DNA of 64,000 nt from Zygnema cylindricum. Its lineage: Eukaryota; Streptophyta; Zygnematophyceae; Zygnematales; Zygnemataceae. Made by a program: the position numbers and the translations under genes. The stretch's first letter is position 1. Each line of letters begins with the position of its first letter. Below are positions 1 to 64,000 of this stretch, in pieces. The DNA is taken from positions 124,001-188,000 of the forward strand of contig JBBHKE010001697.1 in the NCBI GenBank assembly GCA_037447655.1, read 5' to 3'. The notes beneath the pieces are model-generated. The model was not told the origin of the DNA and ran no database searches. It saw nothing but the letters and a program-made list of their open reading frames with translations.

Positions 1-767
1 TCATCCATAACCACTAGATGCTTCACTACGATAATATCCTCTATTTTGAGATCATAGACTCTATATCCTTTTACATCTTTATCATATCCTAGTAGATATC
101 CTTGTTTTCCTTTTGGGTCTAACTTCCAGTTTGACCGAGTTGTGTCTAAACTGAACACTTAACTACCGAAAACCTTGAAGTGTGAAATATCTGGTTTTCA
201 GCGTGTCCATCTCTTATAGGGTGTTTGGCCTTTTAATGTTGAAGTAACGACTCTATTCTTGAGATAATTTGCACTGTTCATTGCTTCGGCCCAAAACTTC
301 TTTCCTATCTTCTTATGTGACAGCATACTCCTAGCAGTATCACTCAGTGTTCTATTAAATCTTTCAGCTACACCTTTTGCTCTGGATTTTCAGGAACTGT
401 CTTTTGGTGTTGCACTCCATCTTCTCTCATAATATCCTCAAACTAGTTAGAGGTATACTCTCAACCATTGTCACTCCTTATTCTCTTGATTAAAGTTTCG
501 TGGAGTTTTTCACTCCATGCTTTATATTGTTTAAGACATTCCTGAGCCTCTGACTTATTTTTCAAAAAATACACCCTAGAATACCGAGACCAATCATCGG
601 TGATAGTCATCATAAATCTCTTCCCCCCAGGTGATGGTACTCTGGCTGGCCCCCAAATATCTGTATGTACTAAATTTAGAATTGTTTTTCCCTTATTGGT
701 GGCATCTTTTGGGAAGGGTAACCTGTGTGCTTTACCCCGAGCACGTCTACTTCAATCACTTAGATTC
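1..767 (-). pseudogene. copia element B, integrase part (broken)
   Basis: Minus-strand translation gives the integrase part of a Ty1/copia polyprotein, closely matching the same region of element C at about 20.0-20.8 kb. The central core includes a recognisable SDNG motif and the stretch VQHQKTVPENPEQ. The frame is dead: SDNG is followed by a stop where C has Gly, another stop stands before FEDIM, and a one-base deletion destroys the NGVAER region. The segment continues the coding of 6970-8586; the two halves were separated by insertion of element A. The rest of its pol and its 3' LTR lie outside the window on the left. Confidence 0.85.
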
Positions 768-1653
768 TGAAATTCTGTGGTCTCCATTGACCCACAGAAT
801 GAGCAGCTTATGTAAAGCCTCTAGGATAATATTTGCCCCTTCTACTTTCCCGCTGAATAAGCGCCGCCCAGGCACACAAATATTCTGACCACTCTCACCC
901 TTGTGAGGACAAGACTCCCCTGAGTCAAACGCAAAAAGAATCACTGAATTTGCTCACCCGAGCAGTAAGTTATGGCTGGTCAAAGATGACCTTTATAGTT
1001 ACAAGCTCTCTTAGAGAGAGAGGTACCTAAATATTACTAAGTCTCGGTCTGCCTACTCACGACTACCTACTATTAAACCCTAGTCCAATAGGAACACTAT
1101 AAAGTACAAGAAGGTACAATGGGCGATGTACTTATTGTACAACTATTGTACGACAAGGTCTACAAGGTGACACCTGTTATATCGGAAGCCATGGTTCCTC
1201 CTCCCATCTTCTCTGGTATCAAATAATGTGGCGCCACGTGGCACCGCGTGACGCTATATCCGTATGCCGCCGAAAAGCTCACTTCGCGTGGCGGCTATAA
1301 TGCCGGCCGTCCGATCAAAACATATTTTACACGGTTCAGATTCGCGTACATGCAGAAATTGCTCATTTTGGTTAGTCTGCTGTTAATTAGCTGTTTCGTT
1401 AATATTTATATATTTATGAAACCCGTCACGTGTATCGTTTCGTAACGCCTTAATGGTTAAGGCGTTAGGCTACAAAGACTATAGAGGTCACAGGTTCAAA
1501 TCTAGTACTAGGCACTATTTTAGCCAAAATACCCTTAACTGCAAAAACTGCCACTTTCTAAATATGGCGGCAGCCATGGCGCGCCTTTGATCCTCACTCT
1601 CTTTCTTTAAAACTAAAATAGGGAAGTGAACTATTAATTACCTCTTTTCAACA
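768..1653 (-). repeat. 3' LTR of copia element A
   Basis: 886 bp that repeats almost perfectly at 6084-6969. Read on the minus strand it starts TGTTGAAAAG and ends ATTTCA, the canonical TG...CA. It is preceded on the minus strand by a polypurine tract (AAGGGGAGT). By eye I count only about five differences from the 5' LTR, so insertion is recent. The LTR contains a tRNA-like module in the opposite orientation (about 1444-1516). Confidence 0.93.
1444..1516 (+). promoter_or_regulatory. antisense tRNA-like module in LTR
   Basis: The plus strand holds an A-box-like TGGTTAAGGCG (1454-1464) and, about 38 bp on, a B-box-like GGTTCAAATCT (1493-1503). This resembles an internal RNA polymerase III promoter from a tRNA gene. 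The A-box sits in a perfect hairpin (AACGCCTTAA / TTAAGGCGTT with a TGG loop). The identical module is at 6760-6832 in the other LTR. No acceptor stem is visible, so it is not called a tRNA gene. Confidence 0.5.
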
Positions 1654-1663
1654 CTCCCCTTAA
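1654..1663 (-). other. polypurine tract of element A
   Basis: Minus strand TTAAGGGGAG directly abuts the 3' LTR start and lies just after the polyprotein stop codon. A related AAGGGGAGT precedes the 3' LTRs of C (before 22748) and H (before 46291). This is the expected primer for plus-strand DNA synthesis. Confidence 0.8.
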
Positions 1664-1666
1664 TTC

Positions 1667-4600
1667 CTAGTCACTTTTCAATTTTAATCCACAGTTTTCT
1701 CTGCAATAAATCAACTTAGGGGAAGGCACTGCTTTTGTCATCATGTCTGCAATCATTTCTCTATCAGTTTTATGAACCAGTTTAATAATTTTATTTTCTA
1801 CCTTCTCTTTGACAAAGCTTAGTCTAATATCCATATGTTTAGCTTTGAAGTGATGTTTCGGATTAGCTGCAATCGAGATAGCAGCTTGATTATCACAAAA
1901 AACATTTTGAGTTCCAGACTTCATGAACCCAAGTTCTTCAAGAAGAGATTTAACCCACATTAATTCTTTGGTGGCAGCACAGGAAGCCATGTATTCAGCC
2001 TCCATAGTGGACTGAGCAACTACTTTTTGTTGCTTGCTACTCCAACAACATGCACCGGATCCAATTTGCAACACATATCCAGTCGTACACCTCCTTAAAG
2101 GCACATCTCCATAACTAGCATCACTCCAAGTGGTGATGTCAGTGTGCTCCCCTCCCAAATGCAACCATAATTCCCTTGTCCCCACCAGATACCTCATCAC
2201 TCTTTTGGCAGCCTCCCAATCTCTCTTTCTTGGTTCATTTAGATTTCTACTAAGGACACCTACAGCTGCAGCTATATCCGGACGGGTACAGTTCATAAAA
2301 TAAATTAAACTGCCTACAATCTGCCGATAAGGGATATTTTCCATAAATTTTCTTTCTATCTCGTCCATCTCATCATTAATGATGAATATTCCTCCTTCTT
2401 CACTCCCCTCACTCACTTTCTTCAAATCCATGGGAGTAGTACATCCGTTTGCTTTCTCCATTTGAAATTTTTCTAGCATATTACCGATTGCTTCTTTTTG
2501 AGTGAGTCTTATAATTCTATTCCCTCTATCTCTCTCCATCTGAATTCCCAAAATGTACTTTGCTTCGCCAAGATCTTTCATATCAAAACTGCTTCTAAGA
2601 TCCCGTTTTAGTTTGTTAATTTTATCTAAGGACTTGCTTAAGACCAACAAATCATCCACATAAATAGCAATAAATATCACTCCATTCTCATCTTCAAATA
2701 AATATATAGAGTGATCTGAACTAATTCTGATATACCCCAAACCGGTCAGAAATTCGTCGAGCTTTATATTCCATTGTCGCGGGGCTTGCTTAAGCCCATA
2801 GAGTGATTTTATCAGTTTGCAAACTTTGTTTTCTTCCCCACTTTCCACGAATCCTTCCGGTTGCCTCATGTAAATTTCTTCTTCCAACTCTCCGTGCAAA
2901 AAGGCAGTTTTAATATCCATCTGGTGGATTTCCATATCCTCCGCTGCGGCTATACTTAAAAGGATTCTAACAGAAGGAAATCTGACTACAGGTGCAAAGG
3001 TTTCTTCGTAGTCTATCCCCTCTTTCTGTGTATAACCTTTTGCAACTAACCTAGCTTTGTACCTCTCAATGGTATTATCCGGGTTTAATTTAAGTTTAAA
3101 CACCCACTTACATCCGATCGGTTTTCGGTCCGGTGGACAATCTACCAACTCCCATGTATTGGCTTCCATAATAGAGGCCATTTCTTCATTTATAGCTCTG
3201 ATCCACCGGCTACTTTCTGGAGTGTTTATAGCCTCTAAGTATGTTTGAGGTTCATCTGGGTGAGACATCTTTGTGAGTTGGTTATTTGCTTGTCTTTCTT
3301 GAAGTCGTTTACTACTTCTTCTTCCCCCTTCAAAATCGGACGCCGGTATGGAAGGCATCCTTGGGTTTCTTTTTGGGAGATTTTCAGCTCCCCTATCTTC
3401 CAATTCTGGTGTCTCATCAAGTTCCTCATCGGTTTCCACTTCGTATTGTGGCGTTGCCTCGGATGTTGTCCTTTCCTCCTTCTCCTTTGGTAGATCTGCA
3501 GATTTTTCTTTTTCTCCCTCTTCCTTCTCTTCATTTTCAAAGTCAAAGTCAGAAAACTGATCCGTTTCAAATCTGATTTTGACTTCCTTATTATATTTGA
3601 ATGGATCAATGGACTTCTCTTCATTCATCACCACTATGTGTTTTACCAAAATTATATCTCTCTTTTTCAAGTCATACACTCGGTATCCTTTTGTGCTCTC
3701 ATCATATCCTACAAGATATCCTGGTTTCCCTCTTCCCTCTAACTTCCATTTAGTCTTATCGGAATCCAAACTGTAGACTTGACTTCCGAACACTCTCAAA
3801 CTAGACAAATCAGGCTTTCTTCCTGTCCACCTCTCATACGGAGTTTCCTCCTTATTTGCTGAAGTTAGGACTCTATTTTTGATGAAATTAGCATAGTTCA
3901 TAGACTCAGCCCAAAACTGCAGCCCTATCCTCTTATCACTTAACATACTTCTGGACATATCTCCTAAAGTTCTATTCACTCTTTGTGCTACTCCATTTTG
4001 TTCCGGATTATAGGGAACAGTTTTCTCATGATGAATTCCTTCTTCTTTAAGATATTCTTCAAAATCCCTTGAGGTGTATTCTTTCCCATTATCACTTCTT
4101 ATCTCTTTTATTGAGGTTTCATGTAGCTTTTCACTCCATACTTTATACTCTTTGAAACATCTTAATACCTCTGACTTATGTCTAAGAAAGTATACCTTCG
4201 TGTATCTAGACCAATCATCTGTGATAGTTAACATCCATCTTTTCCCCCCATGTGAGGCATACCTAGCAGGTCCCCAAACATCAGTGTGAACTAGATCTAA
4301 TACTTTCTCTCTCCTAAATGTGGTTGCCTTTGGAAATGGAAGTCTATGAATCTTCCCTTGGGCACATCCACTACAATCATCAAAGGTCTCATCATCTTCA
4401 AAAGTAATACCCTCCACTATTCCATTTTTCTTCATTTTCTTTAATCTATCTAGATGCACATGCCCCAACCTTTTATGCCAAAGCATCATCTCACTTGCAC
4501 ACGAGTAGAGAACACTCTTTTCATTGCAAAGTACAATTCTGAACATTCCTTGACTGCCCTTCTCAGCTATGAAATAAACCTCATTATCAAAGCTTGCTGT

Positions 4601-6079
4601 GAAGATTCCTTTCCTAGTTCCTGTTTCAAACTCCTTTTCATCTAGGACAGCTGTTGAGACTAGGTTCTTGCTAAGTTGTGGAATGTAAAGAACGTCTGAG
4701 AGTGTTACAATTGAGGCCTTTCCATCAACTAGAACCTTCAAGTCAACAGTTCCAACAAGACTTGTGGTTTCTACTCTACCGTCTCCGTACTCTATCTCAA
4801 CTGTTGGGATCTTTCTCAGTTTAGTGAACCACCGCTTATCTTTGCACATATGCATTGAAGCCCCTGAGTCTATGATCCACCCATCCTCGGGTGGATCCCT
4901 CTTACCTCCGAAAGCACACTTTTGTCTCCGTGGAATGTCGACATGCTTTTCAGTGTTTTTCGGATTAAGGAGAAGCTCCTCAAGCACCTCTTCAGGTTCA
5001 GTTTTTTCTTCCACTTCCTCATCAAGAACTTGAGTCAGGAAAGCCTTTTTCTTTCCTCCGTCCTTTGAGGTTCCTTGACCATCTTTCAGTCGAAGATCTG
5101 CAAGTCTGACACAATCTGCCATATAGTGTCCCGGTTTCTTGCAGAAGTGACATAATCCTCCTCGAGAAGTTCCTCTCCCCTGTCTATCAAATCTGCCACC
5201 TCCTTGTCCTCTTCCACCAAAGTTTCGATAAGGATCTTTCCCTCTCTCCTCATCACGCTTCCGCCAATCAGCTCCTGCAGACAATGCTTGAACACTTGGA
5301 CTCCCTCTCCTAAGCTCTATGGTGCTTTCTTTCACTAAAATCATTCCCACAGTGTCATCCCAATTCCAATTGCTATCTCCTATGTCCTGCAATCGGTTAA
5401 TGATATTCTCATACTCTTCAGGTAGTTTCATCATTAATGTGTTCACTCTTTGTCTCTCAGACCATGAGTTACCTGCACTCTCTAACTCTCCAAACAATGC
5501 TCCTAAATCATTGCAATAATTATCCATACTTCCTCCCTTATAAGTATAAGCTGCAATCTTATTTTCTGCCAACTGTTGCTGCTGCAATGATCCACTCTTA
5601 TATTTGTTAACTAGTGATATCCAAATCTGAGATGAAGATTTGACATGCATAAGGGGAATGGCAATGCCCTTTGCTACACTTTTAAGAATTAAGAGCTTAG
5701 CAACCTTGTCTTTGTAGTTCCACTTTTCATACTCTGATCTTTCGGTCTGAACCCTTGTCGTTGTTGCTGGTGGTGTTGCTGCCGGTATCGCCTTCGGCAA
5801 TGGTGTTACTTGAGTTGCAACTCTTTCCTTTTCTCCTTCCATGACAATCTCTTCTCCTTCCTCATCTTCATCCTCGGTGATGGTGGCAGCTGTTCTACCA
5901 ACTGTAGAGGCGGAGGTGCCAGAAAAACGTGTCCCTCCAAACCCAGGTGGAGGTGGGCATCGAATTTGTCCAGACACTATGCCCCATAAATGCTTCTCAA
6001 ATAGTTCTCCCTCCATCATCATTTCCCAATAAAGAAAGTCTGATCCATCAAATATGGGCAACCTAGAGGGTGGGCCCAT
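1667..6079 (-). CDS. copia Gag-Pol polyprotein, element A (intact frame)
   Basis: Uninterrupted 1470-residue Ty1/copia polyprotein. Order: Gag with a UBN2-like core (about residues 110-260), CCHC zinc knuckle CHFCKKPGHYMADC (about 309-322), aspartic protease with DSGAS (about 403), GAG-pre-integrase LWHKRLGH...CSGCAQGK, and integrase with D in VHTDVWG and D in IRSDNG. Reverse transcriptase has YVDDLLVLS (about 1140), and RNase H has WSDASYGD, TMEAEYMA, CDNQAA and KHMDIR. The ATG lies inside the primer-binding site and gives MGPPSR, as in the other family I elements. Oddity: the third integrase catalytic position, 36 residues after the second Asp, is Gln (VAQRVN) instead of the Glu seen in VAERLN of element C. 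Near-identical LTRs show that it inserted recently. It is the only intact long coding sequence in the window. Confidence 0.96.
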   Translation of the reverse strand: MGPPSRLPIFDGSDFLYWEMMMEGELFEKHLWGIVSGQIRCPPPPGFGGTRFSGTSASTVGRTAATITEDEDEEGEEIVMEGEKERVATQVTPLPKAIPAATPPATTTRVQTERSEYEKWNYKDKVAKLLILKSVAKGIAIPLMHVKSSSQIWISLVNKYKSGSLQQQQLAENKIAAYTYKGGSMDNYCNDLGALFGELESAGNSWSERQRVNTLMMKLPEEYENIINRLQDIGDSNWNWDDTVGMILVKESTIELRRGSPSVQALSAGADWRKRDEERGKDPYRNFGGRGQGGGRFDRQGRGTSRGGLCHFCKKPGHYMADCVRLADLRLKDGQGTSKDGGKKKAFLTQVLDEEVEEKTEPEEVLEELLLNPKNTEKHVDIPRRQKCAFGGKRDPPEDGWIIDSGASMHMCKDKRWFTKLRKIPTVEIEYGDGRVETTSLVGTVDLKVLVDGKASIVTLSDVLYIPQLSKNLVSTAVLDEKEFETGTRKGIFTASFDNEVYFIAEKGSQGMFRIVLCNEKSVLYSCASEMMLWHKRLGHVHLDRLKKMKKNGIVEGITFEDDETFDDCSGCAQGKIHRLPFPKATTFRREKVLDLVHTDVWGPARYASHGGKRWMLTITDDWSRYTKVYFLRHKSEVLRCFKEYKVWSEKLHETSIKEIRSDNGKEYTSRDFEEYLKEEGIHHEKTVPYNPEQNGVAQRVNRTLGDMSRSMLSDKRIGLQFWAESMNYANFIKNRVLTSANKEETPYERWTGRKPDLSSLRVFGSQVYSLDSDKTKWKLEGRGKPGYLVGYDESTKGYRVYDLKKRDIILVKHIVVMNEEKSIDPFKYNKEVKIRFETDQFSDFDFENEEKEEGEKEKSADLPKEKEERTTSEATPQYEVETDEELDETPELEDRGAENLPKRNPRMPSIPASDFEGGRRSSKRLQERQANNQLTKMSHPDEPQTYLEAINTPESSRWIRAINEEMASIMEANTWELVDCPPDRKPIGCKWVFKLKLNPDNTIERYKARLVAKGYTQKEGIDYEETFAPVVRFPSVRILLSIAAAEDMEIHQMDIKTAFLHGELEEEIYMRQPEGFVESGEENKVCKLIKSLYGLKQAPRQWNIKLDEFLTGLGYIRISSDHSIYLFEDENGVIFIAIYVDDLLVLSKSLDKINKLKRDLRSSFDMKDLGEAKYILGIQMERDRGNRIIRLTQKEAIGNMLEKFQMEKANGCTTPMDLKKVSEGSEEGGIFIINDEMDEIERKFMENIPYRQIVGSLIYFMNCTRPDIAAAVGVLSRNLNEPRKRDWEAAKRVMRYLVGTRELWLHLGGEHTDITTWSDASYGDVPLRRCTTGYVLQIGSGACCWSSKQQKVVAQSTMEAEYMASCAATKELMWVKSLLEELGFMKSGTQNVFCDNQAAISIAANPKHHFKAKHMDIRLSFVKEKVENKIIKLVHKTDREMIADMMTKAVPSPKLIYCRENCGLKLKSD

Positions 6080-6083
6080 AACC
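6071..6083 (-). other. primer-binding site of element A (half initiator tRNA-Met)
   Basis: Minus strand GGTTATGGGCCCA starts directly after the LTR terminal CA and runs on as CC. It is complementary to the anticodon stem-loop of plant initiator tRNA-Met (GGUGGGCCCAUAACC), not to a tRNA 3' end. Drosophila copia uses the same scheme, priming from a 5' half of tRNA-iMet. The ATG inside it (6077-6079) is the polyprotein start codon. Confidence 0.85.
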
Positions 6084-6969
6084 TGAAATTATGTGGTCTC
6101 CATTGACCCACAGAATGAGCAGCCTATGTAAAGCCTCTAGGATAATATTTGCCCCTTCTACTTTCCCGCTGAATAAGCGCCGCCCAGGCACACAAATATT
6201 CTGACCACTCTCACCCTTGTGAGGACAAGACTCCCCTGAGTCAAACGCAAAAAGAATCACTGAATTTGCTCACCCGAGCAGTAAGTTATGGCTGGTCAAA
6301 GATGACCTTTATAGTTACAAGCTCTCTTAGAGAGAGAGGTACCTAAATATTACTAAGTCTCGGTCTGCCTACTCACGACTACCTACTATTAAACCCTAGT
6401 CCAATAGGAACACTATAAAGTACAAGAAGGTACAATGGGCGATGTACTTATTGTACAACTATTGTACGACAAGGTCTACAAGGTGACACCTGTCATATCG
6501 GAAGCCATGGTTCCTCCTCCCATCTTCTCCGGTATCAAATAATGTGGCGCCACGTGGCACCGCGTGACGCTATATCCGTATGCCGCCGAAAAGCTCACTT
6601 CGCGTGGCGGCTATAATGCCGGCCGTCCGATCAAAACATATTTTACACGGTTCAGATTCGCGTACATGCAGAAATTGCTCATTTTGGTTAGTCTGCTGTT
6701 AATTAGCTGTTTCGTTAATATTTATATATTTATGAAACCCGTCACGTGTATCGTTTCGTAACGCCTTAATGGTTAAGGCGTTAGGCTACAAAGACTATAG
6801 AGGTCACAGGTTCAAATCTAGTACTAGGCACTATTTTAGCCAAAATACCCTTAACTGCAAAAACTGCCACTTTCTAAATATGGCGGCAGCCATGGCGCGC
6901 CTTTGATCCTCACTCTCTTTCTTTAAAACTAAAATAGGGAAGTGAACTATTAATTACCTCTTTTCAACT
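6084..6969 (-). repeat. 5' LTR of copia element A
   Basis: Same sequence as 768-1653 with about five substitutions. On the outer side the expected terminal A and duplicated target bases are missing: left flank ends in GATTC, right flank starts TCACTC directly after TTCAAC. A TATA-like ACTATAAAGG with a CTCTCT/AGAGAG hairpin beside it lies near 6303-6330 on the minus strand. Confidence 0.93.
6760..6832 (+). promoter_or_regulatory. antisense tRNA-like module in 5' LTR of A
   Basis: Second copy of the A-box/B-box-like module of 1444-1516, again on the strand opposite to the element. Confidence 0.5.
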
Positions 6970-8586
6970 CACTCTCACCGAACTGAATTCCTTCCACTAC
7001 TCCCATCTTTTTCATCTCTCTTAATTCATCAAGATTCACATGCCCAAGCCTCTTATGCCACAACATTCTATCATGAACACGAGCATTATAAAATTTCTTC
7101 TTTTCATTGCTTAAAATCACCCTAAACATCCCTTCGCTACCTTTTTCAGTAGTAAAATAAACTTCCTCGTCAAAACTAGCAGTAAAGACTCCTTTCCTAG
7201 TGCTAGTATCAAAACCCTTATCACCTAATACAAACGTAGAGATGAGGTTTTTGTTAAGCATTAGAATAAACAATACATCGGAGATTGTAACTAAGGATGT
7301 CTTTCCTACTACTAACACTCTGAGATCGACCGATCCTTCAAGAGTGGTAGTGAATATCCTCCATCCCCGTACTCTATCTCTACGGTGGGAATCTTTCTTA
7401 TCTTAGTGAACATGTATTTATCTTTACACATGTGCATGGATGCCCCTGAGTCTACAATCTAGCCTGCTTCACCTTTCAATCTACCGAAAGCACTGATTTG
7501 CTTTCGTGGAATTTTGACCTCGTTTTTCGCTTCCCACTCTCCATCCAATAAGAGTTTATCGTCCTCATCCTTGGATTCCGCTTCATTTACTTGTGTCACA
7601 AGGGCATTTTTCTTTCTTCTAGGGGGTCCAACAATCCCCCCCTCCTTTTACCACAGCTCAGTTAACTTAGTGCATTCAGCCATATAGTGCCTTAGTTTCT
7701 TACAAAAATGGCACAAACCTTTGGGAGTCCTTGGTTTGAACTCCTTGGTCTGATTTTTCTGCCCCTCCCCTCGATAATTTCCAACGTGTTTCTTGGAATC
7801 ATTGTTCCTCGAATCGGTCCTAGCTGACAAAGCTTGCCCACTCTTTCCTCCCCTTCCAATCACAATCGTATTCTCTCGTACGAGAATCATCCCTACCACT
7901 GAATTCCAAATCCACCTTGAGTCCGGCAAGTCTTACACACTGTTGACTATGTTCTTGAACTCATCGGGTAACATCATGAGTAAAGAGTTAACCTTTTCCT
8001 TTTCACTAAATAATTTTCCAGCATTCTCTAGTTCCATGAAAAGTGTAGCAAGCTCATTGCAAATATCCAACATCTTCCCCCCTTTGTATACATACTCCTT
8101 AAATATCTGATCAGCCACCTGTTGTTGCTAAATTGTACCACTTCGGTACATCTCTATGAGAGTCATCTAAAGATCGGATGCCCTCTTTAACTGCAAAAGA
8201 GGAGATGCAAGCCCTTGAGTAAGATGGCGGAGGATGAAATGCTTAGCTGCCATATTGTTGTAGTCCTAGGTATCGATATCATTATCCTCTTTCCTCGGAA
8301 TAGGTGACATGAATGCCAAACCGGTTGTTATAGGTGTGAATGTTTCTTTTTCCTTTACATTGTCCACCACCTCCGCTTCCTTCGTCTCCTCCGTTGAAAA
8401 TAGATCCGCATCTCTAGTGAATCTGCCTCGTGTAAACCCTGGAGGTATCCCAAGACTTAATGGAAGCCTCACCCGTCCACTCACTATTCCCTAAAACCGT
8501 TTCTCACATAGAGCTTTTGTCATCATACTTTCCCAGTATATGAATCCAACTCCATTGAATATGGGCAACCTAGAGGGTGGGCCCAT
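6970..8586 (-). pseudogene. copia element B, Gag to GAG-pre-integrase (broken)
   Basis: Minus-strand family I polyprotein starting at the ATG in its PBS (8584-8586). It can be followed through Gag (FKEYVYKGGKMLDICNE), a zinc knuckle CHFCKKLRHYMAEC, the protease area and LWHKRLGHVNLDELREMKK. It is split into several frames by stops and small indels, for example in the protease where a stop precedes the DSGAS region. It breaks off at 6970 where element A inserted and resumes at 767. Closest relative in the window is element C. Confidence 0.88.
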
Positions 8587-8590
8587 AACC
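8578..8590 (-). other. primer-binding site of element B
   Basis: Minus strand GGTTATGGGCCCA, identical to that of A, directly follows the LTR end. Confidence 0.82.
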
Positions 8591-9628
8591 TGTAACTCTG
8601 AGACCTCCATAGGTCCTCAAAGAAGGTAGCTCACACGAAGCCTTTGGGATAACCCTCACCCTTTTGTGTTTCAGCAAGACTAACTACCACCCTGGCAGAG
8701 AAAAACTCTAACCTCCTTCACCTGTGTGAAGGGAAGACTCCCCTGAGTCGATAGCAAAAAGAATCTCTGAATTTGCTCCCCTAAGCAGTAAGTTAGGAAG
8801 GGTCAAAGATTACCTTTTGTAAAGAAGCTCTCTGGGAGAGAGGGTCCAATCTATCAATTTTTTCTAATTCCTATCTCTCTCTTAAACTCTATCTATTGAA
8901 GTACGACACCAATCATAATACTGTATCGTATAGAAAGGTACAAGTGCTTGTGTACTTTTTGTATGGCCATAGTATGACATGGCCAACAAGTCGACACATG
9001 TCAATTTTGGATTCGTTCTTGTAATCCCTAGAGATTCCGAATTCCAATATGGTTTTGCCATGTGTTAATCGATGTGACGTTGACCGCAAACCGTCAAAAA
9101 CCTATCTCGATTGCGATCTCGGCATGCTTTGCGGCGTCTGATTAAACTGGATTTCAATCGAAGCCGTCATAAATACTTGTGTGATATTTGTTTCGCCTTC
9201 CAAACAAAGTGCGCGGTATTTGTTTCGGATGATCCGTACGCCGTAAATTACAAACTGTATCTATGTCCAAATATCTCGTTAAATGAAATAGCCTACGTAT
9301 AAGTATTTAAGTAATTATTAAACCCTATATCGTATAACCTTGATCTTAGTCTAATTGGCTAAGGCTACCGGCTACCGGCGGCTCTGACGGCAAGCAGGTA
9401 CCAGGTTCAAATCTCGGGTCCGTCAAACACAATTTTGGTATATCTACTCATCTAATGTTTGTCCCCGTCTAGATAGCATAGGCGCCCATGGCTCTATCTC
9501 CCTCTCCAACTTTCACTGTCTGCGACAAGTGTGGGAGCTGGAGAGAGGAGTCAGAGGCAGACTGCATCTGCTTCTTTTCTGCATTTTACAAAACCAAGTA
9601 ACTACTAAAATAGCCTTTAATTTCTACA
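8591..9628 (-). repeat. 5' LTR of copia element B
   Basis: On the minus strand it starts TGTAGAAATTAAAGG, much like the LTR start of element C (TGTAGAAACTAATGG), and ends AGTTACA before the PBS, 1038 bp. The partner LTR lies outside the window, so the target duplication cannot be checked. It contains the short ORF-free GTAC-rich stretch and the TATA region typical of the family. Confidence 0.85.
9347..9426 (+). promoter_or_regulatory. antisense tRNA-like module in LTR of B
   Basis: Plus strand TTGGCTAAGGCTACCGG (A-box-like) followed by CCAGGTTCAAATCTCGGG (T-arm/B-box-like) and GTCCGTCA. Better tRNA resemblance than in A, again antisense to the LTR. Confidence 0.5.
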
Positions 9629-9918
9629 AACGTAACTTGTATAGTGGTAATTTTATTTTTTTGGTACGCCCACAATTTTTTTTTTTTCAAAGTTATAGAG
9701 GAAAACGATAGAAAATAAATGTAACTTTAGCACATGGGAAAGTACCCTAAGTTTCAAAGATTAAACCAACAAGACATCGTTAATGAAAAACAAAAATTTA
9801 AAGACTACGAGAACAAAGAAAATAGTGTCAAATAAACGAAGTATTTTCCAAGGCTAATAAATGATCTCAAAAATATCATCTTTTGTTGACTAGCGAGGTC
9901 AAGAGAAACGTTATTCGA
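9629..9918. other. non-coding flank, older repeat
   Basis: No coding potential. The first about 110 bases resemble 30905-31020 (both carry a TTTAGCACATG-GAAAGTACCCT segment), so this is part of a dispersed older repeat of unknown type. It forms the left flank of the gypsy element and ends in CTGA (9919-9922). Confidence 0.6.
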
Positions 9919-9922
9919 CTGA

Positions 9923-11587
9923 TGTCGTGCATGTGTCAAACAACGTGAAGATGCATGCAATATCATCAGCTGTGCTCCACTTAAACCCAAACGATGAAAA
10001 TATATTGTGAATGAAATAAGACATGAAAGAGAAAAATGAATAAATATAACAACAGGCAAGGTGAAAGGAAAAGAAAGGTCAACAACTTAGCTGGTTATGG
10101 TTAGGTCGGTTTATTACTTAGCCGATAGATGACCACTAGGCCCCACGGTCTATTTATATTCCTTGCAGGAGTTATCTTTATCGAGAATAATCTGAATTTA
10201 TACTCAAATAAAATAAATCAAAGCATATACAACCGAGAAAGACAAATAAAAACTAAAAATGATAATATGCCCGACACTTATGAGGTTTGAGATAGCCAAA
10301 CTCAAAAGATGCGCATAAGCCAAATAGAAATAAATACATAATCTCAAGAAATAAAACAACAAATCAATAATCCCAACATGCAACTTCCACACTAATTAAA
10401 ATTCAGCAACAGCCGGGGAAAGAAGGTTGTGTTGTGAGATCGCGGTCGAAATCCACTCAAAAGGACGAGAAAAGTGAAGGGAAACCGTGTAGGTCTCGGC
10501 CGAAGCCGTATAGATAAATATGTAAGGCTTTACAATAAATAATGTAATGGAAAACTAGACGCTTCACGCAAAGGCAGAAAATCGCCTCTAAGCTGTCCGG
10601 ACAATTTTACAAATAAAAAGATGGCTGCAGAAAATCCTCAATACTGAAAATAAATAAAACGAATAATTCCTGCACTTGAAAATTGTGTGCAGGAAATGAT
10701 CCGAAATGAACTAAGTAACAAAAACTACATCTAGTGAAAACAAGCCAATCAGAGTACAACGTGCTATGTAAGTATTTACGTCTAGTTTGGATTTAGCCAA
10801 TAGGAAGCCGAAATCCTATGCCATACGTTACAGAATCTATAACCTACGGATTAAAACCCTTCCTATCTACATGTGAATGCGTGAACCTCCAAATGGAACA
10901 CGACTTAAAATGGTCCTATCACATCGCTTCGTCAAAACTGACAGCCGATTTGATTGTCACTTGCGTCGACGATCCAGATGTGATATTACGAAAATCGCAT
11001 ACTTTGTGTCGACGACGGAGATGTTACTCCACGCGAAATGATTAAAATTTGCTGTCGGCCAGGATTCAAGGGAATGAAAGCTTGTACGGTAGGACCGCTG
11101 ATACAGTCCACTTTGTCGTCGCGCGAATCCCGGAAAATGTAAGTCGTACGGTTGACGTTAAATGATCAAAGTTACCGTCGGCGAGAATCGCGGAAAATAT
11201 ATATAGTACGGTAAGTTTGTTTGTATTGACGTGAATTTGAACATGAGTCGCCGGCGGAAAATCCGGGAAATAAAAGCAGGTACGACAGGACCAGAGGTAC
11301 GGTCCAATTTGTGGCCGCGAGAATTTCAGTCAACGTAAGTCGTACTGTCGACGCGAAATAATCAAATCCACCGTTGGCGCGAATCGCGGAAAATATGCGT
11401 CGTATGGTAGGTCTGCGGGTACAATCCAAAATCGTCATCACGGGATTTGCGGGAAATATAGGTCGTACGTTAAACGTCGTATGGTCATGCGAAAACCAAA
11501 TAACACCCAAATACGAATTAGTGTGGGATGCCCGTCCTAACACCTAAATATAAACAATTAAAATGTCCGACGAGATGCGCCATGACA
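9923..11587 (-). repeat. 3' LTR of the gypsy element
   Basis: About 1665 bp, plus-strand TGTCGTGC to CATGACA. The part 10116-10870 matches 26139-26901 and the part 10871-11587 matches 33187-33906. The U3 side (about 11030-11480) is built of degenerate tandem units with a recurrent CGGAAAATAT...GTCGTACGGT pattern. There is no credible gene; a 123-codon open frame within it is a by-product of these repeats. Confidence 0.8.
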
Positions 11588-11589
11588 AC

Positions 11590-11780
11590 TGTCGTGCATG
11601 TGTGAAACAACTTGAAGATGCATGCAATATCATCAGCCGTGCTCCACTTTAACCAGACGATGAAAATATATTGTGAATGAAATAAGACATGAAAGAGAAA
11701 AATGAATAAATATAACAACGGCAAGGTGAAAGGAAAATGAAGGTCAACAACTTAGCTAGTTATGGTTAGGTCGGTTTATT
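11590..11780 (-). repeat. extra copy of the gypsy LTR terminal 191 bp
   Basis: Nearly the same as 9923-10115, the U5 end of the 3' LTR. It sits directly against the U3 start of the 3' LTR with only AC (plus strand) between, that is ...CGACA-GT-TGTCATG on the minus strand. This is a U5/U3 junction of the kind found in two-LTR circles. Only 15 bases separate it from the PHD-finger reading frame. Confidence 0.75.
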
Positions 11781-11795
11781 CCCCCGCATAGCTCT

Positions 11796-12141
11796 TTAGC
11801 CGGCAAAGAAGCTAGCCAACACGACCGGAAGCTCGCGACATCCGTGGCAAAACCAGTGACCATTTGGAACTGCCAACAATGGTGGCATCAAACACTCCAT
11901 GTGAAACCCCTGATTGAAATGATCACAAAGTAAAATGGTAGTTTCCCCGTCTGATCGATGACAAAAGGTACATGCCGTCGCCTTCGTAATCGGCATCCGC
12001 ATAGGATCCATATCGTGCGACAAATCTGGAAGTAACATTGAGCTCTCGAAAAGTTCGTGTGTCCGCTCCTTGTAATCCCAACATTTTGTTCGGATCCACT
12101 TCGATGATCTCTTGGATGTGTGCAGAAACATCAGTGTCCAA
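11796..12141 (-). pseudogene. gypsy Pol C-terminus with PHD finger
   Basis: A PHD-type zinc finger is read at 11838-11972: CTFC, LLCDHF, GFHMEC and GHWFCHGC. The spacing C-x2-C-x11-C-x2-(F)-x4-H-x2-C-x14-C-x2-C fits the C4HC3 pattern, with the fourth Cys replaced by Phe (TTC, one base from TGC). PHD fingers bind histone H3 tails in other proteins. The linker upstream reads best in another frame (FDTLDTDVSAHIQEIIEVD), so an indel separates it from the finger. It occupies the place where chromoviruses carry a chromodomain, so a role in targeting integration is plausible but inferred. Confidence 0.82.
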
Positions 12142-12170
12142 AGTGTCAAAAGATTGCCTACGAAGATAAA

Positions 12171-12238
12171 CCTATTCTCCCACCCGATAGGGCTTCTGTT
12201 GCGACCTATTCTCCCACCCGATAGGGCTTTTGTTGCGG
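12171..12238. repeat. 34-bp tandem duplication in the integrase linker
   Basis: Two adjacent 34-bp units (12171-12204 and 12205-12238) that differ at two bases. They fall between the integrase core and the PHD-finger linker and account for the frame change there. Probably a post-insertion mutation. Confidence 0.8.
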
Positions 12239-12239
12239 C

Positions 12240-13488
12240 CTGTAACTACCAATGCGAGTGGTGGCAAACCGAAGTGTGTCCCGATGCTGGTAATCTGGTT
12301 ACAAAAGCCATGGGCATTTCACGGGCAAAAAGCAAAGCACGTCGAGTGAGTTCTTCCAAAAAGATAGTGTCAGACATCACCGGAAGTGGAAAGCTTGCAG
12401 CTTTCTGAATATTGCGACCGAGCAACGGTTGTCGCCCAAATAAAACATAATACGGGCTGAAATTAGCCAGACTAGCCTAAACTGACATGCGATATCCCAT
12501 GGTAATGTAGCCGAGGGACTCTCAAACCGAAATGTGTTTCTCTAAGCAATGCTTACGCAAGGCACGCTTATATGTCTGAACTGCCATTTCAGCCAAGCCA
12601 TCGGCCTGGGGATGATCGCGACTAGTACGGCGATGATCGATGAGAGCCTCATCAAGCATCTCTTGAAATTCTCCCTGAAATTTTGTACCTTGATCCGTAA
12701 GGACCTCGGCTGGGGCACCGTATCTCATAAGGATATGTTCCTTAAAAGCTGCAGTGGTTAACTTAGCTGTCTTGTGAGGCGAGGCTACGACTTCTACCCA
12801 CTTACAAGAATTTTTGATCATAATCATGATGTATTGTTTCCCTTTACGTGAGATGGGAAAAGGTCCGGCCAGATCGACCGACCATCGATAGAATAAACCC
12901 CTAATAGGTAGAGGTTGGAGCATAGTCTGCCGGTTAGAAAAAGAAGTTCGGAGACGGTCACAGGTGGCACCCTTGTGCAGAATAGCAGTGACATTAGCTT
13001 GCATTCCTGACCACTAATACCGTGCCTGAACTAGACTTAACGTTCGCTTGGTACTGTAGTGACCAAGCTCAGTGTGAATCTGCTCAATGAGAGAAAGACG
13101 CTCGGTAGGCGGGGGAACATGCCTATGGCTTCCGTCTGCCAACAACCGAACTAAAGATCCCCCGAGGCAAAGGTAAATTTTGGCCCTCTTTATCACTCTG
13201 TCTTCTTCATCAAAGGTAGTGCCAGACTTGAAGGTCTTCGAGGATAGGAAAAGAATGAGAGGCCCATCACGCCAAGGATATGTGGCGGGACGGGGGTTTG
13301 GAATAGACGACAGGCAGTAAGTAAGATAACAACCCATTGACATGACGGGAACATCTTCGTCATCAAAATCTTGTCGAACTCCATTATGTTTCGTTCGGGG
13401 CAAGGGATTTCGGGAAATTCCATCTACGTTTAGACTAAGCAAACCGGGTCGGTGAATTATTTCAACGTCATATTCTTGTAAGATTAAA
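12240..13488 (-). pseudogene. gypsy integrase
   Basis: Retroviral-type integrase of a Ty3/gypsy element. The N-terminal zinc-binding region reads HTELGHYSTKRTLSLVQ, then a stop at the usual YW, then KGATCDR where the first Cys is lost. The catalytic core has WSVDLAGPF, VLTDQGTKFQ and DHPQADGLAEM, so all three acidic residues remain. The part after the core (NFSPYYVLFGRQPLLG) is typical for gypsy. Three or more in-frame stops (after HISV, after RMSV and after SHW) interrupt it. It shares one frame with the RT and the methyltransferase. Confidence 0.88.
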
Positions 13489-13490
13489 GC

Positions 13491-14726
13491 TCATCGGGCT
13501 AGCTTTTCGGAAAGCTTATCGTTCGTCATTAGCCAATATAAGGGCTGCTGGTCAGTTAAGAGTGTGAAAGGTTTTTCGTACAAATAATGGCGGAAGTGAA
13601 CGACTCCCCAAACCGCGGCTACACACTCTCCTTCGTAGCTACTATAATTTGATTCAGCTCGATTATTGCTTCTACTCGCGTAAAAAACTAAGTATTCATC
13701 TCCGCTCAACTCTCTTTCTGTCAAAATGGCAACGATTCCGGGTTTCCCAAAATCTGTTTGGAGACAAAAAGGGAGTTTCTGATTGGGAGGACGGAGAATT
13801 GGAGCTCTCGATAAAGTGGTTTTTAATTTTTGAAATGCGCAAATCTGATCAGGACCCCATATAAACGCCACTTCCTTCTTGAGAAGGTCGTTTAAAGGAG
13901 ATGCGATGGTGCTAAAATTAGTTACAAACCTGCGATAATAATTAGCAAGTCCGAGAAAGGCTTGCAGACTTGTGAGGTCCGTGGGAGCAGTCAATTTACT
14001 GATTGTCTCTACCTTTGCTTCGAGAGGAGTGATCCCCTCAGCCGAGATAAAATGGCCGAGGTAAGGCACTCCCTCGGCTCCAAAGGTGCATTTCGCTGGG
14101 TGACATTTTAATCTGACCTTTTTCAATTCAGTCAATACCCATTCGATGTGAGCAGCGTGCTCTTCGATAGTAGCCGAGGCAATGATAAGGTCATCGATGT
14201 AACATCTAGCAAACTTACAACCTCCAAGAACAAAGTCCATGACTTTTTGAAATACTGCCGGAGCATTTTTCAGTCGGAATGGCATTACGGCCCATTCCCA
14301 TCGGCCGTCGCTACCCCAAAAGGCAGTTTTATGCCGGTCTTTTTCCTCTATCTCAATTTGATTGAATCCTTGACGGAGGTCAAGGATACTAAAATACTTT
14401 GCTCCGCCTACATGATCAAATATTTCTTCGGTAACAGGCATGGGATGACGATCTTGAACCGTTCTAGCATTTAGTTCACGATAGTCACCACCCATTCGAC
14501 GTTCAGTAAAATTACCCTCGAAATCCTTTTTCCGAGGCATGACAGTGGGAGTTGCAAATGTGGAGTCTGACCGATAGATTAGGCCAGCTTCCTCTAGTTC
14601 AGCACATCGCTTGTCTACCATTTCCCATTCAGTTTCAAACAAACGATGTTTCGGTTTAAATATATGGCGGTCATCTTCGAAATCTATCGACATCTTATAA
14701 GAGGTGTGACGACCCAAATCATTCAT
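13491..14726 (-). pseudogene. gypsy reverse transcriptase and RNase H
   Basis: 411 open codons with the full RT order: GDYRELNART, FSILDLRQGFNQIEI, MPFRLKNAP (usual G is R), active site CYIDDLIIAS, LGHFISAEG and the connection SLQAFLGLANYYRRFV. RNase H follows with LQTDFGKPG, AESNYSSYEGE and LLTDQQPLYWLM. The open stretch is part of the longer pol frame, which continues upstream and downstream across single stop codons. Intact catalytic Asp pair suggests that the parent copy was active. Confidence 0.92.
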
Positions 14727-15119
14727 AAAAAAGGCAAAGGCATCGACATTTCGTAAAACTACGTCATTCAGTAACTCTTGTTCGGCCTTTGTTAGGTTGG
14801 TGCCGAATTTCCATTAAGGAGCATCAGAATTTTCGGTTGTCATAGCTTCCATAGCTTGTGCAAAGGCCAACTGCTCATCTGCGATAAGCGTTTGACCTAA
14901 ATCGTAAGCTATAGGTGTCTGTTTAATGCAATTAACCGAATGATTCCAACTACGTGTTGGAAAAGCAACACTCCAATGAGAAGTGGGTGGAATATGTATA
15001 GGACAAGTAGACTGGAGAGCCGTGTATGCGGGAATAGACGAGGACATGTGGCTAGGATTAAGGAAGTCGTAGATAGAGATCTCCAGGAGTGGTGGAATTG
15101 GAGAAGGAAAGAGGAAAAA
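14727..15119 (-). pseudogene. gypsy Pol linker between methyltransferase and RT
   Basis: Same frame as both neighbours. It reads from the end of the methyltransferase (FFLFPSPIPPLLEISIYDFL) through ADEQLAFAQAMEAM, a stop at 14814-14816, and on into the RT N-terminus (TKAEQELLNDVV). No known domain recognised in it. Confidence 0.6.
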
Positions 15120-16391
15120 TTAAAATGTGGTCCCTTGGAAAGTGGGACGGAAAGATTTTCTTAGTGATGCATTCCCCCCACCAGCTGGTTGAGAAGGATG
15201 TGCATGAGAGTAGCGACCGGCTGCAAACCCAAGACCTAGAACAAAAGACAAAGATTGAGGATCCATGACACGACCTAATAAAATGCATTTTTTACGTTCA
15301 ATAAGACCAAGAGCGGCCGTAGTGCCAGGAATAAAATGCATGAGGTGTTCTCGTTCTATAGAGGTACGCTCTTCGAGCTCACCAGTATGAATGTTTCCGA
15401 GCATGCTAGGACCGTCATTAGAGAATGCATGTGAATGTGGGAAAGAAACTAAGGTAGGAAGCACCTAGAGAGGTTGACCCAGGACATTGACACTGAAATT
15501 AGGGGGACAGTCCTTTTGAATGCAAGGCTGCACCTTATGGAAAGGAAGAAGGGCAGCCAGAATGTCTCTAAAAGGAGGACCAACTAACAAGTTGGCCTCA
15601 CAGAGTCTACCAATATTGATCAAGTTCGTCCATTTGGAGGGAACCCGGTGTGCTAGTGAACCATGGCGAGCCGCGTCAATAATAAGAGGCGAACCAATTA
15701 ATTGTTCAATCCGTTGATAATCAACCAAGACTGTAGGTCTTGGATCATTATAGGCTGCGACATTTTCCAAGATATACCGCATAGGATGATCTAAAGTTTG
15801 TAGAAAATGCATGATACGGATCAATTCAAAAAATTATTTGGTGAGGGGATCGGCAAATCCGAGACCTTTTCCGGCCCGAGACATTCCTTGGCACTCCCAT
15901 CCGCCAAAAACTAGATCGATTGGACCAATATCATATAAGTGATGGTTGCCCACAATCCGGATGTCTTGTGGGAGGGCGGTATGCATATGCTTGTATGCGG
16001 ATTTTGGTAAGAAATGCGGATATAGGGAATGCAACAGATTAGAATGATGTAATTGTGCTTTCCGTGCTAACGGATCAATCTCAACCGAATAATAAAATCG
16101 GATTAATAATTCATTCCGCAAACATGCAAGGAGGGAAGTGCCTATTCCAGTGAAAAGGTCCAAAATCACCAATCCATTTGGATGGGGTTTCAATTAGACC
16201 GGATTCCAATTAATGGGAAGAAACCCAGAAGAGTCTGTAGGGACTCGGATTGTGGGAGAGACCGGAGAGAGTTGAATTGAGAAGGTTTGGTTATAGATTC
16301 GGTCAAATTCCCTCGTATCTATAAGAAAACCTGGGTCACTGAAAATTTCTGGTAAGTAAGAACTATCGGGCAGAATTTCTTCAGGTGACAA
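15120..16391 (-). pseudogene. C5 cytosine DNA methyltransferase domain inside gypsy pol
   Basis: Minus-strand frame with the motifs of a DNA (cytosine-5) methyltransferase in standard order: motif I DLFTGIG, motif II VEIDPLARK, motif IV GGWECQGMSRAGKGLGF with the catalytic Cys (15891-15893), motif VI ILENVA, motif VIII AHRVPSKWTNL, and a IX/X-like end (EREHLMHFIPGTTAA, LLGRVMDPQSL). The enzyme would methylate cytosine in DNA using S-adenosylmethionine. Motif order is not circularly permuted, so it is not a plant DRM-type enzyme. About 350 residues make a complete catalytic domain. Breaks: three stops in the same frame (16194-16196, 15834-15836, 15465-15467), no frameshift. It sits between protease and RT. 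The residue before the catalytic Cys is Glu where Pro is usual. Confidence 0.9.
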
Positions 16392-16860
16392 TGAATGAAA
16401 TATTTCGGCCCCACCGAATTCCCTGAAAATGCAGGTATCGATGTGGCCGAATTTGCCATAATAGGCATGGGCTTCCTAGCGGAAATTAGCGAAATGCAGA
16501 TTTTGCGTTCCGGGAAGTTAGTGGGCCTATAAAAAAATGTCTGATCATGCATGTCAACACCAACCCCTACACGAAATATAACGTTTTGTCCCACTAGGCA
16601 TTCATAGTCGCTACATTTAGTGACTAGAGCGTGAACCGAGATTTCAGCAAAGTCTGTGGCCGTTCCGTTTTGGAACTTGAAAATAAGCGGTTCCTTAGTG
16701 ATACCTAGGACTCGTTCGGTTGTACCCGCTAATGTTAACAAGCGAGTAGAAGTGGATTGAAGCTTGGAAGGGAAGGGGCTATACCATTGATTAATAATGC
16801 ATCCTTGCCGTTATCCAAAAAACTGATGTGAGGATCATGGACTTTCGTTCCTCTATAGAA
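16392..16860 (-). pseudogene. gypsy aspartic protease and linker
   Basis: A retropepsin-like domain is pieced together from two frames: ISFLDNGKDALLI (an altered D-S-G active site, now DNG) and then LLTLAGTTERVLGITKEPL, SDYECLVGQN and FFYRP, the usual order of a gypsy protease. At least two indels separate the pieces. Near 16.5 kb the reading changes to the frame of the methyltransferase (QNLHFANFR, stop, EAHAYYGKFGHIDT), most simply explained by a one-base deletion. A programmed shift is a less likely alternative. Confidence 0.68.
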
Positions 16861-16882
16861 ATAGGTTGAATAGCAGCAAGAT

Positions 16883-17346
16883 TCAGTGCACCTGAAGTGC
16901 TTGTAACGCGGCAGCTGCAGCTGAGCTATCGGAGGTAAAGGAGATAGGTGAGATTTTTGGTGAGTCTGAAATCATAGTGGATACAATGCACAAGCGTTCC
17001 TTCACGCGGTGTGCTTGTTGTATAGTTCGATCCACCATGTTGAGAGCTTCAGCCGTGATGGTTGAAGCGGTTTCGGGCAATGGAGGAGAAAGTTCTTTAG
17101 TGAATGACAAATGAATGCTTGTGTTAGGAGTTTTACCGTCACGGCTATGATAGGCCGAACCTTTGTCAAAGGTAGCCTCTCGTTGTTGGATGGTGGAATC
17201 TCGTAAGATTTGACCTGCCAACGTGGGCATGTGTACAACAATGCGAGCCATGCGTGTAAATTATGGCTTCATTTGAGTCATGAAGGTTGCGAATTGTTCC
17301 TTCATCATAGCCGCCATTTGCTCTTGCATTTCTAAACGCTCCCACT
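16883..17346 (-). pseudogene. gypsy Gag C-terminal coiled coil and start of Pol
   Basis: The minus strand reads ERLEMQEQMAAMMKEQF, a Met/Gln/Glu-rich helix likely to coil, ending in TAA, then in the same frame MARIVVHMPTLAGQ and on to AAAAALQALQVH. The TAA could be a true Gag terminator read through to make Gag-Pol, or a CAA-to-TAA mutation. Joining 17346 to 23797 across the C insertion gives a continuous frame (VSRREWERLEMQ), which proves the link with gag. Confidence 0.72.
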
Positions 17347-18395
17347 TGTAGAAACTAATGGTTTTATTAGTATTTTCTAGGCCTGAAAAGAAATATAGAA
17401 GTCGAGGCAGTCTATCTCTAACTTCTCTCTCCAACTCTCAAACTTGTCGCAGTCACTGAGAAATTGGAGAGGAAGCTAGAGCCATGGCTACCTTGGCTAT
17501 CCTGAGGTTTACGGGAATTTTTTATTAGGGTTTATTTATTTAATTAAAAGGTATGTGCCGTCGGCAATATTTGATCCTTGTACCTTCCGGACGGCAGATA
17601 GGATATAGCCGGTAGCCTTAGCCGTTAAGTATAGCGGTAGTGTTACATAGCATATAGTTTGATATTTATTTAAATATGTATACATGCGATAAACCATTTA
17701 ACTGAAATGAATTACGGGATACATAGATCAAGTAATATATAATGTACGACTTACGGTACGGACAAAAATCAGTACCGCGCATTTGTTTCGTAAATGAAAC
17801 AAATACCGCGCATATATTTATTACGACTACGATTAAAGCCGAATTTAATTGGACGGCCGAGATTAGCGCCGAGATCGCGGAGGAAGATTTTGGCGGTTTG
17901 TGGCCATCGCCACATCGAATGACGCGTGGCGAAATTCCATTGGATTGTGGAATCTCCGAAGATTATGGCACCGAATCCGGATTTGACATGTGTCGACATT
18001 TTGGCCATGTCTTACAATGTACGTACATAAAGTACACTGGCATCTGTACTTTTGCGTACGGAACTCAATTCTGATTGGTTCCGTACATTAGTAGATAGAG
18101 TCTGTGAGAGAGATAGGACTTAGAAAAATTAGAAGATAGGACATCCTCTCCCAGAGAGCTTCTGTACAAAAGGTCAACTTTGACCCTCCATAACTTACTG
18201 CTCAGGGGAGCAAATTCAGAGATTCTTTTTGCTATCGACTCACGAGAGTCTTGCCTTCACAGGGGTGAAGTTGGTCAGAGTTTTTGTCTGCCAGGGTGGC
18301 AATTATTTTTGCTTAAACACAAAGGGGTTAGGATTATCCTAGAGGCTTCTTGGAAGCTGTCCACTCTGAGGACTTATGGAGGTCTCAGAGTTTCA
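17347..18395 (+). repeat. 5' LTR of copia element C
   Basis: Starts TGTAGAAAC, ends GAGTTTCA, then the PBS GGTTATGGGCCCACC. Differs from the 3' LTR at scattered bases (a few per cent by eye), so C is older than A. An antisense A-box/B-box-like module lies at about 17554-17638 (minus strand GGATCAAATATTG and GGCTAAGGCTACCGG). Confidence 0.92.
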
Positions 18396-18410
18396 GGTTA
18401 TGGGCCCACC
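18396..18410 (+). other. primer-binding site of element C
   Basis: GGTTATGGGCCCACC, complementary to the anticodon arm of initiator tRNA-Met; the ATG inside (18400-18402) starts the polyprotein. Confidence 0.85.
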
Positions 18411-21400
18411 CTCTAGGGTACCAATCTTTAATGGAACTGGCTTCATATACTGGGAAAGTATGATGATAGGAGCTCTATGCGAAAAAAGGTTTTGGGGGAT
18501 AGTGAGTGGACGATTGGGGCGTCCATCAAGTCTTTGAATTCCTCCAGGGTTTGGAGGAAGCAGATTCACTAGGAAAGGGGATTCACCTTCAACGGAGGAA
18601 ACAAATGAAGGAGAGGTGGTGGACAAAGGAAAGGAGAAGGAGGCGACCACACCAATAGCAACTAGTTTAGCATTCATGTCACCTATTCCGAGGAACGAGG
18701 AGAATGATACTGAAACCTGGGACTTCAACAATATGGCGGCAAAGCACTTCATCCTACGCCATCTCACTCAAGGACTTGCATGTCCTCATTTGCAGGTAGA
18801 AAGGGCATCTGATCTTTGGATGGCTCTTATAGAGATGTACCGAAGTGGTACGATTCAGCAACAACAGTTGGCTGATCAGAAAGTTAAGGAGTATGTATAC
18901 AAAGGGGGAAATATGTTGGATTTTTGCAATGAGCTTGCTACACTCTTCATGGAGCTAGAGAGTGCGGGAAAAATTTTTAGTGAAAAAGAAAAGGTTAACT
19001 GTTTACTAATGAAGTTACCTGATGAGTTCGAGAACATAGTCAACCGTGTGCAGGACTTGCCTGACTCAAGGTGGATATGGAACTCAGTGGTAGGGATGAT
19101 TCTCGTTCAAGAGAATACAATTGAGATCCAAAGGGGAGGAAAGAGTGGCCAAGCCTTGGCAACAGCGACTGATTGGAGGAACAGGGATTCCCGAAAACCG
19201 GTCGGAAACTATGGGGGTAGGGAGCAGAAAAAACAGATCGACGAGTTCGAACCAAGGGCTCCCAAAGGTTTATGTCATTTTTGTAAGAAACCGGGGCACT
19301 ATATGGCAGAGTGCACTAAGCTAACCGAGCTTCGGTTAAAGGAGGGGCAGACCGGTGGTACCTCGATAGGAAAGAAAAAGGCCCTTGTCACACAGGTACT
19401 TGAGGCGGAATCCGAGGACGAGGACGATGAGCTCCTTTTGGATGAGGAGTTGGAGGCGAAAAATGAGGTCGAAATTCCACGAAGGCAGAAATGTGCTTAC
19501 GGTGGATTGAAAGGTGAAGCAGGCTGGATTATAGATTCAGGTGCCTCAATGCACATGTGTTAGGATAGGCACGTGTTCACTAAGATAAGAAAGATTCCCA
19601 CCGTAGAGATAGAGTACGGGGATGGGAGGATAGTCACCACTACTCTTGTAGGATCGGTAGATCTTAAAGTGTTAGTAGAAGGAAAGACATCCATATTAAC
19701 ATTCTCCGATGTATTGTTTATTCCGGAGCTGAACAAAAACCTTATCTCTACATCAGTATTAGATGATAAGGGTTTTTTCACTAGCACTAGGGAAGGAGTC
19801 TTTACTGCTAGTTTTGAGGAGGATGTCTATTTCATTGCTGAGAAAGGTAGCCATGGGATGTTTAGGCTGGTTTTAAGTAATGAAAAGAAGAAACTTTATT
19901 ATGCTGGTGTTCATGATATTATGATGTGGCATAAGAGGCTTGGGCATGTGAATCTAGATAAGTTAAGAGAGATGAAAAAGATGGGAGTGGTGGAAGGGAT
20001 TCAGTTCAGTGAGAGTGATAATATAAGTGATTGTAGTGGGTGTGCTCAAGGTAAAGCACACAGATTACCCTTTCCTAAAACAGCCACCTACAAGGGAGAA
20101 AAACTTCTAGATCTAGTACACACAGATATTTGGGGACCGGCTAGAGTGCCCTCACCGGGGGGGAAGAGATTTATGATGACTATAACTGATGATTGGTCTC
20201 GGTATTCTTGGGTAAATTTTTTGAAAAACAAGTCAGAAGGTGAGGATTGTTTTAGACAATATAAAGCATGGATCGAAAAACTCCATGAAACTCCAATCAA
20301 GAGAATAAGGAGTGACAATGGTGGAGAGTATACTTCTAACCAGTTTGAGGATTTTCTGAGGGAAGATGGGGTCCAACACCAAAAGACAGTTCCAGAAAAT
20401 CCTGAACAGAATGGGGTAGCTGAAAGGTTAAATAGAACACTAAGTGATAGTGCTAAAAGTATGTTGTCGGATAAAAAGATAGGAAAAAGGTTTTGTGCAG
20501 AAGCAATGAACTGTGCTAATTACCTCAAGAATAGAGTTCTTACTTCAGCTATAAAAGATCAAACACCTTATGAGAGATGGACAGGCCGGAAACCAGACAT
20601 ATCTCACTTAAAGGTTTTCGGCAGTCAAGTATTCGGTCTAGATACTGATCGGTCCAATTGGAAGCTAGATCCTAAAGGAAAACCGGGATACATATTAGGA
20701 TATGATGAGGATGTTAAAAAATATAGAGTTTATAATCTAAAAAGGGAAGATATAATCTTAGTAAAGCATCTAGTAGTTATGGATGAAGGAAAATCTGTGG
20801 ATCCCTTTAAATATACGAAGCCAGTAAAAATCTGATTTGAGTTAGAAAATTCCGATGACTTTGAGCTTCCTAACTATCCAGGTTTTAGAGAAGATGACAT
20901 TCTTGCAGGTACAAATCAGACCGAAAAGGACTCGGTTGTGGAAACTCCAGTGACAACTCTACCCCAAGCGGAAGACGTGGTGGAAATTGATTCGGAATCA
21001 AGGGATAGGGGAGAAGCCGAGTTTGTTTGAAAGAATCCATGAGAACCATCTATTCCGGCTTCAGATTTTGAAGGGGGGAGGAGAAGTAGCAAAAGACTGC
21101 AAGAAAAACAGGTTAATAACAAGGTAACTAAACTATCTCATCAAGATGAACCTCAAACTTATGGAGAGGCGATGACTTGTCGAGAAAGAAACCGGTGGAA
21201 GACAGCCATCAATGAGGAGATGGCTTCAATCATGGCAGCCGATACTTGGGAGCTGGTGGACTGTCCACCTAACCGAAAACCAATCGGTTGTAAGTGGGTT
21301 TTCAAACTAAAACTGAACCGAGATAACACAATCGAGCGCTACAAGGCCAGATTAGTGGCAAAGGGATTTACACAAAAGGAAGGAATTGACTACGAGGAAA

Positions 21401-22734
21401 CCTTTGCCCCGGTGGTCAGATTTCCCTCCGTCCGCATACTTCTCAGTTTAGCAGCGGCGGAAGACATGGAAGTGCACCAGATGGACATCAAAACAGCCTT
21501 TTTGCATGGAGAATTGGAAGAGGAGATCTTCATGCGACAACCCGAAGGGTTTGTGGAAGAAGGAGAGGAGAGTAAGGTATGCCGGCTGATTAAATCTCTT
21601 TATGGTTTGAAACAGGCGCCTCGACAGTGGAATAAGAAGCTTGATGAGTTTCTTACCAGTCTAGGATATATTCGGATCAGCTCAGATCACTCAATCTATG
21701 TTTTCGAAGATGAGGAAGGTTTTATATTTATTGCAATTTATGTTGATGATTTGCTTGTTTTAAGTAAATCAATGGAAAAAATTAATAAACTCAAAACCGA
21801 TCTTAAGGGGGGATATGAAATGAAGGATATGGGGGAAGCAAAATATATTTTGGGAATTCAAGTAGAGAGAGACCAAAAAAGGAAAATTATAAGATTGACT
21901 CAAAAGGAAGCAATAGGGAACATGCTTGAAAAATTTCAAATGGATAAAGCTAATAGTTGTACAACTCCAATGGAGTTGAAGAAGGGAAGTGAGGGGAGTG
22001 AGGAAGAAGGAGTCATAGTCTTAGACGAGGAATTATCTCCTGATGAACAGAAAATCATGCAGACTATTCCTTACAGGCAAGTAGTGGGAAGTCTAATCTA
22101 TTTTATGAATTGTACCCGGCCGGATTTAGCTGCAGCTGTAGGAGTGCTGAGTAGAAGTCTAAATGCTCCCACTAAGAAGGATTGGGAGGCAGCTAAGAGA
22201 GTCCTTAGATACTTGGTAGGAACTAGAGATCTATGGTTGCATTTGGGTGGGGAGAATACTGACATCACTACTTGGAGTGATGCCAGTTATGGTGATGCTC
22301 CGATGAGGAGATGTACTTCTGGATATGTATTATATGTGGGTGATGGGGCTTGCTGTTGGAGTAGCAAACAGCAAAAGGTTATTGCTCAGTCCACCATGGA
22401 GGCTGAGTATATGGCCTCTTGCTCTGCTGTAAAAGAATTGATGTGGGTCAAGTCTTTGCTTGGTGAGCTTGGTCACCTTAAGAGTGGTGTGCAGAAAATA
22501 TTTTGTGATAATCAGGCAGCAATCGCTATTTCTGCCAATCCTAAACACCATTTTAAAGCCAAACACATGGACATCAGACTCATCTTTGTTAGAGAGAAAG
22601 TAGAAAACAAAATAATCAGTTTAGAGTACAGACCAGATAGTGAGATGGTAGCAGATATGATGACCAAACCTGTGCCTTCCCCTAAGTTAATTTTTTGCAG
22701 GGAGAAGTGTGGTCTGAAATTAAAGATTGACTAG
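18400..22734 (+). pseudogene. copia Gag-Pol polyprotein of element C (five stop codons)
   Basis: 1444 codons in a single frame, with five in-frame stops (18535, 19561, 20833, 21028, 21040) and no frameshift. Domains: MGPPSRVP start, Gag, zinc knuckle CHFCKKPGHYMAEC, protease WIIDSGASMHMC with the 19561 stop directly after, GAG-pre-integrase MWHKRLGHVNL, and integrase with VHTDIWGP, IRSDNGGEY and NGVAERLNRT (catalytic Glu present). Then RT with YVDDLLVLSK and RNase H with WSDASYGD, TMEAEYMA, FCDNQAAI and KHMDIR. The protein end (GLKLKID) is followed by AAGGGGAGT and the 3' LTR. Confidence 0.93.
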
Positions 22735-22747
22735 AAAATAAGGGGAG

Positions 22748-23796
22748 TGTAGAAACTAATGGTTTTATTAGTATTTTCTAGGTCTGAAAAGAAATATAGA
22801 AGTCGAGGCAGTCTATCTCTAACTTCTCTCTCCAACTCTCAAACTTGTCGCAGTCACTGAGAAATTGGAGAGGAAGCTAGAGCCATGGCTACCTTGGCTA
22901 TCCTGAGGTTTACGGGAATTTTATATTAGGGTTTATTTATTTAATTAAAAGGTATGTGCCGTCGGCAATATTTGATCCTTGTACCTTCCGGACGGCAGAT
23001 AGGATATAGCCAGTAGCCTTAGCCGTTAAGTATAGCGGTAGTGTTACATAGCATATAGTTTGATATTTATTTAAATATGTATACGTGCAATAAACCATTT
23101 AACTGAAATGAATTACGGGATACATAGATCCAGTTATATATAATGTACGACTTACGGTACGGACAAAAATCAGTACCGCGCATTTGTTTCGTAAATGAAA
23201 CAAATACCGCGCATGTATTTATTACGGCTACGATTAAAGCCGAATTTAATCGGACGGCCGGGATTAGCGCCGACATCGCGGAGGAAGATTTTGGCGGTTT
23301 GTGGCCATCGCTACATCGAATGACGCGTGGCGAAATTCCGTTGGATTGTGGAATTTCCGGAGATTATGGTACCGAATCCGGATTTGACATGTGTCGACAT
23401 TTTGGCCATGTCGTACAATGTCCGTACATAAAGTACACCGACATCTGTACTTTTGCGTACGGAACTCAATTCTGATTGGTTCCGTACATTAGTAGATAGA
23501 GTCTGTGAGAGAGATAGGACTTAGAAAAATTAGAAGATAGGACATCCTCTCCCAGAGAGCTTCTGTACAAAAGGTCAACTTTGACCCTCCATAACTTACT
23601 GCTCAGAGGAGCAAATTCAGAGATTCTTTTTGCTATCGACTCAAGGGAGTCTTGCCTTCACAGTGGTGAAGTTGGTTTGTGTTTTTGTCTGCCAGGGTGG
23701 TAGTTATTTTTGCTTAAACACAAAGGGGTCAGGATTATCCTAGAGGCTTCTTGGAAGCTGTCCACTCTGAGGACTTATGGAGGTCTCAGAGTTTCA
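22748..23796 (+). repeat. 3' LTR of copia element C
   Basis: 1049 bp, same length as the 5' LTR, follows AAGGGGAG. Carries the antisense tRNA-like module at about 22955-23039 and a GTAC-rich segment before a TGTACAAAAGG TATA-like site. Confidence 0.92.
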
Positions 23797-25250
23797 TCAC
23801 TCTCTTCGAGATACCCTAAGTGGAGTGGTGTCCTTCTCCGGTTTTTTAACCGGTTGAACCGGTTTGGCGAATCGAGCGGGAATGCCACCATTTTTAATTT
23901 GGCTCTGATAGGAAAATTTCGGGTTTTTTATATGACAAGGTTGGACGTAGTGTGCGGTTTGCTTGCAATGTGTACAGGTAACAATTTTGTCTAGACACAT
24001 TCGAGCATCATGCCCCGTCTTCCCACACCGGAAACATAAACAGTTTCCGAGAGCAACAGTTGGGGTTCCCATGGCTGGAACTTTAGGAGGCCAGTGGTTA
24101 GGACGAGGATTGTTCCATGGTGAACAATCGGTTCTTTCGGGACCGCTTTAGGACGGTTATGGGCTTCCCACCAATAATTTTGCATTTCGTATTCCACGGC
24201 ATGCTGGGCGGCTTGGTCGAAAGTGAACTTCAAGCCGTACGTTTAAGTCAGGTGACTCTGAATAAATTTCTTAGACTGACTCGGAAACTGTCCTACAAAT
24301 TTCGGGACAGCATCAGCATCCGATATTCAGTCCGCCTATGCTTCACGAAGAGCTTCCATACGAGCACGCTTGGCAGGGGCGGTCTCTCCTGACTTTTGTC
24401 GAAGTTCATTACCTCACGATCTTGGTCAGGGTTTTGCATACGGTATTTCGCTTGCAACATTTCAAACATGACAGAGAGCGGATCCAATATAGGGATCGTC
24501 ATTGCTGGTCGTGCTGGAATTCCAGCACGTGCGGCTATAACAAACTATTGGGGTATTTCCGCAACTGCTGCTGTAATAACATCGTCGTTGAGATCAACGA
24601 CTTCCGGGATAGCCGGTTGATAAGGAATTTCTGGTTGTCCTATAATAGCAAGACTCCCAGCGAACGTTGGAGAAAACTCCGTCATCGCAAGTAAAGAATC
24701 ATACTTGCGGGAATAAAGAGTAAGGGCTGAACTGCGGAGTTAACGGCCTAAAAGAGAGAAAGCGACCCGTAGGTCGAACTGATCTTGGTACCGAAATGCA
24801 AGATCACGCATTTCGGTATTGAACAACATTCATAAATGCGAAAAAAGTCATGGTGTCCTTCATTCCTGAAAAATAGAAATGAAGGCGCCCCCCTCCCTCG
24901 GATGTGGAAGCCAATTCCAATAATGGAATGCATGGGGATAAAAATGGATTGGTAATTTGTTGAATCGGAATTCGACCCTTCAAGGGAATTGTGGTCATAT
25001 TCCTTTTCGAAAAATGTGGAAGAGACTGATAATAAGGAAGATACCGAGGTGAGAGTAGATCGAAACGACGGGAAATTTGACCTGAGATATTTAGGACAGG
25101 ATGGTCCAAAAGACTAGATAAATCTGATGGTCCGAATTGCGTGGCCCTAAACGAGGCCGACGATCGGGTGGTTCCGACAGGACAATCAAGATTATCCCAA
25201 TCGGTGGGCAAAAAAAATGATAACACAAAATGATGACTAGGTAACAAAAT
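23797..25250 (-). pseudogene. gypsy Gag with two zinc knuckles
   Basis: Minus-strand Gag in several frames. The end carries two CCHC-type knuckles: CFRCGKTGHDARMC and CTHCKQTAHYVQPC. Upstream pieces (FTFDQAAQHAVEYEMQNYWW, and further up DLAFRYQDQFDLRVAF) belong to the capsid part. Stops and indels cut it at least four times. Gag binds and packages the element RNA. The 23797 end is the insertion point of copia C. Confidence 0.78.
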
Positions 25251-25329
25251 CGATCTATCCGATATGCTTCAAATGCCAGGCCACACCACTCTCTTGTCCA
25301 ATCAGCCAAACAACCTCTAAAAAGGCCTC

Positions 25330-25590
25330 GGTGGCCAGATCTATCAAGAAGCCGTATTACCAAAACCTTCTACCCTGCAAACAAGGGGACAAGGCCTAAG
25401 GGCCAGATCTATAAAGGCAAATAATTTTCTATCCAAGCACTCCCAAGTGCAGATCTAAAGCGGCACAATCCACAAAAGAGCTAACCACTGCCTCCAACGG
25501 CAAGATCTATGGAAGAAATCCCACACCGGGCAAAGCAAACTCAGCCAAGGCCACTCAGGGCCAGATAGCAAGCAGGGAAAGCTGGACAAA
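25330..25590. repeat. degenerate tandem repeats in gypsy leader
   Basis: Five units of about 45-67 bp, each ending with a variant of GGCCAGATCTATNAAG (near 25335, 25402, 25448, 25506 and 25562). They lie in the untranslated leader between the 5' LTR and gag. Confidence 0.55.
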
Positions 25591-26138
25591 TGCAATGCTC
25601 AATACAAGTGGATTAACACTAATCCACTCCAAACACGATCCCTCTATACGATCAACCGACTACCTTAGCACGCGCCTGTACCCGCAAAGCATCGTGATAC
25701 TTACATAACACTCTTAGCAATCTGGTAATAGCCAAGGTTGAAATGCAGTTGTTTGCTTCAACCGAAGTTTTGCAGAGCTCCCAAGAACGGATCCGCTCCA
25801 CTAACTCCACTCCTTAGTGAAGTATGTCTCAAGGTGAGGAAACGATGCCCACTATATATAACAAAGAAAATGGGAAAAACAAAAACCAAATACTTAAGTT
25901 AGCGCAGTATATCGTTGGCCGAAAATTGGCCAATAAGATAAAATATCAACTAACAAGCAAATGGTAATTATGTATGAAAAGCTAGTTATAGATTTTTGTA
26001 GAAATGTATCTATAAATATATATTTTCGATTATTTTTAAAATCTTTTTTTTTGTTTTTCCTTAGATAAAAAGAAAACCGAAATTGAAATAAAAACAACAA
26101 GCGAGAAAAGAAAATACGACAATTTTCAAGTGCAGGAA
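25591..26138. other. gypsy leader next to 5' LTR, no gene
   Basis: AT-rich untranslated part; no open frame of interest. The U5 end and a clear primer-binding site expected next to the 5' LTR are absent: the terminal 190 bp seen in the 3' LTR are missing here, so this junction has suffered a deletion or replacement. Confidence 0.5.
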
Positions 26139-26903
26139 TACTAAGCCGATGGATGACCACTAGGCCCCACAGTCTATTTATATTCCTTGCATGAGTTATC
26201 TTTATCAAGAATAATCTGAATTTATACTCAAATAAAATAAATCAAAGCATAAACAACCGAGAAAGATAAATAAAAACTAAAAATGATAATATGCCCGACA
26301 CTTATGAGGTTTTGAGATAGCCAAACTCAAAAGATGCGCATAAGCCAAATAGAAATAAATCAATAATCTCAAGAAATAAAACAACAAATCAATAATCCCA
26401 ACATGCAACTTCCACACTAATTAAAATTCAGCCACAGCCGGGGAAAGAAGGTTGTGTTCTGAGATGGCGGTCGAATTCCACTCAAAAGGACGAGAAAAGT
26501 GAAGGGAAACCGTGTAGGTCTTGGCCGAAGCCGTATAGATTAATTTGTAAGGCTTTACAAAATATTGATAATGTAATGGAAAACTAGACGCTTCATGCAA
26601 AGGCAGAAAATCGCCTCTAAGCTGTCCGGACAATTTTACAAATAAAAAGATGGCTGCAGAAAATCCTCAATACTGAAAATAAATAAAACGAATAATTCCT
26701 GCACTTAAAAATTGTGTGCAAGATATGATCCGAAATGAACTAAGTAACAAAAAATACGCCCAGTGAAAACAAGCCAATCAGAGTACAGCGTGCTATGTAA
26801 GTATTTACGTCTAGTTTGGATTCAGCCAATAGGAAGCCGAAATCCTATGCCATACGTTACAGAATCTATAACCCACGGATTAAAACCCTTCCTATCTACA
26901 TGT
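26139..26903 (-). repeat. 5' LTR of gypsy, inner part
   Basis: Matches 10116-10875 with scattered differences. Cut at CATGT (26899-26903), the target duplication of the D insertion; the outer part of the same LTR resumes at 33187. Confidence 0.85.
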
Positions 26904-28959
26904 TGTTGATATTTGGGTATTTTTTAGGTCTTTATTAGATAGAAAAGAGTAGAGGCAGTCTGCCTCTGACTCCCTTCTCCAAGCCCCCACACTTGTGTTA
27001 GTCACTGAAGGCTGGAGAGGGAGCTAGAGCCATGGCTGCCTAAGCTTTCCAGAGAGACATGAATAGATAATAGGTATGTTTACCAAAAAGGTATTTGACG
27101 GACCAAGGTATTGATCCTGGTACCTACCGTTGCGTCAAACGTCCAATAGACGTTAGCTTTGTCCATTTTAGGACTAGTGCTAGTAAATGGAGGGTTTGAT
27201 AAATATTTAATTAGTTATAGGTATGATTTTCCATTTAATTGGGTTACGATATTTAGTACATAGAGACAGTTTAATTTAGTACGGAGTACGGTACGGGGAC
27301 GGAACGGATACAGCGCATTTGTTTCGCTATCGAAACAAATATCGCGCACCAATTTTCGACGGCTAAAATTGAATGCTGGTTTAAATCGGACAGCCGCGAT
27401 AAATGACGAGATCGCGGAACATGTTTTTTGGCGTTTGCGGATGTCACCACTCTGAATGACACGTGGCGACATTGCAGAGGTTGCGAAATCTCCGGAAAGG
27501 AACATAACAAATCTGGATGTGACAAATGTCACACTATGACATCATCGTACAATGTCCGTACGGAAAGTACTCCGGCGCCTGTACTTTCTCTACAGTACCG
27601 TTTTTGTGATGTGGCATGACCTGGCGCCACGTGGAGGGATAAGATTTGGAAGCAGGAATTTTGGGGATTATAAGAGCGAATCCGGATAGGACACGTGTTA
27701 AGTTTTTAGCCATGTCGTACGATGGCCGTACAAAAGGTACACCGGCACCTAAACCTTTATGTACTATACAGTAATTTGATTGGTCCGTACAAAAAGGTAT
27801 TTGACGGACCCAGGTATTGATCCTGGTACCTACCGTCCGTGAAACGTCCAGTAGCCGTTAGCTTTGTCCATTTAGTCTAAGACTAGTGCTAGTAAATGGA
27901 GGGTTTGATAAATATTTAATTAGTTATAGGTAGGATTTTCCATTTAACTGGGTTACGATATTTAGTACATAGAGACAGTTTAATTTAGTACGGAGTACGG
28001 TACGGGGACGGAACGGATACCGCACATTTGTTTCGCTATCGAAACAAATACCGCGCACCAATTTTTGACGGCTAAAATTGAATGCCGCTTTAAATCGGAC
28101 GGTCGCGATAAATGTCGAGATCGCAAACAAGTTTTTTGGCGTTTGCGGACGTCACCACTCTGAATGACACGTGGCGACATTGTACAGGTTGCGGAATCTC
28201 CGGAAAGGAACATAACAAATCTGGATGTGACAAATGTCACACTATGACATCATCGTACAATGTCCGTACAGAAAGTACTTCGGCGCCTCTACTTTCTCTA
28301 CAGTACCATTTTTGTGACGTGGCATGACCTGGCGCCACGTGGAGGGATAAGATTTGGAAGCAGGAATTCTGGGGATTATAAGAGCGAATTCGGATAGGAC
28401 ACGTGTTAAGTTTTTAGCCATGTCGTACGATGGCCATACAAAAGGTACACCGGCACCTGTACCTTTATCTACTATACAGTAATTTGATTGGTCCGTACCT
28501 CAGAACTTCAGGGTTTAAAGAGGGGTTTAGGACTTAAAATATTTTTGGTAGGTAGCTGCCTCTCCTAGAGAGCACCTTGTATAAATGGCAAACTTTGGCC
28601 AACCATAACGATCAATTCAGTAGACAAAATTCAGTGATCCTTGTTGCTGCGGACTCACCGGAGTCCAAGCTACACAGGGAGGTAGGTCGGTCAGAGTTAT
28701 TGCCTGCCTGGATGGCTGCATTTCTAAGGGAAAGTCAAAGTGGGGGGAATGTGTCGAAATCTCATATTCTAACTTTGCATTCTGTGGTGGAACTGAGCAC
28801 ACAGAAAGTCTTACTTCACAAGGGTGAAGCTTTAATGGGTTTCTAATTGTCAAGGGGGTCAATCATTTGGGTTTTTAATCAACTTGAAGTCGGCACCATC
28901 AAGATTAGCTTCCTTTGGACCTGCGAATTTTGTGTGGCAATGGAGCCCATAGAATTTCA
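26904..28959 (+). repeat. copia D LTR, left copy with internal duplication
   Basis: Starts TGTTGATATTTGGG and ends GAATTTCA like the 1.35-kb D LTRs elsewhere, but is about 2.06 kb long. Near 27790 the sequence jumps back from TTGGTCCGTAC to the tRNA-like region AAAAAGGTATTTGACGGAC, so about 700 bp are present twice. CATGT stands on both sides (26899-26903 and 28960-28964). From about 27881 the right part is almost identical to the D LTR at 31840-33186. Confidence 0.85.
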
Positions 28960-28980
28960 CATGTGAATGCGTGAACCTCT
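27881..28980 (+). repeat. near-identical 1.1-kb direct repeat, copy 1
   Basis: Almost base-identical to 32111-33208 (offset about 4230 bp), differing by only a few single-base length changes in G runs. It extends beyond the LTR end by about 20 bp of gypsy LTR sequence (CATGTGAATGCGTGAACCTC). Confidence 0.85.
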
Positions 28981-29304
28981 GTATAAAAGTAGGACTTAGT
29001 GAATTTGATTTTTAGGAACAAATGATATGAAAACTGTACATTCAGTTTTATGTAATTTCATTTCTACATATCTCACAGATTTGTGAGCGGAATTGATTGA
29101 AATTTTTTGTGTGTGTTCCTTTGAATGTTATCTACATTGTGGCAAATTTTCAGGACGTTTGGAGCATATTTCTGAAAGTTATAGTCTGTCAAAGTTTCTG
29201 TTCAGCCATCGGTATTTGTGGAAGCTTACTCTCTTGATTTGTTCTACGATGACTAATGCTGCATCTTCTTCATCTTCAGTACCAGCACTTGTCTCAGAAC
29301 AACA
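28980..29304 (+). repeat. fragment of family II copia LTR (E type)
   Basis: Begins at TGTATAAAAGTAGG and ends TCTCAGAACAACA, matching the right part of the solo LTR at 62304-63041. It contains the first codons of the Gag frame (MTNAASSSSSVPALVSEQ) that starts inside this LTR type. The left part of the LTR is missing. Confidence 0.82.
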
Positions 29305-29327
29305 CTTTCGCATGTAACCGAAACTTA

Positions 29328-30274
29328 GGGGGTGTCCCCATGTTTTAAAGTATATACTTTTCTCTGTCCTTTTGCCCTTTTTTTCAGGGAACTTTGACAA
29401 AAACTTTAGCCGTACGAAAAAATCATTTTTACCAAAGTAGAGTGAACGTCAATTCATACTTTGAATGTACGGCGTGTTTGTCGTCATGTAAATGCATTTT
29501 GGCTATTTCCCCTTTTTGACCCCCGGGCAAGAGAATCCAGCCCAAAAAAAACTTCTTCCAAAATCACCTCGAGGAGGTGATTTTAGCTTAGGTACCGCCC
29601 AAAAAGCGAATGAAAAACGAACCACGCACGCGCCACACGATTTGTAAAATTTCTGAACGAGGGAGAGTCCTCGCTATTTTGATCCGTGGCCGTCACGCGC
29701 TGTGTACGGAAAAAAATTTGCAAGGATCTAAGACTTCCACTTGCATTCATGGGTCCTTTGCATAATTTTTCGCCATCGTCGCCTCTCCTCTCTCCCTCTC
29801 ACACTATCGAATGTATCTCACACTTTTTAAATGATACACGACAATATTGGTATAAAATGAAAGATATTTAAAAAAAAAAAATTCTGACATTTTTTAGGTC
29901 TTTTTTAATGGCAAGTCGAGTGAGAAAAGTAGAAAAAACGAAATTGAAAAAACCATGGCGGGAAGATCTTGAATACGTGACGTCGACGTTGTCACAAGCG
30001 AGCGTGACGTCACAATGTTACCAAACCCGAAACATCTACAATTTCACAAAAATCTAGACGTCTACCACAATCGCTGTTTTTGTTGGCTTCACTAATCGTC
30101 GGAAGTTTCGTAGTCGCCTTCAAACGTCACAAGTTGTACCTACGTCTACAACCCTCACATGTCAAAGTTCCGATTTCATTTTCGCACATTGGGACGCTCT
30201 TCAAAGTAGTACGGAGAATCTTCACTACAGTCCAAAATACTTTATCAAAGTACCTATTACATGGGGACACCCCC
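29328..30274. mobile_element. non-autonomous DNA transposon with TIRs and TTA duplication
   Basis: 947 bp with 16-bp perfect terminal inverted repeats GGGGGTGTCCCCATGT ... ACATGGGGACACCCCC, flanked by TTA on both sides (29325-29327 and 30275-30277). An uninterrupted relative of the target is present at about 31614-31650 (CGAAACTTAGTCTTGTTAC), so the insertion is directly visible. A 3-bp TTA duplication and G-rich ends fit the PIF/Harbinger superfamily. No transposase is encoded. It contains a 25-bp palindrome at 29560-29584. Confidence 0.82.
29560..29584. repeat. palindrome AAAATCACCTC/GAGGTGATTTT, first
   Basis: AAAATCACCTC, GAG, GAGGTGATTTT: 11-bp arms. A close relative is at 30765-30790. 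Confidence 0.8.
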
Positions 30275-30764
30275 TTAGTCTTGTTACTTTGTTTTTCAGC
30301 GAAGAATCTCCGTACAAATTTCAGAACATTCGGATGTAAACGAAAATAACTTGCTACTTAAAAAATTGACTTACGTAGACGTGTACAAAACAATGTGACA
30401 GATGAAGTGGCACACAAAATGAGGCGAAACTTCCACTCGGCTTCAATTTGAGGCGTCTCTCCGCACGCTGTACAATTTTTGTGACTTCGTAATGTCCGTA
30501 CGCCACATTGTCGACGTGCCGAACCCTAAAATACCTTTCGCTGTCGCACACAAATGCGGTTTCGTTTTTCGTCCTCCCACTTGCCGACAAGAAGACACGT
30601 GTGTTTGAGAGAGACCTGTACGAAAATCAGCGCACGGAAAACAATACGCACAAGCTGGAAACGTGCAGGTGATTTTTTTTTGGTGCTACGGGCACAAAAT
30701 TTGTCAAAACCTTCGGACACGTGCAACAACATCTGCCTATTCGCTCACCTCATGGGACTTTATT

Positions 30765-30790
30765 TAAAATCACCTCGCGAGGTGATTTTA
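30765..30790. repeat. perfect 26-bp palindrome
   Basis: TAAAATCACCTCG followed immediately by its reverse complement. Same arm sequence as the palindrome at 29560-29584. Confidence 0.85.
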
Positions 30791-31019
30791 TATAAAGTTT
30801 GAATATGAGCTGAAAGGACGCGAAAGTGGGTCGAAATGCGCTAGACGACTAACTGCATCGAGATAGAAGAGAAACCACAGTACATGTAAACTTTAAAGGT
30901 AACCCAACTTGTACGGCGGTAATTTCAACTTTCTGGTACGGCTGCGGATTTTCTTGTTTTTTTCTAAGTTATGGAGGGAAATGACAAAAAATAACTAACT
31001 TTAGCACATGCGAAAGTAC

Positions 31020-31046
31020 CCTCACTTCTCGAATGGAGAAGTGAGG
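31020..31046. repeat. hairpin CCTCACTTCTC/GAGAAGTGAGG
   Basis: 11-bp perfect arms around GAATG. A half copy (CCTCACTTCTC) recurs near 31146. Confidence 0.75.
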
Positions 31047-31748
31047 TCGAATTGTTTCTTTGTTGCTTTGTGACGCATATCTCTTTGTTACGGAAAAATT
31101 ATAAAAACGAACGAGCAAATTTTCTCCCAAAAAAATAAAAAAAAGCCTCACTTCTCGTTGAGGTGCCACCCACCAGTATTTGAGCATGTGGAAAGCATTA
31201 AAAAAAAATGTCAATTATGGTGCCCGAACAATTGTAGCCGTCATATCATACAGTCCCAGGAATGAAAACATATTTAAATTAAATCCGCACAAAAAAGGAA
31301 AAAAAAGGCGTCACACGTACTGTACTTTTGGGTATGCACGTTGTGATGATGGAAGTGTAAAACTTTTAGGTGACCGTTTTTCGTAAATTTCCACGTTCTA
31401 TAGTTTTATGTCGACATTCTAGTACTTTCACCGTTGCCTGAGTGTACACCTAAGTATATACACGCGGCTGCGGGTATGGCCCCATGTGGCAAAGTAAGGG
31501 TTGTCTGTCGTTTTCCTCAAATACTTAGCGCCGTACTGCTAAAGTTGCAATCGTACAAAGGAATAGCATTAATGTAGAGTACAATTTTAGTCATCTTCTA
31601 ACTTAGGGTACTTTCGCATGTAACCGAAACTTAGTCTTGTTACTTTGTTTTTTAGCGAAGATTCACCGTACAACTTTCAGAGCATTCGGTGTAAACGCAA
31701 ATAACTCGTTACTTAAAAAGTGACTTACGTTGACGTGTACGAAACAAT

Positions 31749-31839
31749 TGTTGAAATTAATGGTCCATTTTAAGTATTTTCTAGGTCTAAATAGAAATAT
31801 AGAAAGAAGCCGAGGCAGTCTACCTCTAACTACTCTCCC
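31749..31839 (+). repeat. first 91 bp of a family I LTR
   Basis: TGTTGAAATTAATGG and the following TATTTTCTAGGTCT segment match LTR starts of family I; it is cut off where the D LTR begins. Confidence 0.7.
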
Positions 31840-33186
31840 TGATGATATTTGGGTATTTTCTAGGTCTTTATTAGATAGAAAAGATTAGAGGCAGTCTGCC
31901 TCTGACTCCCTTCTCCAAGCCCCCACACTTGTCGTAGTCACTGAAGGCTGGAGAGCGAGCTACAGCCATGGCTGCCTAAGCTTTCCAGAGAGACAGGAAT
32001 AGATAATAGGTATGTTTACCAAAAAGGTATTTGACGGACCCAGGTATCGATCCTAGTACCTACCGTCCGTCAAACGTCCAGTAACCGTTAGCTTTGTTCA
32101 TTTAGTGTAGGACTAGTGCTAGTAAATGGAGGGTTTGATAAATATTTAATTAGTTATAGGTAGGATTTTCCATTTAACTGGGTTACGATATTTAGTACAT
32201 AGAGACAGTTTAATTTAGTACGGAGTACGGTACGGGGACGGAACGGATACCGCACATTTGTTTCGCTATCGAAACAAATACCGCGCACCAATTTTTGACG
32301 GCTAAAATTGAATGCCGCTTTAAATCGGACGGTCGCGATAAATGTCGAGATCGCAAACAAGTTTTTTGGCGTTTGCGGACGTCACCACTCTGAATGACAC
32401 GTGGCGACATTGTACAGGTTGCGGAATCTCCGGAAAGGAACATAACAAATCTGGATGTGACAAATGTCACACTATGACATCATCGTACAATGTCCGTACA
32501 GAAAGTACTTCGGCGCCTCTACTTTCTCTACAGTACCATTTTTGTGACGTGGCATGACCTGGCGCCACGTGGAGGGATAAGATTTGGAAGCAGGAATTCT
32601 GGGGATTATAAGAGCGAATTCGGATAGGACACGTGTTAAGTTTTTAGCCATGTCGTACGATGGCCATACAAAAGGTACACCGGCACCTGTACCTTTATCT
32701 ACTATACAGTAATTTGATTGGTCCGTACCTCAGAACTTCAGGGTTTAAAGAGGGGTTTAGGACTTAAAATATTTTTGGTAGGTAGCTGCCTCTCCTAGAG
32801 AGCACCTTGTATAAATGGCAAACTTTGGCCAACCATAACGATCAATTCAGTAGACAAAATTCAGTGATCCTTGTTGCTGCGGACTCACCGGAGTCCAAGC
32901 TACACAGGGAGGTAGTCGGTCAGAGTTATTGCCTGCCTGGATGGCTGCATTTCTAAGGGAAAGTCAAAGTGGGGGAATGTGTCGAAATCTCATATTCTAA
33001 CTTTGCATTCTGTGGTGGAACTGAGCACACAGAAAGTCTTACTTCACAAGGGTGAAGCTTTAATGGGTTTCTAATTGTCAAGGGGTCAATCATTTGGGTT
33101 TTTAATCAACTTGAAGTCGGCACCATCAAGATTAGCTTCCTTTGGACCTGCGAATTTTGTGTGGCAATGGAGCCCATAGAATTTCA
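31840..33186 (+). repeat. copia D LTR, right copy
   Basis: 1347 bp ending GAATTTCA, followed by CATGT (33187-33191) and the continuation of the gypsy LTR. Start is TGATGATATTTGGG (one change from TGTTGATATT). TATAAAT at 32810-32816 behind a CCTCTC/GAGAG hairpin. Together with the left copy it marks the D insertion in the gypsy 5' LTR. Confidence 0.88.
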
Positions 33187-33208
33187 CATGTGAATGCGTG
33201 AACCTCCA
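32111..33208 (+). repeat. near-identical 1.1-kb direct repeat, copy 2
   Basis: Partner of 27881-28980. This copy is in its natural place: it continues past the duplicated 20 bp into the rest of the gypsy LTR. Confidence 0.85.
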
Positions 33209-33906
33209 AATAAAACACGACTTAAAATGGTATAATCACATCGCTTCGTCAAAACTATCAGCCGATTTGTCTGTCACTTGCGTCGATGATCCAGATGTGA
33301 TATTACGAAAATCGCATACTTTGTGTCGATGACCGAGATGCTACTCCACGCGAAATGATTAAAATTTGGTGTCGGCTAGGATTCAAGGGAATAAAAGCTT
33401 GTACAGTAGGACGGCAGATACGGTCCAGTTTGTCGTCGTGCGAATTCCGGAAAACGTAAGTCGTACGGTTGACGTGAAATGATCGAAGTAACCGTCGGCG
33501 AGATTCGCCAAAAATATATATAGTACGGTAAGTTTGTTTGTATTGACGTGAATTCGAACATGAGTCGCCAACGGAAAATCCGGGAAATAAAAGCAGGTAC
33601 GGCAGGACCAGAGGTACGGTCGAATTTGTGGCCGTGAGAATTTCAGTCAACGTAAGTCGTACTGTCGACGCGAAATAATCAAATCCACTGTTGGCGGAAA
33701 TCGCGGAAAATATGCGTCGTACGGTAGGACCGCGGGTACATTCCAAAATCGTCATCACGGGATTTGCGGGAAATATAGGTCGTACGTTACACGTCGTATG
33801 GTCTTGCGAAACCCAAATAACACCTAAATACGAATTAGTGTGGCGGCTGCCCGTCCTAACACCTAAATATAAACAATTAAAATGTGCGACGAGATGCGAC
33901 ATGACA
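33187..33906 (-). repeat. 5' LTR of gypsy, outer (U3) part
   Basis: Matches 10870-11587 and ends GCGACATGACA followed by CTGA. Built largely of degenerate tandem units rich in CGTACG. A 205-codon minus-strand open frame covers it, but its counterpart in the other LTR is only 123 codons; not accepted as a gene. Confidence 0.8.
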
Positions 33907-34287
33907 CTGATGAAGCACAACCCCTACATTGGTGACGTACTGAAAGGGAGTCTCCATGTGAGGGAATTTCCACGAAATATACTGGCTAACAAGTATAGTA
34001 CGCTAGAGTACATCGTATATTGCTACTATATTATTCTCAATGTTTATTGTGCCGTTTAAAACATCATTTTTTCACAGATATTTGTTGGATTAAGGATATG
34101 ACGGTGGCAATCGAAAGGTAAGATTCTTAGCTTTTTATTGATGGTCTCAAACAAAAAATCGGACACATATGTATGGAAAAGAAATGATTTAAGTGGCTTA
34201 AAATTTACCAACACTCATAACAATAAACAATATATTATAATGATGAAACGTCCGTACATATTTTTCAAAAACGTCTCCTAAGGTTTC
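33907..34287. other. flank between gypsy and copia F, no gene
   Basis: About 380 AT-rich bases without a recognisable gene or repeat. May be older host or repeat DNA. Confidence 0.4.
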
Positions 34288-34440
34288 CTATTTTTGGAAA
34301 GTTTTAGTCCTCTCTATGCCACAGGTGTGAGGGAGAGAGATTTCAAGACTTAGATTATTTCGGTAGTGGCCGGTTCATTACTAACCTAAATTAGTGTGAC
34401 AATAAGAGTGTATTCATATTCTTCAATCTCTTCTAATACC
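34288..34440 (+). repeat. remnant of 5' LTR of copia element F
   Basis: About 150 bp (ATTTTTGGAAAG...CTATGCC...GTGTGACAATAAGAGTGTATTC) matching the start of the LTR at 38501. The rest of the 5' LTR and the PBS are deleted. Confidence 0.75.
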
Positions 34441-37400
34441 CGTTTTTAATGGATGTGAGTATCTTCAAAGGGCAGATCAGGTTAAATCCTACTTTGTTCA
34501 ATTGAAATAATTTAATATAGTTGATGGACCTGTTGTTGAGACATATGCAAATTTTGGAATTGATAAAACTGATGATTTCTAAAGAGTTGCACATGACATA
34601 CATTGAGGCTACAGAGGCATCAGGCTACAAAGGCATCAGATATTTGGAAAGCCTTGAAATCTACTTACGTGAGAGCAAATGATCAGCATGAAATTATTAC
34701 TGCAAGGAAAATATGGGAATTTACGTACACTGGCCTAAGCATGGTAGAGTATTGCAATGGTCTAAGGCATCTATTAGCTGAAAATGCATGCTCAAGAGAA
34801 CCCTTTCCTCCTAATCACAAAGCTATGCTTTTGATTAACGGGTTGCTTAATGAATTCAAAGGGTCCTTGAATAATTTGAAAAAGCTAGATAAGGCACAAT
34901 GGAATCTAGCTACAGCAATTGAGTATGTTTTAGAGGAAGAAGCCACTCAGCTAACATTTGGTAGTGGTAAACCAGCTGTAGCGTTTAATGCTCAGTTTCA
35001 TATTCACACATATTAACGGAACTAGTTTCAACAAAAGTTTGAAAAGTGTATTTAGTGATATGCGGATTGCCATTTGTTTAGAGCTTGTCCCCATATATAA
35101 AAGCTCTTGAAACAGGTGTTTTTTGCAAAGGGTGGAAGCACAAAGGACCTTTTATTGTATTGATAACTCTATTAAAGGCGACTGCTTTTTCAGATGGAAA
35201 CAAGGAACCGGAAAAAGAGTCTGCAAAGAAGAAATCAGATGTTGTCAATTTTCCAAAAACTGACGACAATTTTGTTTTCGCCCTCGCCAAGCTTATGGAG
35301 CGAGATAAAGATCTTGGCTAGATTGTGGACTCTGGAAGTTCATCCCACATGTGTCAAAACAAATATTGGTTCACAAAGATGTCACCTATCCCTTTACTCG
35401 AAATCTTTTATGCTTGTGGTGCCATTGATGAATCTAATGCCAAAGGCACAGTAGAGCTTGATTATAAGATAGATGGGAAGGTAGGCAAGAGGACTTTGTA
35501 TGACGTTTTGTATGTTCCAAAGTTTAAGAAAAACTTAATTTCTACATCGGTTGCTGAAAGCAAAGGCTTTGATACGCTAGCTAGCAAAGATAAGAAGACA
35601 GTTTGCAAAGATGGTAAAGAAGCCTTAGTAGGCAATAGAGGCCCAAACATGTTCTATCGGATGGATTTGGCTAATAAAGAATATTTTGTGTATTCTAGTG
35701 TTCTTTCTAAAAATGTTTTGTGGCATAAAAGACTTGGGCATGTGCATCATGACTGGCTGAATAAGATATATAATTCTAATACGATAGATGGATTTCTTTT
35801 TGGTCAAAAAGAGTCCCATGTCTGTGATGGTTGTGCTCTCGCAAAGCTTCATAAACTTCCCTTACCACAGATTTCATATCACTAAGCAAATCACCTTCTC
35901 GGCCTCATCCATTCAGACGTATTTGGACCTTCAAAAGTCCCTTATATCGGTGGAAACAAGTACATGGTCACCTTCACCGATGAAAATTCACAGTATAGAC
36001 GAGTTTACTTTATGAAAAAAAAGAGCGAGGTTTTCACACATTTCCAGCATTATCGTATTTGGGTGGAGAAGCTTCATAACAAACAAGTCCTTGCTTTGAG
36101 GTCCGTCAAAAGTGGAGAGCATGTATCTCATGCTTTCTCCGATTATCTCAAAGAAAATGCAATTTCTCATGAGTTCATTATTCTTTATACTGCGGAATAG
36201 AATGGTATTTTTGAAAGGCTTCATAAAACCTTGACTAAGTCTCATGGATCTATGATAATGGATAAAGGTGTGGATCCTAAATTTTTGGGGGTAGCTTTTC
36301 AATGTGCTTCCTACATCAGAAATAGGATAGAGACTAGGGTAGTTAAGGATAAAACTCCCTATGAAATGTGGAGAAGAAGAAAGCTCGATGTAAGTTATTT
36401 CAGAGTATTTGGTAGCAAATGTTTTATTTTGAACAATCTTTCTAATTGGAAGCTCAGTCCAAAATGTGTACCTGGAATATTTATAGGTTATGATAATAAA
36501 TTTGCAAGATATAGAGTGTATAACCCTCAAAAATGTTCCTTTCAAACAGCTACAAATATTTTGATAAACAAGAGAGTGAATCTCTCGATGTATTTAGGAT
36601 GGATGCTTCAGAAAGAAATCAAAAAATGGAGGATTATGTCATACATGACCTGATTCCTTTCAATGCATCCATTTATTCTCCCTCTTCCAATGTATTGCAA
36701 AATGTTTTTGGGCAGTTAAATTCTCCAGTTGTTGCTGCTGTTACTCCACCTTCTCCTCCTCCTCCTCGTCCACCTCCAAGACATAATGGGGGACCAACCA
36801 TTCCAGCTTCATATTTTCCGAAAGGAAGAAGTTAGAGCAGCCGATTGAGAGGCGAACGAGTGGAGAGTGCATTGTTTCTTGGCATAGGAAAGCCTCTCAC
36901 CATTTAAGAGGCCTTTTTTGTCCCTTAGAGGGATCACTAGATCTTTGTTGCTAATTATGAGATTAGGTGGATCATGGAGGCGCAAACTTGGGAACTTGTA
37001 GAGCTTCCACCAGATAAGAAAGCGATCGATTGTACGTGGGAGTTCAAAGTAAAACTGAGTTCTGATAATACTATTGAAAGGTATAAATACAGGGTGGTTG
37101 CTAAGGGATATAGCCAGAAGGAGGTTATTGATTATGAGGAAACCTTCTCACGTGTAGTTCGTTTTCCTACAGTCACGATTTTGTTATCTTTAGCTGCTAT
37201 CTAGGATATGGAGCTTCATCAAATAGATGTAAAGAAAACTTTCTTGCAGGAGGACTTAGAGGAAGTCATTTAAATGAAACAACCAGAGGGGTTTGTAGAA
37301 ATAGGGGAAAGAAAATCTGGTTTGTAAACTGTTGAAGTCCTTGTATGGTTTGAAGCACGCTCCTCGATAGTGGAACCTAAAACAGGATTATTTTTTGACT

Positions 37401-38477
37401 AACCTTGGTTTTACCAGAAATAGCTCAGATCATTTTGTTTATGTTATAGAAGGAGATGATGGAGTTTTCTACATTGCTATTTATGTAGATGATTTGCTTT
37501 TAATTAGTAAGTCTATTGAGGAAATCAAAAAGATAAAACTAACTCTCAATTTTCGGTTTGAAATGAAATACTTATGTGAAGCTAAGTATGTTTTGGGCAT
37601 TCAAGTGGAAAAAGAAAGGAGACAGAGAAAGATTTATCTAACTCGGAATATATTAGAGAAGTTTAGAATGTCAGAAGTTAAAGAATATGCCACTCCCATG
37701 GAATTAGGTAAAAGTAGAAGGGAAGGACATAGATTGAGGTATTTTGTTGGATGATAGCTTGGAATCAAGGGAGGCAGATCATATGTCCTTTATTCCTTAC
37801 ACGCAAATTGTTGGAAGCCACATCTGTTTGATAAAATGTACTTGGTCTGATATTGCTGCAACTGTACTTTGTCTGCTATTGCAGTAGCTGTTGGCGCTCT
37901 CAACCGAAATTTGCAGAATTTTAAGAAGTTCAACTGGGAAGCTTGAAGGCGATTTCTTAGTTATCTTGCATGAACTTGAAACATGCGTCTCTCTCTCGGT
38001 GGAGATGAGGTGAAACTTCAAACTTGGAGCGATGTGAGCTATAGAGATATGCCCAACCAAGGCTCCACGACTGGGTACATTCTCAAGGTTGGAAATGGGA
38101 CTAGCTGCTTGAGTAGCAAGCTCCAAAAGGTGACTGCTCGCTCCACGATGGAAGCTGAGTACATTGCAGCCAGCTTAGTAGTCAAGGAGTTACTTTGGGT
38201 AAAGTCTCTCATTCAGGAGCTTCATTTTATGCAATCTTGTCCTCAAATAGTGTGGTGTGAAAACGAGGTAGCTTTTGCTATTGCTTCCAATCATAGTCAT
38301 CATTTCAGAAGCAAGCATATTGATATCAAGTTGCTCTTTGTGAGGGAAAAAGTAATGGGCACAGTTTTGAAACTTACTTAATTATTAGATGAGTAGATGG
38401 TGGCTGATATGATGACAAAACCATTGCCTGCACCTAAATTAAAATTTTGTGTGGAGGCATGTGGCTTAAGTGGCTAG
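34441..38477 (+). pseudogene. copia Gag-Pol of element F (family II, decayed)
   Basis: Plus-strand copia polyprotein in pieces. Gag: ASDIWKALKSTYVRANDQ and GLSMVEYCNGLRHLL (34603-35013). Protease: IVDSGSSSHMC (about 35322) with a stop just before it. GAG-pre-integrase: LWHKRLGHVHHDWLNK. Integrase: HSDVFGPSKV and MVTFTDENSQY, with the second Asp region changed to RSVKSGE. RT: YVDDLLLISKS (about 37480). RNase H: TWSDVSYRD, TMEAEYIAA, WCENEVAFAIA, with the end MMTKPLPAPKLKFC. Many stops and indels, and the zinc knuckle is not recognisable. This lineage differs from A-C in Gag and protease and groups with G. Confidence 0.88.
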
Positions 38478-38500
38478 TAAAGTATAAAACTTTAGGGGAG

Positions 38501-40692
38501 TATTATTTTTGGAAAGCTTTATTCCTCTTTATGCCTCGGTTGTGAGGGAGAGAGATTTCAGGACTTCGAATAATTTGGTAGGGGCCGGTTCATTATTAAC
38601 ATGATTTAGTGTGACAATAAGAGTGTATTCGTACTCTTCAGTCACTTGTTGGACACGCGTCTGTGCTTGGGGCAATCGGTCCCAAATAATATCTGCAGGT
38701 GGAGGACATTCACTTGTGAATCATAAATACTTGTGAAGGCACATCTACGGGGCCTACGTGTGAAGGCACATCATGGTGCCGGTTTCAAAAGGAGGACGTA
38801 AGATAAACGACGACGACTATTCAAATATGAATAGGACTAGATTAAAAATAGTCATACTCAGCTTTTTGTTTTCAGTGTCACTATACAGATTAGACAGATT
38901 AGCGAATCTATTTCTGATACCTAGTAAAGTAGCTAGTTTGGTTTAGAATGACATGCCTTGATCGCACGGGCATACTCACACTATTAGGTGTGTCAGGTAT
39001 ATATTGGTATGGTTGATATGCCTCCGTACGCTCAGGAGCACGTATTGTTTTCCATAGCCTATTTCAGCCATGGTTTACTCACGGAAGACACCCACAGACT
39101 ACCCCAAAACAGCTATGTTTCAGACAGCACAGATTACTCCACAGTGAAAAAAATCACTTAAAACTGCAGCAATATATAGTATACCATAGATACTGTAAAA
39201 CTCCTAAAGTTGCAGCCAAATCCACCAAGGAATGTAGAAGATATAAGCTCCAGAGTTTCCCAAAAACAGCTGACAGCTTATCAAACTAACCAAGTAGACT
39301 TTCCACAGAAATTTACAGAATTGACAAAACAGAATGCAACTATACACAGATATATTTTGTAGGTCAACAAATATCTCTACAAAGTTTCATACAAAAACAT
39401 CAATCAGGGTGATCACACCATCAGGTCAAAGTTGCAGAAAAACAGTCTGCCATTGCTTTAATAAACTTAACTGTCATACTAAAATAAACTAATTCCTACA
39501 AGTTTATACTCAGGTTCACTACTAAATGTACGGAGGCATACCAGCCGTACGTAATCTACGATCTACTTAAATTAAGGTGAGTATACCCGAATAATCCAAG
39601 GTATGTCAGAATAAATATATCTACACTATTAACTAATACACAAAAAGACAAACCACTGATGTTACAAATATTTGCAAGTACACGCACTCTCACAAAATCG
39701 TATGCTGAGTCACTCAACGAAACTCCTCGAATTTCGTCAAAAAATCTGGGACGTCCAAAATATACATCTTGTGATTTAACGCGATTTCGCGTCCCCACTT
39801 CATGAAAAATTACGGCTGCCTTTGTCCGCCGTCTGTAGCTATTATTTGGCACCCTTGATGTCACGCCACGTGGTCCCAAAGTCCACTTGACGAAACGACG
39901 TCAAACCATCAAAATTTGTCCATACCGCAATTACTTACTTCGCCATAAATACTGCCAAATTTAAAGTACACCTGTCAAATAAGATTCTTTGTACCATCGC
40001 GTCCTTTTCCATAAATGCCATCGTCGCTTTATGTTTGGTACGTGCGACGTACCATTTCAACCTCTTCGAATATCTTACGTCGGATCGCTTTGCGATCCGC
40101 CGTCCATTTCTCCAACGCATTCCATAAATTACGTGCGTTGGTTCCCGTCACTCAAATTATTATTTCGTACGTCGAACTTCAATTAATTTCACTTCTCCCC
40201 CAACCTGAAAATCCATTCGTACAGCGACATCAAATTCATTTAATAAATTACGCACGAAACATCGCGTGCGCACAAAGTGTGTTGTACGCACGAAACTAAC
40301 ATTTCAAAAGCAACACATATTACTGTATATGTGTAGGACTTAGCTAATTTTAACTTAGGAACAATTTTGTACCAAATACTGTTTTTATGAAGTTTTTGTT
40401 GACTTTGACTATGAATATCTCACAATATTTTGATCATAATTACTTGTTATTTTGTGTATGTGTTCCTTTTGATATTATCTACTTGTTTTTTAGTGTATGT
40501 GTTCCTCTTGATATTATCTACACTAATATAAATTTGTATAGCTATAAGACTCTTGTGTTGGTTTTTGTGTTGTTCCAAAATTGTTGTTTTCTAAACCACT
40601 TTTATGTGAAAGCTTCAAGCTGATTTATATTATGAGATGACATCTACTGCCGCTTCGTCCTCTTCATTACCAACTGTTGTCTCAGAATAACA
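38501..40692 (+). repeat. 3' LTR of copia element F, with a nested LTR
   Basis: Begins after TTTAGGGGAG with TATTATTTTTGG (TG start mutated) and ends TCTCAGAATAACA, matching both ends of the solo LTR at 62304-63041. It carries GCCTCCGTAC like that LTR. The end encodes MTSTAASSSSLPTVVSE, the Gag start of this family. The middle (about 39116-40317) is a foreign LTR. Confidence 0.8.
39116..40317 (-). repeat. solo LTR M inside the F LTR
   Basis: About 1.2 kb, plus-strand TGTTTCAGACAG to AAAGCAACACA. The reverse complement of 44390-45423 is clearly related (shared GCAAGGCGATCC-type hairpin, GGTATGCCTCCGTAC, GAAACTCTGGAGC). No clean target duplication is seen, so the exact ends are uncertain. Short open frames in it are not accepted as genes. 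Confidence 0.65.
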
Positions 40693-40699
40693 AGGATTA

Positions 40700-41035
40700 T
40701 GTCTATTGAAAAAGGTATTTTATATTTGTATCTTTTGTAGAAGAGTATGTGGTATCATTTAAGTCCTCATACTTGTCGTAGTCACTCGGGACTTAAAGAA
40801 AGCCATGCTTGCCTTAGGTAGACAAGGAGATAGCCAAAAGGAGCGGGAGGCACAGCCCCTTGCAAAAGATAGGTGGTCAGACCAAGATTTGATCCTAGGT
40901 TCTATAAGATAACCACTGTAGAGAGTAGCCGTTCCTCTTATCTGTTAGGTCTTGATGAAGTGTTAGGTATATAAGGTATGATTCATGTTTAAAGATGTAC
41001 CACTTGACATATTCGATTTAACGGATTACGGAAAG
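40700..41035 (+). repeat. truncated family I-like LTR
   Basis: Starts TGTCTATTGAAAAAGG. Contains CACTTGTCGTAGTCACT and the antisense tRNA-like module (GTCAGACCAAGATTTGATCC, about 40870-40960). Breaks off near 41035. Confidence 0.6.
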
Positions 41036-41054
41036 GAATGAACACCAAAACTTC

Positions 41055-41895
41055 AATTCTTTGACCTCCATTGGTACACAGAATATGCACCTTGCTTAGA
41101 GCCATAGAATAATTTTAAATTCCTCCCTTCCTCTTAGAATGACTGCCACCGTGGAAGGCAATGACTGTGACTGCCTTCATTCTTGTGAAGGCAAGACTCC
41201 CTTAAGCCTAATGGAAAAAGAATTGCTCAAAACATCTAGCTACACAATTAATTATCAAAATGCAAAAATGCCAATTTTTATACAATCTCTCTTCGAGAGA
41301 GGCTGCTACCTACCCGAAATTCTCTATGTCCTAAATCCCTCTCTAAACCAATCTCTCTTCGAGAGAGGCTGTTACCTACCCGAAATTCTCTATGTCCTAA
41401 ATCCCTGTCTAAACCCCCTAGCACTGAGGTATAAAACCAATTAAATGACTTTAGAGTAAACAAAGGTAGTGCTAGCGATATACTTCCTATACAGCCACTA
41501 AACAACATGGCCATAGAAAGGACGCTTGTCACCTTTAGACTTGTCTTCGGGTTTCCCGCAAATTTTGCAAACGACTGATAAGGTGCCACGTGGCGTATGG
41601 TGACATGACGATCGCAAACAGCCAAAGTGACCATTTTGCAATGGCGGCTCGAATGTGAGCCGTTTGAGTTTAACCGAATTTTAATTTGTGTTGTTGAAAA
41701 TTAAATGTCTGCAACACTGAATTTTGTGCGACCGTATATGTATCCGTGCGGTCAATAAGTTTTCAATGTGAATCTATGTTAGTGTGTTATAATTCAGTAA
41801 ATTGACCTAATCCACTAGTTTTTGTTTATATAGCTATCAAACGCTATATAGGATAACACCAGGCATTAGACTATCAGATAAGACGGCGGCTAATC
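41055..41895 (-). repeat. truncated family I LTR, minus orientation
   Basis: Left part resembles the end of the A LTR (TGACCTCCATTGGTACACAGAAT). Contains a TATA site and the family hairpin CTCTCTTCGAGAGAG, which is duplicated (see 41284-41415). Cut at 41895 by the LTR of element N. Confidence 0.65.
41284..41415. repeat. 66-bp tandem duplication
   Basis: Two adjacent 66-bp units (41284-41349, 41350-41415) with two differences. Each holds the palindrome CTCTCTTCGAGAGAG that lies next to the LTR TATA box. Confidence 0.88.
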
Positions 41896-42360
41896 TGTAC
41901 AAATCTGTGTCCTCCTCCATTGGACTATAGAATTCAGGAAGCCTCTAAGTAGTTTTTAACTCACCCACTTTAAGCCACAACCACAGATGCCCAAGCAAAC
42001 AAGTTGACAATTTGACAACATTCCTGTGTAGTCTCGACTCCTCTTAGTCTGTAGCAAAAAGAACCACTGAAAACGGCCAACCAACCAATAAGTTATGAGG
42101 TGGCAAAGATGGCAATTTATACAAACTCTTAAAGAGAGAGGTGACTGTCAAAAAAAAAATTATAATTCCTACTTCCCTCTCACAACCCCTATCTACTACA
42201 GAACGATCCAATCAAATAACTGTAAAGTACAGAAAGGTACTACGGCCGACGTGTTTTTAGTATGGCCTGTGTACGAGAAGGCCATTGAGTGGACACGTGT
42301 CCACATGGTACTCGTCCGTATGTTCTACGGCATTTTGGCGACCAAATATTATCTCTCCAC
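41896..42360 (-). repeat. 3' LTR of copia element N, left piece
   Basis: Starts TGTACAAATCTGTGTCC on the plus strand, like the reverse complement of the L LTR end. Interrupted at 42360 by element H and resumed at 47425. Confidence 0.78.
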
Positions 42361-43515
42361 TGTTGATATTCATGTATTTTCTAGGTCTGAATAGGAAAAA
42401 TAAAAGGAGAAAGTTTGCAAAGGCAGCGTGCTTCTTGCTCCACTCTCCATTCCCCATCTTTCTTGCAGTCACTAAAGACTAGAGAGAGAGCTACAACCAT
42501 GGTTGCCTATGCTGTCCAAAAGAGACAAAGAATATACTAGATACTCAGTGTATTGTATACCAAAAAGTGGCTGCCAACACCTTGATTTGATTTTGGTACC
42601 TACCGATTGTCAGATTAGCCGGTAGCTGTTAGCTTTATCCTATAGTATAGGAACAATGCTTGGATATATAGGATACAATAAATATTTAAACAACTACACG
42701 TTGAAGATTACATTAAACTAATAGAACAGAATCTTAAACATAAAACCCACTGTATCTTATATACCGTATGAAACAAATGTTACGAACATTTATTTCCACG
42801 GTCCGTATCAAAAGCCGAATTTGATCAACGGTCGTGGTGCGAGCCGGGATTCCAGAATGGCCGCCTTAGCGATTTCGCTTGCCGCCACTGTAGATGACAT
42901 GTGGCAATATCCTTACGCATTGCGCGATCTCCGAAACGCAAGTTGACAAGTCTTGATGTGACAAATGTCACATTATGGCGATGCGGTATAAGGACCATAC
43001 AGAAAGTACTTCGGCACCTGTACTTTCTTGTACAGTACAGTCCTTTGATTCGCTCGTACTTCAGTAGAAAGGGGTTTTAGAGAGGGAATAGGACTTAGTA
43101 TTTTATTGGTAGGTAGTCGCCTCTTTGAGAGAGCACCTTGTATAAAAGGCTAACTTTGAGCAGGCATATCAATCAACTGAGTTGACCATTTTCAGTGATT
43201 CTTTTTGTTGCGGACTCAACGAATTTCACGCTACACACACGTGTAGTCGATAAGAGTTTTTGCCAACGAGTGTGGCTGCATTTCTAAGGGAAATTCAAAG
43301 TGGGGAATGTTATCCAAAACTCATATTCTAACTTTGCATTCTTTGGTGGAAATGAGCCCACAAAAAGTCTTTTTTCACAAGGGTGAGATTGTAATGGGGT
43401 TCTGATTGTCTAGGGGTCAACCATTAGGGTTTATGTAAGCTTAGAGTCGGCACTTTCTATATAAGCTTCTTCTGTGCTGCCTACTTTGAGGACCAATAGA
43501 GGTCTCATAGTTACA
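42361..43515 (+). repeat. 5' LTR of copia element H
   Basis: 1155 bp, TGTTGATATTCATG to CATAGTTACA. Antisense tRNA-like module near 42565-42660. Core promoter: CCTCTTTGAGAGAG then TATAAAA at 43141-43147. Confidence 0.9.
43121..43147 (+). promoter_or_regulatory. LTR core promoter of H (hairpin plus TATA box)
   Basis: CCTCTTTGAGAGAG hairpin followed by CACCTTGTATAAAAGG. The same arrangement recurs at equivalent places in the D LTRs and in the H 3' LTR (TATAAAA at 47051-47057). Confidence 0.6.
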
Positions 43516-43530
43516 GGTTATGGGCCCACC
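43516..43530 (+). other. primer-binding site of element H
   Basis: GGTTATGGGCCCACC directly after the LTR; ATG at 43520-43522. Confidence 0.83.
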
Positions 43531-44389
43531 ATCTAAGGTGCTTATGTTTGATGAAATAGACTTTACTTATTGGGAGTTTACTATAGAGGGATTGCTTTTC
43601 GAAAAGCACTTAGGGGTAATTGTTTTGGGATAAGTGAGGTGTTTGCCACCAGGCTTTGGTGGAGCTCTCTACGGAGATTCATCTAGGTCTTCCCATAAAA
43701 CCAACCGGATTTCAGATGCAATGGAAGGTGAAGGGAAAATCATAACCATGGAAGGGGGAAAAGAGGAGAAAAAAAAAGGAACAACTATGGTGAGGGGAGC
43801 TAGGCTATCGGCTACGGTTCCACTTGTAGGGGTTAAAACTAAAACAGAAGAAACTGAAAATAGAATTTGGGAGTTTAAAAACACTAAAGCAAAACATCTC
43901 ATACTTAGAAATAGGTCTGAGTCCACAACTATCACTCTTTAAAATCTAACCTAGTCTTGAAAAATTTGGGAAACACTAAGACATATTTATATGAGGCAGA
44001 CTATACAAAGGCAGCATTGCGTAAAACAAAAAATAGAGACCTATGTTTATAAAGGTGGTAGCATGATAGAGTTTTGCAATGATATTGCTACGTTATATGT
44101 TGAGCTTGCTAGTGTGAGATATGTAGAATCCGAGGAGAGAAAGATTAACACACTTATCATGAAACTCCCAGATGAGTACGAAAACATCATTAACTGTATG
44201 CAAGAAATGGATGGCTCCTCATGGACTTGGAGCATTACCATGGGGATAATTTTTGTGAGGAAAAGCTCTTTGGAGCTTCGTAGGGGAAGTGACAGGGTGA
44301 ATGCACTAACATATGTTGGTGACTGGCGGAAGGGTAATGAGAGGAAAGGCGGTGACGAGAGGAAGCGTGATGAGAGGAATGATGTTAAC
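43520..44389 (+). pseudogene. copia Gag of element H (broken)
   Basis: Starts MGPPSKVLMFDE in the PBS and continues with stops (after IVLG and near 43940) through KIETYVYKGGSMIEFCND, KLPDEYENIINCMQEMDG and RKSSLELRRGSDRV. Ends at RNDVNY, where an LTR-like block intrudes. No zinc knuckle, protease core, integrase or RT core remains downstream. Confidence 0.82.
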
Positions 44390-45423
44390 TATTGTTTTGA
44401 AAAGTTTGTTTCGTGCGTATGCAATAGTTCGTGCGCAATGGAATTTAATGTGGAGGTTTGAATGGATTCATAGATAAGGGGAGCGAACGAACGAATATAA
44501 TTTAAGTGATGTAAAAGACTCATTGAGTGGCGTGAACAAGCAATGACAAATGGACGGCGGATCGCAAGGCGATCCGATGTGGAGTAAACAAAATGTTCAA
44601 ATAGGCACTGCCGTTATGGCGCAGCTGCGACGCAGATTGGACAACCCTGCTGCGGTTATTTTGGATAAATACGCGCAACCGGTACGGAGCAGCAACGATG
44701 CAGAGAAGTCAATGCTGCTGCGGATAATTTGATATGATCCGTACGGACAAAGCAGCTTTCGCAGCTGCGGATAATAGGAATAGTATAGATTATGATAAAT
44801 GATATTTATTTAGTGGTTGCTTAGTGGTAGCTTGGTTTTTGACGTACAAAGATTGTGGAGATGTCGGTGTAAATATTTTGTACAACATAAGTTTGTCTTT
44901 TTGCTAATTAGTTTATTACTGAAGATTTGTTCAGTCTGACATACCTCAAACTATTCGGGTATACTTACAATAGTTTAGGAAGATATCGTACAGTTGGTAT
45001 GCCTCCGTACATTCAATAGTGAAATCTTTGAGTATAACTTGTAGGACTTAGAATGTTTTGAGTATCACAGTCAAGTTTATCAAAGCAATGGCACACTGTT
45101 TTCTGCATCTTTGACCTGGTGGTGTGATCAGCCTGTTTAGTTTTTTCATGTGAAGCTTTGTGAAGTGATTCTATGATATAGAATCTATATGTGTCTGCAG
45201 TTTTATTCAATTCTGTTATTTGTGTAAGGTTATGTGAGAGGTCTAAGTGGTTAGTTCGTGAATGTGTCAGCTGTTTTTGTGAAACTCTGGAGCTTATATC
45301 TTCAAGATTCCTAGGTGGATTTGATTATAACTGTGGGAGCTTACAGTGTCAATAGTATAATGCCTATTGGTGCAGTTAGAGGGGATTTTATTTATTGTGG
45401 AGTAATATGTGTTGTCTAAAACA
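44390..45423 (+). repeat. M-type LTR inside element H
   Basis: About 1.03 kb, TATTGTTTTGAAAAG to TCTAAAACA, related in opposite orientation to 39116-40317. Contains CGGATCGCAAGGCGATCC hairpin and GGTATGCCTCCGTAC. No target duplication is visible: Gag stops at about residue 285 of the A numbering before it and resumes near the post-knuckle CAF motif after it. Confidence 0.65.
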
Positions 45424-46275
45424 AGCAAAAATTTTAGGAAAACAACAGTGTGCTTTTCGAGGTATAAGGGAAGTAAAGAGAGAGGAGGTACTTGAAGATG
45501 TCAATGAGTGTAGAGTGTATGACTTAGAAATGAGAAAGTCAGATCTAGGATCCATAATTGAAAAAGGGAAAAATAAAAATAATGAGGATAATTTTATAAA
45601 TATTTTGGAAACAAAAAATTTGTCGGAAAGGGAGACTTCAACGGATTCCGAGAAAAAGGGAGAAGTAAATCTAGATGGAGTTTTAAAGGATAGGGGAGAA
45701 GAGGAATATTTAATGAAAGGTTTAAAGGATGAGAAATATTTATTGGGAATAAAATTAGAAAATGATAGTTGAAGAATTCTATGGGAGAGAGTGTGGAAAG
45801 TTCAAAAAATGGGGTGAGTATCATGGATAAAAATATGATTACGGAAGATGTAGATTTTATAAGGAACTTAATGGGGACTCTTGATTTAAGGATAAATTTG
45901 GGGGGTAATGGTTTTGACATCACTAATGGGAGTTATGCCATTTATGAAGGTGTGCTTGTAAAAGAGTTAACATCCGGGTGTGTGTTGCAGATTGAAGATG
46001 GGGCTGGCTATTTGAACTACAAGAGGGAAATCAAATTTTGTGTGGACGGAAAAGAGATGAGGTGGATAAAATCTTTTCTTAGATTTATGAAAAGTGGGAT
46101 GTTAAATAAAATGTATGATCAGCGAGATGGAATGTTTATTTTAGCTCATGTAATACAATTTTTTAAATATGAGGGTATTTTCTTACAATTTTATGAAAAA
46201 AAAAAAGGAACAAGAAAAAAGGGGATCGGGGGTTGGTTTTTATTGTTGTGTGAAAAGTTGAACAGAAAATAGACT
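45424..46275 (+). pseudogene. collapsed copia pol remnant of element H
   Basis: Short islands of the polyprotein joined together: KQQCAFRGIREV (after the zinc knuckle), CRVYDLEMR (integrase end), EKYLLGIKLEND (RT), SGCVLQIEDGAGYL and RWIKSFLRFMKSGM (RNase H). The stretches between are deleted, so the region is a mosaic of many small deletions. Two open frames of 125 and 167 codons run through it but cannot encode an enzyme. Confidence 0.72.
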
Positions 46276-46290
46276 AGAAAATAAGGGGAG

Positions 46291-47424
46291 TGTTGATATT
46301 CATGTATTTTCTAGGTCTGAATAGGAAAAATAAAAAGAGAAAGTCAGCAAAAGCAGCCTGCTTCTTGCTCCACTCTCCAGTCCCCATTCTTGTTGTAGTC
46401 ATTGAAGACCACAAAGAGAGCTACAACCATGGACACTTATGCTGTCCAAAGGAGACAGATAATAGGCTAGTTACTCAGTGTAGTGTATACCAAAAAGTGG
46501 CTGCCGCCACCATGATTTGATCCTGGATTGTTAGATTAGGCGGTAGCTATTAGCTTTATCCTATAGTATATGAACAATGATACGATATATGGGATACAAT
46601 AAATATTTAAAAAACTACACGTTGATGATTCCATTTAACTAATAGAACAGAATCTTCAACATAAAACCCACTGTATATTATTTACTCTACGAAACAAATG
46701 TTACGAATATTTCTTTCGACGGTCCGTATCAAAAGATGAATTTGATCGACCGCCATGGTGCGAGCCGGACCTCTGGAATGGCCCACTTGGCGTTTTTCGG
46801 GGCCGCCACTTCGGATGACACGTGGCAATATCTTGGAGGATTAGAGGATCTCCGAAACGCAAATTAACAAGTCTGGATGTGACAAATGTCACATTATAGC
46901 AATGCCATACAAGGACCGTACAGAAAGTACTCCGACACCTGTACTTTATAGTCCTATGATTGGTCCGTACTTCAGTAGAAGGGGTTTTAAAGAGGGAATA
47001 GGACTTAGTATTTATCTAGAAGGTAACCGCCTCTTTGAGAGAGCACCTTGTATAAAAGGCTAACTTTGAGCAGCCATATCTATCAACTCACTTGACCATT
47101 TTCTGTGATTCTTTTTGCTGCAGACTCAAGAAGTCCACGCTGCACAGAGGTGTAGTCGGTCAAAGTGTTTGCCTATCACGGTGGCTGCATTTCTAAGGGA
47201 AAGTCAAAGTGCGGAATATTATCCAAAACTCATATTCTAACTTTCCATTATGTGGTGGAACTGAGCACACAGAAAGTCTTATTTCAAAAGGGTGAGACTG
47301 TAATGGGGTTTTAATTGTCAAGGGGTCAATAATTTCGGTTTATATAAACTTGGAGTCGGCACTATCTAGATAAGCTTCTTGTGAGATGCCTACTCTGAGG
47401 ACCAATGGAGGTCTCTCGATTACA
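46291..47424 (+). repeat. 3' LTR of copia element H
   Basis: 1134 bp, follows AAGGGGAG, TGTTGATATTCATG to CGATTACA. Several indels and substitutions relative to the 5' LTR, so H is clearly older than A. Confidence 0.9.
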
Positions 47425-47985
47425 TTCACGTGGAGCTAAGACATGCCACGTCCAAAAATGTAAAACTGACCATTTCAAGATCTCAACAGCGATATGTGCC
47501 GCAGGATAAAAACCGACATTAAATGTTAGCCGTTGAAACAAATGTCCGATTCATTTGCTTCGTGATGGATCAAGGTCGCACTAAATATTCACTAGTTTTA
47601 TGCCCCTTTATTCTTATGTCTGTTAATCGGATGAAAGATCATAATACAGTTTCAATAATTATCACACCCTATGTACTTTAACAAACTCCTACAGTAGACA
47701 CGTTACAGCTTACGGATACGCCTCGCTCTGCTAGCCGAAGATTGAGTCCTGCTGGACTCAACCTTTTTGTTGAGAGTGACTTATGTCACTCTTTAGTCCT
47801 GCCTATACAGCTTAGGTAGCTATGGCTCCACCACTCTCTCTCTCTCATTGAGTGACTACAACAAGTATGTGGGATAGAGGAAAGAGATTGAGGCAGACTA
47901 CCTGCCTTTTTCTTTAATTTTTCTATTAAGCTATGCAGACCTAGAAAATACTCCATAAATTTAGTGATTTCAACACTCCCCTTAT
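47425..47985 (-). repeat. 3' LTR of copia element N, right piece
   Basis: Continues 42360 after the H insertion and ends (plus strand) GATTTCAACA before CTCCCCTTATTTTCTAG, the family I polypurine tract in minus orientation. Confidence 0.82.
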
Positions 47986-48230
47986 TTTCTAGTCTTACTT
48001 TAATTTCTATTTCAATCCACATTTTTCCCTAAAATATTTTAACTTGGGAGAGGGCAGAAGTTTGGTAATTATGTCAACCACCATTTCTTCATTTGACCTA
48101 TACACAAGATTTACAATTTTATTTTAAACTTTTTCCCTCACGAAGCTCAATCTTATGTCCATATGCTAGCTTTGAAATGATGTTTTGGATTGGCTGGAAT
48201 CTCAATAGCAGCCTCATTATCACAAAAGAG
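47986..48230 (-). pseudogene. copia element N, RNase H end
   Basis: Minus-strand C-terminus of a family I polyprotein (PSPKL and REKCGLK are recognisable) with stops. Interrupted by a solo LTR at 48231. Confidence 0.75.
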
Positions 48231-49365
48231 TGTAATTCTATGGGGTCCTTTGCCACATATAATTCGCATGTCCAAAGAAGCTAATCTAGATAGGGTTGAC
48301 TCTAAGTTTATATAACCCGAATGATTGACCCCTTGTAAATCAGAACCCCATTACAACTTCACCCCTGTGATATAAGACTTTCTGTGTGCTTAGTTCCACC
48401 ACAGAATGCAAAGTTAGAATATGAGTTTTGGATAACATTCCCCACTTTGAATTTCCCTTAGAAATGCAATCACCCTGGCAGGCAAACACTCTAACCAACT
48501 ACACCTGTGTGTAGCGTGGACTCTCCTAAGGATGTAGCAAAAAGGATCAGTGAAAATGGTCAACTAAGTTTATTTTTATTGGTGGCCAAAGTAAGCTTTT
48601 TATACCAGATGCTCTCTGGGAGAGGCGCCTACCTACCCAAAATATTCTAAGTCCTAAACCCCTCTCTAAACCCCATAGTACTGAAATACTGACCAATCAC
48701 AAGACCGTACTGTAGAGGAAAGTATAGGTGCCAGAGTACTTTTTGTACGAACATTGAACGACACAGCCATAATGCAACATTTGTCACATTCAAATTTGTT
48801 GTCTTCCGTTCCGGAGATTCCGTAAACCCGTATGATGTTGCCACGTATCATCCGGAGTGGCGACGTCGGCAAACCACCAAATTGTCCTTTCCGCGAAGCC
48901 AACGCTAACCACGGCCGTCCGATTAAATCTCCATTTAAAGTAAGTTGTTGATATAAATGTTCGCACCATTTATTTCGTGCCGTACAATAATTTACGACAC
49001 GTTCTATGTTCCTCTATACTTTCTTTAGTTAAATGAAATGTCCTACGTCTAATTGTTTAAATACCTATCAAACCCCACGTACCCTAGCACAGTTCCTAGA
49101 CTATACGATAACGATGGTGGCTGCCGGATATTTTGACAAACAATAGGTACCAAGATGAAATCCTTGGTCCGTCAATCCCCTTTTGGTTAATCTATTGGAA
49201 ACTACTCTTGTTTCTCTAGAATGCCTAGGAAGCCATGGCTCTAGCTCCCTATCCAGCCTTCAATGACTACAACAAGTGTGAGGACTTAGAGAAAGGAGTT
49301 AGAGGTAGACTACCTCTGCTCTTTTCTATCCTAACACAGACCTATAAAATACTTAAATTTCAACA
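48231..49365 (-). repeat. solo family I LTR in element N
   Basis: 1135 bp; on the minus strand TGTTGAAATTTAAG to GAATTACA. Flanks AAGAG (48226-48230) and AAGAT (49366-49370) make a 5-bp target duplication with one change. The interrupted sequence is the FCDNEAA part of RNase H. The usual tRNA-like module is on the plus strand near 49100-49185. Confidence 0.85.
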
Positions 49366-52300
49366 AAGATTTCATGCACTCCCTCTTTCATATACCTTAG
49401 TTCTTGCAACAAGGACTTCACCCACATCAACTCTTTCAGAGCAGAACAAGTGGCTATATACTTAGCCTCCATAATAAACTAAGCAACCACATTTTGTTGC
49501 TTGTTGCTCGAACACCAAGAACCTTCCCCCACATACAACACATACCCAAAAGTGCATCTTCTTAGAGGTGCATCCCCATAATTTGCATCACTCCAAGTAG
49601 TGATATCAGTGTGATTCCCTCCTAAATGCAACTATAACTCTCTGTTTTCCACCAGATATCTCATGACTCTTTTTGTTGCCTCCCAGTCTCTCTTCCTTAG
49701 ATCATTAAGACTGCTACTGAGTACTCCAAATGTTGGCACTATGTCCGGCCTGGTAAAGTTCATAAAGTATATTAGACTTCCTACAACCAACCAGTAGGGG
49801 AAAGACTTCAAAAACTCTCTTTCTTTTGGACTAATTTGATCATATAAGATTATCACTCCTCCTTTTACACTATCATCACTTACTTTCTTCAAGTTCATAG
49901 GAGTGGTACAACTGTTTGAATTTTCATCTGGAATTTCTCAAGCATATTACCTATTGTTTCTTTTTGAGTAAGTCTAATGATCCTTTTTCCCCTATCTCTC
50001 TCCATTTGAATTCCCAAAATATATCTTACCTCCCCTAAATCCTTCATGTCAAATCTGCATCTAAGATCTTTCTTTAACTTATTGACCTTTTCCAAAGACT
50101 TACTTAACATTAACATATCATCCACATGAATTGCAATAAAAATGACACCATTCTCGTCTTAAAACATATAGATAGAATGGTCAGAGATGATCCGAATATA
50201 TCCCAGATTAGTGAGACTCTCATCTAGTTTCTTATTCCACTGTCGGTGAGCATTCTTCAGTCCATGTAAGAACTTTATGAGCTTGCAGATTTTTCTCTCT
50301 TCTCCTTCCTCCAAGAACCCCTCTGGTTGCCGCATTAAAATTTCTTCCTCTAATTCATCACTGAGAATGGCACTGTTAACATCCATCTGGTGTATTTCCA
50401 GGTTGTCTGTTGCTGCTACACTGAGGAGAATCCTTACTGATGGGAACCGAACAACTGGAGCAAAAGTCTCCTCATAGTCAATCCCCTCCTTTTAGGTGAA
50501 CCCTTTTGCTACTTAGTGAGCTTTATATCTTTCAATGGTATTATCTGGGTTCAGTTTTACTTTAAACGCCCATTTACAGCCAATTAGTTTTTTGTCCGGA
50601 AGACAGTCTGCTAGTTCTCAAGTATTTGCTTCCATGATGGAGGCCATCTTATCATTTATGGCTCTAATCCATCTTAACTGCCTCTGAGTATGACTAAGGC
50701 TCATTTGGGTGAGATAGCTTAGTTACCTTATGAGCGGCGTGTTTCTCTTATATCCTTTTGGTGCTCCTTCTCCCTCCCTCAAACCCGAAGTTGGAATGGA
50801 AGAAAGTCTTAGATTTCTCCTTACTATCTCATTGGCTCCCCTATCCATGGAATGCAGTTTGGTTCCTCCTCTTGTGTCTTCTGGAAGTCCATAGGAATAT
50901 GTGAGGTGTCCGATAGATCTCTTATATCTTGGATCTCCCTTGAATCTGCAATCATTGTTTCACTCATGTCCTTTTTTGGGAACAACCGAGTTCTCCTCAC
51001 TTTCAGACCCAAATCTGATTCTTATCTTCTTTATATATTTGAAGCGGTCAAATGACTTCCCTTCATCCATGACAACTAGGTGTTTGACCAGAATGATATC
51101 TTCCTTTGGTAAGTCATAAACTCTATATCTTTGACATCCTCATCATATCCTACAAATTATCCACGTTTTCCCTTAGCATCTAGTTTTTAGTTTTTCCTAT
51201 CCGTGTCAAGACTTTAAACTTGGCTACCGAATACTTTAAGGTGAGAGATATCTAGTTTCCTTCCAATCCATCTCATATAAGGTGTCATTCCTTTTACGGT
51301 TGAGGTAAGGACCTTATTCTTAATGTAGTTGGCACAATTCATGGCTTCTACCCAAAATCTCTTTCCTATTTTCTTGTCGCCCAACATACTGCATACACTA
51401 TCTCCTAGTGTTGGTTCAACCCCATATTTTTTCCGGTTATATGGTAGAGTGTTCTGGTTCTAAACTCCCTTATCTCTCAAGTATTCCTCAAACTAGTTAG
51501 AGGTTTATTCTCCCCTATTATCACTCCTTATACTCTTAATGGGGGTTCCATGCAACTTCTCACACCATGCTTTATATTCTTTGAAGTAAGTTGGTGTTTC
51601 AGACTTTGTTTCTAGGAAGTAGACTCTAGAGTATCTAGACAAATCATCGGTTATTGTCAACATAAACCTCTTCCCTCCAACGGAAGGTTCTTTTGCAGGT
51701 CTCCAAATATTTGTTTGGACCAAATGTTGTACTCTCTCACACCTATATGTGGCGACTTTGGGAAAAGGAAGTCTGTGAGCCTTACCTTGAGCACAACCAC
51801 TACAATCATCCACCATTTTATTATCCCCAAACTAAACGCCTTCTACTACACGAAGCTTCTTCATTACCCTCAGCCTATCAAAATGCACATGCCCCAACCG
51901 CTTATGCCAAATCATCATTTTTGGAACACCAGCATAGTAAGCATTATTTTTTTCAATACTCAAGATAAGCCTAAATATTCCTTGGCTAACCTTATTTGCC
52001 ACGAAGAAGACTTCATCCCCATACTTAGGTGTAAAGACTCCCTTTCTAGTTAAGATATCAAACTCTTTTTAATCTAAAACAGATGTAGAGACAAGATTTC
52101 TACTCAGCTAAGGAACGTGGAGTACATTTGAGAAGGCGAGTATAGAAGTCTTACCCTCCACTAAGACTTTCAGGTCTACAGACCCCACTAGATCAGTATT
52201 AAACACTCTCCCATCCCTATACTCTATCCCTACAGTAGGGATCTTTTTTAGCTTAGTAAAGAGGTGCTTATCAAGACACATGCATGGATGCACCTGATTT

Positions 52301-52915
52301 GATTATCCTTCCTTCCTGTGGAGCTTCCCGAATTTCTCCGAGAGCACACTTTTATTTCCAAGGGATCTCCTTCTCATCCAAACTCTAGTAAACAATAAGC
52401 TCCCCATCCTCCTCTGTAGAGGACTCCTTCTCTGTTTTTCCTTTCACTTTTGTGACCACAAGTGCCTTCTTCTTCCCTCCAGAAGAACCCCCTCCACGGT
52501 TCTCTTGGAGCCTCAGCTCTGACAGCTTGACACAAAATGCTATGACATGTCTTGGATTTTTGCGAAAGTGACAAAGACCCTTCGGGGACCTCAGTCCTCC
52601 AAACACATCTCTCTCTCCTTTGTACTGTTTCTTCAAATCCTTCCCCTATCGGTTTCATCCTTTAGCTAGAGCTTGGATGCTCTTTCCCTGTCTTCTCATC
52701 TTAATTGTGTTCTCTTGCACAAGTATCATCTGGACCACTATGTTCCACTTTTACAAATTATCAATCATTTCTTGTACTCGGTACACTATGTTTTCATACT
52801 CTTCGGGTAACTTTATTATGAGAGTGTTAACTTTCATCTTCATTGTACTTGTCCACCCGGCACACTCCATCTCCATATACAAAAAAGAGATCACTACAAT
52901 AGTCTAACATTTTGT
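49366..52915 (-). pseudogene. copia element N, Gag to RNase H (decayed)
   Basis: Minus-strand family I polyprotein. Recognisable from left to right (C to N): RNase H, RT connection YWLVVGSLIYFMNFTRPDI, RT active site reading DDMLMLSKS with Met before it (usual YVDD changed), EEEILMRQPEGF, integrase region with ITDDLSRYSRVYF and IRSDNRGE, CSGCAQGKAHRLPF, protease end, a degraded zinc knuckle CHFRKNPRHVIAFC, and Gag (MKVNTLIIKLPEEYENIV). Stops and indels throughout. Its 5' end is cut at 52915 by the LTR of element K. Confidence 0.86.
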
Positions 52916-53942
52916 TGTTGTTCTACAACGAGCGTTGCAGGAGGAGAACCAGCAGTAGTAGTGGAATTAGACATGAAAAACAGCAGAAACTATCAAAGTA
53001 CCTACTCAACAGCCAACTTTGAACTGACTCAAAATATGACTGAGATAGCGAATATGCCTCACATTTGCCACACCGATACATAATACAGTAAACTGACTAT
53101 TCCCAAAATTACAGCCAAAATGAACTTCTAAACCATAAGATATGATGTTTTGAAATCTCCCAAAAACTGCCCATAGAAAATCATATTCCCAAAACTGGAT
53201 GCTACAAAATTGGCTAAGTACTAAGTTATATACTCGTTGTGTGTGTCTTCTGATCTATACTAATTTGGGTAACCGTTACCACGGTTATTATCCAGACTAA
53301 GGACAAAGCATCGTACTTGTACGTCACTGAACCTAAAAACCCAAATATTATTTTCAAAAAACCTGATTAATGGAACACTATTTTTTATTACACTAAACTA
53401 CAAAACAATTTTATACAGATAATTCCAGATATTTAACCGTACACAAAATGTTCCAACCGTACACAAAACGTTCCAAATGCTTATTCAGCGATAGTCGCTA
53501 AAGTCCAGCTGAATGTGGTAGTGTAGTACGAAGCACTTGAGTGCTTCGTGACTTGTGGTCCCACGCGAATCACGCTTGTGGTCCCTCGTGAATCACGCTT
53601 GTGGTCCCAAGTGAATCGCGTCTGTTGGAACAAATTCAATTGACGATGGTACCGTCGAACTGTACCATATATTTCCGAAATTCCTGGTTCAGATCTCGTT
53701 CGTCCGATCCTGTGAATCAAATCATCAATTGCGTGACGCGTGTGGCTAATTGTCGGCGCCACTCCGAAAAACCTACATACGTTCTTTTGTAAACACGGGT
53801 CCTTGTAAAAGAACAATACACTCTTCAGTACTTTTTGCTACTGTAAGGCTTATTAAGGTAAGTATTATAGTAGACTACTTAGAAAATATTCTAAGTTATT
53901 TTTACCCCTATTTACTAAAATAAAGATTTATAAATTACAACA
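52916..53942 (-). repeat. 3' LTR of copia element K (family II)
   Basis: Plus strand TGTTGTTCTACAACG to AATTACAACA, 1027 bp, followed by CTCCTCTAAATCTTTAG (degraded polypurine tract). The left end matches the LTR at 63505-64000, including the Gag start in the LTR. Contains three 23-bp tandem repeats at 53552-53620. Confidence 0.85.
53552..53620. repeat. three 23-bp tandem repeats in K LTR
   Basis: Units CTTGTGGTCCC-N-CGNGAATCACG at 53552, 53575 and 53598, next to a hairpin AAGCACTTGAGTGCTT at about 53531-53546. Same array at 56908-56976. Confidence 0.88.
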
Positions 53943-54753
53943 CTCCTCTAAATCTTTAGACTCATTTTCACTCTAAGTCCAATAGCATCTTTGCAGAACT
54001 GTAACTTAGGAGCAGGAATGGATTTTTTAAACATGTCAACCACCATTTCCTCATCCGGTAAATAACACAATTTAACGACTTTTGAAAGTACTTTTTCTCT
54101 AACAAAGTGAAGTCTAACATCCATGTGTTTGCTCTTAAAGTGATGGATGGGGTAAGAGGCAAATCCAATGGCTGCGTGGTTGTAACACCAGATAGCTAGA
54201 GGACCAATTTGCATATACCCAAGTTCTGGTAAAATGGACTTGACCCATAGAAGCTTCTTAAGGGCGGAAGGTGCTACCATATATTCTGACTCCATTGTGG
54301 ATTGAGCTGTAACCTTTTGTAATTTGCTACTCTAGCAACAAGTTCCATCTCCAATCTTTAGAACAAAGCTGGTCGTATATTTTCGGCTTGGCATGTCTCC
54401 ATAGCTAGTGTCGCTCCATGTGTGTATTGTCACTTCTCCTCCTCCGAGTACAAGCTTGAGATTTCGAGTACCTGCAAGATATCTCAACACCCTTTTTGCT
54501 ACTTCCCAATCTGCCTTTTTAGGATTATGCAGACTTCTACTCAGGACTCTCACAGTTGCTGCAATGTCCGGTCTCGTACAGTTCATAAAATGTATAAGAC
54601 TTCCAACTACCTGTCTATATAGCTTTGAAGTCATAAAGTGTTCCTCCTCTGTCTCTAGAGTCTCACAAATCATTAGGCCTAAGCCTGACTTAATTCCTTC
54701 CAATTTTTGCTTGAATTCCATAAAAGTAATAGATCCTTCCACAACCTTCATTT
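53943..54753 (-). pseudogene. copia element K, RT end and RNase H
   Basis: Minus-strand pieces: YRQVVGSLIHFMNCTRPDI, HTWSDTSYGDMPSRK, TMESEYMVA (one stop before it), WCYNHAAIGFA, KHMDVRLHFV and the end PAPKLQFC. The parallel part of element G (57158-57966) is very similar. Broken off at 54753 by insertion of element L. Confidence 0.86.
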
Positions 54754-55792
54754 TGTTGAATATAATAGATTTCTAGAGTATTTTCTAGGTTAAATATGTT
54801 AGTATAAAAGGAAAGAAAAAGGACGGACAGCCTGCCTCCACCTCCTCTCTCTAGCCCCCATACTTGTTGTAGTCACTGAAGGAAAGAAATGGATGTTGAT
54901 ACATGGTTGCCTTAGTTCAAACAGGCAGTAATTTTTAGTAGGTTACTAAAAATATACCTGACGGATCCGGGATTTGATTGCGGTACCTTCAAGTCGTCAA
55001 GTTGGTCGATAGCGGTCAGCTTTATCCAATTAGACTAGAACCAATGCTAAATGCTATTGTATGTGATAAATATATATATCAACAAGAAGGAACACATTCA
55101 TTTAACTAAAACTGTATACGGCTTTCATAGATACACTTTTATGAAAGTACAAAGTACGACATTTTTTCAAAACGAATACCACACATTTTGTTTTGACAGC
55201 GAAGTAAATATTGCGCAAGTATTTATAACGGCTAAGATTGCTTCTCGCTCCGAATCCAACCGCACACATCATCGCCGGAATCCCAGAGTAGTCACTTTGG
55301 TGTTTTGTGACGTGGCATGACCAGGAGCCACGTGGAGAGATGACATTCGGTCATAGGAATTCCGAGGAATGTACGGACGAGTGAAAAGCAGACACGCGTC
55401 CGCTTAATAGCCTTGTCGTACATAGGCCGAACAAAAGGTACACTGGCAGTAGTACTTTTTGGTACAGTACAGTAATCTGATTGGTCCGTACTTCAGTAGA
55501 CAGAAGTTATTAGAGGGAATCAGGACTTAGAAAATTTTGGAAGGTAGTCACCTCTCCCTTTGAGAGTTTGTACAAATTGGCATTTTTTACTGCCTCATAA
55601 CTTATCGGCTGGTTGGCCGTTTTCAGTGATTCTTTTTGCTACGTACTCAAGGAAGTTCAAGCTACATAGGGGTGCAGTCAAACAGTGAATTTACCTTCTA
55701 GGACAACACAAGTTGTGTCTTCAAGTGGGTTAGTTAAATACTATCTAGAGGCTTCCTGTATTCTATGGTCCAATGGAGGACACAGAATTGCA
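54754..55792 (+). repeat. 5' LTR of copia element L
   Basis: 1039 bp, TGTTGAATATAATAG to GAATTGCA. Antisense tRNA-like module near 54955-55045. The next 15 bases CGTTATGGGCCCACC are the PBS with its first G changed to C. Confidence 0.87.
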
Positions 55793-55796
55793 CGTT

Positions 55797-56545
55797 ATGG
55801 GCCCACCCTCTAGGGTGCCCACCTTCAATGGATCAGGGTTCATCTATTAGGAAGCCATGATGATGGGAGCTTTGTGGGAAAAACGATACTGGGGTATCGT
55901 CAGTGGACAAGTGAAACGTCCACCTTCGGGAACTCCACCAAGATTTGGAGGAGTAAGGTTTCCTGCAGCAACGGCTGCCTCAACGGAGGAGGCTGATGAT
56001 GGGGACAGCAGTGTGTCCGAGAAGGGAAAAGGGAAGGAGACACCCCTTACTCCTATTGCCATACTACCGGGAGCGGCGACCGTGAAGACCGCGGAGAACG
56101 ATACTCAAATGTGGGAGGATGTAAACATGGCTGCCAAGAACTTGATTCTCAGGCACCTCACTCAAGCTTTGGCCACTCCTCATCTTCATATTTTCAAGGC
56201 CGAGGAGTTGTGGGTGAGTTTGGTGGAGATTTATAGAGCTGGAACTATTCAGGAGCTCCAGTTGGCTGAGCAAAAGCTAGTGAGTTACACTTACAAAAGA
56301 GGAAAGATGTTAGATTACAGTAACGATCTTTCTTGTTTGTATATGAAGATGGAAAGTGCCAGGTGGAGAGGTACAATTAAAATGAAAGTTAACACTCTTA
56401 TCATGAAGTTAATAGATGAGTTCGAGAACATAGTGTATCGAATACAAGAAATGCGTGATAATTCATGGAAATGGAACACTGTGGCAAGATGATACTTGTG
56501 CAGGAAAACACAATGGAGATTAGGAGATGAGGGAAGAGCATTCAA
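55797..56545 (+). pseudogene. copia Gag of element L, ends at assembly gap
   Basis: Starts MGPPSRVPTFNGSGFIY, then a stop (TAG where W is expected), then 211 open codons with HLTQALATPHLHIFK, YTYKRGKMLDYSND and KLIDEFENIVYRIQEM, the Gag core of family I. A one-base change near 56490 ends the frame. The rest of the element is lost in the gap. Confidence 0.85.
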
Positions 56546-56555
56546 NNNNNNNNNN
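56546..56555. other. assembly gap (10 N)
   Basis: Run of ten N. Sequence on the two sides does not belong to one element, so the true distance may be large. Confidence 0.98.
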
Positions 56556-56884
56556 AAATAAAAGTCATTTAAGCCTCACCGCAGCTGTCAGTCGGTGTGC
56601 GCAGTGCGTCAACTGCTAAACTAAGTGTCCTAGCCTGCTTGCGCTAGACTTGGCTCATAAGATTTTTATTTACCATGTCAAGCTGCCATCGTAGCAGCTA
56701 ACTTAAAAAAGGTTGCCTGCGCTAAGTGGACCCTGGTGTTCGCACTAAGTTCTCCCTGGTGTTCGCACTAAGCGCCATAAATTCTTTCGAACCTCCACAA
56801 TATATCGCGTAAATGCGTACGCACGAAACATCGCGTACGCACGAAACGCTCCGTACGCACGAAACTAAGTTTTCAAAAACAACA
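56556..56884 (-). repeat. partial M-type LTR
   Basis: The right end (CGTACGCACGAAAC...TTTTCAAAAACAACA) matches the right end of LTR M (39116-40317). Contains a 22-bp tandem duplication (CTGGTGTTCGCACTAAG twice, about 56732-56775). Left side lost in the gap. Confidence 0.6.
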
Positions 56885-57157
56885 CGAAGCACCTGAGTGC
56901 TTCGTCACTTGTGGTCCCACGCGAATCACGCTTGTGGTCCCTCTTGAATCACGCTTGTGGTCCCAGGTGAATCGCGTCCGTTGGAAAAAATTCAATCGAC
57001 GATGCTACCGTCGAACTGTACCATTTATTTTTAGAATACTCGGTTCAGATCGCGTTCGTCCGATCCTGTGAATCAAATCGTCAACTGCGTGACGCGTGTG
57101 GCTGACTGTCGACGCCACTCCGAATTTACTGAAAATAAAGATTTATAAATTACAACA
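56885..57157 (-). repeat. 3' LTR of copia element G, partial
   Basis: Matches 53525-53942 in parts, including the three 23-bp repeats (56908-56976), and ends AATTACAACA before CTCCCCTAAATCTTTAG. Confidence 0.8.
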
Positions 57158-59017
57158 CTCCCCTAAATCTTTAGACTCAGTTACTCACTTAGCCCAATAG
57201 CATCTCTGCAAAATTGTAACTTAGGAGCTAGAAGGGCTTTTGTTAACATGTCAGCTACCATCTTCTCGTCCGGTAAATAACATAACTTAAAGACTTTTGC
57301 AAATACCTTCTCTCTAACAAAGTGAAGTCTAACATCCATGTGTTTGCTCTAAAAGTGATGGCTGGGGTTAAAGGCAATTGCAATGGCTGCCTGGTTGTCA
57401 CACCAGATAGCTTGAGGACCAGTTTGCATATACCCAAGTTCCTGTAAAACGGACTTGACCCATAGGAGCTCCTTGAGGGGGGAAGCTGCTGCCATATATT
57501 CTGACTCCATTGTGGATTGAGTTGTAGCCTTTTGTAATTTGCTACTCCAGCAGCAAGTTCCGTCTCCAATCTTCAAAACAAAGCTTGTCGTAGATTTCTG
57601 GCTTGGCATGTCTCCATAGCTATCATCGCTCCACGTCTGTATTTTCACCTCTCCTCCTCCGAGTACAAGCTTAAGATTTCAAGTACCTGCAAGATATCTC
57701 AGCACCCTTTTTGCTGCTTCCCAGTCTGCCTTTTTAGGATTCTGCAAACTTCTACTCAAGACCCCCACAGCTGCTGCAATATCAGGTCTCGTACAATTCA
57801 TAAAATATATAAGACTTCCAACTACCTGTCTATATGGCTTTGAAGCCATAAACTCCTCCTCCCCTGACTCTAGACTCTCACACACCATAATGCATGACTC
57901 TGAATCCCTTCCTTCCAATTTTTGCCTGAATTCCATGGGAGTTATAGATCCCTTTACATCTTTCATTTCAAAATTTTTTTCAACATGTTACCTATTTTTT
58001 CTTTCTGAGTTAACATAATCAGCCTTTTATTTCTGTCTCTTTCTACCTGTATTCCTAAAATATATTTGGCCTCACCGAGGTCCTTCATCTCGAACATAGA
58101 CCTTAAAGCCGCTTTAATGCGGTTTATTTCATCCATTGACTTACTTATTAATAATAAGTCATCCACATATACAACAATATATAGTATCCCATCCTCCGTT
58201 TGTAAGACATATATAGAATGATCAAAGCTAATTCTCTTTAATCTCAGCCTAATCAAAAACTCATCTAACTTCAAATTCCACTAACGCGAGGCTTGTTTTA
58301 GCCCATACAAAGATTTCATCAATTTACACACTAATTCTTCCTTTTCCTTTTCAACGTACATTTCAAGTTGTTTCATATAAATGGTTTCTTTTAACTCTCC
58401 ATGCAAGAAAGCAGTTTTAACATCCATTTGTTGTATTTCCATATTCTCTATGGCCACTAGACTTAGCAAAATTGTGACAGTGGGAAATCTGACAGCTGGA
58501 GAGAAGGTTTCCTCAAAGTCAATACCTTCTTTTTGATAATACCCCTTGGCCACTAGCCTGGCCTTATACCTTTCGATGGTGTTGTCCGGGTTCAGCTTCA
58601 CCTTGAATACCCATTTGTTGCCGATGGCTTTTCTGCCCGGAGGAAGATCCACCAGCTCCCATGTCTATGCCACCATAATACACTTCATTTCATCGTTTGC
58701 CGCCTCGATCCACGGATTTCTCTCAGGTGATGAGAAGGCCTCCTAGATCGTTAGAGGCTCCTCTGTAGCTGCAAAAAAAGCAAAGTGAGAGCTTGCTTGC
58801 AGACAGCTGCTAGATCTCTTCCCCCCCGTAAATTATGAGGCTGAGATCGTCAGCAACCTCAGATTTTTCTGTTTAGTTTGAACCATAACTTGATCTGGTA
58901 CAGAGTCTATAGTATTTCCTTCCACCTGAGGCGTAGCTTGTGGTAAAGCATCCTGTAAAGGCACCAGAGGAATTGAAGGAAGAGGTGTCCCACTTGCCGG
59001 TGGAAAATAGACTCGCT
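57158..59017 (-). pseudogene. copia element G, RT and RNase H
   Basis: Minus-strand family II pol. RNase H: WSDDSYGDMPSQK, TMESEYMAAA, WCDNQAAIAIA. RT: KPYRQVVGSLIYFMNC, YVDDLLLISKS (about 58150-58180), AIGNKWVFKVKLNPDN, QMDVKTAFLHGEL. Breaks include a stop at the usual PRQW and frame changes at 57255-57350. The region before RT is low-complexity and runs into the solo D LTR at 59018. Confidence 0.88.
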
Positions 59018-59202
59018 TGTTGATATTTGTGTATTTTCTAGGTCTGTATTAGGATAGAAAAAGAGTTGAGGCGGTCTGCCTCTAACTCCCCTTCCCAAGC
59101 CCCCACAATTGTTGTAGTCACTAAAGGCTGGAAAGGGAGCTAGAGCCATGGCTACCTAAACTCTCTAGAGAAGACATGGGGTGGATTAGGTAGATTTACC
59201 AA

Positions 59203-59290
59203 AATATACATGACGGACCGAAGAATTGATCCTGGTACCTGCCGTCTGTCAAACCTCTGTAGCCGTCAGCTTTAACCGTTAAGTCTAGAA
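59203..59290 (-). promoter_or_regulatory. antisense tRNA-like module in D LTR
   Basis: Minus strand: TTAACGGTTAAAGCTGACGG (A-box-like), then GGTACCAGGATCAATTC (B-box-like) and GGTCCGTCA. Opposite to the LTR direction, as in the other family I LTRs. Confidence 0.5.
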
Positions 59291-59662
59291 CTAGTGTTAC
59301 GATATATGAGGTTAGCTAAATATCTAAATAATTACACGTAGATTAATTCGTTTAACGGGAAATAGATACTTAGTACATAGATACAGTTTAACTTAGTACG
59401 GAGTACCGTACGATGACGGAATGGATACCGCGCATTTGTTTCGCTATCGAAACAAATATCGCGCACCAATTTTCGACGGCTAAAATTGAATGGCGGTTTA
59501 AATCGGACGGCCGCGATAAATGCCGAGATCGCGGAACACGTTTTTGGCGTTTGCGGACGTCACCACTCTGAATGACACGTGGCGACATTATACAGGTTGC
59601 GAAATCTCCGGAAAGGAACATAACAAATCGGGATGTGACAAATGTCACATTATAACATCATC

Positions 59663-59914
59663 GTACAATGTCCGTACATAAAGTACTCCGGCACCTGTAT
59701 TTTCTGTACGGTACCGTTTTTCCGACGTGGCATGACCTGGCGCCACGTGGAGGGATAAGATTTGGAAGCAAGAATTCCGACGATTATAAGAGCGAATCCC
59801 GATGGGACATGTGTTGACTTTTTAGCTAAGTCGTACGATGGCCGTACGAAAGGTACACCGGCACCCGTACCTTTATGTACTATACAGTAATTTGATTGGT
59901 TCGTACCTCAGTAC
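59663..59914 (+). promoter_or_regulatory. GTAC cluster upstream of LTR TATA box
   Basis: Twelve GTAC tetramers in 252 bp, where about one is expected by chance, plus the G-box-like GCCACGTGG at 59742-59750. GTAC is the core bound by SBP-box transcription factors of green plants. Ends about 70 bp before the TATA box at 59987. Confidence 0.5.
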
Positions 59915-59964
59915 TAGAGGGTTTAGAGAGGGGTTTAGGACTTAGAATATTTCTGGTAGGTAGC

Positions 59965-59994
59965 TGCCTCTCCCAGAGAGCACCTTGTATAAAT
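59965..59994 (+). promoter_or_regulatory. LTR core promoter of D (hairpin plus TATA box)
   Basis: GCCTCTCCCAGAGAGC then CACCTTGTATAAAT. Transcription of the LTR would start roughly 30 bp downstream. Confidence 0.6.
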
Positions 59995-60363
59995 GGCAAA
60001 CTTTGGCCAGCCATAACTATCAACTCAGTTGACCAAATTAAGTGACTTTTTTTGTTGCGGACTCAGGGGAGTCTAGGCTACACAGAGGTGTAGTTGGTCA
60101 GAGTCTTTGCCTGCCTGGGTGGCTGCATTTCTTAAGGAAAGTCAAAGTGGGTGAATGTGTCCAAATCTAATATTATAACTTAGCATTCTGTGGTGGAACT
60201 GAGCACACAACAAGTGTTATTTCACAGGGGTGAAGCTATATTGGGGTTCTGATTGTCAAGGGGTCAGTCATTTGGTTTTATATCAAGTTAGAGTCGGCAA
60301 TATCTAGATTAGCTTCCTTTGGACCTGCGAATTCTGTGTGGCAATGGAGCCCATAGAATTTCA

Positions 60364-62303
60364 TCGCTTTGTATGGTGAAAAATGACATATTTTTGTCTT
60401 TCCTTTGCCTGTCGATCCGGCACTTTAAAAAAGTCAACCGAATCCTGTTCATCTTTAATCTGGATATTCCTAGAGATAATCACTTTCTGTTTCTCAAATA
60501 AAAAAACTCTATATCCTTTTGCATTATCATCATACCCCATAAAAATTCCTGGTAAGCCCTTAGCCTCCATTTTCTATCTATCCTGTGAAGTATCTAGAAT
60601 AAAACACTTGCTGCCATATATTTTAAAGTGGCTAACATCAGGTTTCTCTCCTGTCCAAAGCTCATAAGGTGTGGTGCTAACATATCTTGAAGCAATTCTG
60701 TTCTTAATATAAACAACACAATTTTGTGCTTCAGCCCAAAATTTCAAATCTAGCCCTTTATTTGCAAGCATGGACCGAGCACTCTCTGTCATTGTCCTAT
60801 TTAATCTTTCAGAAACACCATTATGTTTGGGTGTATATGGAACAGTAAGATTGTGACTAATACCTTCTTCAATGAGAAATTCTTGGAATTCCTTTGATTT
60901 GTATTCTCCCCCATTGTCCGATCTCAACGCCAAGATTGGAACTCCATGAAGCTTTTCCGCCCATGCTTTGTAGTGTTTGAAATGAGTGAACACTTCACTC
61001 TTATGTAGCATGAAGTAGACTTTATTGTACCTCGAGGAGTCATCTGTGAATGTAACCATATAGTGGACGCCTCCAGCTGAAGCCACTTGTGAAGGACCGA
61101 GAACATCAAAGTGTATTAGCTGCAGAACTTTCTCTGATCTGTGGTCTATTTCTTGTGGAAATGGCAACCATCACATGATTTTATAGGATGAGAAATGAGA
61201 GAAACTCCCTCGACTTTTCCCGAAGTCACCATTTTCTTAAGACTATCATAATTCATATGTCCTAATCTTTTATGCCACAATTCATTGTCAGATTGGACAC
61301 TAGAGTAGAGAACATCATTTTCTTTATATTCAGCCATGTCCATCCGGTATATTTTGCTAGCATCTCTAGTTCCTGTTACTGCTACTTTCACTTTATTGCT
61401 AACAACCTGTCTCCCTCCTTTCATAACAACTTCAAAGCCTTTGCTCTCTACTAATGATGTAAAAAATATATTTTTCTTAAAGTTTGGAACATACAAAACA
61501 TTGTGAAGGGTTCTCTCTACCGAATTTTCCCCCACATCTACCATCAAAGATACATCACCTTGAGCTGAGGTTGGAACACTCATGCCACAAGCATAGTAGA
61601 TACTCGTTGGAGATGTTTGCTGCAGATTTGTAAAAGTCGCTTTGTTCCACCACATGTGGGCAGATGCTCCCGTATCGATTATCCATCCTGCATCTTTTGG
61701 ACCCTCCATTGCAGCCGCCATAACAAATAGCTCCGCCTCTTCTTGCTCATTGAAGCTTATAGACTCATCTGCATCAGTTGCAGAAGCTGAGAAAAGAGCA
61801 TTTCCACGGGAAGGATTTCCAGAAAAGCCTCTGTGATAATCACTTTGCTGCCAACCTGGCCTGTATAAACCTGTGTCATTAGCCTTCTTCAGTTTAGGAA
61901 AGTACTTGTATCCATGAACCTTTTCAGAACAATAAAAACAAGTAGTAGTAGATGACCTATTTTGTCTCTGAGTAAACTGATTCTAATTTTGGTTTAATTG
62001 ACTCCTTTTCTGATTAATCTGATTTCTTTTTCTTTTGTCAAAGTCTGTGGCAAATGCGTCAACTTTTCCTTCTCCTTCAAGGAGTTTAGTATTAGTCTCT
62101 TCCTCCAATATAAGATTATACGCTAACTGAAATGACCAGCTAGCTTTATCATGACTCTTTAATTGAACAGACACACCCTTCATGCTACTAAGGAGACCTC
62201 CAATAAGCAGAGCTGCTTGTTGAAACTCAGGAAATGACCCCCCAGAAGAAGAGTGAACATCAACGAGGGCACGAAAATTGTCACAATACTCGACCATAGT
62301 TCA
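60364..62303 (-). pseudogene. copia element G, Gag to integrase
   Basis: Continues 59017 beyond the D LTR. Integrase: HFDVLGPSQVASAGG, MVTFTDDSSRYNK, ALRSDNGGEYKS, HNGVSERLNRTM, so all three catalytic acids are kept. GAG-pre-integrase: ELWHKRLGHMNYDSLKK, CDGCHFHKK. Protease: WIIDTGASAHMWWN. A short frame loss separates 61146 and 61167. Gag: MVEYCDNFRALVDVHSS and SHDKASWSFQLAYNLILEEE. The zinc knuckle area (CFYCSEKVHGYKYF) reads poorly. Cut at 62303 by a solo LTR. Confidence 0.88.
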
Positions 62304-63041
62304 TGTTGTTTTTAGAAAGCTTTAGTCCTCTTTATGCCTCAGCTGTGAGAGAGAGCTGTTCAGGACTTAAGCTATTTTTGGTTGAGTTCGGTTCAGTACT
62401 TACCGAAATTAGTGTGACAGTGAAGTTGGGAGTTCACGGTTCATTCACACTTGGGACACGTGTCGTCACTTGGGAGAATGCGTGAGTATGTCCTCCGTGG
62501 ACGTACGGAAATTCGGCAGGACCAGTGGACTTCGTGAAGTCAATTCTACGGTGCCAAATCCTCTAATCGGACCGCTGACAGCTGCCGCCAACAAATAGTG
62601 ACGAGGCGTGACTAGATCATTATCACTTTACGTTGTCTGAACTTCGGTGTAAATATTTGTGATAGAATGTTAGATGTACGGCTGGAATGCCTCCGTACAG
62701 CTTAGTGTAGTTTCGGTGTATAAAAGTAGGACTTAGTGAATTTGATTTTTAGGAACAAATGATATGAAAACTGTACACTCAGTTTTATGTAATTTCATTT
62801 CTACATATCTCACAGATGTGTTATCGGAATTAATTGAAATTTTGTGTGTGTGTTCCTTTGTATGTTATCTATATTGTGGCAAATTTTTAGGACGTTTGGA
62901 GCGTTTTTCTGAAAGTTATAGTCTGTCAAATTTGCTGTTCAGCCATCGGTATTTGTGGAAGCTTCCTCTCTTGATTTGTTCTACGATGACTACTGCTGCA
63001 TCTTCTTCATCTTCAGTACCAACACTTGTCTCAGAACAACA
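62304..63041 (+). repeat. solo family II LTR (E type) in G gag
   Basis: 738 bp, TGTTGTTTTTAG to CAGAACAACA. Flanks GTTCA (62299-62303) and GTTCC (63042-63046), a target duplication with one change. It splits the Gag motif YKYTGG / MVEYCD. TATAAAA near 62721 and the in-LTR Gag start (MTTAASSSSSVPTLVSEQ) at about 62986. Confidence 0.9.
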
Positions 63042-63176
63042 GTTCCCCCCGTGTATTTGTATCCCCAAATTTTTCCAACCACCAGCAGCTCCTCCTGAAC
63101 ATTCGCTTTCTCAAAAGCGGATTTTAGTGATGTCCAAATCTCACTCGCCTTCTTCATTTTCAGTCGAGACATGACC

Positions 63177-63446
63177 AAATTTTCTGAAATACAAAGAATT
63201 AGATTGTTCCTTGCCATTAAATTCTTTTTCGCCCATGTTTCATCAAGAGAGCCATTCAAGACCCCCAATAAGTCAGCAGTCTTAAACGACTATTCAACCA
63301 TCGCCCCAAATTTTCTGAAATACAAAGAATTAGATTGTTCCTTGCCATTGAATTCTTTTCGCCCAAGATGGATATGTTTCATCAAGGGAGCCATCCAAGA
63401 CCCCCAATAAGTCAGCAGTCTTAAACGACAATTCAACCATCGCCCC
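63177..63446. repeat. tandem duplication in G gag
   Basis: Two adjacent copies of 131 and 139 bp (start AAATTTTCTGAAATAC, end CAACCATCGCCCC). Together they duplicate about 45 Gag codons and break the frame. Confidence 0.85.
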
Positions 63447-63493
63447 CTTGTAAACATACTTTTGGCCATTGACGATAGGAATTATTGACGAAA

Positions 63494-63504
63494 GGCCCAT
63501 AACC
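63494..63504 (-). other. primer-binding site of element G
   Basis: Minus strand GGTTATGGGCC next to the LTR end CAACA. Shorter match to the initiator tRNA-Met anticodon arm than in family I. Confidence 0.75.
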
Positions 63505-64000
63505 TGTTGTTCTACAACCACCATTGTAGGAGGAGGACTAGCAGTAGTAGTGGAAGTAGACATGAAAACCAGCAGAAACTATCAAAGTACCTACTCAACA
63601 GCCAACTTTGAACTGACACAAAATATGACTCAGATAGTCAATATGCCTCAAATATGCCACAAAGATAAACAATATAGTAAACTGACAATTTCCAAAATTG
63701 CAGCTTAAATGACCCAGTAAACCATAAGATATGATGTCTGGAAGTTTCCCAAAAAAACTGCCCTTTAGAAAGTCATATTCCCAATACTGGATACTACAAA
63801 ATTGGCTAAGTCTTAAGTTATATGCTCATAGTGTGTATCTACTGATCTATACTAATTTGGGTAACCGTTACTACGGTTATTATCCTGACTAACGACAAAG
63901 CATCTTACCTGTACGTCACTGTACCTCAAAACCCTAATTATTACTTTCTAAAAACTTGATTAATGGAACACTATTTTTTATTACACTAAACTACAAAACA
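63505..64000 (-). repeat. 5' LTR of copia element G, truncated by window end
   Basis: At least 496 bp, matching 52916-53440 of the K LTR. The U3 side lies beyond 64000. Confidence 0.88.

Follow-up and report, generated by a model that had tools for sequence, protein, structure and literature searches.

A decayed Ty3/gypsy-type retrotransposon of Zygnema cylindricum with a DNMT3-like methyltransferase, a PHD finger and permuted ends that suggest a circular DNA form

The 64,000-nucleotide stretch of Zygnema cylindricum DNA analysed here (the window) contains a Ty3/gypsy-type retrotransposon whose pol, a single minus-strand frame at positions 16475-11799, encodes a DNMT3-like C5 methyltransferase, a reverse transcriptase-RNase H, an integrase and a C-terminal PHD finger. 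Its ends are permuted, which suggests insertion via a circular DNA form. The copy itself is dead, having acquired stops, frameshifts, the loss of one PHD zinc ligand and two nested LTR elements. We give roughly a 50% chance to the full reading set out below, namely that this is a dead Ty3/gypsy-type copy that worked like KnitGypsy-Dnmt3, with a PHD finger added at the integrase C-terminus, and that it followed the complete cycle proposed here. The parts of pol are as follows.

16500..16870, minus strand: protease-like stretch in two frames, recognized by eye
15261..16160, minus strand: DNMT3-like C5 methyltransferase, motif I to X, with the motif IV Cys codon at about 15893
14052..14504, minus strand: reverse transcriptase (RVT_1, 8.4e-27, above cutoff)
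13494..13859, minus strand: RNase H (RT_RNaseH_2, 4.6e-26; RT_RNaseH, 1.7e-23; above cutoff)
12948..13115, minus strand: integrase H2C2 zinc domain (2.8e-10 with X at a stop)
12609..12890, minus strand: integrase DDE core (rve, 1.1e-9, above cutoff)
11838..11972, minus strand: PHD finger with seven of eight zinc ligands, from profile and PDB alignments

An earlier note, made from the letters alone, had described a C5 methyltransferase between protease and reverse transcriptase in a minus-strand gypsy pol, followed after the integrase by a PHD-type finger, and had proposed DNA_methylase and PHD profile searches as a check. Both profiles passed their cutoffs, and the methyltransferase and reverse transcriptase were confirmed by profile, but the protease was seen by eye only and had no Pfam match. 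PF00145 matched a single stop-free piece of 119 amino acids (5.6e-5, 23.2 bits, cutoff 22) and, when two stops were replaced by X, reached 9.8e-9 and 35.5 bits. The best PDB relative was DNMT3A (8e-9), followed by DRM2 (0.005), HaeIII (0.017) and HhaI (0.11). Motifs I, II, IV, VI, VIII and X are present in unrearranged order, with motif IV reading ECQ compared to PCN in DNMT3A. A single-sequence AlphaFold prediction of the methyltransferase was uninformative (mean pLDDT 31). Two methyltransferase-signature scans returned 18 loci, and by eye none of the surrounding frames was methyltransferase-like.

The PHD finger matched PF00628 (1.6e-8, 34.8 bits, cutoff 24) and, in the PDB, was closest to PHF12 (6.6e-14); the alignments place a Phe at zinc ligand 4 instead of Cys. 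Its PDB relatives include the fingers of KDM5, BAZ2A, DPF3, ATXR5 and ORC1B, which are readers of unmodified H3K4. The altered motif IV and the missing ligand may reflect decay or altered function. In line with a Ty3/gypsy assignment, the domain order is reverse transcriptase-RNase H-integrase with rve and H2C2, and the integrase was most similar to Ty3 integrase in the PDB (4.7e-8). H2C2 scored 22.2 on a stop-free piece, below the cutoff of 25.5, and passed with 40.6 when X was placed at stops. No chromodomain, the mark of chromoviruses, was found in the C-terminal pieces of this decayed copy, scanned in both frames.

The interval 11796..16391 given in the earlier note covers pol, but the element extends from 9923 to 33906 and comes to about 11.2 kb without its nested inserts. 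That note makes no mention of split repeats, of a primer site complementary to the element itself, of two nested inserts or of the broken state of the copy. Outside pol, the element and its inserts consist of the following.

9923..33906, minus strand: whole element including two later inserts, delimited by the repeats and flanking CTGA
33192..33906, minus strand: 5' repeat X, first part, beginning TGTCATG, 93% identical to the 3' copy
26904..33186, no strand assigned: later LTR insert in 5' X, with CATGT at 26899-26903 and 33187-33191 and an internal duplication in its left LTR
26140..26903, minus strand: 5' repeat X, second part, ending GGCTTAGT, 96% identical to the 3' copy
26695..26715, minus strand: proposed self-primer and putative transcript start in 5' X, with one G-U pair against the primer site
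26119..26139, minus strand: proposed primer-binding site adjoining 5' X, 21 nt exactly complementary to 10666-10686 in 3' X
23802..24544, minus strand: remains of gag spread over several frames, including two CCHC-like knuckles, by eye
17347..23796, plus strand: copia element that interrupts gag, its two LTRs 97% identical, end flanks CCACT and TCACT (four of five bases)
11781..11785, minus strand: short polypurine tract GGGGG adjoining inner y
11590..11780, minus strand: inner repeat y, 191 bp, beginning AATAAACC and ending ACGACA
11588..11589, minus strand: GT separating inner y from 3' X, missing at the outer ends
10116..11587, minus strand: 3' repeat X, 1,472 bp
9923..10115, minus strand: outer repeat y, 193 bp, the outer 3' end of the element

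The repeats are of the split type, in the order X-gag-pol-y-X-y. An ordinary LTR element has the same LTR at both outer ends, whereas here the 5' end starts with X and the 3' end adds y. The outer ends read TG...CA, and CTGA at 9919-9922 and 33907-33910 forms a 4-bp duplication that flanks the X-start and the y-end exactly. The y|X boundary between inner y and 3' X reads ACGACA-GT-TGTCATG. Differences between copies are similar in degree for y (9/193) and X (80/1,480), in keeping with both repeat pairs having started out identical when the element inserted. However, divergence differs between the two halves of X (50/718 and 30/762, p = 0.014), which a single age would not predict and which counts against our preferred reading. 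CATGT was taken as the target duplication of the insert in 5' X since it fits the TG...CA ends. In the gag remnant, the zf-CCHC profile remained below cutoff (0.019). Elsewhere in the window, the families found in ten other ORFs were all copia or retroviral, two ORFs had no family, and no host gene was found among the ten; the sequence scanned contained no tRNA genes and no Rfam matches.

The domains, the repeat order, the 4-bp duplication and the 21-nt complement are observed features. They can be arranged into a replication cycle whose transcript start, circle step, methylation target and histone specificity are conjectural. The transcript would start inside 5' X. As in Tf1, its first 21 nt would fold back onto the site just past X and serve as the primer for reverse transcription; the sequence ahead of the proposed start showed no TATA box. 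Plus-strand synthesis would begin at the polypurine tract before y, a 7-purine run whose G5 type occurs one more time in the 7.4 kb searched. The tract and the 21-nt complement, both new features described here, would together make y+X the LTR of an otherwise ordinary LTR-type cDNA. The methyltransferase, produced with pol, would methylate this cDNA, and joining of the cDNA ends would give a two-LTR circle. The DDE integrase would then ignore the cDNA ends and cut one preformed y|X boundary with a 2-nt stagger, leaving recessed CA-3' ends, and insertion of the resulting linear DNA would yield X-coding-y-X-y with a 4-bp duplication. From this one copy, we infer that an integrated element corresponds to a two-LTR circle opened at y|X. 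The PHD finger, standing in the place of a chromodomain, would guide the integrase to nucleosomes, most likely those with H3 unmodified at K4. Such nucleosomes would represent silent chromatin, in which a methylated copy would blend in. Self-marking of copies or a steering of integration, as suggested in the earlier note, is likewise still conjecture.

The split repeats might instead be remade by a DIRS-like, templated route, with the inner y-X serving as a splint that circularizes the cDNA ends and no end-joining of LTR-type cDNA. We regard this as possible but doubtful. The repeat order is of the DIRS type, as the text of PMC5890265 states for KnitGypsy-Dnmt3, and the X|y join in the present copy, at which no base was lost or added, fits such a route. 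Yet the polypurine tract and primer site lie exactly where an LTR product with y+X as its LTR needs them, the 4-bp duplication is present, and the pieces scanned contained a DDE (rve) integrase in place of the tyrosine recombinase that marks DIRS elements.

The 21-nt complement far exceeds the longest match in 200 resamplings (12 nt). In a fold of the leader, whose RNA 5' end was picked by the complement itself, the two stretches pair with probabilities of 0.92-1.0 at 19 of 21 pairs; the two terminal pairs reach 0.75 and 0.68. None of 20 shuffled leaders folded equally well. A packaging, dimer or regulatory hairpin, with a tRNA or other primer used for reverse transcription, is an unlikely explanation of this pairing. 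Sites primed by tRNA are expected to begin with TGG; the complement starts without TGG and at the first base past X, the position expected of a primer site.

Even in its decayed state, the pol frame is open far beyond chance, with 10 internal stops in 1,559 codons compared to a mean of 70.5 and a minimum of 47 in 500 first-order Markov resamplings. The methyltransferase stretch has 2 stops in 357 codons (mean 14.3, minimum 4) and the integrase-PHD stretch 3 in 405 (mean 16.4, minimum 6). The in-frame stops comprise four TAA, four TAG and two TGA, and the presence of all three rules out stop-codon reassignment; a 34-bp tandem duplication and a frame change ahead of the PHD finger add to the damage. 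It appears quite improbable that the methyltransferase and PHD finger are carried along in the family with no function, or that they form a chimera restricted to this copy. The ECQ motif and the lost zinc ligand would fit that explanation, but the openness of the frame through both domains argues against it, as does the Ka/Ks below 0.2 given for the Klebsormidium nitens DNMT in the text of PMC5890265. It is more improbable still that the outer y arose by chance in this one copy, through inter-copy recombination, gene conversion or assembly error in a family with ordinary LTRs: only one copy is at hand, in a repeat-rich region and with no other copies of the pol pieces in the window by tblastn, but CTGA lies exactly at the X-start and y-end and KnitGypsy-Dnmt3 is described with the same repeat order (PMC5890265).

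KnitGypsy-Dnmt3 of K. nitens, a gypsy element whose pol contains DNMT3 and whose repeats are DIRS-like (PMC5890265), shares with the present element its gypsy-type domains, an unrearranged Dnmt3-type methyltransferase in Pol and the repeat order, and the two are probably kin. The paper already proposes cDNA methylation; when the K. nitens DNMT domain was assayed in yeast, no methylation resulted, an outcome that the authors call inconclusive. Unlike the account given here, its main text names no PHD, and the text available leaves the repeats unexplained and does not bring in self-priming or a circle junction. A methyltransferase in gypsy pol is by itself already published and not new. The pairing of methyltransferase and PHD finger, put forward as new in the earlier note, does occupy one frame, and no published gypsy with both, nor one with a PHD in the chromodomain position, was among the matches listed; both this pairing and the proposed circle step appear to be new.

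Other elements share some of these features, as far as the cited texts describe them. Chromoviruses likewise carry a chromatin-reader-type domain right after the integrase, but it is a chromodomain, and DNA methyltransferase has no matches in the text of PMC6317226. SymbioDIRS-Dnmt3 also has Dnmt3 in Pol and split repeats but uses a tyrosine recombinase and belongs to a different retrotransposon class, the DIRS type (PMC5890265). The self-priming elements Tf1 and Tj1 have a primer site complementary to their own LTR, comparable to the proposed site here with its 21-nt complement, but ordinary LTRs (PMC4600332). In Ginger1-9_HM a PHD follows the gypsy-like integrase core on its C-terminal side, but the element is a cut-and-paste DNA transposon with Ulp1 (PMC2836005), and an orchid Ty3/gypsy element with an m6A demethylase domain has likewise captured a nucleic-acid-modification domain, albeit an RNA demethylase in a flowering plant (PMC9289625). 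Searches for relatives gave 2, 4 and 1 pattern-matching stretches in viral contigs, none of which passed tblastn, and 11 in prokaryote genomes, none of which passed.

The text of PMC9915684 reports that Copia elements make up 29.8% of the genome of Zygnema cf. cylindricum SAG 698-1a, and that its PHD family is at least 9-fold that of other Zygnema strains. PHD-bearing retrotransposons could lead to overestimates of how many PHD regulators algal genomes encode. We tentatively entertain a broader possibility, that there is a family of DDE-integrase elements that act on the LTR junction in a two-LTR circle, with all copies permuted and a pol that pairs a methylation writer with an H3-tail reader. 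The “circle junction” route has long been set aside for retroviruses; if this possibility is true, an actual element would be using that route. With the limits of y and X defined, and with a polypurine tract and a self-complementary primer site located, the DIRS-like ends of KnitGypsy-Dnmt3 can be cast as a testable circle-integration model. A single mobile element here combines an enzyme for DNA methylation with a domain of the histone-reader type, which makes “self-marking plus targeting” testable in intact relatives.

In an earlier note, the gypsy-like pol was said to carry two extra domains, a C5 cytosine methyltransferase upstream of the reverse transcriptase and, downstream of the integrase, a PHD finger, and HMM searches with the Pfam DNA_methylase and PHD profiles matched both. 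Across its 1,559 codons, the pol frame (16475-11799, minus strand) is interrupted by 10 internal stops; 500 first-order Markov resamplings contained 70.5 on average and never fewer than 47. DNA_methylase and PHD scored above their own Pfam cutoffs, as did RVT_1, rve and two RNase H models, and H2C2 did so only in a reading with the letter X at a stop. The methyltransferase was matched at 5.6e-5 in a single stop-free piece and at 9.8e-9 with the letter X at two stops. DNMT3A was its closest solved structure (8e-9), with DRM2 (0.005), HaeIII (0.017) and HhaI (0.11) far behind. Its motifs are in unrearranged order, and motif IV reads ECQ, compared with PCN in DNMT3A. A protease-like stretch between gag and the methyltransferase was recognized by eye only.

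Self-comparison and junction reading placed the whole element at 9923-33906, with CTGA on either flank; subtracting its two inserts leaves approximately 11.2 kb.

Features of the minus-strand element in sense order, with X and y denoting its split repeats (lengths in nt unless stated)
5' X, about 1.48 kb, first in sense order
26904-33186, second LTR insert, in the 5' repeat, CATGT on either side
after 5' X: leader, gag, protease-like stretch, methyltransferase, RT-RNase H, integrase, PHD finger
17347-23796, copia element within gag, CCACT/TCACT at its ends, LTRs 97% identical
3' repeats after the PHD finger: y (191), X (1,472), y (193)

In the insert at 26904-33186, the right LTR matches the left at 94 to 99%, and about 0.9 kb is duplicated within the left LTR. 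The X interior at 11070-11415 holds two 150-bp direct repeats, 75% alike, which are also present in the 5' copy. Elsewhere in the window, an apparently young copia gag-pol (1670-6088, minus strand) is open across 1,473 codons, and tandem arrays at 53552-53617 and 56908-56973, about 3.4 kb apart, share one 23-bp unit.

This copy of the element is dead. The pol stops comprise 4 TAA, 4 TAG and 2 TGA codons, gag is fragmented across several frames, a 34-bp tandem duplication and a frame change lie upstream of the PHD finger, and structure alignments show the fourth zinc ligand of the finger replaced by Phe. At the time of insertion, pol was very probably still an open or nearly open frame. Alignment of the X copies shows 80 differences in 1,480 sites, and that of the y copies 9 in 193; the two halves of X diverge unequally (50/718 versus 30/762, p = 0.014), which is not expected from a single age.

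The inner y is immediately preceded by GGGGG, and the first 21 nt immediately 3' of the 5' X are the exact complement of a site within the 3' X, whereas no match in 200 resamplings was longer than 12; they also pair with the 5' X, with one G-U. Folding of the leader RNA, a consistency check only since the complement itself was used to pick the RNA 5' end, gave 19 of the 21 pairs at a probability of at least 0.92 and the pairs at either end at 0.75 and 0.68, and none of 20 shuffled leaders folded equally well. With the GGGGG before y and the putative primer site after the 5' X, reverse transcription of the kind usual for LTR elements would give a cDNA LTR that starts with y and finishes with X. 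The inner, uncut y|X boundary reads ACGACA-GT-TGTCATG, and the GT is missing from the outer ends. From this one copy, we infer that the cDNA formed a two-LTR circle that was then cut at one y|X boundary, which would yield the integrated order X-coding-y-X-y. A 2-nt staggered cut there would leave two recessed CA-3' ends, which resemble the products of retroviral end processing. The repeats may instead have been made by a DIRS-like templated route.

The PHD finger occupies the chromodomain position behind the integrase, and scanning both frames revealed no chromodomain there. Its top structural match is PHF12, and its near solved relatives, among the best 60 of 90 matches, include the fingers of KDM5, BAZ2A, DPF3, ATXR5 and ORC1B, which are readers of H3 unmodified at K4; for this reason, the finger would be expected to guide the element to silent chromatin. 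Chromodomains behind gypsy integrases are assumed to confer targeting preferences (PMC6317226). For the methyltransferase, a possible role is the one proposed in PMC5890265, methylation of the cDNA; in yeast tests in that study, SymbioDIRS-Dnmt3 domains were active and the Klebsormidium nitens domain showed no activity, a result called inconclusive there.

A methyltransferase inside gypsy Pol and the same repeat order are already known from K. nitens, in KnitGypsy-Dnmt3 (PMC5890265). No PHD is mentioned in the main text of that paper or in a plant LTR survey (PMC6317226). No gypsy element with both domains appeared among the literature matches listed, a scope that excluded supplements and most subscription papers, and no relative turned up in viral or prokaryote sequence collections. 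Unannotated green-algal sequences include proteins that combine an integrase with a PHD finger. DNA-methylase-encoding transposons are described as absent from land plants (PMC6338049), which would suggest that the host is an alga. In Zygnema SAG 698-1a, which has a Copia-rich genome, the PHD family is at least 9-fold larger than in other Zygnema strains (PMC9915684), and PHD-bearing retrotransposons could be the cause of this enlargement.
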